Shown: positions 1 to 50,820 of the stretch, piece after piece | Layout: each line of letters begins with the position of its first letter | Numbering within the stretch: position 1 is the first letter of the stretch | Made by a program: the position numbers and the translations under genes | DNA from: an uncultured Pelagibacteraceae bacterium | GTDB taxonomy: Bacteria > Pseudomonadota > Alphaproteobacteria > Pelagibacterales > Pelagibacteraceae | Direction of reading: 5' to 3' | Assembly: GCA_902587315.1 (NCBI GenBank) | Contig: CACIKW010000005.1 | Span: 1 to 50,820 of the forward strand | DNA length: 50,820 bases | Notes under the pieces: generated by a model | Databases searched by the model: none | What the model was told of the DNA's origin: nothing | The model's input: only the letters and a program-made list of their open reading frames with translations

Positions 1-610
1 ATTATCAAACGTTGGTGATAAATTAAGACCTGGAATTGTTCATAGAATAGATAAAGACACATCTGGATTAATTGTAATTGCAAAAAATAATAAAACACAC
101 GAAAATTTATCATTACAGTTTAACAAACATACATTAAAAAGAATCTATCAAACACTTGTTTGGGGTAAACTAAGACCTCAGAATGGAAAAATCGAAACAT
201 TAATTAAAAGAAGTTCAAAAAATAGACAGCTTATGGAAGTGGGATTTGCAAAAGGAAAAATGGCAATTACAAATTATAAAACTATTGAAATATTTGAAAA
301 TAATAAAACTCCAACTTTTAGTTTTGTAGAATGTCAGTTAGAAACTGGAAGAACACATCAAATAAGAGTTCATATGAGTCATAAAGGAAATAACATTTTG
401 GGAGATAAAAAATATAAAAAAAAATACAAAAAAATTAAAAATATTAACTTAGATGTGGAAAGAGTTGTAAAAAATTTAGAAAGACAATTTTTACATGCAA
501 AAATTTTGGGATTTGTACATCCATCTTCTAAAGAATATCTTGAATTTTCGTCAAATTTGCCCGAAGAACTTGATAGAATTTTAAAAATGTTAAGAAATAC
601 TGGCAAATAA
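1..610 (+). CDS. RluA-family 23S rRNA pseudouridine synthase (RluC/RluD-like), 5' truncated by window
   Basis: The reading frame is open from the left edge (first whole codon at base 2) to TAA at 608-610, so the gene starts outside the window. The visible part opens at the catalytic core: an RPGIVHRIDKDTSGL motif at about bases 29-73, in which the Asp of HRID is the family nucleophile. This is followed by the TGRTHQIRVH signature at about 343-372. RluA enzymes convert uridine to pseudouridine in 23S rRNA or tRNA. The missing N-terminus would hold any S4 RNA-binding domain, so RluC and RluD cannot be separated here. Its position just before rpoH on the same strand is common in alphaproteobacteria and favours an RluD-type enzyme. 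Confidence 0.9.
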   Translation, partial: LSNVGDKLRPGIVHRIDKDTSGLIVIAKNNKTHENLSLQFNKHTLKRIYQTLVWGKLRPQNGKIETLIKRSSKNRQLMEVGFAKGKMAITNYKTIEIFENNKTPTFSFVECQLETGRTHQIRVHMSHKGNNILGDKKYKKKYKKIKNINLDVERVVKNLERQFLHAKILGFVHPSSKEYLEFSSNLPEELDRILKMLRNTGK

Positions 611-653
611 AAAGATTGTAATATTAAAAAAGTTTATTAAATAAATATCCACA

Positions 654-3642
<2,989 letters not shown>

Positions 3643-3643
3643 T

Positions 3644-4975
3644 TTATTTAATTGATTTTTTAACTATATTTATACATTTTAACAATAGCACTTTATTGTT
3701 TGACTCTCCCATTATTCTTATTTTAGGTTCTGTGCCAGATTTTCGAACAAGCATTCTTCCTTGTTTATTTATTAACTTTGATGCAATTCTGATGGCTTTT
3801 TTACACTTGGTTGAATTGATCACTGACTTGTCTCTAACATTAACATTAATTAATTTTTGTGGAATAGGTTTAAACGTATGAAATAGCTCACTAGCTTTTT
3901 TACCTTTTCTCATTGAAAACAAAACTTCTAGTGCTACTAATAAACCATCTCCAGTTGTAGCAAATTTACCAAGTATGATATGTCCTGATTGTTCGCCGCC
4001 TAGATTAAATTTATTTTTTTGCATCTTTTGTTTTACATATCTGTCTCCAACATTAGCTCTTATAAATCTTATTTTTTGTTCCTTAAGATAGTTTTGTAGA
4101 CCATAATTTGACATTAATGTACCAATAACTCCCCCTTTTAGAATTTTTTTCTTTTTCCATCTATTTGCTAACATTGCAATTATTTGATCACCATCAACTA
4201 TGTTTCCTTTTTCGTCAGACAAGATTACTCTATCTGCATCTCCATCTAATGATATGCCAAGATTTACTTTATGTTTTTTTACTAGAAATTTTATTTTATT
4301 TGGAAAAGTAGATCCGCAATTTCCATTGATATTTATACCATTTGGATTTGTGCCTATACTATAAACTTTTGCACCTAAAGATTTAAATAATTTAGGTCCT
4401 GATTTATATCCGGCTCCATTTGCACAATCTATTGCAATTTTAATACCTTGCAGACTAAATTTATTTGGAAAATTACTTTTTAGTATTTTGATATATCTAT
4501 CATTAGCATCCTCTAATCTTTTCACTCTTCCTAAATTTGCTGGTTTCGAAAGATTAATTGAAATTTTTTTATCAATTAATTTTTCAATTTTTTTTTCTAT
4601 TTTATCTGACAATTTTAAACCATCTGGTCCAAATAATTTTAAACCATTATCATAATAAGGATTGTGAGAAGCTGTAATCATGATTCCCATGTTTGCTTTC
4701 ATGTTTTTCGTTAACATCGCTAAACCATTTGTTGGTAATGGTCCAAGTGTATAAACGTGCATACCAGCTGAAGCTAGCCCAGAAACAAGAGCAGGTTCAA
4801 GAGTATAACCTGAAAGTCTTGTATCTTTAGCAATAATTGCTATCTGTTTATTTTTTTTTAAATTTTTAAAGTATGTGCCTGCAGCAAGTCCGAATTTAAA
4901 AAACATTTCTCCATTAATGTTTCCTTGACTAACTGTGCCCCTAATTCCATCAGTTCCAAAATATTTTTTAGGCAT
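3644..4975 (-). CDS. glmM: Phosphoglucosamine mutase
   Basis: GlmM interconverts glucosamine-6-phosphate and glucosamine-1-phosphate, feeding UDP-GlcNAc for peptidoglycan and lipid A. The 443-residue alpha-D-phosphohexomutase shows FGTDGIRG at 6-13, the phosphoserine loop TASHNP at 101-106 (Ser103), the metal-binding DGDADR at 244-249 and the C-terminal phosphate-binding RKSGTEPKIR. It overlaps folP by 8 bp upstream and is followed 1 bp later by thiD. The order ftsH-folP-glmM is a standard alphaproteobacterial arrangement. It supplies the mur and lpx genes at the other end of the window. Confidence 0.97.
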   Translation of the reverse strand: MPKKYFGTDGIRGTVSQGNINGEMFFKFGLAAGTYFKNLKKNKQIAIIAKDTRLSGYTLEPALVSGLASAGMHVYTLGPLPTNGLAMLTKNMKANMGIMITASHNPYYDNGLKLFGPDGLKLSDKIEKKIEKLIDKKISINLSKPANLGRVKRLEDANDRYIKILKSNFPNKFSLQGIKIAIDCANGAGYKSGPKLFKSLGAKVYSIGTNPNGININGNCGSTFPNKIKFLVKKHKVNLGISLDGDADRVILSDEKGNIVDGDQIIAMLANRWKKKKILKGGVIGTLMSNYGLQNYLKEQKIRFIRANVGDRYVKQKMQKNKFNLGGEQSGHIILGKFATTGDGLLVALEVLFSMRKGKKASELFHTFKPIPQKLINVNVRDKSVINSTKCKKAIRIASKLINKQGRMLVRKSGTEPKIRIMGESNNKVLLLKCINIVKKSIK

Positions 4976-6020
4976 TAATTATTGATTTAAATACCTTGAT
5001 GCTTTGTTTAATTTCATTAACATCATGCACTCTAAGAATTTGCACACCCTGCAACATGCCGAATAGTGCCGCTGATATTGTTCCACCCAATCTTTCCCTG
5101 CTATCATTTAAACCTGATATATCTTTAATAAATTTTTTTCTAGATATACCGATTAATATAGGAAATCCCAAACTATGAAAAATAGAAATTTTTGAAATAA
5201 GAGTAATATTATGTTTCAAGTTCTTACCAAATCCTATTCCTGGATCTATCAAAATATTATTATGTTTAATCCCATTTTTTTTTAAAAATGATATTTTTTT
5301 TTCAAAGAAATCATAAACATCTAGTAATACATTATTATATTTCGGATTAATTTGCATGTTTTGAGGTGTACCTTGCATATGATGTATAACAAAAGGAGTT
5401 TTGTATTTTTGAATTATTTTAATTGTATTATCATCATAAGTAAATCCAGAAACATCATTAATAAGTTTTATTCCAAATTTTACTCCTTTTTCCATAATTT
5501 TACTTTTTCTCGTATCCAAAGATATAATTTTTTTTAATTTGACTAAATTCACTATTGTTGGATGTATTCTTTTCCATTCTTTTTTTTCATCTATTGTTAA
5601 AGAATTTGGACGAGTAGATTCTCCTCCAATATCTATAATTTCACAACCATCTCTAATTAATTTTTTGGAATGAGCAATTGCTATTTTTTTATTATTATAT
5701 TTTCCACCGTCTGAGAAGCTGTCTGGAGTTAAGTTTAATATTCCCATTATTATTGGAATATCTGACAAATCTAAATTGGAAAAATATTTTTTTTTTGTTA
5801 TTTTTTTAATGTCTTCTTTGACTTTAGTTCTTAAGTTTTTTTTTAAACTATTAACATCTTTAAAATTAATTATTTTTTTAGATTCTCTAGAAATTATCTC
5901 TAACTCATCAAACGAAATGTTTTTGTCTCCGTTTAAAGGTAAAGATTGTTTTTTCTTGATTTTTAATCTTGAGATATTTCCATAATAAAAATTACACGCT
6001 CTTGTGTAATATTTTTTCAT
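4968..6020 (-). CDS. folP: Dihydropteroate synthase with N-terminal extension
   Basis: FolP condenses 6-hydroxymethyl-dihydropterin pyrophosphate with p-aminobenzoate to make dihydropteroate for folate synthesis. The TIM-barrel domain begins near residue 88. It shows NLTPDSFSDGG at 96-106, IIDIGGESTRP in the pterin/sulfonamide loop, an NDVSG segment, DPGIGFGK and GISRKKF. About 88 residues precede the canonical domain; they are basic and have no motif I recognise. Longer N-termini occur in other alphaproteobacterial DHPS proteins. It overlaps glmM by 8 bp and lies 6 bp downstream of ftsH. No folB or folK is beside it. Confidence 0.94.
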   Translation of the reverse strand: MKKYYTRACNFYYGNISRLKIKKKQSLPLNGDKNISFDELEIISRESKKIINFKDVNSLKKNLRTKVKEDIKKITKKKYFSNLDLSDIPIIMGILNLTPDSFSDGGKYNNKKIAIAHSKKLIRDGCEIIDIGGESTRPNSLTIDEKKEWKRIHPTIVNLVKLKKIISLDTRKSKIMEKGVKFGIKLINDVSGFTYDDNTIKIIQKYKTPFVIHHMQGTPQNMQINPKYNNVLLDVYDFFEKKISFLKKNGIKHNNILIDPGIGFGKNLKHNITLISKISIFHSLGFPILIGISRKKFIKDISGLNDSRERLGGTISAALFGMLQGVQILRVHDVNEIKQSIKVFKSIINA

Positions 6021-6026
6021 TATGTA

Positions 6027-7922
6027 TTAGTGTACAGCTTTTGGTTTCAATCCAAGTGATCCAAGCGCAGAATCTTGTTCATTATCCTCGGTCTTTAGCA
6101 AGTCTTCTTTGCTTGCGGGATAAATGTTTTTGTTTATTAAATCTTTAATTTCATCACCAGTTAGTGTTTCATAAGCTAAAAGTGCTTTTGCTAATTTATG
6201 TAGATCTTCAATTTTTTCGGTTAACACTTGTTTTGCTCTCTGGTAGCCTTTATCAACAAATTTTCTTATTTCAGAGTCCACTTTTTTTGCAGTTTCTTCC
6301 GACATATTTTGTTGTCTTGCTACTGATCTTCCTAAAAATACCTCTTCTTCATTTTCTCCATATGCTACTGGTCCTAATTCTTTACTAAGACCGGCTCTCA
6401 TAACCATGGCTCTTGCTCTTTTCGTTGCTTGTTCAATATCACTAGAAGCACCTGTAGTTACTTTATCATCTCCAAATATTAATTCTTCAGCAACTCTTCC
6501 TCCCATCGCGATTGCCATTTGAGCATGTAGTTGTTCTCTGGTTTGAGAAACTTCATCTTTTTCTGGTAGTTGCATTACCATCCCTAAGGCTCTACCTCTG
6601 GGAATTATTGTTGCTTTATGGATAGGATAAGCTGCTCTTTCGTTAAGAGTTACAATTGCATGGCCTGCCTCGTGATATGCTGTTAATTTTTTTTCTTCCT
6701 CGGTCATGACCATAGATCTTCTTTCAGCACCCATCATCACCTTATCTTTTGCTTCTTCAAATTCATTATAAGTTACAATTCTTTTATTTTTTCTTGCTGC
6801 TAGCAATGCAGCTTCATTTACCAAATTTGCTAAATCTGCTCCTGAAAAGCCTGGAGTGCCTCTTGCAACTGTTCTCAAATTAATATCAGGTGTCATAGAT
6901 ATTTTCTTTGCATGAACTTTTAATATCTTTTCTCTTCCAATTATATCAGGAAGAGAAACTACTACTTGTCTATCAAATCTTCCTGGCCTTAATAGTGCTG
7001 GGTCTAATACATCTGGTCTATTTGTGGCTGCAATAATTATTACACCTTCGTTTGTATCAAATCCATCCATCTCAACCAATAATTGGTTGAGTGTTTGTTC
7101 CCTTTCATCATTTCCTCCGCCAAGTCCTGCTCCTCTGCTTCTTCCAACTGCATCTATTTCATCTATAAATATTATACATGGAGCATGTTTCTTACCTTGG
7201 TCAAACATATCTCTTACTCTTGATGCACCAACTCCTACAAACATTTCAACGAAGTCAGAACCTGAAATAGTAAAAAAAGGTACTTCAGCTTCACCAGCTA
7301 TAGCTCTTGCTAATAAAGTTTTTCCTGTGCCTGGAGGACCAACTAATAAAGCTCCTCTAGGAATTTTTCCTCCAAGTCTACTAAATTTTTTTGGGTCTTT
7401 TAAAAATTCAACAACTTCTTCGAGTTCTTCTTTTGCTTCATCTACACCAGCAACATCATTAAAAGTTATTTTGCCTTTTAATTGATTCATCATTTTGGCT
7501 TTTGATCTTCCAAATCCCATTGCTCCACCTTTGCCTCCTTGCATTTGTCTCATAAAAAAAATCCAAACTGCAATTAACAACAGCATTGGAAACCAGGACA
7601 AAAGTATTCCAAATAAAGATGGCATTTTTTCTTCTATTGGAGAAGCAGAAATACTTACTCCTTTCGAAGACAACTTTTCAATTAAGTTTGGATCATTTGG
7701 AGAATATGTTGTAAATTTTTCACCATTTGACATCACGCCTTTAATATTATTTCCTTGGATCTCAACTTGAACAACTCTTCCATTATCTACTTCAGATAAA
7801 AAATCTGAAAATATAATATTATTTCTTGTATTTATTGTTCTCTCTGGATTTTTAAACATATTGTATAGTCCTACGGTCAATACAACTATGATCGCCCACA
7901 TGGCTAAATTTTTAAAATTCAT
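6027..7922 (-). CDS. ftsH: ATP-dependent zinc metalloprotease FtsH
   Basis: FtsH is the membrane-anchored AAA+ protease that degrades unassembled membrane proteins and regulators such as RpoH and LpxC, both encoded in this window. I place the start at the ATG at 7920-7922, giving 631 residues: the protein then opens with MNFKNLAMW and the first membrane helix (about 6-22), whereas the open frame 17 codons further up is not hydrophobic. A second helix spans about 103-124. Walker A GPPGTGKT is at 195-202, Walker B IIFIDEID at about 250-257, the second region of homology ATNRPD at 299-304, and the zinc site HEAGH at 417-421. It follows tilS by about 50 bp. Confidence 0.97.
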
Positions 7923-7975
7923 AAGCTTAAAGTAAGAATTATTACAGATTAAACAAGTGCCATTTTGTGGCAATT

Positions 7976-9034
7976 TTAGAGTTTTTTATTATTTTCCTTA
8001 GAAATTTTAATAGAATTGCTAATTTTTTCTATAATACATCCTGATAATGTAGCTTTGGCAAAATCTTCATCTCTAATTTTATTTAAAATCAGACTAATGC
8101 TTTTTCCTCTTGCTCCATAATATCTGTTTCCGATATTGGTTAAAATTTGAGAAAAAGACCTAAAAACTACTTCATTAGCTTCGTTAAAAAAACTTGAATT
8201 TAATAAGCAAAATGCTTTTTGTTTTGAATATTTTGAATTCAACAAAATATTTCTTTTTACATAAAAATTAATTGATGAGTTTGATTCCTTTAAATTTTTT
8301 AAAGTTAATTGAAATTTTTTTTCATCAAAACCTTCTTTTTTTATATTGCTAATTAGCTTTCTAAATCTAATTCTTTTAAAATTTTCATTATAATTTGAGG
8401 GATCTATAACATAAAAATTAAAAACTTTTTTTGCTGTAAAAATTAAGTCATTTTTATTTTCATTTATTAATGGTCTAAGTATATTTAGATTTCCCATTCT
8501 GGTTTTTTTTATTTCGTAAAAAGATAATAAACCATTCAATCCAGAGCCTCGGGAAAGTCTAATAAAAAAATTCTCATACATATCGTCAATGTGGTGGCCC
8601 AAAAGCACAGTTTTTACTTTATCTTTATTGCACTGTCTTTCTAACAAAGCATATCTATTTTTTCTTGCTATAGATTGTAAATTACGTTTTGGTTTTTTTC
8701 CTTTCCAAGATAATATTTTGCAACTTGTTTTTAAGGATTTTAAAACAGATTTTACTTTAAGTGCTTCATGTGTCGAATTTTCTCTCAATTTATGATCAAC
8801 AATATAAAAATAAATTTTAATATTGTGCTTTAATGCATAACATTTTGCAAAATAGCATAAAGACATACTGTCAGATCCACCTGAAACGCCAATGGCAATC
8901 TTTTTTTCATTTAAATTATTATTTAAAGATTTTTCGAACTTTTTGTATATATGGTTTATTTTTGAAAATTTTAACTTATTTAAAATAAAATTACTAGGAT
9001 TTCGCTTTTTTGCACTCAAACTTTTTTTCTTCAT
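7976..9034 (-). CDS. tilS: tRNA(Ile)-lysidine synthase
   Basis: TilS converts C34 of tRNA-Ile(CAU) to lysidine so that it reads AUA, a codon used heavily in these AT-rich genes. The 352-residue protein has the PP-loop SGGSDS at 51-56 and the [21 protein letters not shown] block near 148-168, both diagnostic. It is shorter than the E. coli enzyme (about 430 residues), with a reduced C-terminal part. The only available ATG makes it overlap cpoB by 41 bp; no nearer start is visible, so the first 14 residues are uncertain. Neighbours cpoB and ftsH match the usual alphaproteobacterial order. Confidence 0.92.
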
Positions 9035-10010
9035 ATTTAGCTTTTTGGAGAACTGATTGATCGGCTTTTGGATATTGCTTTTCTACACCTGTAATCATTA
9101 AGCATCCTTGGTCTTTTTCCCCAATCTGAACTAATGATACTCCAAGTTTTAATAAATTTATAGGTCCCTTTTCACTTTTTGGATATTTTTGATAACCTTC
9201 AAGATATGCTGAAGCTGCATCTGTATAAAGTTGCCTAATTCTAAATGTTTCCGCATACCAATACTGAGCGTTTCCTGCAAGATTGTGGTCTGAATTAATA
9301 AGAACAAATTCTCTGAAAGCTCTTTCTGCAGTATTATAATCTCCTACTTTTAAAAAGCTGGTTGCAAACTCATATTGTTTTTCAGGTGTCGTTTCAGGAA
9401 GAATTTTTTCCTCTGTTACAAAATTTTCTGTTAAAACTGTTGTTGTTGCATCAACTGATTGTGTTTGCTGAACTTTCAAATTAGTTTCTGTATCTTTATA
9501 TGAAATTGATCCTAAATCTTGTGGCTGAGAAGATCCTGGTAATATTTTTTCTTCATTGCTTTTTAAATTTAAAGAACTAGTTTTCTGATCTACAGAATTA
9601 ATATTATACGCAGAATTATTTTCTATTTCTTGAAATCTTAATTGATTGTCAGCTTGCACCTTTGATAGTCTAGTTGACAGCTTGTCTAATTTGAAGTTTA
9701 TTTCTTCAAATTTATTTGTTAGTTCTTGAAACTGATTTTCAATTTCGGAAAGCTTCAATAAGTGTCTTGTCAATACTTCTTCTGAATTTTCATTAAGCTT
9801 GTTATTTGAATCTAAATTTTCATCAGTATTTGACGAATAAGTAGTTTTAGAAAAAGAATCAGAATATACGGCTTTTTCTAACGTACGTAAATCTTTTTGG
9901 ATTAATTCTAAGACTTCTTTAAGCTCGTTATTTTCTGCTCTTAATCCAGATGAAAGAATGGTCGATAATACAAATACAAGTACAAATAAATTTTTCTTAG
10001 AAAAAAACAT
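8994..10010 (-). CDS. cpoB: Cell division coordinator CpoB (Tol-Pal accessory protein, YbgF)
   Basis: CpoB is a periplasmic protein that links Tol-Pal to peptidoglycan synthesis at the septum. I use the ATG at 10008-10010 (338 residues): it gives a clean signal peptide (FFSKKNLF, then a hydrophobic core ending SGLRA), whereas the open frame 17 codons upstream runs into a terminator hairpin. After a predicted coiled coil (about residues 25-140, Glu/Lys/Asn-rich with heptads) and a low-complexity linker, the last 125 residues form TPR-like repeats (KVGDYNTAERAFREF, QLYTDAASAYLEGYQKYP). It lies downstream of pal but beyond a strong terminator. It overlaps tilS by 41 bp. Confidence 0.88.
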   Translation of the reverse strand: MFFSKKNLFVLVFVLSTILSSGLRAENNELKEVLELIQKDLRTLEKAVYSDSFSKTTYSSNTDENLDSNNKLNENSEEVLTRHLLKLSEIENQFQELTNKFEEINFKLDKLSTRLSKVQADNQLRFQEIENNSAYNINSVDQKTSSLNLKSNEEKILPGSSQPQDLGSISYKDTETNLKVQQTQSVDATTTVLTENFVTEEKILPETTPEKQYEFATSFLKVGDYNTAERAFREFVLINSDHNLAGNAQYWYAETFRIRQLYTDAASAYLEGYQKYPKSEKGPINLLKLGVSLVQIGEKDQGCLMITGVEKQYPKADQSVLQKAKYEEKKFECKKAKS

Positions 10011-10023
10011 TAATTTATTTGTA

Positions 10024-10029
10024 ATTATA
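10024..10029 (-). promoter_or_regulatory. Candidate -10 box for cpoB
   Basis: A perfect TATAAT on the minus strand lies between the pal terminator and the cpoB start codon, 14 bp before the ATG. No convincing -35 hexamer is visible at 16-18 bp, where the terminator stem lies. In such AT-rich DNA a chance match is quite likely, so this is a weak call supported mainly by position. Confidence 0.25.
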
Positions 10030-10043
10030 ATGATGGCAAAAAA

Positions 10044-10076
10044 AAGACCCTGAAAATTCATTATCTTCAGGGTCTT
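10044..10076 (-). terminator. Rho-independent terminator after pal
   Basis: An 11-bp perfect inverted repeat (AAGACCCTGAA and TTCAGGGTCTT) surrounds an 11-nt loop at 10055-10065. Read on the minus strand it is followed at once by a run of Ts (plus-strand A run at 10038-10045). Its GC content stands out from the surrounding DNA. It lies 11 bp after the pal stop and before cpoB, so it should end or attenuate the tolQRAB-pal transcript. Confidence 0.9.
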
Positions 10077-10087
10077 AATAATATTTT

Positions 10088-10570
10088 TTAATTAGCTTTT
10101 ACTGTAACAGATCTTCTATTTTTCGACCAAGATAGTGGATTTGATCCTGAATCTACTGGTCTTTCTTTTCCATAGCTTATCACAGATATTCTATTGGATG
10201 AAATACCATAGGTCATTAAATAATCTTTAGCAGCATTAGCTCTTCTTTCGCCAAGTGCCAAGTTATACTCCCTTGTTCCTCTTTCATCTGCATGACCTTC
10301 CAATACAACATTAATGTCTGGATTTTTTCTTAACCAAGCTGCTTGTTTTCTTAATGTGTCTCTTGAAGCAGTTGTTAATATTGATTCGTTCGTTGCAAAA
10401 AATACTCTATCTGGAACTCCTTTTGCTAAATACTCAACTGTATCCGTACCTGTATATACATCGCCTTGAAGTTGAGATCCCATCTGTTTAGTTTTTGTAG
10501 CACACGCTGACATTAAAAAACCAAACAGTATTACTATAAATACGTTTCTTAAATTTCTGATTAAATCCAT
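10088..10570 (-). CDS. pal: Peptidoglycan-associated lipoprotein Pal
   Basis: Pal is an outer-membrane lipoprotein that binds peptidoglycan and TolB and keeps the outer membrane attached during constriction. The 160-residue protein has a lipoprotein signal with lipobox MSAC (Cys23 is the predicted lipidation site). The OmpA-C domain starts near residue 54 and has the peptidoglycan-binding segment EGHADERGTREYN at 91-103 and the R-A-N-A-A-K helix after it. The start is supported by a strong AAGGAG at 10576-10581, 5 nt before the ATG, one of few good ribosome sites here. It is followed by a terminator. Confidence 0.97.
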   Translation of the reverse strand: MDLIRNLRNVFIVILFGFLMSACATKTKQMGSQLQGDVYTGTDTVEYLAKGVPDRVFFATNESILTTASRDTLRKQAAWLRKNPDINVVLEGHADERGTREYNLALGERRANAAKDYLMTYGISSNRISVISYGKERPVDSGSNPLSWSKNRRSVTVKAN

Positions 10571-10575
10571 TATCG

Positions 10576-10581
10576 CTCCTT
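10576..10581 (-). promoter_or_regulatory. Ribosome binding site of pal
   Basis: AAGGAG on the minus strand ends 5 nt before the pal ATG at 10570. Most genes in this window lack such a site, so its presence suggests high translation of this abundant lipoprotein. Confidence 0.7.
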
Positions 10582-10679
10582 AAATCTTTTACTCGACTTT
10601 TTCACAACTAAATAAGACTTTCAAGCCTAAAAATCAACTCTTATTAGCTTTATATTACGTTTTTTCATAATTTAGGCTA

Positions 10680-12029
10680 CTAATTGCTCAATAAAGATGA
10701 CCAAGATGGGTCAGATGCATCGGTCTCGGTTTTAACCAATCTCTCGTTGTAACCGGTTAAATCAATAGACCATAACTTTGCTGAAAAACCTCTTCCTTCA
10801 CTGTCAGATTTTGTTTCTCTATAAAAAATTAATACCCTGCCATTAGGTGACCAAGAAGGTGCTTCTTGATAGTAATTTTCTGTAAGCAATCTCTCGCCTG
10901 TGCCATCCGTTCTCATTACTCCTATATAAAATTTTCCTTTATGTAGTTTTGTAAAAGCAATTAAATCTCCTCTGGGAGACCAAACAGGCGTTCCATACAA
11001 CCCTTTGCCAAATGAAATTCGTTTTACACTTTTTCCATTGCTTTTCATCGTGTAGATTTGTTGGTACCCACTTCTATCAGAATTAAATGCTATATATTTT
11101 CCATTTGGTGAAAAAGATGGTGATGTGTCTATAGATGGATGATTTGTAATTTTTTCAACAATTCTATTTTCAAGATCCATAGTGTAAATTTCTGAATTTC
11201 CATCTTTAGCAAAGCTCATTATAATTTTTTTTCCATCTGGTGAGAATCTTGGAGCAAAAGTCATGCCTGGAAAATCTCCTACAACTTCTTGCAAACCGGT
11301 TTCAATATCTAGTAGATAAACTCTTGGCAAATTTTTAAAATAAGATAGATAAGTTACCATCTGGTTTGTAGGACTAAATCTGGGAGTAAGAACCAATTCG
11401 TTACCTAAAGTAAGATATTTTGTGTTAAAACCATCTTGGTCCATTATAGCAAGTTTTTTTATTCTTTTTATTTTGGGTCCTTCTTCAGAAACATAAATAA
11501 TTCTTGTATCAAAATAACCTGTTTCTCCTGTTAATCTTTCATAAACTTTATCGGTTATAATATGACCTACTCTTCTCCAATTGCTTGGAACTGTTGTAAA
11601 AGCTAAAGCTATCATTTCTCTACCTGCCAAAACATCCCATAGTCTAAATTCTATTTTTAATTTTTCATTTTCTAATGAAACTTTTCCAGTAATTAAAGCT
11701 TGAGCTTTTATAAGTGCCCAATCTTCAAATCTTGGTTTTAGATGAGCAATATCTGATTTTTGTAAAAATGCTTTTTTATCTAAAGGATTAAATAGTCCTG
11801 ATCTTAGTAAATTATTTTCTATTATGTTTGATATTTCAGATCCTATGTCATCTAATTTTAATTCTTTTTTTCCATTTTCTATAGTTTTTTCATCTGAAAA
11901 TAAGGGTGATACTGCAATCGGAAGAGGGTTAAGGTTACCTCTGGTGATATCAACTTCAATTAAAGAATAAACATTATTTGGAAAAAATAAGAATATAGTT
12001 AATATAATTAATCGTATTTTTTTCATCAT
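10680..12029 (-). CDS. tolB: Tol-Pal system periplasmic protein TolB
   Basis: TolB is a periplasmic beta-propeller that shuttles between Pal and TolA. The 449-residue protein has a signal peptide (basic MMKKIR then a hydrophobic core to about residue 22), an N-terminal alpha/beta domain to about residue 165, and a six-blade propeller with repeated F/W-S-P-x-G/N motifs ([38 protein letters not shown]). Two tandem ATGs open the gene directly after GAGGG, overlapping the TGA of tolA by 4 bp. A 109-bp spacer separates it from pal, the widest gap within the tol genes; no terminator is evident there. Confidence 0.97.
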
Positions 12030-12835
12030 CCCTCAAGCATCTCTCTAGCATCAAAATTAAGTTGTAAATCTTTCCATCTTTCATAACCTGTGTTTGGAAC
12101 TCTTAGGGGCTGACATAATTTGATAGCTCTCAGAGCACTTTCAGCCAACACTTTGTAAAAACCTTGTCCTGGTTTGTTCATTCTCGCATGATCCAATATT
12201 TCTGTTCTTATAACAGTTCCATCTGGTTTTAACTTTAATTTAATTCTAACTAATAAGTTTTCATTATAAGGCAAACCAAGAGGTATGCTCCAACAACCAA
12301 ATATCTGTGCTTTTAGAGCATCTTCTTCTGTTAAAGTCAAACTTTTGGAATTCATGCTTTTATCTTTAGACTGTGAAACTTCTAAAGATTTTTCATTAGT
12401 AAAAGCTATTTCTTCTTTAGATTTGTCAATTAAAGCTGCAATTTCGTTTGGATCAAACATTTCTTCTTTTTCAAACTCTGAAACTTGCTTAATTTTGTTA
12501 TCTTCTTTTTCAGGATTTTGTTTTTTTTCTTCTATTTTTTGTATTTTCTCTACCTTTTGATCTGGTAATGGAATTGAATCAGGCTTTTCTTTTTTAATCT
12601 TTTTTGGCGGTGCCTGTTCGGATACTAATTTTTCTTTTTCCTTTTTTACTTTTTCTATTATTTTTTTTGCTTTTGGAGCGTAAGGAATATTTGTTTCATC
12701 TGTAATTTGGATTAATTCGATAGAAACTATAGGTGGAATATCTATCGGTTTTTTTAGTGCAAACGGAAGTGTAAACATTGCAAACAAAATTATAAACAAA
12801 TGGAATCCCGAAGAAAGTATAAGACTTCTATACAC
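12026..12835 (-). CDS. tolA: TolA-like envelope protein with C-terminal TonB/TolA domain
   Basis: TolA spans the periplasm, linking the TolQR motor to Pal and TolB. The 269-residue protein has one N-terminal membrane helix (about residues 6-27), a long charged Lys/Glu/Pro-rich middle (about 50-170), and a C-terminal globular domain beginning near [20 protein letters not shown]. The start is GTG at 12833-12835, preceded by an AAGGAAAG site at 12843-12850 and the tolR stop 3 bp upstream. It is shorter than E. coli TolA (421 residues) because of a shorter coiled-coil arm. Sequence identity of the middle is low, so the call rests on topology, the C-terminal domain and its position between tolR and tolB. 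Confidence 0.9.
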
Positions 12836-12838
12836 AAT

Positions 12839-13255
12839 TTATCTTTCCTTATAAGGTTCCGAAATTAGTGCTACTTTTGTAAATCCAGATCCAGATAACA
12901 TGCCCATGATTTCTAATACTCTTCCATAGTTTATTGTTTTATCTCCTCTAACATATATTCTTGTATCTGTTCTATTTTTGGAAACCGCCAATATCTTTGC
13001 AACAACATTATCAAATTCAACTTTTGATTCTTGTACAAAAACCTCACCTTTAGAATTAATTGTTAAAGTTAAAGGTTCTTGTTCCTCAGGTAGTGAGTCT
13101 GCCGAACTTTCTGGCAGGTCAACTTGTACTCCTACTGTTAGAAGAGGTGCGGTTACCATAAAAATAATTAATAAAACGAGCATAACATCCACAAAAGGCG
13201 TTACATTTATTTCACTCATCGGTTCTCTAAGTGAACTTTTAATTTTAAATTTCAT
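12839..13255 (-). CDS. tolR: Biopolymer transporter TolR (ExbD family)
   Basis: TolR is the inner-membrane partner of TolQ in the proton-driven motor that energises TolA. The 138-residue protein has the ExbD signature: a short cytoplasmic N-terminus with SEINVTPFVDVMLVLLIIFM. The membrane helix (about 20-40) contains the Asp that carries protons (FVDVML). A periplasmic domain with VYVRGDKT-like sequence (IYVRGDKTINYGRV) follows. It is 1 bp after tolQ and 3 bp before tolA. Confidence 0.96.
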   Translation of the reverse strand: MKFKIKSSLREPMSEINVTPFVDVMLVLLIIFMVTAPLLTVGVQVDLPESSADSLPEEQEPLTLTINSKGEVFVQESKVEFDNVVAKILAVSKNRTDTRIYVRGDKTINYGRVLEIMGMLSGSGFTKVALISEPYKER

Positions 13256-13256
13256 T

Positions 13257-13940
13257 TTAAACTATTGAAATAAATCTTTTTGAAAAATTTTCTAATTTTT
13301 GTAAATATCTTTTTGAGTCACTGCTAAATTTATTATAAGCTACTACAGCAGGGATTGCTGCCAACAAACCTAAGGCAGTTGCAAAAAGAGCTTCGGCAAT
13401 ACCGGGGGCTACAATTGCCAAACTGGTATTTCTTGAAATTGCAATTGATTGAAAAGAATTCATTATTCCCCAAACTGTTCCAAAAAGTCCTATGAATGGT
13501 GCTGTTGATCCGACAGTGGCCAAAAAAGTGTAATTTTTTTCTATTGCATTCATTTCTTTTTCAATATTTGTTTCAAGAATTGATGGAAGCTTCTCGCTTA
13601 TGCTTGATCTTGATCTTGATTTAACAATTGTTTGCATACTATTTTTAAAAACATTTGCCATTGGGTCATTAATATTTGATGGCAAATTGTTATAAAATGT
13701 TTCTGCTGACCTTGACTTCCAAAATTTTTCCTCAAACTCATCTGAACTTTTGTTTATTTTTTTAAACAACTTGTATTTATCAAAAATAATTGCCCAAGAG
13801 TAAATTGAGCTGGCGATTAGTAAAATTATAACTGATTTTACAATTATATCGGCCCTTATGAAAAGCTTAACTATTGAAAAATCTGTATTGCTTGCAAGTC
13901 CTACTGCTTGAGAAGTTATATCTGCTTCCATTTTGAACAT
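13257..13940 (-). CDS. tolQ: Tol-Pal system proton channel protein TolQ (ExbB family)
   Basis: TolQ is the pentameric MotA/ExbB-type channel of the Tol motor. The 227-residue protein has three membrane helices (about residues 30-50, 135-157 and 172-195). The second has the typical TVGSTAPFIGLFGTVWGIM stretch and the third the GIAEALFATALGLLAAIPA stretch with the conserved pore residues. The start could be the ATG at 13940 or the one three codons later; the first is given. It is the first gene of tolQRAB-pal. A small inverted repeat (ACATTT/AAATGT) surrounds the start region, of unknown meaning. Confidence 0.96.
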   Translation of the reverse strand: MFKMEADITSQAVGLASNTDFSIVKLFIRADIIVKSVIILLIASSIYSWAIIFDKYKLFKKINKSSDEFEEKFWKSRSAETFYNNLPSNINDPMANVFKNSMQTIVKSRSRSSISEKLPSILETNIEKEMNAIEKNYTFLATVGSTAPFIGLFGTVWGIMNSFQSIAISRNTSLAIVAPGIAEALFATALGLLAAIPAVVAYNKFSSDSKRYLQKLENFSKRFISIV

Positions 13941-13984
13941 TTCACACTAAAATGTGTCATCAATTTGACTTTTTAAATATAACT

Positions 13985-14479
13985 TTAATCCTCAATATTG
14001 TAGGTATTGTTAAAATAGCTTGAAATTAGAATGGCATCTGCTTTGTTTGAGTCTTTTTTTCTTAATAATTTTGAAGAAATATAAGGAAATATTTCAATTG
14101 CCTTTGACCTGCTAGCTTCTTTTTCAGTTTTTAATAAATTAAAATACTTTTTCCATCTCATGGGTCTAACAAAATACATGGACAATTGCATTGCAGAACA
14201 AATTCCTTTTACTACACCAAATGATTGTCCAAAATTAAACATGCTAGTCACACCCTGTCCTGGCATTGCAGAAACTTGTTCTATTACTACATGTATATCT
14301 TTTTTTAAATGATTTTTTGTTCTTGATAATATTTCATTATAGATTTGTGATCCATTTATTTGTTTTTTGTTCTTTTTTCCATCTGCCATTACGGGCATAT
14401 CTATAATGTCCTTAACCTCTCCATTCTCAAAAAAACAAATGGCACCCGATATTCCTGGATCAATACCAATAATTAGCAT
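13985..14479 (-). CDS. RuvC-like Holliday junction resolvase, phage-type subfamily
   Basis: A 164-residue RNase H-fold nuclease with acidic residues in the RuvC order: Asp7 in GIDPG, Glu67 in VIEQV, and an Asp pair near 143-148 in DSNKADA. Such enzymes cut four-way DNA junctions. Its core AMPGQGVTSMFNFGQSFGVV and RPMRWKKYF segments resemble, from memory, the RuvC-like proteins of alphaproteobacteria and their phages rather than E. coli-type RuvC. It starts directly after the yebC stop (TAAATG), the locus where ruvC normally lies, so it probably fills the RuvC role. ruvA and ruvB are not beside it. Assignment to the fold is firm; the subfamily is inferred. Confidence 0.82.
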   Translation of the reverse strand: MLIIGIDPGISGAICFFENGEVKDIIDMPVMADGKKNKKQINGSQIYNEILSRTKNHLKKDIHVVIEQVSAMPGQGVTSMFNFGQSFGVVKGICSAMQLSMYFVRPMRWKKYFNLLKTEKEASRSKAIEIFPYISSKLLRKKDSNKADAILISSYFNNTYNIED

Positions 14480-15205
14480 TTAATTGTCATTAAATTTAGC
14501 ATTTGTAAAAACTTTTTGAATATCATCTTCATCTTCAAGATTTTCCAAAAATTTTATTGCATTCTCCTTGTCTTCGCCAGATAAATTTACATAATTTAAA
14601 GGAACCCATTCTATATCTGTGGACAAAAAATTTGATATATTTTTTTCTAGCTGTTTTTTTACATTGTAAATCTCATCTTTTTTACACTGAATTTCATGAA
14701 AATCTTTATTTGAGTAACATTCATCAGCTCCTGCATTCAAAGCATATTCAAATATTTTTTCATCTTGAATTTCTTTTTTTGATATTTTTATTATTCCAAT
14801 TTGACTAAAGCCGTGGGAAACAGAGCCTTGGGTACCTAAATTGCCATTATTTTTTTGAAATATAGTTCGAATACTTGAAACTGTTCTATTCTTGTTATCT
14901 GTTAAAGCTTCCACTATTACTGAAATTTTTCCAGGACCAAATCCTTCGTATCTCAAACTTTCAAAATTAGAACCTGTGCTAATTTCAGATTTTTCTATAG
15001 CTCTTTCAATATTGTTCTTGGGCATATTAGAAGATCTTGCGGCTTGTATGGCTGATCTCAGTCTTGAATTCATTTCTGGATTTTTATCGCCTAGTTTCGC
15101 AGCAACAGTAATTTCTCTTGATAATTTGGAAAATATTTTAGATCTTTGTTTATCAACTCTATCCTTTTTATGTTTTATTCCAGCCCAGTGAGAATGTCCT
15201 GCCAT
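14480..15205 (-). CDS. yebC: YebC/PmpR-family translation/transcription regulator
   Basis: A 241-residue member of the YebC/TACO1 family, with the hallmark N-terminus MAGHSHWAGIKHKK and the GFGPGK...VEALTDNKNRT core (about residues 85-110). It also has a GSVSHGF motif. The family has been described both as DNA-binding regulators and as ribosome-associated factors that help translation of difficult sequences such as proline runs. efp, which acts on proline stalls, is elsewhere in this window. It is encoded directly upstream of the RuvC-like gene, the standard proteobacterial pairing, and 6 bp after the metallophosphoesterase gene. Confidence 0.95.
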   Translation of the reverse strand: MAGHSHWAGIKHKKDRVDKQRSKIFSKLSREITVAAKLGDKNPEMNSRLRSAIQAARSSNMPKNNIERAIEKSEISTGSNFESLRYEGFGPGKISVIVEALTDNKNRTVSSIRTIFQKNNGNLGTQGSVSHGFSQIGIIKISKKEIQDEKIFEYALNAGADECYSNKDFHEIQCKKDEIYNVKKQLEKNISNFLSTDIEWVPLNYVNLSGEDKENAIKFLENLEDEDDIQKVFTNAKFNDN

Positions 15206-15211
15206 AAAAAA

Positions 15212-16009
15212 CTAAATTAAGTCTCCGCCAAAAATAAAACTTTCAACTTTTTCAGCTAAACCTGTTTTAATATTAGCATCAACTATTAAACCACACAAGC
15301 TTGCCTCGCCAATTGCTGGGAAATGTTTGACTGCTTCTTTTTTTAAAAATTTGTTTAATGAATTTTCTTTATTCATACCAATCACCGAATTATAATCTCC
15401 ACACATCCCAGCATCCGTTTGATAAGCTGTTCCATTTTCTAATATTCTAACATCATTAGTTGGAACATGTGTATGTGTTCCTACCACTAGTGTAGCTTTT
15501 CCATCAAAAAAATGTCCTATCGCCATTTTTTCACTTGTAATTTCTCCATGAAAATCGACAACTAAAAAATCAAAATTCTCTTTCAACATATTGTTTTTTA
15601 AAAATAAAACCGAAGACTTAAAAACATCTTCGCATTTTTTCATAAAGATATTTCCCATTAAGTTTAATACTCCTATTTTAAGTCCATTGCTTAAATTATA
15701 AATTTCGAAACCACTTCCTGGGGTTGTTTCTGACAAATTAAATGGTCTTAAAAGTTTTTTTTCTCTTGTTATATATTCTGCTGTTTCTTTTAAATCCCAA
15801 ACATGATTTCCTGTTGTAATTACATTTACTCCATATGAAAAAAGATCTTTAGAAATTTTTTCTGTTATTCCTACCCCTTGATCTGCTGCATTTTCTCCAT
15901 TTACAATTACAAAATCAATTTTTTTATCTTTAATTATTTTTTTTAAATTTTTTTTTAAAGCCATACATCCTGACTTGCCAACAACATCTCCTAAAAAAAT
16001 AATTCTCAT
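15212..16009 (-). CDS. YmdB-type metallophosphoesterase (TIGR00282 family)
   Basis: A 265-residue calcineurin-like phosphoesterase. Metal ligands are visible in order: GDVVGKSG (residues 6-13), VNGENAADQGVG (about 37-48), TTGNHVWD (about 65-72), FHGEITSEK (about 153-161) and GTHTHVPT (about 177-184). The Bacillus YmdB homologue hydrolyses 2',3'-cyclic nucleotides and affects RNA turnover and biofilm choice; the substrate here is unknown. It overlaps the upstream cyclo-ligase gene by 4 bp and precedes yebC by 6 bp, a context conserved in many alphaproteobacteria. Confidence 0.9.
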   Translation of the reverse strand: MRIIFLGDVVGKSGCMALKKNLKKIIKDKKIDFVIVNGENAADQGVGITEKISKDLFSYGVNVITTGNHVWDLKETAEYITREKKLLRPFNLSETTPGSGFEIYNLSNGLKIGVLNLMGNIFMKKCEDVFKSSVLFLKNNMLKENFDFLVVDFHGEITSEKMAIGHFFDGKATLVVGTHTHVPTNDVRILENGTAYQTDAGMCGDYNSVIGMNKENSLNKFLKKEAVKHFPAIGEASLCGLIVDANIKTGLAEKVESFIFGGDLI

Positions 16010-16554
16010 TTTTTATAAATTTTTTTATTTGTTATAATTATATCAAGTTTTTCATCAAATTTATTTGCTTTTATTTTTTCAACCTTTTGAAAGTCAAAAG
16101 CTAAGCCGATTGATAAAAAATTTTTTATTTTTTTGAGCCTTGCTATATATCTATCATAATATCCTCCTCCGTATCCGAGCCTAAATTTTCTATAATCAAA
16201 AGCCACAATTGGTACTAATAAAACATCTGGGTATACTAATTTTTTTTTATTCGGCTCTGGTATTCCATATTTATTTATTTTTAAACAATCACTAGATGAC
16301 CATAGATAAAAATCTAAATTATTATTCTTCTTAATTAATGGTAATGAAACTTTGTATTTTTTTTTTTCAAATTTTTTTAAGATATCCAGATCATCAATCT
16401 CGTAATTTACTGGGTAGTAACCTCCAATAATGCCTTTTTGTATTTTTTCTTGCTTTAGAATTTCTAGTAAATCAATAAAATTAATTTTATATTTACTATC
16501 AAATTTTAATTTTCTAATATTTAGAGTTCTTTTTCTAATTATTTTTTTTAACAC
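16006..16554 (-). CDS. 5-formyltetrahydrofolate cyclo-ligase
   Basis: This enzyme converts 5-formyl-THF to 5,10-methenyl-THF with ATP, returning a dead-end folate to use. The 182-residue protein is of normal length. It has the family signature RLGYGGGYYDRYIAR near residues 126-140, a basic N-terminus (IIRKRTLNIRK) that matches the nucleotide-binding region, and a central PVVAFD-like strand (VPIVAFD). It sits 5 bp after zapA and overlaps the metallophosphoesterase gene by 4 bp. The zapA-ygfA/fau pairing is widespread in proteobacteria, but the usual 6S RNA gene between them is absent. Confidence 0.9.
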   Translation of the reverse strand: MLKKIIRKRTLNIRKLKFDSKYKINFIDLLEILKQEKIQKGIIGGYYPVNYEIDDLDILKKFEKKKYKVSLPLIKKNNNLDFYLWSSSDCLKINKYGIPEPNKKKLVYPDVLLVPIVAFDYRKFRLGYGGGYYDRYIARLKKIKNFLSIGLAFDFQKVEKIKANKFDEKLDIIITNKKIYKK

Positions 16555-16559
16555 GAGTA

Positions 16560-17006
16560 TTATTGAATTGAATTCTCGGAATGAGCTTTTTTGATAAAGT
16601 TTTCAATTTGATCTGTGGCTTTATCAATTATATTTTCATAATCGTGATTATTTTTTTCAATTTCTTCTTTCAAATTATTTAATTGGTTATTAAGGCCAGT
16701 TATTTCATTTTCTTTATTTTCTTTGTATTCGTAAACTAGAGACTTTAACTCTTTAAATTTTTCGGTAAGCTTTCTAAGTTCTTCTTTATTTTGATCAATT
16801 TTTTTTTTAGTTTCAAAATATTCATCCATTATCGTAATAGAGGTAATTAATAAAAGTTTATTTTCACCAATGCTTCCAAGAGATGCTTTCAGATTATTAA
16901 ATTTTTCATTTAAATGAACAGCCAATTCCTGAAGATGCTCCTCTTGACCGTCATCACAAGATAAAAGGAACTCTTTGCCATTAAATTTTATATTTACATT
17001 TGCCAC
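16560..17006 (-). CDS. zapA: Cell division protein ZapA
   Basis: ZapA binds FtsZ and bundles protofilaments at midcell. The 148-residue protein has the ZapA head domain at its N-terminus (VNIKFNGKEFLLSCDDGQEEHL, then a long helix with LLITSITIMDEYFE around residues 50-65). A long predicted coiled coil to the C-terminus is rich in Lys/Glu/Asn and longer than in E. coli ZapA (109 residues). It overlaps the upstream coiled-coil gene by 13 bp. Its presence implies that the cell uses FtsZ, even though ftsZ is missing from the dcw cluster in this window. Confidence 0.85.
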   Translation of the reverse strand: MANVNIKFNGKEFLLSCDDGQEEHLQELAVHLNEKFNNLKASLGSIGENKLLLITSITIMDEYFETKKKIDQNKEELRKLTEKFKELKSLVYEYKENKENEITGLNNQLNNLKEEIEKNNHDYENIIDKATDQIENFIKKAHSENSIQ

Positions 17007-17317
17007 TTATCTACCTCTTCCAACAAAATATCTGTTTCTTGATTTAGTTCATCAATTTTTTCAGCAAATTCTAGCTCTTTTTTTTTTTCATTAGTTTGTT
17101 TTTGTTTTAAATCTTCTAGTTTTATTTTAAGATTCTCATAACTTTCTTTTAAAACTAAATATTTGTTTTCTACTTCTTGCTTTTCAATTTCTAATTGATT
17201 TTTCTGGTTATTTAATTCTTCTATTGAAGATTTAACTCCAGGGTTCTCGAGGCTTAAGCCACTCAATTTATTTAAAACTTCATTAAGTTTTTTTTCTTTT
17301 TCATTAAAGCTTTTCAT
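16994..17317 (-). CDS. Small coiled-coil protein upstream of zapA (DUF4164-like)
   Basis: A 107-residue, highly charged protein that is almost entirely predicted coiled coil (heptads from about residue 15 to 100, rich in Leu, Glu, Lys and Asn), with no signal peptide or membrane helix. Function is unknown. In alphaproteobacteria a short coiled-coil protein (DUF4164) commonly precedes zapA, divergent from tkt, exactly as here, and this is the basis of the family suggestion. The 13-bp overlap with zapA suggests co-translation. A role with ZapA is an inference from position only. Confidence 0.7.
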   Translation of the reverse strand: MKSFNEKEKKLNEVLNKLSGLSLENPGVKSSIEELNNQKNQLEIEKQEVENKYLVLKESYENLKIKLEDLKQKQTNEKKKELEFAEKIDELNQETDILLEEVDKWQM

Positions 17318-17326
17318 ATATATAAG

Positions 17327-17334
17327 ATTATAAT
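17327..17334. promoter_or_regulatory. Candidate bidirectional -10 region between zapA operon and tkt
   Basis: The 54-bp divergent spacer 17318-17371 must hold promoters for both directions. The 8 bases given read TATAAT on both strands (plus 17329-17334; minus 17327-17332). On the minus strand this lies only about 10 bp before the coiled-coil gene start, so that message would be nearly leaderless. No clear -35 boxes are seen, so the call is tentative. Confidence 0.35.
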
Positions 17335-17371
17335 ATTAAATAGAGTCATCGAAGTCTACAAAGGATAATAT

Positions 17372-19306
17372 TTGAACAAACAAAATAGAGATTTGTCAAA
17401 CGCAGTAAGGTTTTTAAGTATAGATGCTGTGGAAAAAGCTAATTCAGGACACCCAGGACTGCCAATGGGCATGGCAGATGTTGCAACGATATTATTTAAG
17501 TATTTTTTAAAATTTAATCCAAAAAATCCAAATTGGATAAATAGGGATAGGTTTATTTTGTCTGCGGGTCATGGTTCGATGCTTCTTTACTCTTTGCTTT
17601 ATCTTTCGGGATATAAAAGTATATCAATGGATAGCATAAAAAATTTTAGACAGTTAAATTCTATTTGCGCTGGTCACCCTGAGTATGAAAAAAATAGTGG
17701 TATAGAAACTACTACAGGACCACTGGGACAAGGAGTAGCAAATGCGGTGGGATTTGCCTTGGCAGAAGAAATTTTAAAAAAAAAATTTGGAAAAAAAAAC
17801 ATAAATCATAAAACTTATGTTTTAGCTGGAGATGGTTGTTTGATGGAAGGAATAAGCCACGAAGCTTTAAGCTTAGCGGGTCATTTAAAATTAAAAAATT
17901 TAATTTTATTATTTGATAATAACTCAATATCAATAGATGGACCTACAAGTCTTGCTGCATCTGATGATTTTGAAAAAAGATTTAGTAGTTATGGTTGGAA
18001 TTATGTTCAAATTGACGGTCATAATGAAAAACAGATTATTAATGCCCTAAAAAAAGCACAAAAATCTAAAATTCCTTCAGCAATTTCATGCAAAACAATT
18101 ATTGGCTATGGCTCTCCCAATAAATCTGGAACTGCTTCTGCTCATGGAAGTCCATTAGGAAAAAATGAAGTTGCTTTGGTTAGAAAAAAATTAAAATGGA
18201 ATTATAAACCTTTTGAAATTCCAAAAAATATTATGGACGAATGGAAAAAAATTGGAGAAAAAGCATCGCGAGGATCAAAAATTACAAAAATTAAATCTAT
18301 AAATATTTCAAAAATAGTTTCCAAAATAATTAAAAAAGAAAAACAAAATTACATAAAATCATTGGAAGTTATGGCAACAAGAAAATCTTCACAAAAAATA
18401 TTAAATTCATTGACAAAAAAAATACCCGAACTTATTGGAGGATCTGCAGATCTTTCTGGATCAAATAATACAAAATCTGACAGCCATAAAATAATTAAAC
18501 CTGGAAATTTCAATGGCAATTACATTCATTATGGTGTGAGGGAGCATGCAATGTGTGGAATAATGAATGGTATGGCATTACATAGTAATCTAATTCCTTA
18601 TGGTGGAACTTTTCTTATTTTTAGTGATTATTGTAAACCTTCTATAAGATTGTCTGCTTTAATGAAACAAAGAGTAATTTATGTTATGTCACATGATTCA
18701 ATTGGTTTAGGAGAAGATGGCCCTACTCATCAACCAGTCGAACAACTTTCTAACTTAAGGTCAATACCAAATCTAAATGTATTTAGGCCGGCTGATACTA
18801 CAGAAACTTTTGAATGTTGGGAGCTTGCCTTGTTAAATAATAACTCCCCAAGCGTAATTGCACTATCTAGACAAAAAATAGAACCTTTGAGAAAAAAATA
18901 TGAATCTGAAAATAAATGTGCTTTAGGAGCATATGAAATATTAAGAACTAACAACAAAATAAATTTAACTATTTTTGCTACTGGTTCAGAAGTTAATTTA
19001 GCTATTGAAGTTGGTCATAAATTAGCCACACAAAACATTTATTCAAAAGTTATATCAGTGCCTTCATTAGAATTATTTAATATTCAACGGGAAAAATATA
19101 AAAACGAAATACTGAATGAAACTAAATATAAAATTTCAATTGAAGCAGGCTTAACAGAAACTTGGAAAAAATATATAGGAGAAAATGGAATTTGCTTTGG
19201 AGTTGATGATTTTGGTAAGAGCGCACCAGAAAAAGAGGTTTTTAAATATTTTTTCCTAAACAGTAATTATATAGTTAAACAAATACAGGCTATGATAAAT
19301 AAATAA
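17372..19306 (+). CDS. tkt: Transketolase
   Basis: Transketolase moves two-carbon units between sugar phosphates in the non-oxidative pentose phosphate pathway, using thiamine diphosphate. The full-length 644-residue protein has [12 protein letters not shown] (about residues 24-35), the TPP motif GDGCLMEG...NNSISIDG (about 152-190), [11 protein letters not shown] in the middle domain (about 449-459) and a transketolase C-terminal domain. The start is TTG at 17372, supported by AAGGA at 17361-17365. It begins the plus-strand run tkt-gap-pgk-fba and its stop is 1 bp from gap. Two A runs of 10 and 9 bases occur at 17776-17785 and 17791-17799. Confidence 0.97.
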
Positions 19307-19307
19307 T

Positions 19308-20312
19308 ATGACAATAAAAATTGGAATTAATGGTTTGGGCAGAATAGGAAGAATGATAATTAGATCATTAATTGAAAATAATAATAAAAAGGTAGAAATA
19401 AAACATATTAACAGTAGATCGAATGCCGAGGTAGTTGCTTCTTTATTAAAATATGACTCCATTCATGGGAAATTTAATTGTAAAATCAAATATGGAAATA
19501 ATTATCTAAGTATAAATGGTAAAAAAATTACATTTTCACAATATTCAAATTTAAGTGAAATTAAATGGAAAAATTTTGATGTTGATTATGTATTAGAATG
19601 TACAGGAAAATTTAATTCAAAAGATAAGCTTACTACTCATTTAAAAAATGGTGCAAAAAAAGTCATTGTTTCAGCCCCCTGTAAAAATGCCGATAAAACT
19701 ATTGTATATGGAGTAAATCAAAAATCTATAAACAAAAATGATTTGATAGTTTCAGCTGCATCTTGCACTACAAATTGTCTTGCTCCACTTACCTATGTGC
19801 TGAACAAAGATTTCAAAATAGAAAAAGGTTTTATGACAACTATTCACTCATATACATCAGATCAAAGATTGCTAGATAATTCTCACAAGGACTTAAGAAG
19901 AGCAAGATCTGCTGCTCAATCGATGGTGCCAACATCTACAGGCGCATCAAAATCAATTAGTGAAATTATTCCAGAACTAAAAGGTAAGCTTGAAGGTTTA
20001 GCAATAAGAGTTCCTACACCGAACGTTTCACTTGTAGATTTGGTATTTAACTCAAAAAACAACTTATCAATAAAAAAAATTAATGAATCTTTCAAGAAAG
20101 CTTCAAAAAAAGAATTACAAAATATATTAGAAACTACAGATGAAAAATTAGTTTCTACAGACTTCAATCATAATCCAAGCTCTGCTATCGTAGATTTGTC
20201 TCTAACCAATGTAGTGGGAAACAATATGGGTAAAGTCACAGCATGGTATGATAATGAGTGGGGATTTGCCTCAAGAATGTGTGACTTAGTAGAATATATT
20301 CATAAAATTTAA
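19308..20312 (+). CDS. gap: Glyceraldehyde-3-phosphate dehydrogenase, type I
   Basis: GAPDH interconverts glyceraldehyde-3-phosphate and 1,3-bisphosphoglycerate. The 334-residue protein has the Rossmann motif GINGLGRIGR (6-15), the catalytic SCTTNC segment (about 149-154) and the C-terminal NEWGFASRM. The end of the second Rossmann strand reads HINSRSNAEV: position 36 is Ser followed by Arg, where NAD-specific enzymes usually have Asp (IND). That change suggests acceptance of NADP(H), compatible with a gluconeogenic or mixed role; this is an inference. It lies 1 bp after tkt and 7 bp before pgk, with no Shine-Dalgarno. Confidence 0.97.
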   Translation: MTIKIGINGLGRIGRMIIRSLIENNNKKVEIKHINSRSNAEVVASLLKYDSIHGKFNCKIKYGNNYLSINGKKITFSQYSNLSEIKWKNFDVDYVLECTGKFNSKDKLTTHLKNGAKKVIVSAPCKNADKTIVYGVNQKSINKNDLIVSAASCTTNCLAPLTYVLNKDFKIEKGFMTTIHSYTSDQRLLDNSHKDLRRARSAAQSMVPTSTGASKSISEIIPELKGKLEGLAIRVPTPNVSLVDLVFNSKNNLSIKKINESFKKASKKELQNILETTDEKLVSTDFNHNPSSAIVDLSLTNVVGNNMGKVTAWYDNEWGFASRMCDLVEYIHKI

Positions 20313-20319
20313 TATTTTT

Positions 20320-21510
20320 ATGAACTATATTTCAAATCATAATTTAGAACTTAAAGGTAAAAAAGTTATACTTAGAGTGGATTTAAACGTTCCAATGAAA
20401 AATGGAGCTATAACCGAAACCTCTAGAATAGAAAAAATATTACCAACTATTGAACTACTAATAAAAAAACAAGCAAAAATAATAATTTTATCTCACATTG
20501 GAAGACCAAAAGGAAAGGTTGTAGAGGGCATGTCTTTAAAACCAATTTCAAAAAAACTAAGTTCTCTTATTAATAAAGAAGTTTTGTTTAACAAAGAATC
20601 GATTAGCAAAACAACACGGGCTGAAATCGAAAAAATTCCTAATGGGTCTATAATGATGTTAGAAAATATTCGTTTTTACAAAGGTGAAGAATTAAACGAT
20701 AACGAATTTTCTAAAAAAATATCAAATTTAGGTGATATTTTTGTTAATGACGCATTTTCATGCTCCCATAGATCTCACGCATCTATTGAGGGAATAACAA
20801 AACATTTGCCTTCTTTTTTTGGCTTACAAATCACAAAAGAAATTAATGCTCTAAAAAAATTAACCTCTGAAATAGAAAAACCAATTACTCTAATTATAGG
20901 TGGATCTAAAATTTCAACAAAAATTAATATTATTAACAATTTAATTAAAAAATTTAGTAATATTATAATTGTAGGAGGAATGGCAAATACATTTTTAAAA
21001 CATACTGGAAAAAAAATAGGAACATCAATATTTGAGAATGATTGTAAAAATTTAATTAAAGAAATTTTAAAAAATGCGGAAAAATATAATTGCAAAATAA
21101 CATGCCCAGTCGACGTTGTGGTTGCAAATAACCCTCAATATAAAGGTAGCATTAAAGACATAGATGAAATTGGTAATAATGAAATGATATTAGACATTGG
21201 ACCAAAAACAATTTTATCTATAAAAAAGATAATTGATGAGTCAAATACGGTACTATGGAATGGTCCAGCTGGATATTTTGAAAATCCAAATTTTGAATAT
21301 GGTACTAAAGAAATTTTAGAAATAATTTCCAAAAAAACAAAAAGTGATAAAATATTTTCGGTGGCTGGCGGAGGTGAAACAGTTGCCGCAATAAATAAAT
21401 TTAAAAAACTTAAATCTTTAACATTTGTTTCAACTGCTGGTGGAGCTTTCTTGGAATATCTTGAAGGAAAAACTTTACCTGGTATAAATGCATTAAACCA
21501 AAATGTCTGA
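20320..21510 (+). CDS. pgk: Phosphoglycerate kinase
   Basis: PGK transfers phosphate between 1,3-bisphosphoglycerate and ADP. The 396-residue protein has the N-terminal KKVILRVDLNVP (about 14-25), SHIGRPKG, an ENIRFYKGEE segment (about 113-122), NDAFSCSHRSHAS (about 145-157), the nucleotide-site WNGPAGYFE (about 312-320) and the GGGETVAA loop near residue 350. It overlaps fba by 8 bp, indicating coupled translation. It is part of the gap-pgk-fba block. Confidence 0.97.
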   Translation: MNYISNHNLELKGKKVILRVDLNVPMKNGAITETSRIEKILPTIELLIKKQAKIIILSHIGRPKGKVVEGMSLKPISKKLSSLINKEVLFNKESISKTTRAEIEKIPNGSIMMLENIRFYKGEELNDNEFSKKISNLGDIFVNDAFSCSHRSHASIEGITKHLPSFFGLQITKEINALKKLTSEIEKPITLIIGGSKISTKINIINNLIKKFSNIIIVGGMANTFLKHTGKKIGTSIFENDCKNLIKEILKNAEKYNCKITCPVDVVVANNPQYKGSIKDIDEIGNNEMILDIGPKTILSIKKIIDESNTVLWNGPAGYFENPNFEYGTKEILEIISKKTKSDKIFSVAGGGETVAAINKFKKLKSLTFVSTAGGAFLEYLEGKTLPGINALNQNV

Positions 21511-22510
21511 ATTAAATAAAACTGCACTAAAAATTGTTTCATCCGGCAAGGGAGTATTGGCGACAGATGAAAGCACTGGAACAATGACAAAAAGATTAGA
21601 AAGTGTAATGGTTCAATCAAATGAAGAAAACAGACTAAAATTTAGAAGTATTTTATTTTCTTCAAAAAGTATGAATAATTGTATTGGAGGAGTTATCCTA
21701 TATGATGAAACAATTAAACAGAAATGCAATAAAGAAACAATTCCTGAATTAATTTCTAAAAGTGGTGCGGTACCTGGTATTAAAGTTGATACGGGAGCAA
21801 AAGAACTGGCAAGATCTAAAGAAGAAAAAATTACCGAAGGTCTTGATGGTCTTAGAGAAAGATTAAAAAACTACTACAAATTAGGTGCAAGGTTTACTAA
21901 GTGGAGAGCTGTGTATTCTATATCTGATAAATATCCTAGTAAGTTGGCAGTAAATGTTAATGCACATGCGTTAGCAAGGTATGCGTCATTGGTACAAGAG
22001 GCAGGAATGGTTCCAATTGTTGAGCCTGAAGTTTTAATGGAAGGAAATCATTCTGCTGAAGATTGTTTTAATAAAACTTCTGAAGTAATAAAAAAATGTT
22101 TTGATGAGCTAATTTTCCAAAAAGTTGATTTAAAAGGCCTAATTCTTAAACCAAATATGGTTTTACCTGGATCAAAATCAAATCAAAAAATCTCTAGTGA
22201 CGAAATATCTGAACTTACATTAAAATGCTTAATTAATAGTGTTCCTAGTGAAGTCCCAGGAATAGCGTTTTTATCAGGCGGTCAAAGCGAACTGGAGGCA
22301 ACAAAAAATTTAAATACAATAAATAAGCATAATAAATCAAAATTTAAAATGACTTTTTCATATGGAAGAGCCTTACAACAAAGCGCTCTTAAACATTGGT
22401 CAAATAATATTGATGATGCCGAAGGAACACAAAAAGTATTTAACCATAGAGCTAATATGTGTTCGCTAGCTTCAATGGGTAAGTGGACAGAAGAAGTTGA
22501 TAGAGCCTAA
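21503..22510 (+). CDS. fba: Fructose-bisphosphate aldolase, class I
   Basis: Class I aldolase cleaves or forms fructose-1,6-bisphosphate by a Schiff-base lysine and needs no metal. The 335-residue protein follows the eukaryote-like class I pattern: KGVLATDESTGTMTKRL (about 15-31), KVDTGAKELA, FTKWRAVYSI (about 132-141), IVEPEVLMEG and GLILKPNMVLPGS, where the Lys in LKPN is the expected Schiff-base residue. It ends with SYGRALQQSALKHW. It overlaps pgk by 8 bp and thiE by 14 bp. The gap-pgk-fba-thiE order is shared with other alphaproteobacteria. Confidence 0.96.
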   Translation: MSELNKTALKIVSSGKGVLATDESTGTMTKRLESVMVQSNEENRLKFRSILFSSKSMNNCIGGVILYDETIKQKCNKETIPELISKSGAVPGIKVDTGAKELARSKEEKITEGLDGLRERLKNYYKLGARFTKWRAVYSISDKYPSKLAVNVNAHALARYASLVQEAGMVPIVEPEVLMEGNHSAEDCFNKTSEVIKKCFDELIFQKVDLKGLILKPNMVLPGSKSNQKISSDEISELTLKCLINSVPSEVPGIAFLSGGQSELEATKNLNTINKHNKSKFKMTFSYGRALQQSALKHWSNNIDDAEGTQKVFNHRANMCSLASMGKWTEEVDRA

Positions 22511-23117
22511 AAAAAAGAAATTTATATATCTTATATCTCCAAATAAAATTAAAAATAACGAATTTTACAAAATACTCGAAAAAATATTTAAAATAAAAAA
22601 AGTAGAATTTTTTCAATTAAGACTTAAATCAGAACAAAGTAATAAAATAATTGGGATAGGAAAAAAAATCAAAAAAATCTGTAAAAAATATAATGTAAAA
22701 CTTATAGTTAATGATAGTCCAACATTAGCTAAGAAAATTGGAGCAGATGGATGCCATATTGGACAAAATGATATTGATATAAAAAAAGCAAGAAAAATTT
22801 TAAAAAAAAAAATTATTGGAATTACTTGTCACAATTCAATCAAGCTTGTAAAAAATGCAATAAAATACAACATAAATTATATTGCCCTAGGTTCTTTTTA
22901 TAAATCAAAGACAAAAAAAGTTAAATTTAAAGCCAATATTAACATTATAGAGTCTGCAAAAAAAATCACCAAACTTCCAATTGTAGCAATAGGGGGCATT
23001 AATTCTAAAAATTATAAAAAACTTTTATTGAATAAAGCTGACTTTTTAGCTATCTCAGGCTTCATTTGGAAAAATAAATATTTAAAACCAAATGAAGCTA
23101 TTAAGGAATTAAAATGA
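22497..23117 (+). CDS. thiE: Thiamine-phosphate synthase family protein (ThiE-like)
   Basis: ThiE joins the pyrimidine and thiazole phosphates to make thiamine phosphate. The 206-residue TIM-barrel protein shows FFQLRLK (about 37-43), IVNDSPTLA (about 73-81), GADGCHIGQND (about 86-96), ITCHNS (about 112-117), IALGSFYKSKTK (about 132-143) and VAIGGI (about 164-169), in the order expected for ThiE/TenI. The start is TTG at 22497, inside fba (14-bp overlap); no ATG lies near the expected N-terminus. The sequence is divergent and Lys-rich, so a TenI-like or altered role is possible. It overlaps efp by 4 bp. Confidence 0.82.
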   Translation: MIEPKKKKFIYLISPNKIKNNEFYKILEKIFKIKKVEFFQLRLKSEQSNKIIGIGKKIKKICKKYNVKLIVNDSPTLAKKIGADGCHIGQNDIDIKKARKILKKKIIGITCHNSIKLVKNAIKYNINYIALGSFYKSKTKKVKFKANINIIESAKKITKLPIVAIGGINSKNYKKLLLNKADFLAISGFIWKNKYLKPNEAIKELK

Positions 23118-23674
23118 AAATATCCGCAAATGAAATTAAAACTGGAATGCTTATAGAATATAAAGATGATCTTTGGGAAGTTTTAAAAACTCAACATGTT
23201 AAACCGGGAAAGGGAGGTGCTTTTAATCAAGTAGAAATGAAAAGTATAAATAAAAATACCAAATTAAATGAAAGATTTAGATCAGAGCAAACTGTAGAGA
23301 AAGCATCAATAGAAGAAATAAAACATTCCTATATTTATGAGGATGAAAAAAACTATTTTTTTATAGATCAAAAAACGTTTGAACAAATCAATATTCAAAA
23401 AAATATTTTGGGAGAAAAAGGTAAATTGCTAAAAGAAAATTTAGAAGTAAATATTAAATTCCATGATAATAAAGCTATTGGTGTAGAGCTACCTAACCAA
23501 ATTAACTGTAAAATTGAAACAACTGAAGTTGCACTGAAAGGTCAAACTGTTTCATCTTCTTACAAGCCTGCAATATTGGATAATGGAATAAATATCCAAG
23601 TTCCACCTTTTATAGAAAGTGGTGACGAAATAATTTTAGATACAAGATCATTAGAATATATTAAAAAAATATAA
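23114..23674 (+). CDS. efp: Elongation factor P
   Basis: EF-P binds stalled ribosomes and speeds peptide bond formation at polyproline stretches. The 186-residue, three-domain protein has the exposed loop KPGKGGAF near residues 32-39 with the lysine that is modified in EpmA-containing bacteria. It also has the EF-P signature around KIETTEVALKGQT and the C-terminal GINIQVPPFIESGDEI. An AAGGA lies about 8 nt before the ATG. It overlaps thiE by 4 bp and is 1 bp before suhB. No epmA is in the window. Confidence 0.96.
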   Translation: MKISANEIKTGMLIEYKDDLWEVLKTQHVKPGKGGAFNQVEMKSINKNTKLNERFRSEQTVEKASIEEIKHSYIYEDEKNYFFIDQKTFEQINIQKNILGEKGKLLKENLEVNIKFHDNKAIGVELPNQINCKIETTEVALKGQTVSSSYKPAILDNGINIQVPPFIESGDEIILDTRSLEYIKKI

Positions 23675-23675
23675 A

Positions 23676-24416
23676 ATGCTGTCTCTTTCACCAGATCTAA
23701 ACTTGATGATTAAAGCATGTGAAAAAGCTTCAAAGGTATTAATTAGAGATTTTGGAGAAATTGAAAAATTGCAAGTATCTGTAAAAGGACAGTTTGATTT
23801 CGTAACAAATTCAGATCTTAAAGCTGAAAAAATTATCATCAATGAACTTTCAAAATCCAAGAAAAAATATTCATTTATTAGTGAAGAGTCTGGAATAATG
23901 ATTAATGAAAATAATAATACATCTTGGATAATTGATCCAATCGACGGAACAACAAACTTTCTAAATGGAATACCTCACTTCGCTATTTCCATAGCTCTTA
24001 AAGTTGATGATGAAATTGTATCAGGAATAACTTATGATCCAATAAAAGATGAAATGTTTTTTGCAGAAAAAAACAATGGAGCTTATTTAAATAACAAAAG
24101 AATTAGAGTTTCAAAAAAAAATAATATATTAAACTGTTTATTTGCTACAGGTGGAAAAAAAGAGATAGAATCAAATTTAAATATAAGAAAATTTGGAAGC
24201 GCAGCTTTAGATTTGGCTTACGTTGCCTCTGGTAGGCTTGATGGATACTTTCAAAAAAATCTTCATTTATGGGATATAGCAGCTGGACTTATCTTAATTA
24301 AGGAGTCAGGTGGAAGAGTTAATAAAATAAATCTTGAAAAAAAAGATAATATAAAAATTTTAGCATCAAATAATTCGATTCACGAGAAAATGGTAGATAA
24401 TCTTAATAACTTTTAA
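23676..24416 (+). CDS. suhB: Inositol-1-monophosphatase family protein SuhB
   Basis: A 246-residue magnesium-dependent phosphatase of the IMPase family. Visible ligands are the Glu pair in FISEESG (about 66-72), the DPIDGTTNF motif (about 87-95) with its three catalytic/metal acids, and the C-terminal [16 protein letters not shown] (about 197-212), which carries the last metal Asp. In E. coli SuhB also acts in rRNA antitermination with NusA; its position among translation genes (efp, rpmE, rpsU) fits but does not prove such a role. It follows efp by 1 bp. Confidence 0.93.
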
Positions 24417-24417
24417 T

Positions 24418-24444
24418 TGTTTTTAAATTATCATTTGCTATAAA
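24418..24444 (+). promoter_or_regulatory. Candidate promoter for rpmE
   Basis: In the 35-bp suhB-rpmE spacer, TTGTTT (24418-24423) and TATAAA (24439-24444) are separated by 15 bp. The -10 ends 7 bp before the rpmE ATG at 24452, so transcription would start at or next to the ATG, giving a leaderless message. rpmE also has no Shine-Dalgarno, which fits. AT-rich background makes chance matches likely. Confidence 0.35.
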
Positions 24445-24451
24445 ACGCGAA

Positions 24452-24682
24452 ATGAAAAAAAAAATACATCCCAATTACCATAAAATTAAAGTTGAAATGA
24501 CTGATGGAAGTCATTTTGAAACAAGGTCTACATGGGGTTCGGAAGGAGAAGTTTTAAAATTAGAAATAGATCCAAAATCACATTCTGCATGGACAGGCGG
24601 TAAACAAAAAATTCTAGACAAAGGAAGAGTAAGTAAATTTAACAAAAAGTTTCAAAATTTTAGATCAGAAAAAAAAGTATAA
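24452..24682 (+). CDS. rpmE: 50S ribosomal protein bL31 (zinc-free alphaproteobacterial type)
   Basis: A 76-residue bL31 with the N-terminal [12 protein letters not shown] and the conserved TRSTWG...[12 protein letters not shown] core. None of the four zinc-binding cysteines of the C+ form is present, so it is the zinc-independent type normal in alphaproteobacteria. Its TAA shares a base with the next ATG (TAATG), coupling it to trcR. No Shine-Dalgarno is seen. Confidence 0.95.
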
Positions 24683-25263
24683 TGTCAAAAACTCCTCTTA
24701 TGCCAATGGCTACAGCTGTTTGGTTAGTTGAAAACACTTCTTTAACTTTCAAACAAATAGCAAATTTTTGCAATTTACATGAAGTAGAGATTCAAGGAAT
24801 TGCAGATGGCGAGGTTGGAAAAGGAATTAAAGGATATAATCCAATTATAGCAGGACAGTTAACAAGGGATGAATTAGAAAAGTCATCTAAAGATAGTAAC
24901 AGACCATTAAACATTAAAATTAACGAAGTAGAAATATCTACATCTGAAAACAAAAACAAAAAATATATACCATTGTCAAAAAGACAAGATAAGCCCGATT
25001 CTGCACTTTGGTTAATTAAACAACATTCAATTTTAAAAGACTCGCAAATTGCTAGATTAGTTGGAATAACAAAAAATTCAGTTACATCTATAAGAAATAA
25101 AAATTACTGGAATTATAATAATTTAAATCCAAAAGATCCTGTTGCAATTGGATTATTCACTCAAAAAGAATTATTTGAAGCAATACAAAAAGCTGAGAGA
25201 AGAATTAAAAGAGAAAAAAAAGAAAGGGAAAAGGAAGAATTATCAAAAAAAAATAATATTTAA
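24682..25263 (+). CDS. trcR: DUF1013 / TrcR-type cell cycle transcriptional regulator
   Basis: A 193-residue protein of the alphaproteobacterial DUF1013 family, annotated as the cell-cycle regulator TrcR in Caulobacter relatives. Two related helix-turn-helix-like units are visible: about residues 12-43 (AVWLVENTSLTFKQIANF) and about 109-141 (ALWLIKQHSILKDSQIARL). Each is followed by a Tyr/Trp-rich, Asn-Pro-containing turn, suggesting an internal duplication. The last 30 residues are a highly charged Lys/Glu/Arg tail. It is fused by TAATG to rpmE and precedes rpsU by about 57 bp. DNA targets are unknown. Confidence 0.82.
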   Translation: MSKTPLMPMATAVWLVENTSLTFKQIANFCNLHEVEIQGIADGEVGKGIKGYNPIIAGQLTRDELEKSSKDSNRPLNIKINEVEISTSENKNKKYIPLSKRQDKPDSALWLIKQHSILKDSQIARLVGITKNSVTSIRNKNYWNYNNLNPKDPVAIGLFTQKELFEAIQKAERRIKREKKEREKEELSKKNNI

Positions 25264-25283
25264 TATTATTGGACAATATTATT
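25252..25283 (+). other. Possible alternative RNA hairpins upstream of rpsU
   Basis: AATAATATT at 25252-25260 can pair with either of two identical AATATTATT copies (25262-25270 or 25275-25283). The far pairing gives a 9-bp stem with a 14-nt loop containing TTGGAC. The bases are only A and T, so this may be chance, but it lies in the leader of rpsU, whose translation start is unusual. Confidence 0.3.
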
Positions 25284-25310
25284 TTAAAATGATAACTAGT
25301 GACTTTTTTT

Positions 25311-25323
25311 GGAGGATACTATT
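25311..25323 (+). promoter_or_regulatory. Strong Shine-Dalgarno followed by an AUU start codon for rpsU
   Basis: GGAGGA (25311-25316) is the best match to the anti-Shine-Dalgarno that I see in the window. At the optimal spacing, 5 nt after GGAGG, the in-frame codon is ATT (25321-25323), followed by codons for KIEVKDNN, the usual bS21 N-terminus. The only upstream start, TTG at 25309, would put the ribosome site inside the gene. Confidence 0.65.
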
Positions 25324-25515
25324 AAGATAGAAGTTAAAGATAATAATGTTGAGCAAGCTCTTAGAGTTTTGAAAAGAAAACTTCAAAGAGACGGTTTTTA
25401 TAAAATTATTAAATTAAAAAGTAACTACGAAAAACCATCTGAAAAGAAAAAAAGAATACTCCAAGAAAATATTAAAAGAGTTAAAAAGCTTAATAAACTT
25501 AAAAATCGATTTTAA
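25321..25515 (+). CDS. rpsU: 30S ribosomal protein bS21, probable AUU start
   Basis: bS21 binds near the 3' end of 16S rRNA by the anti-Shine-Dalgarno and aids initiation. The 64-residue protein matches the family: KIEVKDNNVEQALRVLKRK, then QRDGF, a YEKPSEKKKR block and a basic C-terminus. The frame is open from TTG at 25309 (68 residues), but GGAGGA at 25311-25316 points to ATT at 25321 as the start. AUU starts are known for infC, where they serve autoregulation; a similar control here is an inference. A weak TTGGAC/TGATAA promoter-like pair lies at 25269-25295. The stop is 4 nt before tRNA-fMet. Confidence 0.9.
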   Translation: MKIEVKDNNVEQALRVLKRKLQRDGFYKIIKLKSNYEKPSEKKKRILQENIKRVKKLNKLKNRF

Positions 25516-25519
25516 TTAC

Positions 25520-25596
25520 CGCGGGGTGGAGCAGCCTGGTAGCTCGCAAGGCTCATAACCTTGAGGTCGGCGGTTCAAATCCGTCCCCCGCAACCA
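25520..25596 (+). tRNA. Initiator tRNA-fMet (anticodon CAT)
   Basis: A 77-nt cloverleaf with encoded CCA. The 7-bp acceptor has the C1:A72 mismatch that marks bacterial initiators. The D arm is GAGCAGCCTGGTAGCTC, the anticodon CAT is at 25554-25556 in loop CTCATAA, and the T loop is TTCAAAT. The anticodon stem is CAAGG/CCTTG, so only two of the three G:C pairs typical of initiators are present (A:T at 29:41). It begins 4 nt after the rpsU stop and is probably processed from the same transcript. Confidence 0.97.
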
Positions 25597-25841
25597 AATA
25601 AAAAGTTATTAATTAATTTTTTCTCTAATTTTTAAAAAAATATTTGATTCAAAAATATTTCCGTATTCACTCTAGTGTCCATCACAAGAATGAAAATACA
25701 AATGTTTTTTTTTGTAATCTATATAGTCTAGTAAATCTATTAATGTTGAATTATTTTTTTTTGATAATAACTGAATTTTTTTGTACCAGTATAGATTTTT
25801 ATAATTCACGATTATTTAAAAAAATTTAAATTAAATTAATT
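25597..25841. other. Longest non-coding gap (245 bp), no gene recognised
   Basis: Very AT-rich spacer between the plus-strand tRNA and the minus-strand MazG-like gene, which face each other. Apart from the weak terminator at its left end I see only short A/T inverted repeats. A 61-codon open frame here lacks any recognisable motif, has no ribosome site and looks like chance. Confidence 0.6.
25600..25622 (+). terminator. Weak AT-only terminator candidate after tRNA-fMet
   Basis: Right after the tRNA, A5-GTTA can pair with TAAT-T5 (including one G:T) around a 5-nt loop, giving a 9-bp hairpin whose 3' arm is itself T-rich, with more T runs after. It could end the rpsU-tRNA transcript. It lacks G:C pairs, so the call is weak. 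Confidence 0.35.
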
Positions 25842-26216
25842 CTATTCTTTAATAAATTTTGCCAAATCTGGCTTAAAATATTTTGGTCCTTTCATTACTT
25901 TTCCAACATCATTATAAATTGGCTTCCCATCATCACCTAATTTACTCATGTTTGATCGCTGAACTTCTTCAAAACATTTATCAAGATTTACCCCAAAAGC
26001 ATGACCCGCTCCATAGGTTACATACAATATATCTGTCAGCGCATCTACTGCTTCTTTCAAATCATTATTTTTTATAGCTTCTTTAAATTCTTCTAATTCT
26101 TCAGCAATTAAACTGATTCTTAAATTATTTATTTTTTCCGAACTTAGGCTCGCCTTAGTTTTTACTTCCTGGCCAAACGTTTTCATAAATAAACCTACTT
26201 TTTCAAAATTTGTCAT
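25842..26216 (-). CDS. MazG-like / all-alpha NTP pyrophosphohydrolase
   Basis: A 124-residue all-alpha protein. The helices carry the metal-binding pattern of the MazG/PRA-PH superfamily: LIAEELEEFKEAI (about 36-48, the EExxE motif) and EAVDALTDILYVTYGAGHAFG (about 55-75, the ExxD motif). A conserved RSNMSKLGDDGKPIYNDVGKVMKGPKY tail follows. Such enzymes hydrolyse (d)NTPs to monophosphates and pyrophosphate, for pool cleaning; the substrate here is unknown. The start is supported by AGGAG (plus-strand 26221-26225) 4 nt before the ATG. It stands alone, divergent from fumC across a 66-bp spacer that must hold both promoters. Confidence 0.8.
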   Translation of the reverse strand: MTNFEKVGLFMKTFGQEVKTKASLSSEKINNLRISLIAEELEEFKEAIKNNDLKEAVDALTDILYVTYGAGHAFGVNLDKCFEEVQRSNMSKLGDDGKPIYNDVGKVMKGPKYFKPDLAKFIKE

Positions 26217-26282
26217 AATGCTCCTATATGATTCTTGATATTATTAATGTATAAGATTAAATAGGTTGTATCCAAACAAAAT

Positions 26283-27671
26283 ATGAAATTTAGAAAAGAA
26301 TTTGACAGCATTGGAAACATTAAAGTACCTTCAGAAAAATATTGGGGAGCATCAACACAAAGATCAAAAAAATACTTTGATATTGGAGATTTTTTGGTCA
26401 GACCAGTTTTAATTAAATCAATTGCAATTATTAAAAAAGCTGCAGCAATTGTTAACTATAAAAATAAGGATCTGGATAAAAAAATTTCTGTTGCAATTGT
26501 AAAAGCTGCCAATGAAGTAATAAGTGGAAAAATGAATGATAATTTTCCATTGAAAGTATGGCAGACTGGCTCTGGAACTCAGACTAATATGAACGTTAAC
26601 GAAGTAATTGCAAATAGAGCAATTGAAATTTTAAGAGGAAAAATGGGTACAAAAAAACCAGTTCATCCCAATGATCACGTAAATAAATCACAATCCACAA
26701 ATGATGTTTTTCCTACAGCAATGCATATCGCTATTGTTCTGCAAACTAAGGATTTTTTACTTCCTTCTCTTAGTGAACTCAACACTCAGTTAAAAAAAAA
26801 GGTTAAACAATTTAATAAAATTGTAAAAATTGGAAGAACTCATCTTCAAGATGCAACTCCATTGTCACTTGGTCAAGAATTTTCTGGCTATCAATCTCAA
26901 TTAGAAAAAAGCATTGATAGAATAAAAAATGCCTTGAATGAAATTTACTACATAGCTCAGGGAGGAACCGCTGTCGGAACTGGTATTAATACAAAAAAAA
27001 ATTTCGATAAAAAAATTGTAAATGAAATAAAAAAAATCACTAAACTACCTTTTAAACCTGCAAAAAACAAATTTGCCGCTTTGGCTGCACACGACTCTAT
27101 AGTAAATTTTTCAGGAACTCTAAACACAACTGCGGTTTGTCTAATGAAAATTGCTAATGATATAAGATTTCTGGGATCAGGTCCTAGGGCAGGATATGGA
27201 GAATTACTTTTGCCTGAGAATGAACCAGGTTCATCAATTATGCCAGGCAAAGTCAATCCAACGCAGTGTGAGGCTGTAACTATGGTCTGTGTTAAAGTAA
27301 TAGGAAATCATAACGGAATTACTATGGCCGGATCACATGGGCATTTTGAACTAAATGTTTTTAAACCTTTAATTATACACAACATACTTCAATCAATTAA
27401 GATTTTGTCAGATAGCACAAAAAGTTTCGCTAAGTATTGTGTATCAGGACTAAAAGCTGACAAAAATAGAATTAAAGAATTGTTAGACAATTCATTAATG
27501 TTAGTAACCGCACTTACTCCAAAAATTGGTTATGATAATGCTGCAAAAATTGCAAAAAGAGCATTAAAAAATAAAACTACATTAAAATACGAAACATTAA
27601 AAACAGGTTTAATAAATGAAAAGGAATATGATAAAATTATTGATCCAAAAAAAATGATTTATCCTTCATAA
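26283..27671 (+). CDS. fumC: Class II fumarate hydratase
   Basis: FumC interconverts fumarate and malate in the TCA cycle without an iron-sulfur cluster. The 462-residue protein has the superfamily blocks: [14 protein letters not shown] (about 97-110), the [10 protein letters not shown] segment (about 138-147), [11 protein letters not shown] (about 186-196) and the signature loop [15 protein letters not shown] (about 316-330) with the catalytic Ser. There is no Shine-Dalgarno. Its 3' end overlaps the AsmA-like gene tail to tail by 13 bp. Confidence 0.97.
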
Positions 27672-29119
27672 TTTATCAATAATTTATTAAGCATGTTTCT
27701 TAAATCTTGCCAACTATTAACTGTAAAATTACTATTTTGATAAAAATTGTTATCTTTTTCATTTATTTCAAAATTACTAAAAATTATTTCATTCAAACTC
27801 GGATATACGTCCATTAAAAAATAAATATTTTTGATATTGAATCTATTTTTCTTCGGTATTAAAAATTTTTTGTAGAGTTTTTCCTGATTATTAATTTCAA
27901 ATTTTGTATTCAATTGAAAGTTTACTTTATCTTCAGTGTTAAAGAATTGATTGGATAAAATTTTAATTTTTCCGATATTTTTAAAAGTAAACTCTGATCC
28001 TGAAAGATCAAATTTTCCTCTTTTAATATTTAAATATATTTTACCTTCTTCAAAATATTTGTTTTTTTTAATATCAGATAATTCAATTTGTATAACACCA
28101 TTCAAATGACTATTATTTAAAAAAAAATTGTAAATTATATTTTCAAATATTTTATTAAAAAAAACAAATTTAAATAAATTAACATTTTTGACTTTAAATA
28201 AAAAATCAAAATAAAATGGTTTAAGATTAAAATTTCCGGAATATTTAAATTCTGACTGATTAATATTTGAATCTTTAGAGGTTAATTCGTAAATATTTTT
28301 GTTTTTTTTATTATTTATTTCAGTAATAAATTTTGAATTTAAAAATCCAATTTCGTTTACAGAGCTATAATATTTAGTTGATTTTGATATATTTTCAAAA
28401 TTTAATTTTATTTTACTAAAATTTATTTTTAGGTTACTTTCATTATTATAGGGGTTAGTTTTATAATCTAATTTAAATGGTAGATTAAAAATATTGCCAG
28501 TTAAAATAGCTTTATTATTATTCTTTTTTTCTTCAAAAAATAAGTTTAGTTTATCTATATTAACCATTGAGTAAGTTTTATTATTGCTGTCATTTAAAAA
28601 TAATTTACTATTAATAATTTTAATATCATTTTTTATTAATTTCGAAAAAAAATTATTAAAATTATTGAAAGTATTTTTATCAAAATTTATATTTGCATTA
28701 GTTAATTTTATTAAAGTTATTTCAAAATTATTTTTTTTAAAAAAATTTTTTTGAGAAATATATAAATTTAAATTTTTTATATCTGCTATTTTTAAATCTT
28801 TATTTTTATTATTATTAATAACAATTTTTTTTATATTAAAATGTGGTCGTGGAAAAAAAGTGTAACTATACTTTTCAAATTCAACAAATTCTGAATTAAA
28901 AATAGAAGATATTTCGTTTTTTAATTTTGTTTTTATGATCTTATCGTTGTAAAGCGCGGGTATCGATAAATAGCATAAATATAAAAATGATATTGTGAAA
29001 AGTGCAATTATTGTTTTGTTCGATTTTAATGTTTTGATACCTGACTTATTTAATCTTTCTATTATTGATTCTACAATATTTTCTTTTTTGATAACTTTAA
29101 TAAAATCCAAATTTTTCAT
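27659..29119 (-). CDS. AsmA-family-like membrane-anchored protein
   Basis: A 486-residue protein with one N-terminal membrane helix (about residues 38-56, [14 protein letters not shown]) after a basic cytosolic stretch. It is followed by a periplasmic region of beta-strand character, very rich in Asn, Lys, Phe and Ile. The part after the helix ([22 protein letters not shown], then HFNIKKIVI and repeated IDKLNLF-like strands) fits AsmA/TamB-type proteins that move or control phospholipids between membranes. Similarity is by pattern only. It is shorter than E. coli AsmA (617). It is a single-gene unit, convergent with fumC (13-bp overlap) and divergent from uvrD across 45 bp. Confidence 0.62.
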
Positions 29120-29164
29120 TATCTTTTTTGTTTGATTGTTTTATATAATAATTTAGAAATATAA

Positions 29165-31183
29165 ATGAAAAATACAGATTATTATAAAGAATTAAATACT
29201 TCACAAAAAAAAGCTGTTGAATATTTTGATGGCCCACTTTTAATTGTTGCTGGTGCTGGATCAGGAAAAACTAAGGTATTAACGGTTAAAATTGCACATT
29301 TAATTGAAAAAAAACAAATCTTTCCAAATCAAATCTTAGCCGTAACTTTTACAAACAAAGCTTCAAAAGAAATGAGGGACAGAGTAAATAAAATAATAAA
29401 AAAAAAAACAATTGATCTTTCTTGGTTAGGAACCTTTCATTCTATTAGTGCTAAAATTTTAAGAAAACATGCTAAGGCGGTTGGCTTGAATCACAATTTT
29501 TCTATTATCGATCAAGATGATCAACTAAGATTGATAAAAAATATTTGTAAATCTGATAATATAGATATAAAAAAAATATCTCCAAATTATATTAGATCAA
29601 TCTTTGATAAGTGGAAAAATTTAGGGTGGTATCCAGAAGATGTTGTTTTAAAAAAAAATCAAACTTTAGAAAAATCATTTTTAAACATTTATAACATATA
29701 TCAAAGAAAATTATTTGATTTAAATGTCTGCGATTTTGGAGATCTTATATTGCATTGCGTAAAAATATTCCAAAAAAATCCAGATATAGAAAAAATGTAT
29801 TCAAAAAATTTTAAATATATATTAGTTGATGAATATCAAGACACAAATCATATTCAGAGTAATTGGCTAAAACATTTAACAGCTTATAATAATAATATAT
29901 GTTGTGTTGGAGATGATGACCAATCAATCTATAGTTGGCGTGGAGCTGAAGTAAAAAATTTTTTAGAATTCGACAAAAATTATAAAAATACTAAAATTAT
30001 AAGACTCGAAAAAAACTACCGCTCAACTCAAAACATTTTATCAGCCGCCTCTAAATTGATAGAAAATAATAAAAATAGAATTGGAAAGAATCTGTACACT
30101 AATGGTGATAATGGCGAATTAGTTTCAGTTAATTGTTATAGAAATGGCAAAGATGAGGCTACTGGAACTGGCGATATTATAGAAAATTTAAAAAAAAAAT
30201 ACTCTCTAAATAACACGGCAATTCTAGTCAGGGCAATATTTCAAACAAGGGAATTTGAAGAACGTTTTTTAAAAATTGGATTACCATATAGAATAATTGG
30301 AGGTGTAAAATTTTATGAAAGAGCTGAAATAAAAGATTGTATTGCTTATTTGAGAGTAATTTATCAAAGTAAAGATGATTTATCGTTTGAAAGAATAATA
30401 AATGTTCCCAAAAGATCTATTGGAGATGCTACTCTTAAACAAATAAATGAATACGCAAAAAAAAACAATTATTCTCTAGAGCTAGCTTCAAAAAAATTAA
30501 TTGAATTAAGTCAAATAAAACCTAAATCAAAAATTGGATTAAATTCTCTTACAAAATTAATAGAAAAATGGAGAAAAGAATATTTAAATAAAAAAAATCA
30601 TATTAAAATTCTTCAAATGATTTTGGATGAATCGGGTTATAGTCAAATGCTAAAAGATAAAAAAGATATGGAAAATGAAAATAGACTTGAAAACATAAAG
30701 GAATTATTAAATTCCATGAAAGAGTTTGACAATCTTGAAAGTTTTTTGGAGCACGTTTCTCTTGCCACATCAATTGATAAAGATTGGGAAGGTGAAAAAG
30801 TAAATCTAATGACAATGCATGCTTCCAAGGGATTAGAATTTGATGTAGTATTTTTACCTGGATGGGAGGAAGGTCTTTTTCCTCATCAAAAATCAATAGA
30901 AGAAAAGGGGGATTCTGGCCTCGAAGAAGAAAGACGACTTGCTTATGTGGGTATTACTAGGTCAAAAAAAATTACAAATATATCATTCTCAATGAATAGA
31001 TTTTATCAGGGAGACTGGATTGAAAGCATGGCTTCAAGATTTATAGATGAATTACCTAATGCGAATGTAAGAAAAAGCAATATTCAAAAACAAAATGATG
31101 ACTTTGATCTAAATCAGGATATAGAATTTGAAAATGAAATTAAAAGTCCAGGATGGATTAGATATCAAAAAAGAATTAAATGA
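29165..31183 (+). CDS. uvrD: UvrD/PcrA-type superfamily 1 DNA helicase
   Basis: A 3'-5' DNA helicase for nucleotide excision and mismatch repair and for clearing protein from DNA. The 672-residue SF1A protein shows LNTSQKKAVEYFDGP (Q motif, about 10-24), Walker A AGAGSGKT at 29-36, TFTNKAS (motif Ia), DEYQDTN (motif II, about 223-229), GDDDQSIYSWRGA (motif III), RLEKNYRST (motif IV), LMTMHASKGLEFD (motif V) and EERRLAYVGITRSK (motif VI). It is a little shorter than E. coli UvrD (720) with a brief C-terminus. Its stop overlaps the pepP start (ATGA, 4 bp). Confidence 0.95.
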   Translation: MKNTDYYKELNTSQKKAVEYFDGPLLIVAGAGSGKTKVLTVKIAHLIEKKQIFPNQILAVTFTNKASKEMRDRVNKIIKKKTIDLSWLGTFHSISAKILRKHAKAVGLNHNFSIIDQDDQLRLIKNICKSDNIDIKKISPNYIRSIFDKWKNLGWYPEDVVLKKNQTLEKSFLNIYNIYQRKLFDLNVCDFGDLILHCVKIFQKNPDIEKMYSKNFKYILVDEYQDTNHIQSNWLKHLTAYNNNICCVGDDDQSIYSWRGAEVKNFLEFDKNYKNTKIIRLEKNYRSTQNILSAASKLIENNKNRIGKNLYTNGDNGELVSVNCYRNGKDEATGTGDIIENLKKKYSLNNTAILVRAIFQTREFEERFLKIGLPYRIIGGVKFYERAEIKDCIAYLRVIYQSKDDLSFERIINVPKRSIGDATLKQINEYAKKNNYSLELASKKLIELSQIKPKSKIGLNSLTKLIEKWRKEYLNKKNHIKILQMILDESGYSQMLKDKKDMENENRLENIKELLNSMKEFDNLESFLEHVSLATSIDKDWEGEKVNLMTMHASKGLEFDVVFLPGWEEGLFPHQKSIEEKGDSGLEEERRLAYVGITRSKKITNISFSMNRFYQGDWIESMASRFIDELPNANVRKSNIQKQNDDFDLNQDIEFENEIKSPGWIRYQKRIK

Positions 31184-32892
31184 TTAAAAAAAATTTAAAA
31201 AAATTAAAAAAAATAATAAATTTAAATAATATTGATGGTTATATTGTTCCAAAAAATGACGAGTATTTTTCTGAATTTTCTTTTCCTAATAGATTAAAAA
31301 CTATTTCTAATTTTAGTGGATCGGCCGGTTTCGCTCTAATTTTAAAAAAAAAAAATTACCTTTTTGTCGACGGAAGATATACATTGCAGGCAAAAATACA
31401 AAGTGGAAATAATTTTCAAATACTAGAAATACCAAAAATTTGGCCAAAAAAAATATTATATAAATTTAAAAAAAAACTAAACATAGGATTTGATCCAAAA
31501 CTTTTTACAAACTTAACTTTATATCGGTATTTTGATAATACATGTAAATTAACACCTTTAAAGCAAAATTTAATTGATTTAATTTTTCAAGAAAAAAAAC
31601 AAAAAAAAATAAATTTTTTTATAAATTTGAACAAGAAAATCACTGGAGAAAAAATTGATTCAAAAATCAACAGATTGCTAAATTCCTTAAAAAAACAAAA
31701 TATTGAGAATATTTTTATAAGTGCTCCTGAAAATGTTGCGTGGTTATTCAACCTGCGTGGAAAAGACAATCCAAATAGTCCAATACCAAATTGCAAAGTT
31801 ATTTTGACCAAAGAAAAAAAAATATACTTCTTTTCATGCCCTCTAAAAATAAAAAAAATAAGAAAAATTATTCCATACAAAAAATTTATTTTTTGTAAAT
31901 ATGATGATTTTTTAAGCGTAATTTGTGACTTAAATGGAAAAAATTTCTGTATAGATGGCTCGTCATGTTCAATCTTGAATGAATATTTAATAAGATCAAA
32001 ATTTCATATAAAAAGCTTTATAGATCCTTGCTACAATATGAAATCAATAAAAAACAAGACGGAAATTAATAATATGAAAATATCTCATATTTATGACGGA
32101 GTTGCTTTAACTAAGTTTTTGTTTTGGATAAAGAATAATAAATTAAAAGGGCTGGATGAACTTTCAGCAGAAAAAAAATTGGAAAGCATTAGAAAAAAAA
32201 ATAAAAATTATTTATATCCTAGCTTTAATACTATAGCTGGATCGGGACCTAATAGTGCGATAATTCATTATAGAGCCGACATAAAAACTAACAGAAAAAT
32301 TAAAAAAAATGATTTGTTTTTATGTGACTCGGGCGGTCAGTACAAATACGGAACAACAGATGTAACAAGAACTATTGCTTTCAATAAACAGTCAAAAAAA
32401 GTTAAAGATATTTTTACTAGAGTTTTAAAGGGTCATATAGCAGTGGCAACCACAAATTTAAATAAAATTAGTAAAGGCAATATGATTGATAAAAGAGCTA
32501 GGCATTGGTTAAAAAAAATTAATTTAGATTATGGTCATGGAACCGGTCATGGAGTTGGTTTTTTTTTAAATGTTCATGAAGGTCCTCAAGCTATATCAAA
32601 ATACAATAATGTAAAATTAAAAAAAGGCATGATTCTTAGTAATGAGCCTGGTTACTATAAAGAAGGTAAGTTTGGAATTAGAATCGAAAATTTAGTCTAT
32701 GTGGAAAAATCAAAAAATAAACTTTATTTTAAAAATTTAACTTTTGCACCAATTGACAGTGATTTAATAAATTATCATCTTCTTGATGATAAAGAAAAAA
32801 AATATTTGTCAGATTACCATTTACAAACATATTTTAAAATTTCTAAATATTTAAATAAAAAGGAAAAAGTTTGGCTAAAAAACTTAATCTAG
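31180..32892 (+). CDS. pepP: Aminopeptidase P family (Xaa-Pro aminopeptidase, M24B)
   Basis: A 570-residue cytosolic metallopeptidase that removes N-terminal residues before proline. It has two creatinase-type N-terminal domains (starting NLNNIDGYIVPKNDEY) and a pita-bread C-terminal domain. The dinuclear metal ligands are seen in DSGGQYKYGTTDVTRT (two Asp), GHGTGHGVG (His), NEPGYY (Glu) and GIRIENLV (Glu). The three-domain length matches eukaryote-like APP1 and alphaproteobacterial homologues rather than E. coli PepP (441). A 12-A run lies at 31344-31355 in frame. It overlaps uvrD by 4 bp and convergent ligA by 9 bp. Confidence 0.93.
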   Translation: MIKKNLKKLKKIINLNNIDGYIVPKNDEYFSEFSFPNRLKTISNFSGSAGFALILKKKNYLFVDGRYTLQAKIQSGNNFQILEIPKIWPKKILYKFKKKLNIGFDPKLFTNLTLYRYFDNTCKLTPLKQNLIDLIFQEKKQKKINFFINLNKKITGEKIDSKINRLLNSLKKQNIENIFISAPENVAWLFNLRGKDNPNSPIPNCKVILTKEKKIYFFSCPLKIKKIRKIIPYKKFIFCKYDDFLSVICDLNGKNFCIDGSSCSILNEYLIRSKFHIKSFIDPCYNMKSIKNKTEINNMKISHIYDGVALTKFLFWIKNNKLKGLDELSAEKKLESIRKKNKNYLYPSFNTIAGSGPNSAIIHYRADIKTNRKIKKNDLFLCDSGGQYKYGTTDVTRTIAFNKQSKKVKDIFTRVLKGHIAVATTNLNKISKGNMIDKRARHWLKKINLDYGHGTGHGVGFFLNVHEGPQAISKYNNVKLKKGMILSNEPGYYKEGKFGIRIENLVYVEKSKNKLYFKNLTFAPIDSDLINYHLLDDKEKKYLSDYHLQTYFKISKYLNKKEKVWLKNLI

Positions 32893-34902
32893 CATTTTTT
32901 TCCATTCTTTTTGGCTAATTATATTAATATTAAGTTCTTTTGCTAAATTAACTTTTTTATTTGTGGGTTTTTCACCTATTATTAGATGGTCAAGTTTATT
33001 GCTTATTGTACTTAATATTTTTCCAGAATTTTTTTCTATTATTGATTTTGCTTCGGCTCTACTCATGCCATTAAGCTTTCCTGTAAACATAAATGTTTTA
33101 TCTTTAAATTTTCCACTAAATTTTGTATCTGATTCAATTATACCAATATAATTTTTTAGTTCTTTTATTACATTTAAATTAGTTGTATTAGAAAAAAACT
33201 TTTCAAGAGACTTGATCTGAGTTTCTCCGATTCCGTCTGTATTTAAAAAAGAATTAAAATCGTATTCAGAGGATATATTAGTTAAATTATCAAAATTTCC
33301 TATATGTTGAGAAATTAATTTTGCATTTTTTTCTCCAATATGTCTTATGCCTAAGGAGAAGATTAATTTATCCAATGTTAATTTCGTTGATTTGTTTATC
33401 GCATGTTTTAAATTAGAAACAGATAGTTTCCCCCATCCTTCTAATTTTTCAATTTTATTATAATCTAATTTAAATAAATCTTGTGGCAATCTTATCAGTT
33501 TTAAATCCCAAAATTTTTCAACAACTTTTTTTCCAAATCCATCAATATTTAACGCATCCTTGGAAATAAAATGTTTTATTTTTTCTATTGCAATTTTTTC
33601 ACACTCATACCCTTCGGTTGGACATCTTTTTACAGCATCATATTTTTTTGTTTGAAAATTATATTCTTTTATAACTTTAGATTTACAAGATGGACATATT
33701 TTAGGGAAAATAAATTTTCTAGACCCTTTTTTTCTTTTTTTTAAATCAACAGATATGACATGTGGAATAACATCTCCAGCTCTTTCTATTTCCACTGTAT
33801 CCCCAATTCTTATATCTTTTCTATTAATTTCATCTTCATTATGCAAAGTTGCATTCGAAACAACAACTCCTCCAATGTTTACTGGTTTTATTTTTGCAAC
33901 TGGAGTCAGGGCTCCTGTTCTGCCAACTTGAATTTCAATATTCAAAATTTTTGAAATTGAACTTTTTGCAGAAAATTTGTGAGCTACAGCCCATCTTGGA
34001 GCATTAGTTACAAATCCTAATCGTTTTTGTAATTCAATGTCATTTAATTTATATACCAGGCCGTCAACATCATAATCTATTTCAAATCTTTTATTTTCGA
34101 ATTCTTTATGATTTTTAATTAAATCTGGTATGCCAGATATAACTTTATTGAATTTACTTGTTTTAAATCCCCATTTTTTTAAAGAAATTAATAATTCAGA
34201 CTGTTTAGAAATTTTTATATTTTTACAATAGCCAAACGAATAAGCAATAAATCTAAGCGGTATTTTTTTTGTTTCATCTGAATTTTTCTGTCTTAATGTT
34301 CCCGAGGCGGCGTTTCTTGGATTGGCAAAATTTGTTTTTATTTTTTCAAAATCTTTATTTTCAATAAAAACTTCTCCTCTAATATCAATATCATTTGGGA
34401 AATTTTCTGATTTTATAATTTTTGGAATGTCATTAATCGTTTTTAGATTTTCAGTAATTAACTCGCCTTCGGTACCATCTCCTCTTGATAAACCAGATAT
34501 TAAATTACCATTTTTGTAAGTTAATGATGCAGATATACCATCTATTTTTGGTTCGACGCTATATTCTAATATTGTTTTTTTTTTAATATTTAAATAATTA
34601 AATATTTTTTTCTCAAAATTATCTAAATCATCTTTGTTAAATGCATTAGATAAAGATAACATTCTTTCTCTATGTTTTGCCTTAGAGAAACTTTTTGAAG
34701 GTCTAAATCCAACTATGCTGGATGGAGATAAATTTGCCCTTAAATAACTATATTTTTTTTCTAATTCAATTATATCATTCTTCAATTTATCATATTCACC
34801 ATCAGATATTAAAGGTTTGCTTTCTTGATAGTAATGTAAATTATGTTTATTTAATTCTTTTATTTTAATTAGATATTTTTTTTTAATTTCAAGTTTTTCC
34901 AT
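32884..34902 (-). CDS. ligA: NAD-dependent DNA ligase
   Basis: LigA seals nicks in replication and repair using NAD. The 672-residue protein is complete: an Ia domain at the N-terminus (HYYQESKPLISDGEYD), the adenylation motif EPKIDG with Lys119, an OB fold, the cysteine zinc module (CPSC ... CPTEGYEC, about 405-435), helix-hairpin-helix repeats, and a BRCT domain over about the last 75 residues (FMFTGKLNGMSRAEA). It lies 2 bp after bamD, where alphaproteobacteria such as Caulobacter have recN between the two. It ends by overlapping convergent pepP by 9 bp. Confidence 0.97.
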   Translation of the reverse strand: MEKLEIKKKYLIKIKELNKHNLHYYQESKPLISDGEYDKLKNDIIELEKKYSYLRANLSPSSIVGFRPSKSFSKAKHRERMLSLSNAFNKDDLDNFEKKIFNYLNIKKKTILEYSVEPKIDGISASLTYKNGNLISGLSRGDGTEGELITENLKTINDIPKIIKSENFPNDIDIRGEVFIENKDFEKIKTNFANPRNAASGTLRQKNSDETKKIPLRFIAYSFGYCKNIKISKQSELLISLKKWGFKTSKFNKVISGIPDLIKNHKEFENKRFEIDYDVDGLVYKLNDIELQKRLGFVTNAPRWAVAHKFSAKSSISKILNIEIQVGRTGALTPVAKIKPVNIGGVVVSNATLHNEDEINRKDIRIGDTVEIERAGDVIPHVISVDLKKRKKGSRKFIFPKICPSCKSKVIKEYNFQTKKYDAVKRCPTEGYECEKIAIEKIKHFISKDALNIDGFGKKVVEKFWDLKLIRLPQDLFKLDYNKIEKLEGWGKLSVSNLKHAINKSTKLTLDKLIFSLGIRHIGEKNAKLISQHIGNFDNLTNISSEYDFNSFLNTDGIGETQIKSLEKFFSNTTNLNVIKELKNYIGIIESDTKFSGKFKDKTFMFTGKLNGMSRAEAKSIIEKNSGKILSTISNKLDHLIIGEKPTNKKVNLAKELNINIISQKEWKKMLD

Positions 34903-34904
34903 AA

Positions 34905-35738
34905 TCAGAACAACGACTTAAACTTTTCTATCAAGTTTTTTTTGTTCTTTTTAATTTTCAACATTGGATCTGAATAATTTTTATTATATATTTTATAAGT
35001 TTCTTTATACCATCGATCTGATAGGTAATTGTATCCCAAAACACTTGCATATTTTTTTGACTCGTCAATTATTCCTAATCTATAGTACACTTCTACCAAT
35101 CTATGTAATGCCTCCGGTGTGTAAACGGTCGTATCATAATATTTTACAACTTTTTTAAACCTATTTATTGCAGCAACCCATTTTTCTTTACCGAGATAAT
35201 ATCTTCCAATATACATTTCTTTTGCAGCCAATATATTATTAATTAATTCTAGTTTGTACTTTGCGTCCATAGCAAAATCTGTATCGGGGTAATTTTCTAT
35301 AATAAAATTAAATTCTTTTTTTGATTTTACTAAAGGTTCTAAATCTTTTTTTTCATCTACAACAGATTCAAAATAACAAATTGCTCTTAAAAAATGTGCA
35401 TAAGATAAGTTTTTGTGTTTGGGATATTTAAGTATGAATCTATCTAATTCTTCAATTGCTGAAGTTAAAAAGTTTAATTCATAATAAGCGTATGCAGACA
35501 TAAGTATAGCTTTTGATGCCCAAATTGATTGGGGATAAATAGCTTCGGCTTCATTAAATTTTTTTGCTGCATATAAATTGTCTCCCTCTTCTAAGCTTTT
35601 TATACCTTCTTTGTAAATTTCAACCATTTGTTTTTCTAGATCTTTTTCTACAATCTCTTTTTTCAATTCTTTGCTGGATGTACACTGAGATAGTATTAAT
35701 ATAAATATAAAACAAAAAACCCTAGAAAAATTTGACAT
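34905..35738 (-). CDS. bamD: Outer membrane assembly lipoprotein BamD (ComL)
   Basis: BamD is the essential lipoprotein partner of BamA that helps insert beta-barrel proteins in the outer membrane. The 277-residue protein has a lipoprotein signal with a lipobox ending LSQC (Cys about residue 19), then five TPR-like repeats (SLEEGDNLYAAKKFNEAEAIYPQS, AYAYYELNFLTSAIEELDRF, and others) and the HYYL/RYYL-type helix (GRYYLGKEKWVAAINRF). Position between lpxC and ligA is the alphaproteobacterial comL slot. A 52-bp spacer separates it from lpxC, and it is 2 bp from ligA. Confidence 0.94.
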   Translation of the reverse strand: MSNFSRVFCFIFILILSQCTSSKELKKEIVEKDLEKQMVEIYKEGIKSLEEGDNLYAAKKFNEAEAIYPQSIWASKAILMSAYAYYELNFLTSAIEELDRFILKYPKHKNLSYAHFLRAICYFESVVDEKKDLEPLVKSKKEFNFIIENYPDTDFAMDAKYKLELINNILAAKEMYIGRYYLGKEKWVAAINRFKKVVKYYDTTVYTPEALHRLVEVYYRLGIIDESKKYASVLGYNYLSDRWYKETYKIYNKNYSDPMLKIKKNKKNLIEKFKSLF

Positions 35739-35790
35739 AAATTATTTTTAGCAGAATTTTATAGAATACCCAATTATTTATATTGCTAAT

Positions 35791-36711
35791 TTAGGCTATA
35801 GATTTAAGAAATTGAGTTTTAATAAGTTCATTTGGAACCTTATTATCTTTTATCTCAATTAATGAATAGTTTTCTTTGTTTGAAAATACTTTTCTTAATA
35901 GCTGATTTGTTAATTTGTGACCACCTTGTACACTTTTAATTTTTCCTATTATTTTATAACCTGTTAAAAATAAATCTCCCAAACAATCTAATATTTTATG
36001 ATTTACAAATTCTTTTTTGTTTCTTAATCCGCCATCGTTTAAAACTTTATTTCCTTTTACCACAATTGCATTATCTAAACTTCCTCCTTGCGCAAGATTC
36101 ATCTTTTTCAGTTTTTCCACATCTTCAAATAAACAGAATGTTCTTGAATTTATAATTTCGCTTAAATCATCTTCGTAAACATTAATTTTGTTTCTCTGTT
36201 TGTTAATTAAAGGATTATTAAAATTAATTTCAAAATCTAATTCTAAATTAATTTTACTGGGTAAAATTGACATTTTTTTAGAACCATCTTTTATTTCCAC
36301 TAATTTATTTATTTTTATAATTTTAATTGGTGCATTGGTTTCTTTTATTCCTGCTTTTTCAATTTTTTTTATAAATTCTATAGAAGAGCCGTCTAGTATA
36401 GGAACCTCATCTCCATTAATTTCTATAATTGCGTTATCTATTCCTTTAATAAACAAAGCCGCCATAAGATGTTCTATTGTTGATACCTTTACACCATATT
36501 CATTACTCACAGTGGTGCAGAAATTTGCTTCGGAAACATTAAACATGCTTGGAACAATTATATTATTTTTGTCTATATCTGTTCTTTTCAGGGTTATACC
36601 AGCATTCGGTGTAGAAGGCAGAACATTCACATTCGAAACTTTCCCGTTATGCAGACCCACGCCTTTAAATGAAAATGGGTTATTTAATGTTTTTTGGCTT
36701 AAGATCGACAT
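35791..36711 (-). CDS. lpxC: UDP-3-O-acyl-N-acetylglucosamine deacetylase
   Basis: LpxC catalyses the committed step of lipid A synthesis. The 306-residue zinc enzyme has TLNNPFSFKGVGLHNGK at the N-terminus, the VSTIEHLMAALF segment (zinc His, about 77-86), EVPILDGSS, a VNHKILDCLGDLFLTG block (zinc His and Asp, about 235-250) and a GGHKLTNQLL motif with the catalytic His. It follows ftsA with only a 65-bp gap, where ftsZ is normally found. Presence of LpxC shows that the cell makes LPS. FtsH, also in this window, controls LpxC turnover in E. coli. Confidence 0.97.
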   Translation of the reverse strand: MSILSQKTLNNPFSFKGVGLHNGKVSNVNVLPSTPNAGITLKRTDIDKNNIIVPSMFNVSEANFCTTVSNEYGVKVSTIEHLMAALFIKGIDNAIIEINGDEVPILDGSSIEFIKKIEKAGIKETNAPIKIIKINKLVEIKDGSKKMSILPSKINLELDFEINFNNPLINKQRNKINVYEDDLSEIINSRTFCLFEDVEKLKKMNLAQGGSLDNAIVVKGNKVLNDGGLRNKKEFVNHKILDCLGDLFLTGYKIIGKIKSVQGGHKLTNQLLRKVFSNKENYSLIEIKDNKVPNELIKTQFLKSIA

Positions 36712-36776
36712 AATGAATTTATAAGGATTGCGTATAAGAAATAAAAAACAAGAAATGTTACAATAAAATACGATTT

Positions 36777-37961
36777 TTATTTAAATAAATTGAACATTTT
36801 TTCAAAAAAACCATATTTATCTGATTTTTTTGGAACTAAACTTATTTCATTAGGATTCTTCATTTGAATAAATTTATAACCAGAATCACAAACAAGAGTT
36901 GTATTTTCTTCAAAAAAATTTATTTCATCAAAATAATCAAATTTTTCATTAAGTGTTATTGAATTTTTATTTAATATTTTTGATCCTTCTCCAATAAAAA
37001 TTAAAATAGATTTTTTATCGTTTTTAAAAAAATACGAATAATCAAAATCTTTAAATATTAAATCAAATATTTCATCAATTCTTGCAAAAATAACTTTCAT
37101 CAGTAAGTTAATTTGTATATTTTTTTCTGACAATTCTTTTAATAAATTAATGTCATTAATATTATAATTTTCATCTATTTTATTGGAAAAAGTTATGCCT
37201 AAATTACTAAGTTTTTTTTTTATTTTTTCGGCTTCTATAATTGAAATCTTAAATACTTTCGAGATATCTTTTGTTATATGGTTTCCTCCAAGATCTAAAT
37301 ATTTAATAAATTTAAAATTATTTTTTTTATAAATTGTCAAAGAACTTTTATCATATCCAATATCTAAAAAAAATTTCTTATCATAATTTTCAAAAAAATC
37401 TTTAAAATAATATGATTTTATATAGCTTGTACAAAAAATTTTCTTTATGGTAAGAAATTGTTTTTTAAATGTATTTGTTAATTTATCAAAAAAAATGTTA
37501 GTTAAACAAATAAATTTAGCTTCAATAATAAATTCATCACAATTTAAATCATTTTCAGGAAAATAATCAAATTCTTTTTTATCAATAATTATTTTTGTAA
37601 TAATGAAATGTACAATTTTATAATTTGAATAATTTTGTTTAATTAATGAATTTATAGTGTTTAATAAATGTTTAATATCTTTTGATTTAACTAGCCTGTT
37701 ATCAAAATTTTTTTTTAGTCCTATATCAATACAAAAAAATTCCGATGTATCAATCATAACATTTATATTGTTTAAGTGAGTATTTATTTTTCTTTCAAGG
37801 ATTTTAATTATTTTATTAATTTTATCACTATAATTTTCTAAATTATTTATTCTTTCTTCATTTAAAAAAAATTTGTTTTTTTTATAATCATTATCGAATG
37901 TTCCTATTCTTAATTTTGATGCTCCATAATCTAAAATTGTTTCAAATTTTTCCTTACTCAT
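36777..37961 (-). CDS. ftsA: Cell division protein FtsA, highly divergent
   Basis: FtsA is the actin-like protein that tethers FtsZ to the membrane. The 394-residue protein keeps the overall plan: phosphate-1 segment LDYGASKLRIG (10-20), phosphate-2 DIGYDKSSL (200-208) followed by LDLGGNHITKDIS (222-234), a GEGSKI adenosine-type motif (324-329), and a C-terminal amphipathic helix (about 381-394, FFEKMFNLFK). The motifs are weakened: the usual DIGGGTTD has become DIGYDKSS. The call relies on these motifs, the membrane helix and the position after ftsQ (8-bp overlap). ftsZ does not follow. Confidence 0.82.
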   Translation of the reverse strand: MSKEKFETILDYGASKLRIGTFDNDYKKNKFFLNEERINNLENYSDKINKIIKILERKINTHLNNINVMIDTSEFFCIDIGLKKNFDNRLVKSKDIKHLLNTINSLIKQNYSNYKIVHFIITKIIIDKKEFDYFPENDLNCDEFIIEAKFICLTNIFFDKLTNTFKKQFLTIKKIFCTSYIKSYYFKDFFENYDKKFFLDIGYDKSSLTIYKKNNFKFIKYLDLGGNHITKDISKVFKISIIEAEKIKKKLSNLGITFSNKIDENYNINDINLLKELSEKNIQINLLMKVIFARIDEIFDLIFKDFDYSYFFKNDKKSILIFIGEGSKILNKNSITLNEKFDYFDEINFFEENTTLVCDSGYKFIQMKNPNEISLVPKKSDKYGFFEKMFNLFK

Positions 37962-38652
37962 TTGAAAAAATTATCTGATTTGGCACTCTTAGATCAATTA
38001 CTTTATTATCTTTGCTAATATTTTCTTTTATAATTTTGCTAAGTAAATCTATGGAGTTGCTAATATTTTCATTGGGAAGTTTAGCGATAACCTCATTATT
38101 CAATTTAACATCCCATCTTTTACTTGGAAAATAATAATATTCCTTAATTTCTTCTATATCAAAATTTGATTTTTCAATAAAATTCATTAAATTAAAAAAT
38201 TCATCAATTGGAAAGTTCCCAAAAATTATTGGATAATTTCTTTCTAATTTTTTTCCATTAAAGTCTATAAATTTTTTATTTGAACCTATGTATATTTTTT
38301 TATTATTTTTGTAAGTTGCTGCTAATATTTTTGTCCTATATAGATCCACTTTCACTTTTGATGGAAAAAATTTTGATACTTTGTAATTTTCAATATAGTT
38401 AATATTGTTTAATATTTTTTTTATTTGATTTTGACTGATATAAAATATATTTTTACCAATCAAATAATCAAATTTTTTTTTAATTTTTTGATTTAAATCA
38501 TTATCTAAACCAGTGACTTCGACTTTCTTAATTTTTAAGATAGAGTCTAATTTATTGTTCCACGAAATGTTATTTATTGTTGATAAAAAAATAAATATAA
38601 AAATATAAAAGAAAATATTATATTTTCTACCTATTGATTGAGGCATCATCAA
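37954..38652 (-). CDS. ftsQ: Cell division protein FtsQ
   Basis: FtsQ is a bitopic divisome protein that with FtsL and FtsB regulates septal synthesis. The 232-residue protein has a short basic cytosolic end, one membrane helix (about residues 11-28), a POTRA domain (ILKIKKVEVTGLDND..., about 39-110) and a beta domain with the FPSKRWDVKLNNEV stretch. Three tandem Met codons open the ORF, so the start is uncertain by 2 residues. It overlaps ddl by 26 bp and ftsA by 8 bp. Sequence is diverged, but order ddl-ftsQ-ftsA supports the call. Confidence 0.88.
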   Translation of the reverse strand: MMMPQSIGRKYNIFFYIFIFIFLSTINNISWNNKLDSILKIKKVEVTGLDNDLNQKIKKKFDYLIGKNIFYISQNQIKKILNNINYIENYKVSKFFPSKVKVDLYRTKILAATYKNNKKIYIGSNKKFIDFNGKKLERNYPIIFGNFPIDEFFNLMNFIEKSNFDIEEIKEYYYFPSKRWDVKLNNEVIAKLPNENISNSIDLLSKIIKENISKDNKVIDLRVPNQIIFSNE

Positions 38653-39550
38653 TAATCCATTCTATTAAATCTATGAAATTTATTTTTTTATATTTTGCTA
38701 TTTCTGGAACCAGTGATAGAGAAGTCATACCTGGTTGAGTGTTTAATTCTAAGAGATAAAATTTATTATTATAAAATCTAAAATCAGACCTTGTAACCCC
38801 TCTGCATCCCAAAACTTTATGTGCCTTTAAAGCTATACTCATAATTTTTTTATAATTTCTATCACTTAAATTTACCGGAATTATGTGTTTCGTATTAGCT
38901 TTTGGATTATATTTTGCTTCATAATCATAAAATTTTCTCTTGGGTATTAATTCGATTGCTCCTAGTTTATTATTTCCCATAATCGCGGCCTGAATTTCTC
39001 TACCTGGAATATATTTTTCAATTAATATTTCTCTATAATTAACAAGTCTTTTCATTTTTTTTAGTATATTTGATGAATTACAAATAAAAACATTAACACT
39101 GGATCCTTCATTTAAAGGCTTAATTACGACGGGAAAACCAATTTTTTTTTTCAAATGTTTTAAAAAAAAAAATTTATTAAATTTTTTTTTAAAATTAAAT
39201 TTAATATATCTTGGTGTTAAAATGTTGTTTTTAATAAAAATCTTCTTTGAAATTTCTTTGTCTATTGCATAAAACGAGGAAAGAACACCCGAGTGAGTGT
39301 ATTTTACTTTTTCATTTTCCAATATAGATTGGATATATCCATCTTCTCCATATCGGCCATGAAGAGCATTGAATACAACATCGGGTTTAAATTTTCTAAT
39401 TTTTTTTATTAAGTCTCCATCTGGTTCGGTAACTCTTGTTTTGTATTTTCCACTTTCGTTTAATGATTTTTGAACACTTTTTGAAGTTATAAGACTAATA
39501 TCTCTTTCTTTTGAAAATCCACCTGCGAGAATTAATATCTTTTTTTTCAT
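38627..39550 (-). CDS. ddl: D-alanine--D-alanine ligase
   Basis: Ddl makes the D-Ala-D-Ala dipeptide that MurF adds to the peptidoglycan precursor. The 307-residue ATP-grasp enzyme has ILAGGFSKERDISLIT (about 5-20), NALHGRYGEDGYIQ (about 61-74), IKPLNEGSSVNV (about 141-152), EKYIPGREIQAA and the C-terminal ELNTQPGMTSLSLVP. It abuts murB and overlaps ftsQ by 26 bp. Long A or T runs (10-11 bases near 39142-39172) encode lysine stretches; the frame is intact. Confidence 0.96.
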   Translation of the reverse strand: MKKKILILAGGFSKERDISLITSKSVQKSLNESGKYKTRVTEPDGDLIKKIRKFKPDVVFNALHGRYGEDGYIQSILENEKVKYTHSGVLSSFYAIDKEISKKIFIKNNILTPRYIKFNFKKKFNKFFFLKHLKKKIGFPVVIKPLNEGSSVNVFICNSSNILKKMKRLVNYREILIEKYIPGREIQAAIMGNNKLGAIELIPKRKFYDYEAKYNPKANTKHIIPVNLSDRNYKKIMSIALKAHKVLGCRGVTRSDFRFYNNKFYLLELNTQPGMTSLSLVPEIAKYKKINFIDLIEWIIDDASINR

Positions 39551-40459
39551 TTATTCTACCAATATAATTTCTAAACTAAGTCTTATCCCGGTAGTATCAA
39601 ATACCTTCTTCTGGACAAAGTTTATAAGTTTTTTCATATCACTACATGAAGCCTTATCTTTGTTTATAAAAAAATTACAATGTTTTTCAGAAATTATTGC
39701 ATCTCCAAATCGTGTATCTAATGGAACAGATGATTTTATAAGCTCCCAAACTTTTTTATTTGTTTGATCAATTGGATTTTTAAAAGTACTTCCGCCAGTC
39801 TTTATTTTTGTTGGCTGAGTTTTATCTTTTTTTGATTTTAAAAGTATCATTTCTTTTTCAATTTTTTTTTTATCTTCTTTTTTTCCTTTTAATGATGCGC
39901 TTAAAAAAATTAAATTATTATTTAAATCACATTTTCTATAACTAAAATTAATTTTATCTCTAGAAACTGTAATAACATTACCAGAAGTATCCACTGCTTG
40001 TACTGACAGAATAATGTCTTTAAATTCTCTATTAAAGCAACCTGAATTCATTCTGATTCCTCCTCCAACTGTTCCAGGAATGCAGCTCAAGAATTCAAAA
40101 CCACTCAAACTATTTTCGCTTGCAAATTTAGAAAGCGTTTTATCTTGTGCCCCACTTCCAGCTATGATTATTTCTTTATTTAAAATCGATAGATTGGAAA
40201 AATTCTTACCTAATTTAATTACTACTCCATCAAAAATATCATCTTTAAATAAGATGTTTGATCCTGCTCCTAAAACAAATATTTTTCCTCTATTATTAAA
40301 TAACTTTAAAAAATCAACTAGTTCGTTTAATTTTTCTGGCTTAAAAAAAACCTTTGTTTTCCCGCCTATATTAAACCAATTAGATTTGTTTAGATTATAA
40401 TCAAATAATACTTTCCCTGATGCGTTATTAGAAAAGTTCTCTAAATCTTTTAAATTCAT
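39551..40459 (-). CDS. murB: UDP-N-acetylenolpyruvoylglucosamine reductase
   Basis: MurB reduces the enolpyruvyl group to lactyl, giving UDP-MurNAc, with FAD and NADPH. I choose the ATG at 40457-40459 (302 residues) because it shares a base with the murC stop (TAATG), a coupling seen elsewhere here; an upstream ATG at 40489 would overlap murC by 31 bp. Motifs: WFNIGGKTKVFF (FAD fold), LGAGSNILF, SCIPGTVGGGIRMNSGCF, a GGSTFKNP segment with the catalytic Ser, and SEKHCNFFIN near the C-terminus. It abuts ddl. Confidence 0.95.
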   Translation of the reverse strand: MNLKDLENFSNNASGKVLFDYNLNKSNWFNIGGKTKVFFKPEKLNELVDFLKLFNNRGKIFVLGAGSNILFKDDIFDGVVIKLGKNFSNLSILNKEIIIAGSGAQDKTLSKFASENSLSGFEFLSCIPGTVGGGIRMNSGCFNREFKDIILSVQAVDTSGNVITVSRDKINFSYRKCDLNNNLIFLSASLKGKKEDKKKIEKEMILLKSKKDKTQPTKIKTGGSTFKNPIDQTNKKVWELIKSSVPLDTRFGDAIISEKHCNFFINKDKASCSDMKKLINFVQKKVFDTTGIRLSLEIILVE

Positions 40460-41853
40460 TATAAAAATTTTTTTAAATTTCTCATCCAATTAGAGATCGA
40501 TCCTGCGCCCATGCCTATTACTATTTTTTTTCCATAAATATTTTGTTTGGTGTACTTTGCTAGTTGATGTTGATCTTTTACAAATATTAGTCTTACCTTG
40601 GATTTGTTCATTAAATCGTTTGCAAATTTTGAATATGAGAATCCAAGGGAAATATTTTCTCCAGCTTTATAAATTGGACATAGTATGACTGTGTCGGCTT
40701 TTTTGAATACCATTGTAAATTCTTTTTTTAAATTCTTTATTCTAGAAATTCTATGAGGTTGAAATACACATATAATTTCCCAATTTTTGTATACTTCCTT
40801 TACTCCATTTAAAACTTCTTTTATTTCAGTTGGGTGATGAGCATAATCGTCAAAGAATATTGCTTTTCGAAATTTAAATAACTGATTAAATCTTCTTTGC
40901 ACTCCCTGAAAATTGTATAGGCCTTTTTTAATAATTTTTTCTGATATTCCTATACTGCTCGCTACAGCTAAAGCTGCGGTAGCATTTTTAATATTATGAA
41001 TTCCTATAATTGGGATTTTTATATTTTTAATTATTTTAGTTTTTTTTCCTTGTAAATTTATTTTTAAATCAAAAGCAGAAAACTTAATTTGTTGTCTGAT
41101 ATTAATTATCCTATAATTAGAATTTTTATCAATACCATAAGTATAAAAATTATTATTACTTAAATTTTTTATAATGCTTTTAATATTTTTGTCATCAATA
41201 CATACAAATGATTTTCCAAATGATGGTGTGTTATCTACGAATGAAATAAATTTATTTTTTAGATTATTTATACTTTTATAATAATCCATATGCTCCAAAT
41301 CTATATTCGTAACAATTGAGTATGTAGGTGGAACTTGTAAAAAACTACCATCAGATTCATCGGATTCTAAAATACACCAATTGCTTTTTCCTAGTTTAGC
41401 AGAACTTCCAAATGAATTTAAAACACCACCATTTATTATAGTTGGGTCAAGTTTTGCTTGTGAAAAAATACTAGATACTAATGACGTTGTAGTAGTTTTT
41501 CCATGTGAACCTGCAACTACAACATTTTTCATTAAGGAAACTATATGCCCAAGTACTTCTCCCCTTTTGTAAATTGGAATTTTTCTTCTTTTTGCCTCCT
41601 TGTATTCTGAATTATTTTTTTTTATTGCAGAAGAAATAACTAAAATTGTAGAATTTTTAATATTTTTTTTTTTTTGGCCTATAAAAATCTTAATTTTTTT
41701 TTTTTTTAGACGTTCAATGTTTTTATTTTCTACTATGTCACTTCCTTGAATTCTAAACCCCAAACTTTTCATTATTTGAGCTAAACCGCTCATTCCAATT
41801 CCACCAATTCCTACGAAATGGATAATTTCTTCTTTGGCTAATTTAATATTCAT
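40459..41853 (-). CDS. murC: UDP-N-acetylmuramate--L-alanine ligase
   Basis: MurC adds L-Ala to UDP-MurNAc. The 464-residue Mur ligase starts with IHFVGIGGIGMSGLAQIM (about 11-28), has the ATP loop GSHGKTTTTS (about 114-123), an ESDESDGSF motif, NIDLEHMDYY, the HNIKNATAALA segment and DDYAHHPTEI (about 332-341). It overlaps murG by 11 bp and murB by 1 bp. The lysine stretch near residues 49-64 is encoded by 13- and 14-base A runs (plus-strand T at 41663-41675 and 41694-41707), the longest homopolymers I noticed; the frame is intact. Confidence 0.97.
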   Translation of the reverse strand: MNIKLAKEEIIHFVGIGGIGMSGLAQIMKSLGFRIQGSDIVENKNIERLKKKKIKIFIGQKKKNIKNSTILVISSAIKKNNSEYKEAKRRKIPIYKRGEVLGHIVSLMKNVVVAGSHGKTTTTSLVSSIFSQAKLDPTIINGGVLNSFGSSAKLGKSNWCILESDESDGSFLQVPPTYSIVTNIDLEHMDYYKSINNLKNKFISFVDNTPSFGKSFVCIDDKNIKSIIKNLSNNNFYTYGIDKNSNYRIINIRQQIKFSAFDLKINLQGKKTKIIKNIKIPIIGIHNIKNATAALAVASSIGISEKIIKKGLYNFQGVQRRFNQLFKFRKAIFFDDYAHHPTEIKEVLNGVKEVYKNWEIICVFQPHRISRIKNLKKEFTMVFKKADTVILCPIYKAGENISLGFSYSKFANDLMNKSKVRLIFVKDQHQLAKYTKQNIYGKKIVIGMGAGSISNWMRNLKKFL

Positions 41854-42916
41854 TTATCGTATTAATCAATTTTTGATTTATTGTATTCCAATTATTCTGT
41901 GAGCTAATTTTTTCAATATTTTTTTTCTTTTTAAAGTATTCATTTCTATCATTAATTATACTTAATAATAGATCTAAAATTTTATTTGTATGAACTTTAT
42001 TTTGTTCCAATAACCAGCAGCAATTTAAATCTGAAAAATACTTTGCATTGTAGTATTGATGGTTATCCTTTGCATGCGGAAAAGGTATTGCAATAAAGGG
42101 AATATTAAAATACGCAAGATCAGATAAGGCTGAGGCTCCACATCTTGTTATTGCAAGATCTATATCCTGCATTTTTTCATATAATTTTTTATCAAAAAGA
42201 AATAATTCATAATTTATTTTTAATGAATCATAAGTTTTCATAATTTCAACTTTATCTTTTTCATTAGATACTTGTTGTAATATTTTTATATTATTATTTT
42301 TTGAAAATTTATTGATTACTTCTTTAATTTTATTGTCAAAAAAAGATGCTCCCTGGCTTCCTCCAATTATAAGAATTCTAAATATAGATGATGTTTTATT
42401 AAAATTTCTTTTAGCTTCGTAAATTTCTTTTCTTAATAAACGTTCAATAGTAACAATTTTATGTTTATATTTTGCAGGGAAATTGACTATATTCTCAAAA
42501 TAACAAAAAACTTTTTTAGAAAATCTAGTCATCAATCTATTTGATCTGCCTATAACCATATTTGGCTCAAATAAAAATAAATTTATATTCAATATTTTTG
42601 CGGCAATACAAAAAGGTAATGACATATACCCTCCTGTACTAATTAAATGATGTATTTTGTTTCTTTTTAAAAAAACTAAAGCTTTAAAGAATGAAATAAA
42701 AAATGATATTATAAAGAAAGGTGCAAAAATTATATTTTTTGAAATTCTAGGTGAATCAATGACTTTATATTTGTAGAGTTTATTATCTATAAATTTTGAT
42801 CCTCTGTAATCTGATACAATTTGAACATCATAATTAGAATTTAGATGATCATAAAATATAATTGCAGGAATAACATGTCCGCCAGATCCACCCGTTGAAA
42901 TCAATATTTTTTTCAC
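41843..42916 (-). CDS. murG: UDP-GlcNAc:lipid I N-acetylglucosaminyltransferase
   Basis: MurG adds GlcNAc to lipid I to form lipid II on the inner face of the membrane. The 357-residue GT-B enzyme has ISTGGSGGHVIPAI at the N-terminus (G-loop, about 6-19), a hydrophobic patch around 61-82, STGGYMSLPF, LIIGGSQGASFFD (second G-loop, about 182-194) and ITRCGASALSDLAYFNIPFIAIPFP with the UDP-binding residues, then the KDNHQYYNA motif. It lies 4 bp after ftsW and overlaps murC by 11 bp. Confidence 0.96.
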   Translation of the reverse strand: MKKILISTGGSGGHVIPAIIFYDHLNSNYDVQIVSDYRGSKFIDNKLYKYKVIDSPRISKNIIFAPFFIISFFISFFKALVFLKRNKIHHLISTGGYMSLPFCIAAKILNINLFLFEPNMVIGRSNRLMTRFSKKVFCYFENIVNFPAKYKHKIVTIERLLRKEIYEAKRNFNKTSSIFRILIIGGSQGASFFDNKIKEVINKFSKNNNIKILQQVSNEKDKVEIMKTYDSLKINYELFLFDKKLYEKMQDIDLAITRCGASALSDLAYFNIPFIAIPFPHAKDNHQYYNAKYFSDLNCCWLLEQNKVHTNKILDLLLSIINDRNEYFKKKKNIEKISSQNNWNTINQKLINTINEY

Positions 42917-42920
42917 AATT

Positions 42921-44039
42921 TTAAACTTTTCTTCTCGTTAAATTTAATATTATTCCTGATAAAATAGCATTACTTATTATTGATGAGCCACCATAGCTTA
43001 AAAATGGTAGCGTCATTCCTGTGGTTGGAAGAATTCTAATATTAACTCCTATGTGTACAAATGTTTGTAATATTAATATAGAAATCAATCCCATAAGAAT
43101 AAGTCTAGTTTTATTATCTTTTTCCAAAGAAATTTTCTTTATTACTTGAAAAGCAAAAAAAATGAAAACTAATATTATTGCAATAACAATAATAATTCCA
43201 AACTCTTCGGATATCACGGATACTATATAATCATTATGGGCTTCGGGAATTCTATTATTAAGAGTGCCTTCGCCAACCCCTTTGCCGAAAAATCCTCCTC
43301 CAATAATTGCTTCTGAGGCCTTTTCTGATTGATAGTTGTTTCCACTGGATGGGTCTAGAAAGGAGAATATCCTTGTTTTTATATACTCAAATTTAGGAAT
43401 AAAAAAAATCAAATAGGAAGTAGATCCAATTAAAATAAAAAAAAAGGAAAAAAAAATAAATAAATTAATTCCTGAAATAAATATTAAAATTAACCATGTT
43501 AGCAAAACTAAAATTGACTGTCCAAGGTCAGGCTGTATTAATAATAATAACACTGTGGGAGATATAACTAATAAACTTAAAAAATAATTTAAATACTTAT
43601 TTTTATTTGTTCCAAGATTTAATACTAAAGCAATTATAACTATAAGAAAAGGTTTTAATAACTCTATTGGTTGAAGCCTGGGTAGAAAAAAAATGTCAAT
43701 CCATCTTTTTGAACCTTTTACTTCAACTCCTATAAAAGGTACTAAAACTAACAATAAAAAGAAAATTAAAAATAAAATTCTTGATAAATTATAAAGTTGG
43801 TTTTGATTGAAAATAGAAAAACTAAAAAGAAAAGAAAGTCCAATTATAACAAAAATAAAATGTTTTATGAAAAAGTAATAACTATTTGTTTGTAATTTGT
43901 CTGATGCAATTAGAGACGTCGAAACCAATGAAAAAAATAAACCTAAGAAAAAAAGACTTAATACAATAAGCAAAATAGATTTATCAATGTTTTTCCACCA
44001 GCCATAAAAATAATTAAAATGGTCTTCTCTATTTTGCAT
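42921..44039 (-). CDS. ftsW: Septal peptidoglycan glycosyltransferase FtsW (SEDS family)
   Basis: FtsW polymerises lipid II at the septum with its partner FtsI. The 372-residue protein has about ten membrane helices and the SEDS signatures: VEVKGSKRWIDIFFLPRLQPIELLK (about 107-131, with the W and Q-P-x-E-L-x-K motif), the large extracellular loop with a conserved Asn-Asp-Tyr (PEAHNDYIVSVISEEFG), and PTTGMTLPFLSYGGSS near the C-terminus. It overlaps murD by 11 bp and precedes murG by 4 bp; ftsI is at the right end of the window. Confidence 0.95.
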   Translation of the reverse strand: MQNREDHFNYFYGWWKNIDKSILLIVLSLFFLGLFFSLVSTSLIASDKLQTNSYYFFIKHFIFVIIGLSFLFSFSIFNQNQLYNLSRILFLIFFLLLVLVPFIGVEVKGSKRWIDIFFLPRLQPIELLKPFLIVIIALVLNLGTNKNKYLNYFLSLLVISPTVLLLLIQPDLGQSILVLLTWLILIFISGINLFIFFSFFFILIGSTSYLIFFIPKFEYIKTRIFSFLDPSSGNNYQSEKASEAIIGGGFFGKGVGEGTLNNRIPEAHNDYIVSVISEEFGIIIVIAIILVFIFFAFQVIKKISLEKDNKTRLILMGLISILILQTFVHIGVNIRILPTTGMTLPFLSYGGSSIISNAILSGIILNLTRRKV

Positions 44040-45354
44040 TTATACTTTTAATGAATTTTAATTTTTTTATTAAATAATTAAAATACATTCCTCTTTCTTC
44101 AAAATTTTTAAAAGAATCAAATGAAGCTGCTGAAGGGCTAAACAATACTTCTCTTTTCTTTTCATTATGTTTATCAGATCGAATATCTTTAATAATTTCT
44201 TTTAAAGATTCTTTTATGTTTGCAAATACTTTATATTTTAGTTTATTATTTAATTGTCTAACAAAATAATTTTTGTTTTTACCATAAATGTAAACTTTTA
44301 AAAATTTAAAATATTTTTTATTTAAATTGAAGTTGTCACCTTTTTTATACAATCCACCAACAATCCAATAAATATTATTATTAGATTTTAGGAGATTAAC
44401 ACTCGATGAAAAACTAGTTGATTTTGAATCGTTAATAATTAATAAATTTTTATTTTTGTAAATTATCTGTTGTCTAAATTTCAAACCATGAAATGAATTT
44501 AAAGATTCAATAATTTTTTTTTTTTTAAGTCCAAGTTTTTTTGATATTTCAAAAATAAAAGATAGATTTTGTAAATTGTTAATATTTTTAAAGTATGGAT
44601 TTAGAATATTACTTTTTATATTTTCAATATTTCTGAAATCCACTAAAATTATTTTTGATTTTAATTTTGTATTTTTCGATATTCTTTTTAAATAGATATT
44701 ATTTTTGGCAATATATGCATATCCATTATCTTTCTGGTTTTTTACTAATTTAAATTTAGCATTGACATAATTTTTCATTGTTTGATGTCTTTCTAGATGA
44801 TCGGGGCTAATATTTAAAATCATTGAATAATCAGTTTTATAGTACTTACTATATTCAATCTGGTATGATGATGCTTCTATGACAAAAATTGTTTTAGAAT
44901 TTTTTGCATTTTGATCAAGAACAGGTTTGCCTATATTTCCAATTAATTTTACATTTTTTTTATGTTTTTTTATAATTGTATATAAAAGTTTTGAAGTTGT
45001 GGATTTTCCATTTGTTCCTGTTATTGTTATTTTTGTATTATTAATATTCTGAAAGTAAAATAAATCTAAATCAGTAATTATTTTGTTTTTGTTTTTTAAA
45101 AGAAAAAATTTTAGTTTACATTTGTTAATATCTATGCCTGGACTAATAACTATGTATTCATAAAAATCTTTTTTAATATTGTTAATTTTTATAAAATAAT
45201 TATTTTTAATATTCTTGGGTATGATTTTGTGATTATCGTCATAAATCTTAATCTGGTTATTTTTTTTTAAAAAATTAAAACATGATTTGCCTGTCTTGCC
45301 AAATCCATAAATTAATATTTTTTTACTCTTTAACTTGTCCTTAAAATTAAGCAT
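44029..45354 (-). CDS. murD: UDP-N-acetylmuramoyl-L-alanine--D-glutamate ligase
   Basis: MurD adds D-Glu to UDP-MurNAc-L-Ala. The 441-residue Mur ligase has a short N-terminal Rossmann domain (KILIYGFGKTGKSCF), the ATP loop ITGTNGKSTTSKL (about 111-123), IEASSYQIEY (about 159-168), NISPDHLERH (about 179-188), a NDSKSTSF segment (about 310-317) and WIVGGLYKKGD. It is Lys/Asn-rich and diverged. It shares one base with mraY and overlaps ftsW by 11 bp. Confidence 0.94.
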   Translation of the reverse strand: MLNFKDKLKSKKILIYGFGKTGKSCFNFLKKNNQIKIYDDNHKIIPKNIKNNYFIKINNIKKDFYEYIVISPGIDINKCKLKFFLLKNKNKIITDLDLFYFQNINNTKITITGTNGKSTTSKLLYTIIKKHKKNVKLIGNIGKPVLDQNAKNSKTIFVIEASSYQIEYSKYYKTDYSMILNISPDHLERHQTMKNYVNAKFKLVKNQKDNGYAYIAKNNIYLKRISKNTKLKSKIILVDFRNIENIKSNILNPYFKNINNLQNLSFIFEISKKLGLKKKKIIESLNSFHGLKFRQQIIYKNKNLLIINDSKSTSFSSSVNLLKSNNNIYWIVGGLYKKGDNFNLNKKYFKFLKVYIYGKNKNYFVRQLNNKLKYKVFANIKESLKEIIKDIRSDKHNEKKREVLFSPSAASFDSFKNFEERGMYFNYLIKKLKFIKSINAK

Positions 45355-46439
45355 TATCTCAATTTAAGTGTGGCCAAACCTATCATGGCAAGTATGATTG
45401 AGATAATCCAAAACCTTATAACGACTGTTGACTCGGGCCATCCTTTTTTTTCAAAATGATGGTGTATGGGCGCCATCATAAAAATTCTTTTGCCAGTTAA
45501 CTTAAATGAAACTACCTGTACTATCACGGATATTGCCTCAAGCACAAATAATCCTCCGGTGATTGCAAGAACTATTTCATGCTTGGTAACAATGCTTACT
45601 GCACCCAAAGATCCTCCTAGAGATAAAGACCCCGTGTCTCCCATAAAAATTTTTGCAGGTGGTGCGTTAAACCATAAAAAGCCTAAGCACGCGCCGATTA
45701 TGGATCCACAGAAAACTGCAACTTCACCAACTCCTTCAATATATGGTATGTGTAGATAATCTGAAAAAACTATATTTCCAGTTACGTAACTAATAAATGC
45801 AAAACAGGATGCAACAAGTATTACCGGCACAGTCGCTAGTCCGTCTAATCCGTCAGTTAAATTAACAGCATTTGAAGAGCCTACAATTACAAACATGTAA
45901 AAAGGAATATAAAATAAACCTAAATTTAATACCAAGTTCTTAAAAAATGGAAAATATAAATTATTTATTTCTGGTGACTCTGAATAAAAAGTTAAAAACA
46001 TAATTGCAATAAAAGATAATACTAATTGGATTAATAATTTTATTTTTGATGATATTCCAATTGAGTTATTATTTTTAATTTTTTTATAATCATCAAATGC
46101 ACCCAAAACACCAAATGATCCAACAACAAAAATTAAAAACCAAATATACGGATTTGATAAGTCGCCCCATAATAATATGCCTGAAAATAAACCTGTAAGA
46201 ATCAATAATCCGCCCATTGTTGGTGTTCCTATTTTTTTTATTATATGTTCTGATGGACCATCGTTTCTAATTGGATCATGAATTTTATTAGATGTAAAAA
46301 AATTTATAAAAGGTGTCCCGATAAGAAATACTACAAACAATGAAGTGAACATAGCTAGTCCAGTTCTCACAGTTAAATATTTAAAAATATTAAGAAAAGA
46401 ATAATTTTCAACTAAATTTGTTAATAGGCTATAAAGCAT
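45354..46439 (-). CDS. mraY: Phospho-N-acetylmuramoyl-pentapeptide transferase
   Basis: MraY moves phospho-MurNAc-pentapeptide from UDP to undecaprenyl phosphate, forming lipid I. The 361-residue integral membrane protein has about ten helices. Motifs: GTPTMGGLLI (about 71-80), the GAFDDYKKI segment with the catalytic Asp pair (about 113-121), NAVNLTDGLDGLA (about 190-202), FMGDTGSLSLGG (about 264-275) and MMAPIHHHFEKKGWPE (about 321-336). It overlaps the murE-murF fusion by 11 bp and murD by 1 bp. Confidence 0.97.
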   Translation of the reverse strand: MLYSLLTNLVENYSFLNIFKYLTVRTGLAMFTSLFVVFLIGTPFINFFTSNKIHDPIRNDGPSEHIIKKIGTPTMGGLLILTGLFSGILLWGDLSNPYIWFLIFVVGSFGVLGAFDDYKKIKNNNSIGISSKIKLLIQLVLSFIAIMFLTFYSESPEINNLYFPFFKNLVLNLGLFYIPFYMFVIVGSSNAVNLTDGLDGLATVPVILVASCFAFISYVTGNIVFSDYLHIPYIEGVGEVAVFCGSIIGACLGFLWFNAPPAKIFMGDTGSLSLGGSLGAVSIVTKHEIVLAITGGLFVLEAISVIVQVVSFKLTGKRIFMMAPIHHHFEKKGWPESTVVIRFWIISIILAMIGLATLKLR

Positions 46440-49272
46440 TTTGCTGTCCTAATTTAATTTTTGAGACTATATTATTTAAACCTGTTGCATTCGATCCTTT
46501 TATCATCAAATAATCTTTATTATTCAAATCTTTTTTTATTAAATCTAATATTTCATTTCTGTTTTTTAATATTTTCCCTTTTTTTTGTGTTGTAATTTTG
46601 TTAAAAGTCTCTTTTATAAATTTTCCATATACAAAAACCTTATTAATATTAGATTTATTAATATCTTTTGCGGCCTCTCTATGAAGTTTTTTAGCATATT
46701 TACCTAATTCAAGCATATCGCCAAGTAGAATATTTTTGTTTTTATTTTTTATATTTATGAAATTAAATTTGTTAATAGCAAATTTTAACGACAAAGGATT
46801 TGAATTATAACTTTCATCTATAATACTTATTTTTTTATTTTTTAATTTTAGTTTTATAAAATCTCCTCTTCCTGTAGGTACTGAAAAATTATAAAATATA
46901 TTTTTGTTTATTTTTTGAATATCAAAATAAATTGAAATTACTGCTACCGTGGCTAAAATATTATTTAAATAAGGAAGGACATCATCTCGTATTATAAATT
47001 TTTTAGTTTTATTTTTTACTTTTATAAATAGAATACACTTAGATTTTTTTCTTATTGTCTTAAGATGCATAACATCGGCATTAATCTTATCAGCGAATGT
47101 TATGATATTTAAATTATTTATTAATGATTTTTTTTTAAAAAAATTAAAGTACTTATCTTCTTTGTTTAAAATAATTGTACCTCCTTTATTAATATTTTTT
47201 ATTATCTCGGATTTTGCTGATGCAATTTCTGATAAATTTTTAAAATTTTTTATGTGTGCGTATGAAATGTTTGTGATTATTCCTATATCTGGTTTTATTA
47301 ATTTTGTTAACTTATCTATCTCTCCTTTTCTATTCATTCCGGCCTCAAAAATTCCAAAAACATTTTTTTTATTTATATTAAACAAGCTGATTGGGACTCC
47401 GAATTTGTTATTATATGATTTTTTTGAGTAATATGTGGAACATAAGCTACTCAAAGATTGTCCTAATAGCTCCTTTAAAGAAGTTTTGCCACTACTTCCA
47501 GTTATAGAAATAGAATGAATATTGGAAGTTTTTCTAAATGCACTTCCAAGTTCGGATAAAACTTTAAGGGCATTTTTTACCTTAATTTTCTTTTTATTTT
47601 TAAATCCATAATTTTTATCAATTATTGAAAAAGCAGCACCATTTTTAATTGCTTCATTTGCAAATTTATTTCCATCAGTGTTTTTTCCTTTTATGGCAAA
47701 AAAAATATCATTTTTTTTGATTTTTTTCGAATTTATTGAGGCGTTATTTATTTTTTTTACTTTATTTAATTTAATTTTATTTAGTTTTTCTTTTAATACA
47801 TTTACTTTCCAGTCTTTGGATAATTTTTTATTTTTTTGTTTGATATTTTTAAGAATATTAATTTTATCTGAAAAAAACTTTTTAGTTAAATATTCTTGAT
47901 AATTTTCATGTCCTTTGCCTGCGACCACAAGTATACTTTCTGAATCAAGATCTTGTATTGCTTTTTTTATTGCCTTTGACCTTGAAGCAATTTCAATGAC
48001 TTTATTTTTATAAATTTTTTGTTTTATCTGAGATCTAATTTTTTTTGGATTTTCTCCTCTTGGATTATCATCGGTTAAATAAATTTTATCTGATAATTGA
48101 TTTGCAATCATTCCCATGATTTGTCTTTTGGGCTTGTCTCTTTGGCCTCCACATCCAAAAACTATAGATATTTTTCTTAATTTAAATTGATTTTTAATAT
48201 TTTTTAAACATATTTTTAGTGCTTCAGGTGTGTGAGCAAAATCAAGTATAACTAAAGAATTGTTTCTTATTTTTCCAATTTTTTCTAATCTACCATTTAC
48301 TGGGCTAATTTTATTTAATGATTTGATAATACTATTCATGGGCAAAATTTGACTCGCGGCAAGTATTGCCATTAACAAATTCTTAATTTGTATTTCTCCA
48401 ATAAGTTTACTTTCGAAACTATAATTTTTATTATTAAATTTAAATATTATTTTTTGCTTTTCACCTAATAATTTATGATCAATTATTTTTAGATCAGATT
48501 TACCTTTGCCTAAAGTATAATGCTTCAGTTTTTTTTTCTTTAAAATATTCTCTATTTTTTTTGATTCATAAATATCATTATCGTAGATTACCTTTGAATT
48601 TCTTTTCATTAATTTATTAAATAAAATCATTTTTGAATTAAAATAATCTTTAAATGATTTATGATAATCTAAATGATCTCTTGAAAAATTGGTAAATAAT
48701 CCAATATCAAATTTTATTCCATCAAGTCTATGTTGTTTTAAACCATGGCTAGAAGCCTCTAAAATTACATTTTTTATTTTTTTTTTTGTTAGATTTTCCA
48801 ATATCTGATTTAAACTTAATGGATCCAAAGTGGTGTTGTTTAAAGGTATGTTTGTCTTGCTTGAATTTATTCCTAATGTGCCAATTGAAGCAGCAGACTT
48901 GTTGCATTTATTTAATATTTGAATAAAAAAATTGGCTACAGAAGATTTTCCATTGGTTCCTGTTATTGCAATTAATTTTATTGGTTTTTTTTTATAAATT
49001 TTTGAAGCCGTTTCTGCTAGTAGTTTCCTAGGATTTTTACTATTTAAATATAATATATCTTTTTTAAATCCCTCTTTTTTTAGATCAGAAACAATTGTTT
49101 TGGCGCCATAATTGATCGCATCTTTTATAAATTCATTTCCATTTTTTTTTGTTCCTCTAATTGCGAAAAAAATATCTCCTTTTTTGCAATCTTGACTGTC
49201 AAACTTAATTTCTGAAAATTTATGAAATTTAAATTTTTTATCTACTTTTTTAAAAATACTTCCTATTAACAT
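46429..49272 (-). CDS. murEF: MurE-MurF fusion: diaminopimelate ligase and D-Ala-D-Ala ligase in one protein
   Basis: One 947-residue ORF carries two complete Mur ligases. MurE part (about 1-475): FDSQDCKKGDIFFAIRG (24-40), ATP loop ITGTNGKSS (103-111), EASSHGLKQHRLDG (172-185), a likely carbamylated Lys near 214, DFAHTPEAL, and DDNPR (401-405), the motif for meso-diaminopimelate, followed by AGKGHENYQ (451-459). MurF part (about 487-947): INSKKIKKNDIFFAIKG (513-529), ATP loop TGSSGKTS (591-598), an EAGMNRKGEI block and DESYNSNP. So it adds mDAP and then D-Ala-D-Ala. There is no stop or frameshift at the join (near base 47817). It follows ftsI by 18 bp. Confidence 0.95.
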   Translation of the reverse strand: MLIGSIFKKVDKKFKFHKFSEIKFDSQDCKKGDIFFAIRGTKKNGNEFIKDAINYGAKTIVSDLKKEGFKKDILYLNSKNPRKLLAETASKIYKKKPIKLIAITGTNGKSSVANFFIQILNKCNKSAASIGTLGINSSKTNIPLNNTTLDPLSLNQILENLTKKKIKNVILEASSHGLKQHRLDGIKFDIGLFTNFSRDHLDYHKSFKDYFNSKMILFNKLMKRNSKVIYDNDIYESKKIENILKKKKLKHYTLGKGKSDLKIIDHKLLGEKQKIIFKFNNKNYSFESKLIGEIQIKNLLMAILAASQILPMNSIIKSLNKISPVNGRLEKIGKIRNNSLVILDFAHTPEALKICLKNIKNQFKLRKISIVFGCGGQRDKPKRQIMGMIANQLSDKIYLTDDNPRGENPKKIRSQIKQKIYKNKVIEIASRSKAIKKAIQDLDSESILVVAGKGHENYQEYLTKKFFSDKINILKNIKQKNKKLSKDWKVNVLKEKLNKIKLNKVKKINNASINSKKIKKNDIFFAIKGKNTDGNKFANEAIKNGAAFSIIDKNYGFKNKKKIKVKNALKVLSELGSAFRKTSNIHSISITGSSGKTSLKELLGQSLSSLCSTYYSKKSYNNKFGVPISLFNINKKNVFGIFEAGMNRKGEIDKLTKLIKPDIGIITNISYAHIKNFKNLSEIASAKSEIIKNINKGGTIILNKEDKYFNFFKKKSLINNLNIITFADKINADVMHLKTIRKKSKCILFIKVKNKTKKFIIRDDVLPYLNNILATVAVISIYFDIQKINKNIFYNFSVPTGRGDFIKLKLKNKKISIIDESYNSNPLSLKFAINKFNFINIKNKNKNILLGDMLELGKYAKKLHREAAKDINKSNINKVFVYGKFIKETFNKITTQKKGKILKNRNEILDLIKKDLNNKDYLMIKGSNATGLNNIVSKIKLGQQNAL

Positions 49273-49290
49273 AACGTTAAAAACAAAATC

Positions 49291-50820
49291 CTAGTATTTT
49301 GTGGCTAAAATTGGTCCAATTTTTTCAATTATTTTCCCTGCTATTTCTACAGTTGTCCATCCGGCGGTATTAAAAGGTGTTCCCTTATATGATCCTTTTT
49401 TATTTCTATAGTTATAAACATAATCTTTAGAAATTTTAGGCTCATCGAGCAATGTAAGCAAAACGAACTTCGGTTTTGATGCAGGAAAAATTGCAACAAA
49501 TGTATTTATTTTATTTTTTGAATATTTTCCTTGAAATGATTTTTGAGCTGTTCCAGTTTTTCCACCAACTTCATATCCTAATACATTTGCTAGTCCAGCG
49601 GTTCCTTCTTCGGATGAAACTATTTTCCTTAAAGCAATATTTACCTTTTTTGAAACATCTTTTTTTAATAACTTTTCTTTTTTGATATTTTTATTTGAAT
49701 TATTTTTTATTAAAGTTGGGTTAATTTTAAAACCTCCATTTGAAATAATTGAATAGCCTTTGGCTAGTTGCAAAAGAGTTGTGGTTATACCATGTCCATA
49801 AGAAACTGTTGCTAATTTACATTTGCCCCATTTAAATTTTATAGGTGTTCCTACCTCTTCAATGTCAAAATTTATTTTGTTTAAAATACCAATTTTTTCT
49901 AAAAAAAATTTTAACTTTTCTATTCCTATTTTTTGTCCAATTCTAATCGATCCAATATTTCCTGATCTTATTAATATTTGCTCTGCAGTTAAGTTTGGTG
50001 GAATTTTATTGTCATACTCTCCTATGATGTTTTTTCCACATCTAATACTTTTTTCTAAATCTTTAAACTTTGTTTCAGGTTCAATCACTTCTTCATTTAG
50101 ACCGGCTGCGAAAGTAAATGTCTTAAAAACTGATCCAAGCTCATATACACCCTTGGTAGCTCTATTTATATAGTTCAAATCTTTAATTTTTTTTCTTTGA
50201 TTCAAATCAAAATCAGGTAAAGAAATCATTGATATTACTTCCCCGTTATTTACATTCATTAAAATTGCTGCGCTTCCAATGTTTCGAAAAATTTCCTGTG
50301 CATTAACAAGTTCATTTCTAATTAAATATTGTAGATCAGTATCAACACTTAATTGTATTGGATTTTTTGAAGAACGAAGCTCATAATCAAAATATTTTTC
50401 AATACCAGATATGCCATTATTTGCATCATCAATTTGACCAACAATATGACTATAAAGTTCTCCGTGCGGGTAAATTCTAGAAATTTTTTCTTCGGTTCTT
50501 ATTGATTTATCACCAAGTAACATAATTTTTTCTAGTTTTTTCTGGCTTATTTGTTTTTCTACATAAAAAAATTTTTCTCCGTACATTTTTTTATTAAAAA
50601 TTTTGTTAGGAAAAATTAATTTCAAATTTATCAATAATTTTTTTTTGTCTATTACAAGTTTTGGATCTATTCCTACATTAATCGTATTAACAGTTTTTGC
50701 TACAATATTTCCATTTCTGTCAAGAATAGTAGAACGATAATTTTTTTTTGAAATTGATGCTTTTTTAATATTTTCTTTTTTAAATCCAAAATAAGATGCT
50801 TTTATTGAAAAAATAATTCC
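49291..50820 (-). CDS. ftsI: Septal peptidoglycan transpeptidase FtsI (PBP3), 5' end outside window
   Basis: FtsI crosslinks septal peptidoglycan with FtsW. The frame is open to the right edge, so the N-terminal membrane anchor is missing. The visible part begins in the dimerisation domain (RSTILDRNGNIVAKTV at about 50700-50750). It continues with PHGELYSHIVGQIDDANNGISGIE and the transpeptidase domain with SVFK (active-site Ser), SGN (SxN motif) and GGKTGTAQ (KTG motif). It ends at TAG 49291-49293. The next gene is the murE-murF fusion. mraZ, mraW and ftsL, if present, would lie to the right. Confidence 0.95.
   Translation of the reverse strand, partial: GIIFSIKASYFGFKKENIKKASISKKNYRSTILDRNGNIVAKTVNTINVGIDPKLVIDKKKLLINLKLIFPNKIFNKKMYGEKFFYVEKQISQKKLEKIMLLGDKSIRTEEKISRIYPHGELYSHIVGQIDDANNGISGIEKYFDYELRSSKNPIQLSVDTDLQYLIRNELVNAQEIFRNIGSAAILMNVNNGEVISMISLPDFDLNQRKKIKDLNYINRATKGVYELGSVFKTFTFAAGLNEEVIEPETKFKDLEKSIRCGKNIIGEYDNKIPPNLTAEQILIRSGNIGSIRIGQKIGIEKLKFFLEKIGILNKINFDIEEVGTPIKFKWGKCKLATVSYGHGITTTLLQLAKGYSIISNGGFKINPTLIKNNSNKNIKKEKLLKKDVSKKVNIALRKIVSSEEGTAGLANVLGYEVGGKTGTAQKSFQGKYSKNKINTFVAIFPASKPKFVLLTLLDEPKISKDYVYNYRNKKGSYKGTPFNTAGWTTVEIAGKIIEKIGPILATKY

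Follow-up and report, generated by a model that had tools for sequence, protein, structure and literature searches.

In the dcw cluster of SAR11 loci, ftsZ follows mraZ and precedes rsmH instead of standing between ftsA and lpxC

The junction between ftsA and lpxC

The stretch of DNA analyzed here (the window, 50,820 nucleotides) corresponds to positions 1-50,820 of contig C5 in a Pelagibacteraceae genome of 859 kb, which consists of 38 contigs and is 73.9% complete. It carries a dcw cluster on the minus strand and, apart from it, a gene for the FtsZ partner ZapA. The relevant features are as follows.

16560-17006, minus strand: zapA, FtsZ partner (PF05164, E=1.5e-19)
34905-35738, minus strand: bamD/yfiO-like lipoprotein gene, next after lpxC (PF13525, E=1.9e-56)
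35791-36711, minus strand: lpxC, 306 aa (PF03331, E=2e-93)
36712-36776, no strand: ftsA-lpxC intergenic gap, 65 bp, the site of ftsZ in most of the other Alphaproteobacteria that were classifiable (basis: ORF list, no FtsZ match, short gaps in seven relatives, class survey)
36777-37961, minus strand: ftsA, divergent, 394 aa (PF14450, E=1.6e-14; position after ftsQ)
37954-38652, minus strand: ftsQ (PF08478 and PF03799)
38627-39550, minus strand: ddl (position in the cluster, plus searches combining SAR11 and E. coli queries)
39551-40489, minus strand: murB (named from cluster position; kept in relatives)
40459-41853, minus strand: murC (evidence as for ddl)
41843-42916, minus strand: murG (evidence as for ddl)
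42921-44039, minus strand: ftsW (evidence as for ddl)
44029-45354, minus strand: murD (evidence as for ddl)
45354-46439, minus strand: mraY (evidence as for ddl)
46429-49272, minus strand: murE-murF, one reading frame, 947 aa (single ORF)
49291-50820, minus strand: ftsI, 5' end cut at the end of window and contig (PF00905, E=1.4e-53; 509 aa readable versus 560 aa in the relative G012)

Within the cluster, the Pfam search covered ftsI, ftsQ, ftsA, lpxC and the bamD-like gene. The FtsA match is confined to residues 199-284, which marks this FtsA as divergent; FtsA of G012 aligned with that of the window along part of its length, at 32%. The single murE-murF frame was also seen in G012, whereas the two genes occupy separate frames in G032, G038, G123 and six genomes of f9 (the family code of one further order-level lineage, which belongs to another order than SAR11), and the fusion may therefore be genus-specific.

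An original prediction made from this stretch alone held that ftsZ is missing from its slot between ftsA and lpxC, and the ORF list confirms it, with the two neighbors only 65 bp apart. It had also seen no remnant of a tubulin-like GTPase at the locus; this was borne out, as the genome's own FtsZ had no tblastn match at E<=1e-3 anywhere in the window. The rest of the divisome is present as had been proposed: ftsQ, ftsA and ftsI were recognized by their Pfam domains, ftsW by its position in the cluster together with the SAR11 and E. coli query searches, and the suggested ZapA is real.

In a draft genome of 38 contigs, ftsZ might have been removed at 36712-36776 by a misassembly or a chimeric join. 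However, the same closed junction was seen in seven other assemblies of related genomes, where ftsA and lpxC are separated by a short gap that holds no ftsZ. Two of these are single contigs (G123, 53 nt, and G012, 70 nt, where the ftsA frame is interrupted); the gaps in the others were 7 nt (G032), 64 nt (G162), 65 nt (G047), 62 nt (G190) and 65 nt (G197), all measured to lpxC starts chosen by a script, whereas the 65 bp of the window come from its ORF list. The recurrence of the empty slot argues against a local misassembly, as does the finding, described below, that ftsZ sits where relatives carry it. We consider such an artifact, which had been named as a possible refutation, extremely improbable.

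ftsZ at the head of the same cluster

A search of the whole genome with PF00091 yielded one match, on contig C18, and none on C5. The protein (479 aa, L001:1456-2895) is a full-length FtsZ with both domains (PF00091, E=1.2e-47, residues 16-176; PF12327, FtsZ_C, E=1.5e-33), and its translation contains the GGGTGTG signature in the form given in the original prediction. The gene order on C18 (L031) is amidase-rnpB-mraZ-ftsZ-rsmH, the spacers being 20 nt between mraZ and ftsZ and 18 nt between ftsZ and rsmH. MraZ was identified by PF02381 (E=4.8e-22, two stretches), and RsmH and the amidase were confirmed by Pfam, the latter from a 143-aa piece. The RNase P RNA gene, rnpB (L031:3988-4344), is flanked by the amidase gene and mraZ; it ends 624 nt before ftsZ and is on the same strand. 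This genome departs from the canonical order of ftsA, then ftsZ, then lpxC.

These data bear on a true loss of ftsZ accompanied by an FtsZ-independent mode of division, for which only the empty slot in the window speaks. A full-length FtsZ is encoded in the same genome, and of 41 genomes searched in this order, 34 had FtsZ. Unless C18 is of foreign origin, loss or an unusual division mode is thereby ruled out here, and the gene order of C18 and its identity to SAR11 relatives argue against such an origin. The chance that ftsZ was lost is, in our judgment, negligible.

C18 breaks off within the 3' part of rsmH, the window within the 5' part of ftsI, and from the missing parts we estimate that about 0.5 kb separates the two contigs. 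In the single-contig genome G012 (1.34 Mb), the corresponding genes form one run: amidase, rnpB, mraZ, ftsZ, rsmH, an ftsL-sized ORF, ftsI, murEF, mraY, murD, ftsW, murG, murC, murB, ddl, ftsQ, ftsA and lpxC. It is followed by a bamD-like gene and a relative of the window ORF at 32884-34902. The single-contig G123 has the same run from mraZ-ftsZ-rsmH to ftsA-lpxC, with murG and ftsQ giving no match. Some frames in G012 are broken, namely mraY and murD (L032:11371-12457 and L032:12482-13750) and ftsA across L032/L033, perhaps owing to sequencing indels.

The canonical alphaproteobacterial dcw cluster reads mraZ-rsmH-ftsL-ftsI-murE-murF-mraY-murD-ftsW-murG-murC-murB-ddl-ftsQ-ftsA-ftsZ-lpxC. From rsmH to lpxC, G012 has the same genes in the same order, with an ORF of 102 aa standing where ftsL is expected, and the order rsmH-ftsI-murE-murF-mraY-murD-ftsW-murG-murC-murB-ddl-ftsQ-ftsA-lpxC is likewise kept in the genome under study (with rsmH on C18 and the genes from ftsI to lpxC in the window). 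The differences are that ftsZ in SAR11 is the second gene and does not lie between ftsA and lpxC, and that both genomes of this genus that were inspected have murE and murF joined in one frame. Since the single-contig relatives join C18-type and C5-type ends in one run, we infer the same join for this genome and conclude with high confidence that ftsZ was transposed within the dcw cluster, moving some 15 kb upstream from the ftsA-lpxC slot to the second place, behind mraZ and ahead of rsmH. Relocation, which had been favored as the simplest explanation before the gene was located, was thus the right one.

We then considered how widespread this order is. The named set, the best 80 of 589 places, comprised 52 SAR11 loci (single-cell genomes and MAGs of Pelagibacteraceae/Pelagibacterales) and 28 loci from other Alphaproteobacteria. 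These named relatives place the genome of the window itself in SAR11. Within the set, mraZ preceded ftsZ in 51 of the 52 SAR11 loci, the exception beginning inside ftsZ, and rsmH followed ftsZ in 51 of 52, the exception being cut in ftsZ. Among the 28 other loci, none gave an mraZ match; an lpxC match came directly after ftsZ in 20, and in 8 there was none within the stretch covered. For the order itself, 30 of the 34 FtsZ-bearing genomes yielded loci, and some of these genomes are also in the named set; all 30 had mraZ-ftsZ, and rsmH was present in 26 of them. The median mraZ-ftsZ gap was 13 nt in both SAR11 and f9. Across 82 SAR11 loci (some genomes being included twice), the gap was 40 nt or less in 77 and 171 nt, by the script's choice of start, in 5.

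Six of the seven genomes of the order that gave no FtsZ match are 55-72% complete. The seventh, G027, is 98% complete, and its lack of a Tubulin-family match may reflect an assembly gap or something odder.

It had been stated that relatives whose ftsZ never adjoined ftsA would count as evidence against the finding. Such an arrangement is indeed what the SAR11 relatives read have in common, and the empty slot is therefore lineage-wide and no event of a single strain; the relocation itself stands. In the wider class, 144 genomes were drawn, of which 141 had FtsZ. By cut-offs of our own, and with mraZ positions taken among the best matches listed, ftsZ adjoined mraZ in 4, lpxC lay no more than 4.5 kb after ftsZ in 83, ftsZ lay at cluster length downstream of mraZ without lpxC beside it in 23, and 31 were not classifiable. 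The four genomes with adjacent mraZ and ftsZ were G000 and G123 of SAR11 and G047 and G162 of f9. Thus, most of the class sample retains ftsZ at the 3' end of the cluster, and the SAR11 loci read are a shared exception.

The order to which f9 belongs gave an FtsZ match in 22 of 32 genomes, with mraZ-ftsZ in 21 loci and ftsZ-rsmH in one partial locus. In 20 of the 21 loci, rsmH followed on the same strand. In the remaining f9 genome, G196 (L124:2705-3181), rsmH lies on the opposite strand right after ftsZ and near a contig end, which could be a rearrangement or an assembly error. The mraZ-ftsZ-rsmH arrangement is common to the SAR11 loci read and f9.

A further comparison was made with HIMB59 / AEGEAN-169 (formerly SAR11 subclade V), represented by G065 (a single contig of 1,410,127 bp, the label being tentative). 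Like SAR11, this group has a small AT-rich marine genome, and rnpB adjoins mraZ in G065. Unlike SAR11, G065 keeps lpxC close after ftsZ, and in record coordinates about 865 kb separate ftsZ from mraZ. Provided that G065 is HIMB59, HIMB59 does not share the SAR11 order. Genome reduction was also considered as the sole cause of the move and was rejected: the small genomes G065, G079, G151, G175 and G183 hold ftsZ and lpxC together, and size alone is therefore no explanation.

MraZ-box-like repeats and the predicted control of ftsZ

Direct repeats are found before mraZ. The pair CCCA-N6-CCCA occurred within 200 nt before mraZ in all 80 distinct SAR11 upstreams scored, compared with a rate of 0.0003 in shuffled sequences, and the same upstreams searched with wrong spacings gave 0/80 (N5), 0/80 (N7) and 1/80 (N9). 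A strict CCCA triple with 10-bp spacing was present in 78 of the 80. In f9 upstreams the pair was found in 17 of 21 and the strict triple in 2 of 21, and a looser CCA triple in all 80 SAR11 and all 21 f9 upstreams. Eleven of 21 canonical upstreams were scored (10 Alphaproteobacteria and E. coli), and 7 of these contained the CCCA pair.

In the genome of the window, the strict triple occurs once genome-wide, 20 nt before mraZ. Among 12 genomes scanned in this way it was absent from 7, including G123 of SAR11 and all three f9 genomes; in G148 the sole match, and in G063 one of three, lies away from mraZ. A promoter-like pattern, TTGANN-N15..19-TANNNT, was found upstream of mraZ in 64 of 81 SAR11 and 14 of 21 f9 loci, counted without a shuffled control and with a pattern that is weak in AT-rich DNA. 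Reading by eye revealed a -10-like TATTAT between two of the repeats in the genome of the window.

This genome has two features expected of an MraZ-controlled operon, namely mraZ as the first gene and 10-bp-spaced direct repeats before it. E. coli K-12 likewise has mraZ first and repeats of the same spacing in front of it; however, its ftsZ lies between ftsA and lpxC, and the repeats of E. coli MG1655 are in the opposite orientation. Work on E. coli identifies repeats of this kind as MraZ operators. By motif and position, the repeats before mraZ in SAR11 are then putative MraZ operators as well, and their presence suggests that ftsZ is probably under MraZ control. Together with the short mraZ-ftsZ gap, they point to co-transcription: mraZ and ftsZ would be transcribed from a promoter overlapping the CCCA repeats, and FtsZ output would track MraZ autoregulation and expression from the head of the operon, in place of promoters near ftsQ-ftsA. 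FtsZ itself is predicted to remain an ordinary divisome tubulin that works with FtsA and ZapA. It should be noted that the CCCA pair also precedes mraZ in canonical clusters. The repeats are thus older than the move of ftsZ and are no proof that ftsZ moved because of MraZ.

Origin and significance of the SAR11 gene order

The wider proposal is that one ancient transposition, in an ancestor of SAR11 and f9 that excluded HIMB59, put ftsZ under the MraZ promoter, and that SAR11 FtsZ levels are set by MraZ feedback. We advance it tentatively, as a possibility that falls somewhat short of being probable. Since SAR11 and f9 share the borders of the block, a single origin is plausible; it is also possible that the mraZ-ftsZ-rsmH block was passed sideways, or that the move happened twice. 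That the shared order does not reflect common descent in one of these ways has, in our view, nearly an even chance.

Gene order speaks for common descent. Both borders and the closed ftsA-lpxC slot are the same in SAR11 and f9, and adjacency of mraZ and ftsZ in only 4 of 141 class genomes, all SAR11 or f9 (with 31 not classifiable), makes the move look rare. The five small genomes named above keep ftsZ and lpxC together. In addition, SAR11 and f9 were grouped in all four single-gene trees built without HIMB59-like rows, with support of 0.909-0.994. On the other hand, f9 is assigned to another order, and the pair was recovered in none of eight single-gene trees that included HIMB59-like rows. 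The FtsZ tree, from which rows C_L151, S_G012, F_G047, H_L114 and C_L097 were left out, had no SAR11+f9 group, with the grouping not rejected (p-AU 0.227).

A set of 24 proteins encoded in the region of the ribosomal operon (34 rows; G038, G162 and G210, 3 of 36 genomes, were left out because they had no rpsC match) also leans against the pairing. With recoding, no SAR11+f9 group appeared, and this grouping had a p-AU of 0.114, while both bp-RELL and c-ELW excluded it from the 95% set; FastTree on the same proteins without recoding joined SAR11 with G065 (0.982).

Twelve dcw proteins (42 rows, C_L152, H_G065, C_L151 and C_L111 being left out) gave mixed results. FastTree joined SAR11, f9 and HIMB59-like rows, with the latter nearer SAR11, a placement that composition bias might cause. 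SR4 recoding gave SAR11+f9 a support of 52, and LG+C20 on 20 of the 42 rows recovered no pairing, the branching of SAR11, f9 and HIMB59-like rows having a support of 24. The AU test on the SR4 set accepted SAR11+f9 (p 0.173), SAR11 with HIMB59-like rows (0.341) and f9 with HIMB59-like rows (0.444). The HIMB59-like label of L098 and L114 is tentative, their LpxC being 45-46% identical to that of G065, and G065 and L098 stand apart in the FtsZ tree. Taken together, the trees do not demonstrate that the SAR11 and f9 order arose once, nor do they firmly rule this out.

The question matters because the placement of SAR11 and HIMB59 within Alphaproteobacteria is disputed owing to base composition (PMC3815206, PMC6447387, PMC10308909). 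Gene order is a separate character for this placement. If the proposal of one ancient transposition is true, the position of ftsZ would serve as a rare genomic marker for placing SAR11, one that does not depend on base composition.

The rnpB-mraZ neighborhood has a longer history. Outside SAR11 and f9, rnpB was found shortly before mraZ on the same strand in 9 of 15 genomes, and this neighborhood is therefore older than the move of ftsZ. In agreement with the order on C18, a published table for Candidatus Pelagibacter ubique HTCC1062 has the RNase P RNA between mraZ (SAR11_0033) and ybjR (SAR11_0034); the available part of the main text of that paper has no mention of ftsZ (PMC2704228). The literature search, which had most subscription journals outside its reach, found no description of the ftsZ position in SAR11, and none is given in the parts available of PMC13349992, PMC5089854, PMC8871954, PMC7203096, PMC2877005, PMC2704228, PMC4709009 and PMC5069720.

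The position of ftsZ has consequences for the use of its transcripts. A 2026 study used ftsZ and RNase P transcripts as a growth index in taxa including Pelagibacterales, with RNase P placed on Rfam sequences (PMC13349992). As rnpB and ftsZ are one-strand neighbors in SAR11, ratios of ftsZ to RNase P compare adjacent and possibly coupled genes.

It also touches on how division is controlled. In a 2010 comparison, SAR11 was reported to have no ctrA orthologue, and ftsZ was listed among the CtrA-regulated genes of Caulobacter (PMC2877005). The shared exception in ftsZ position points to a changed setting of FtsZ levels in organisms reported to be without ctrA. The transposed ftsZ is a variant of the known dcw cluster, and it bears on division control, on ocean transcript indices and on SAR11 phylogeny.
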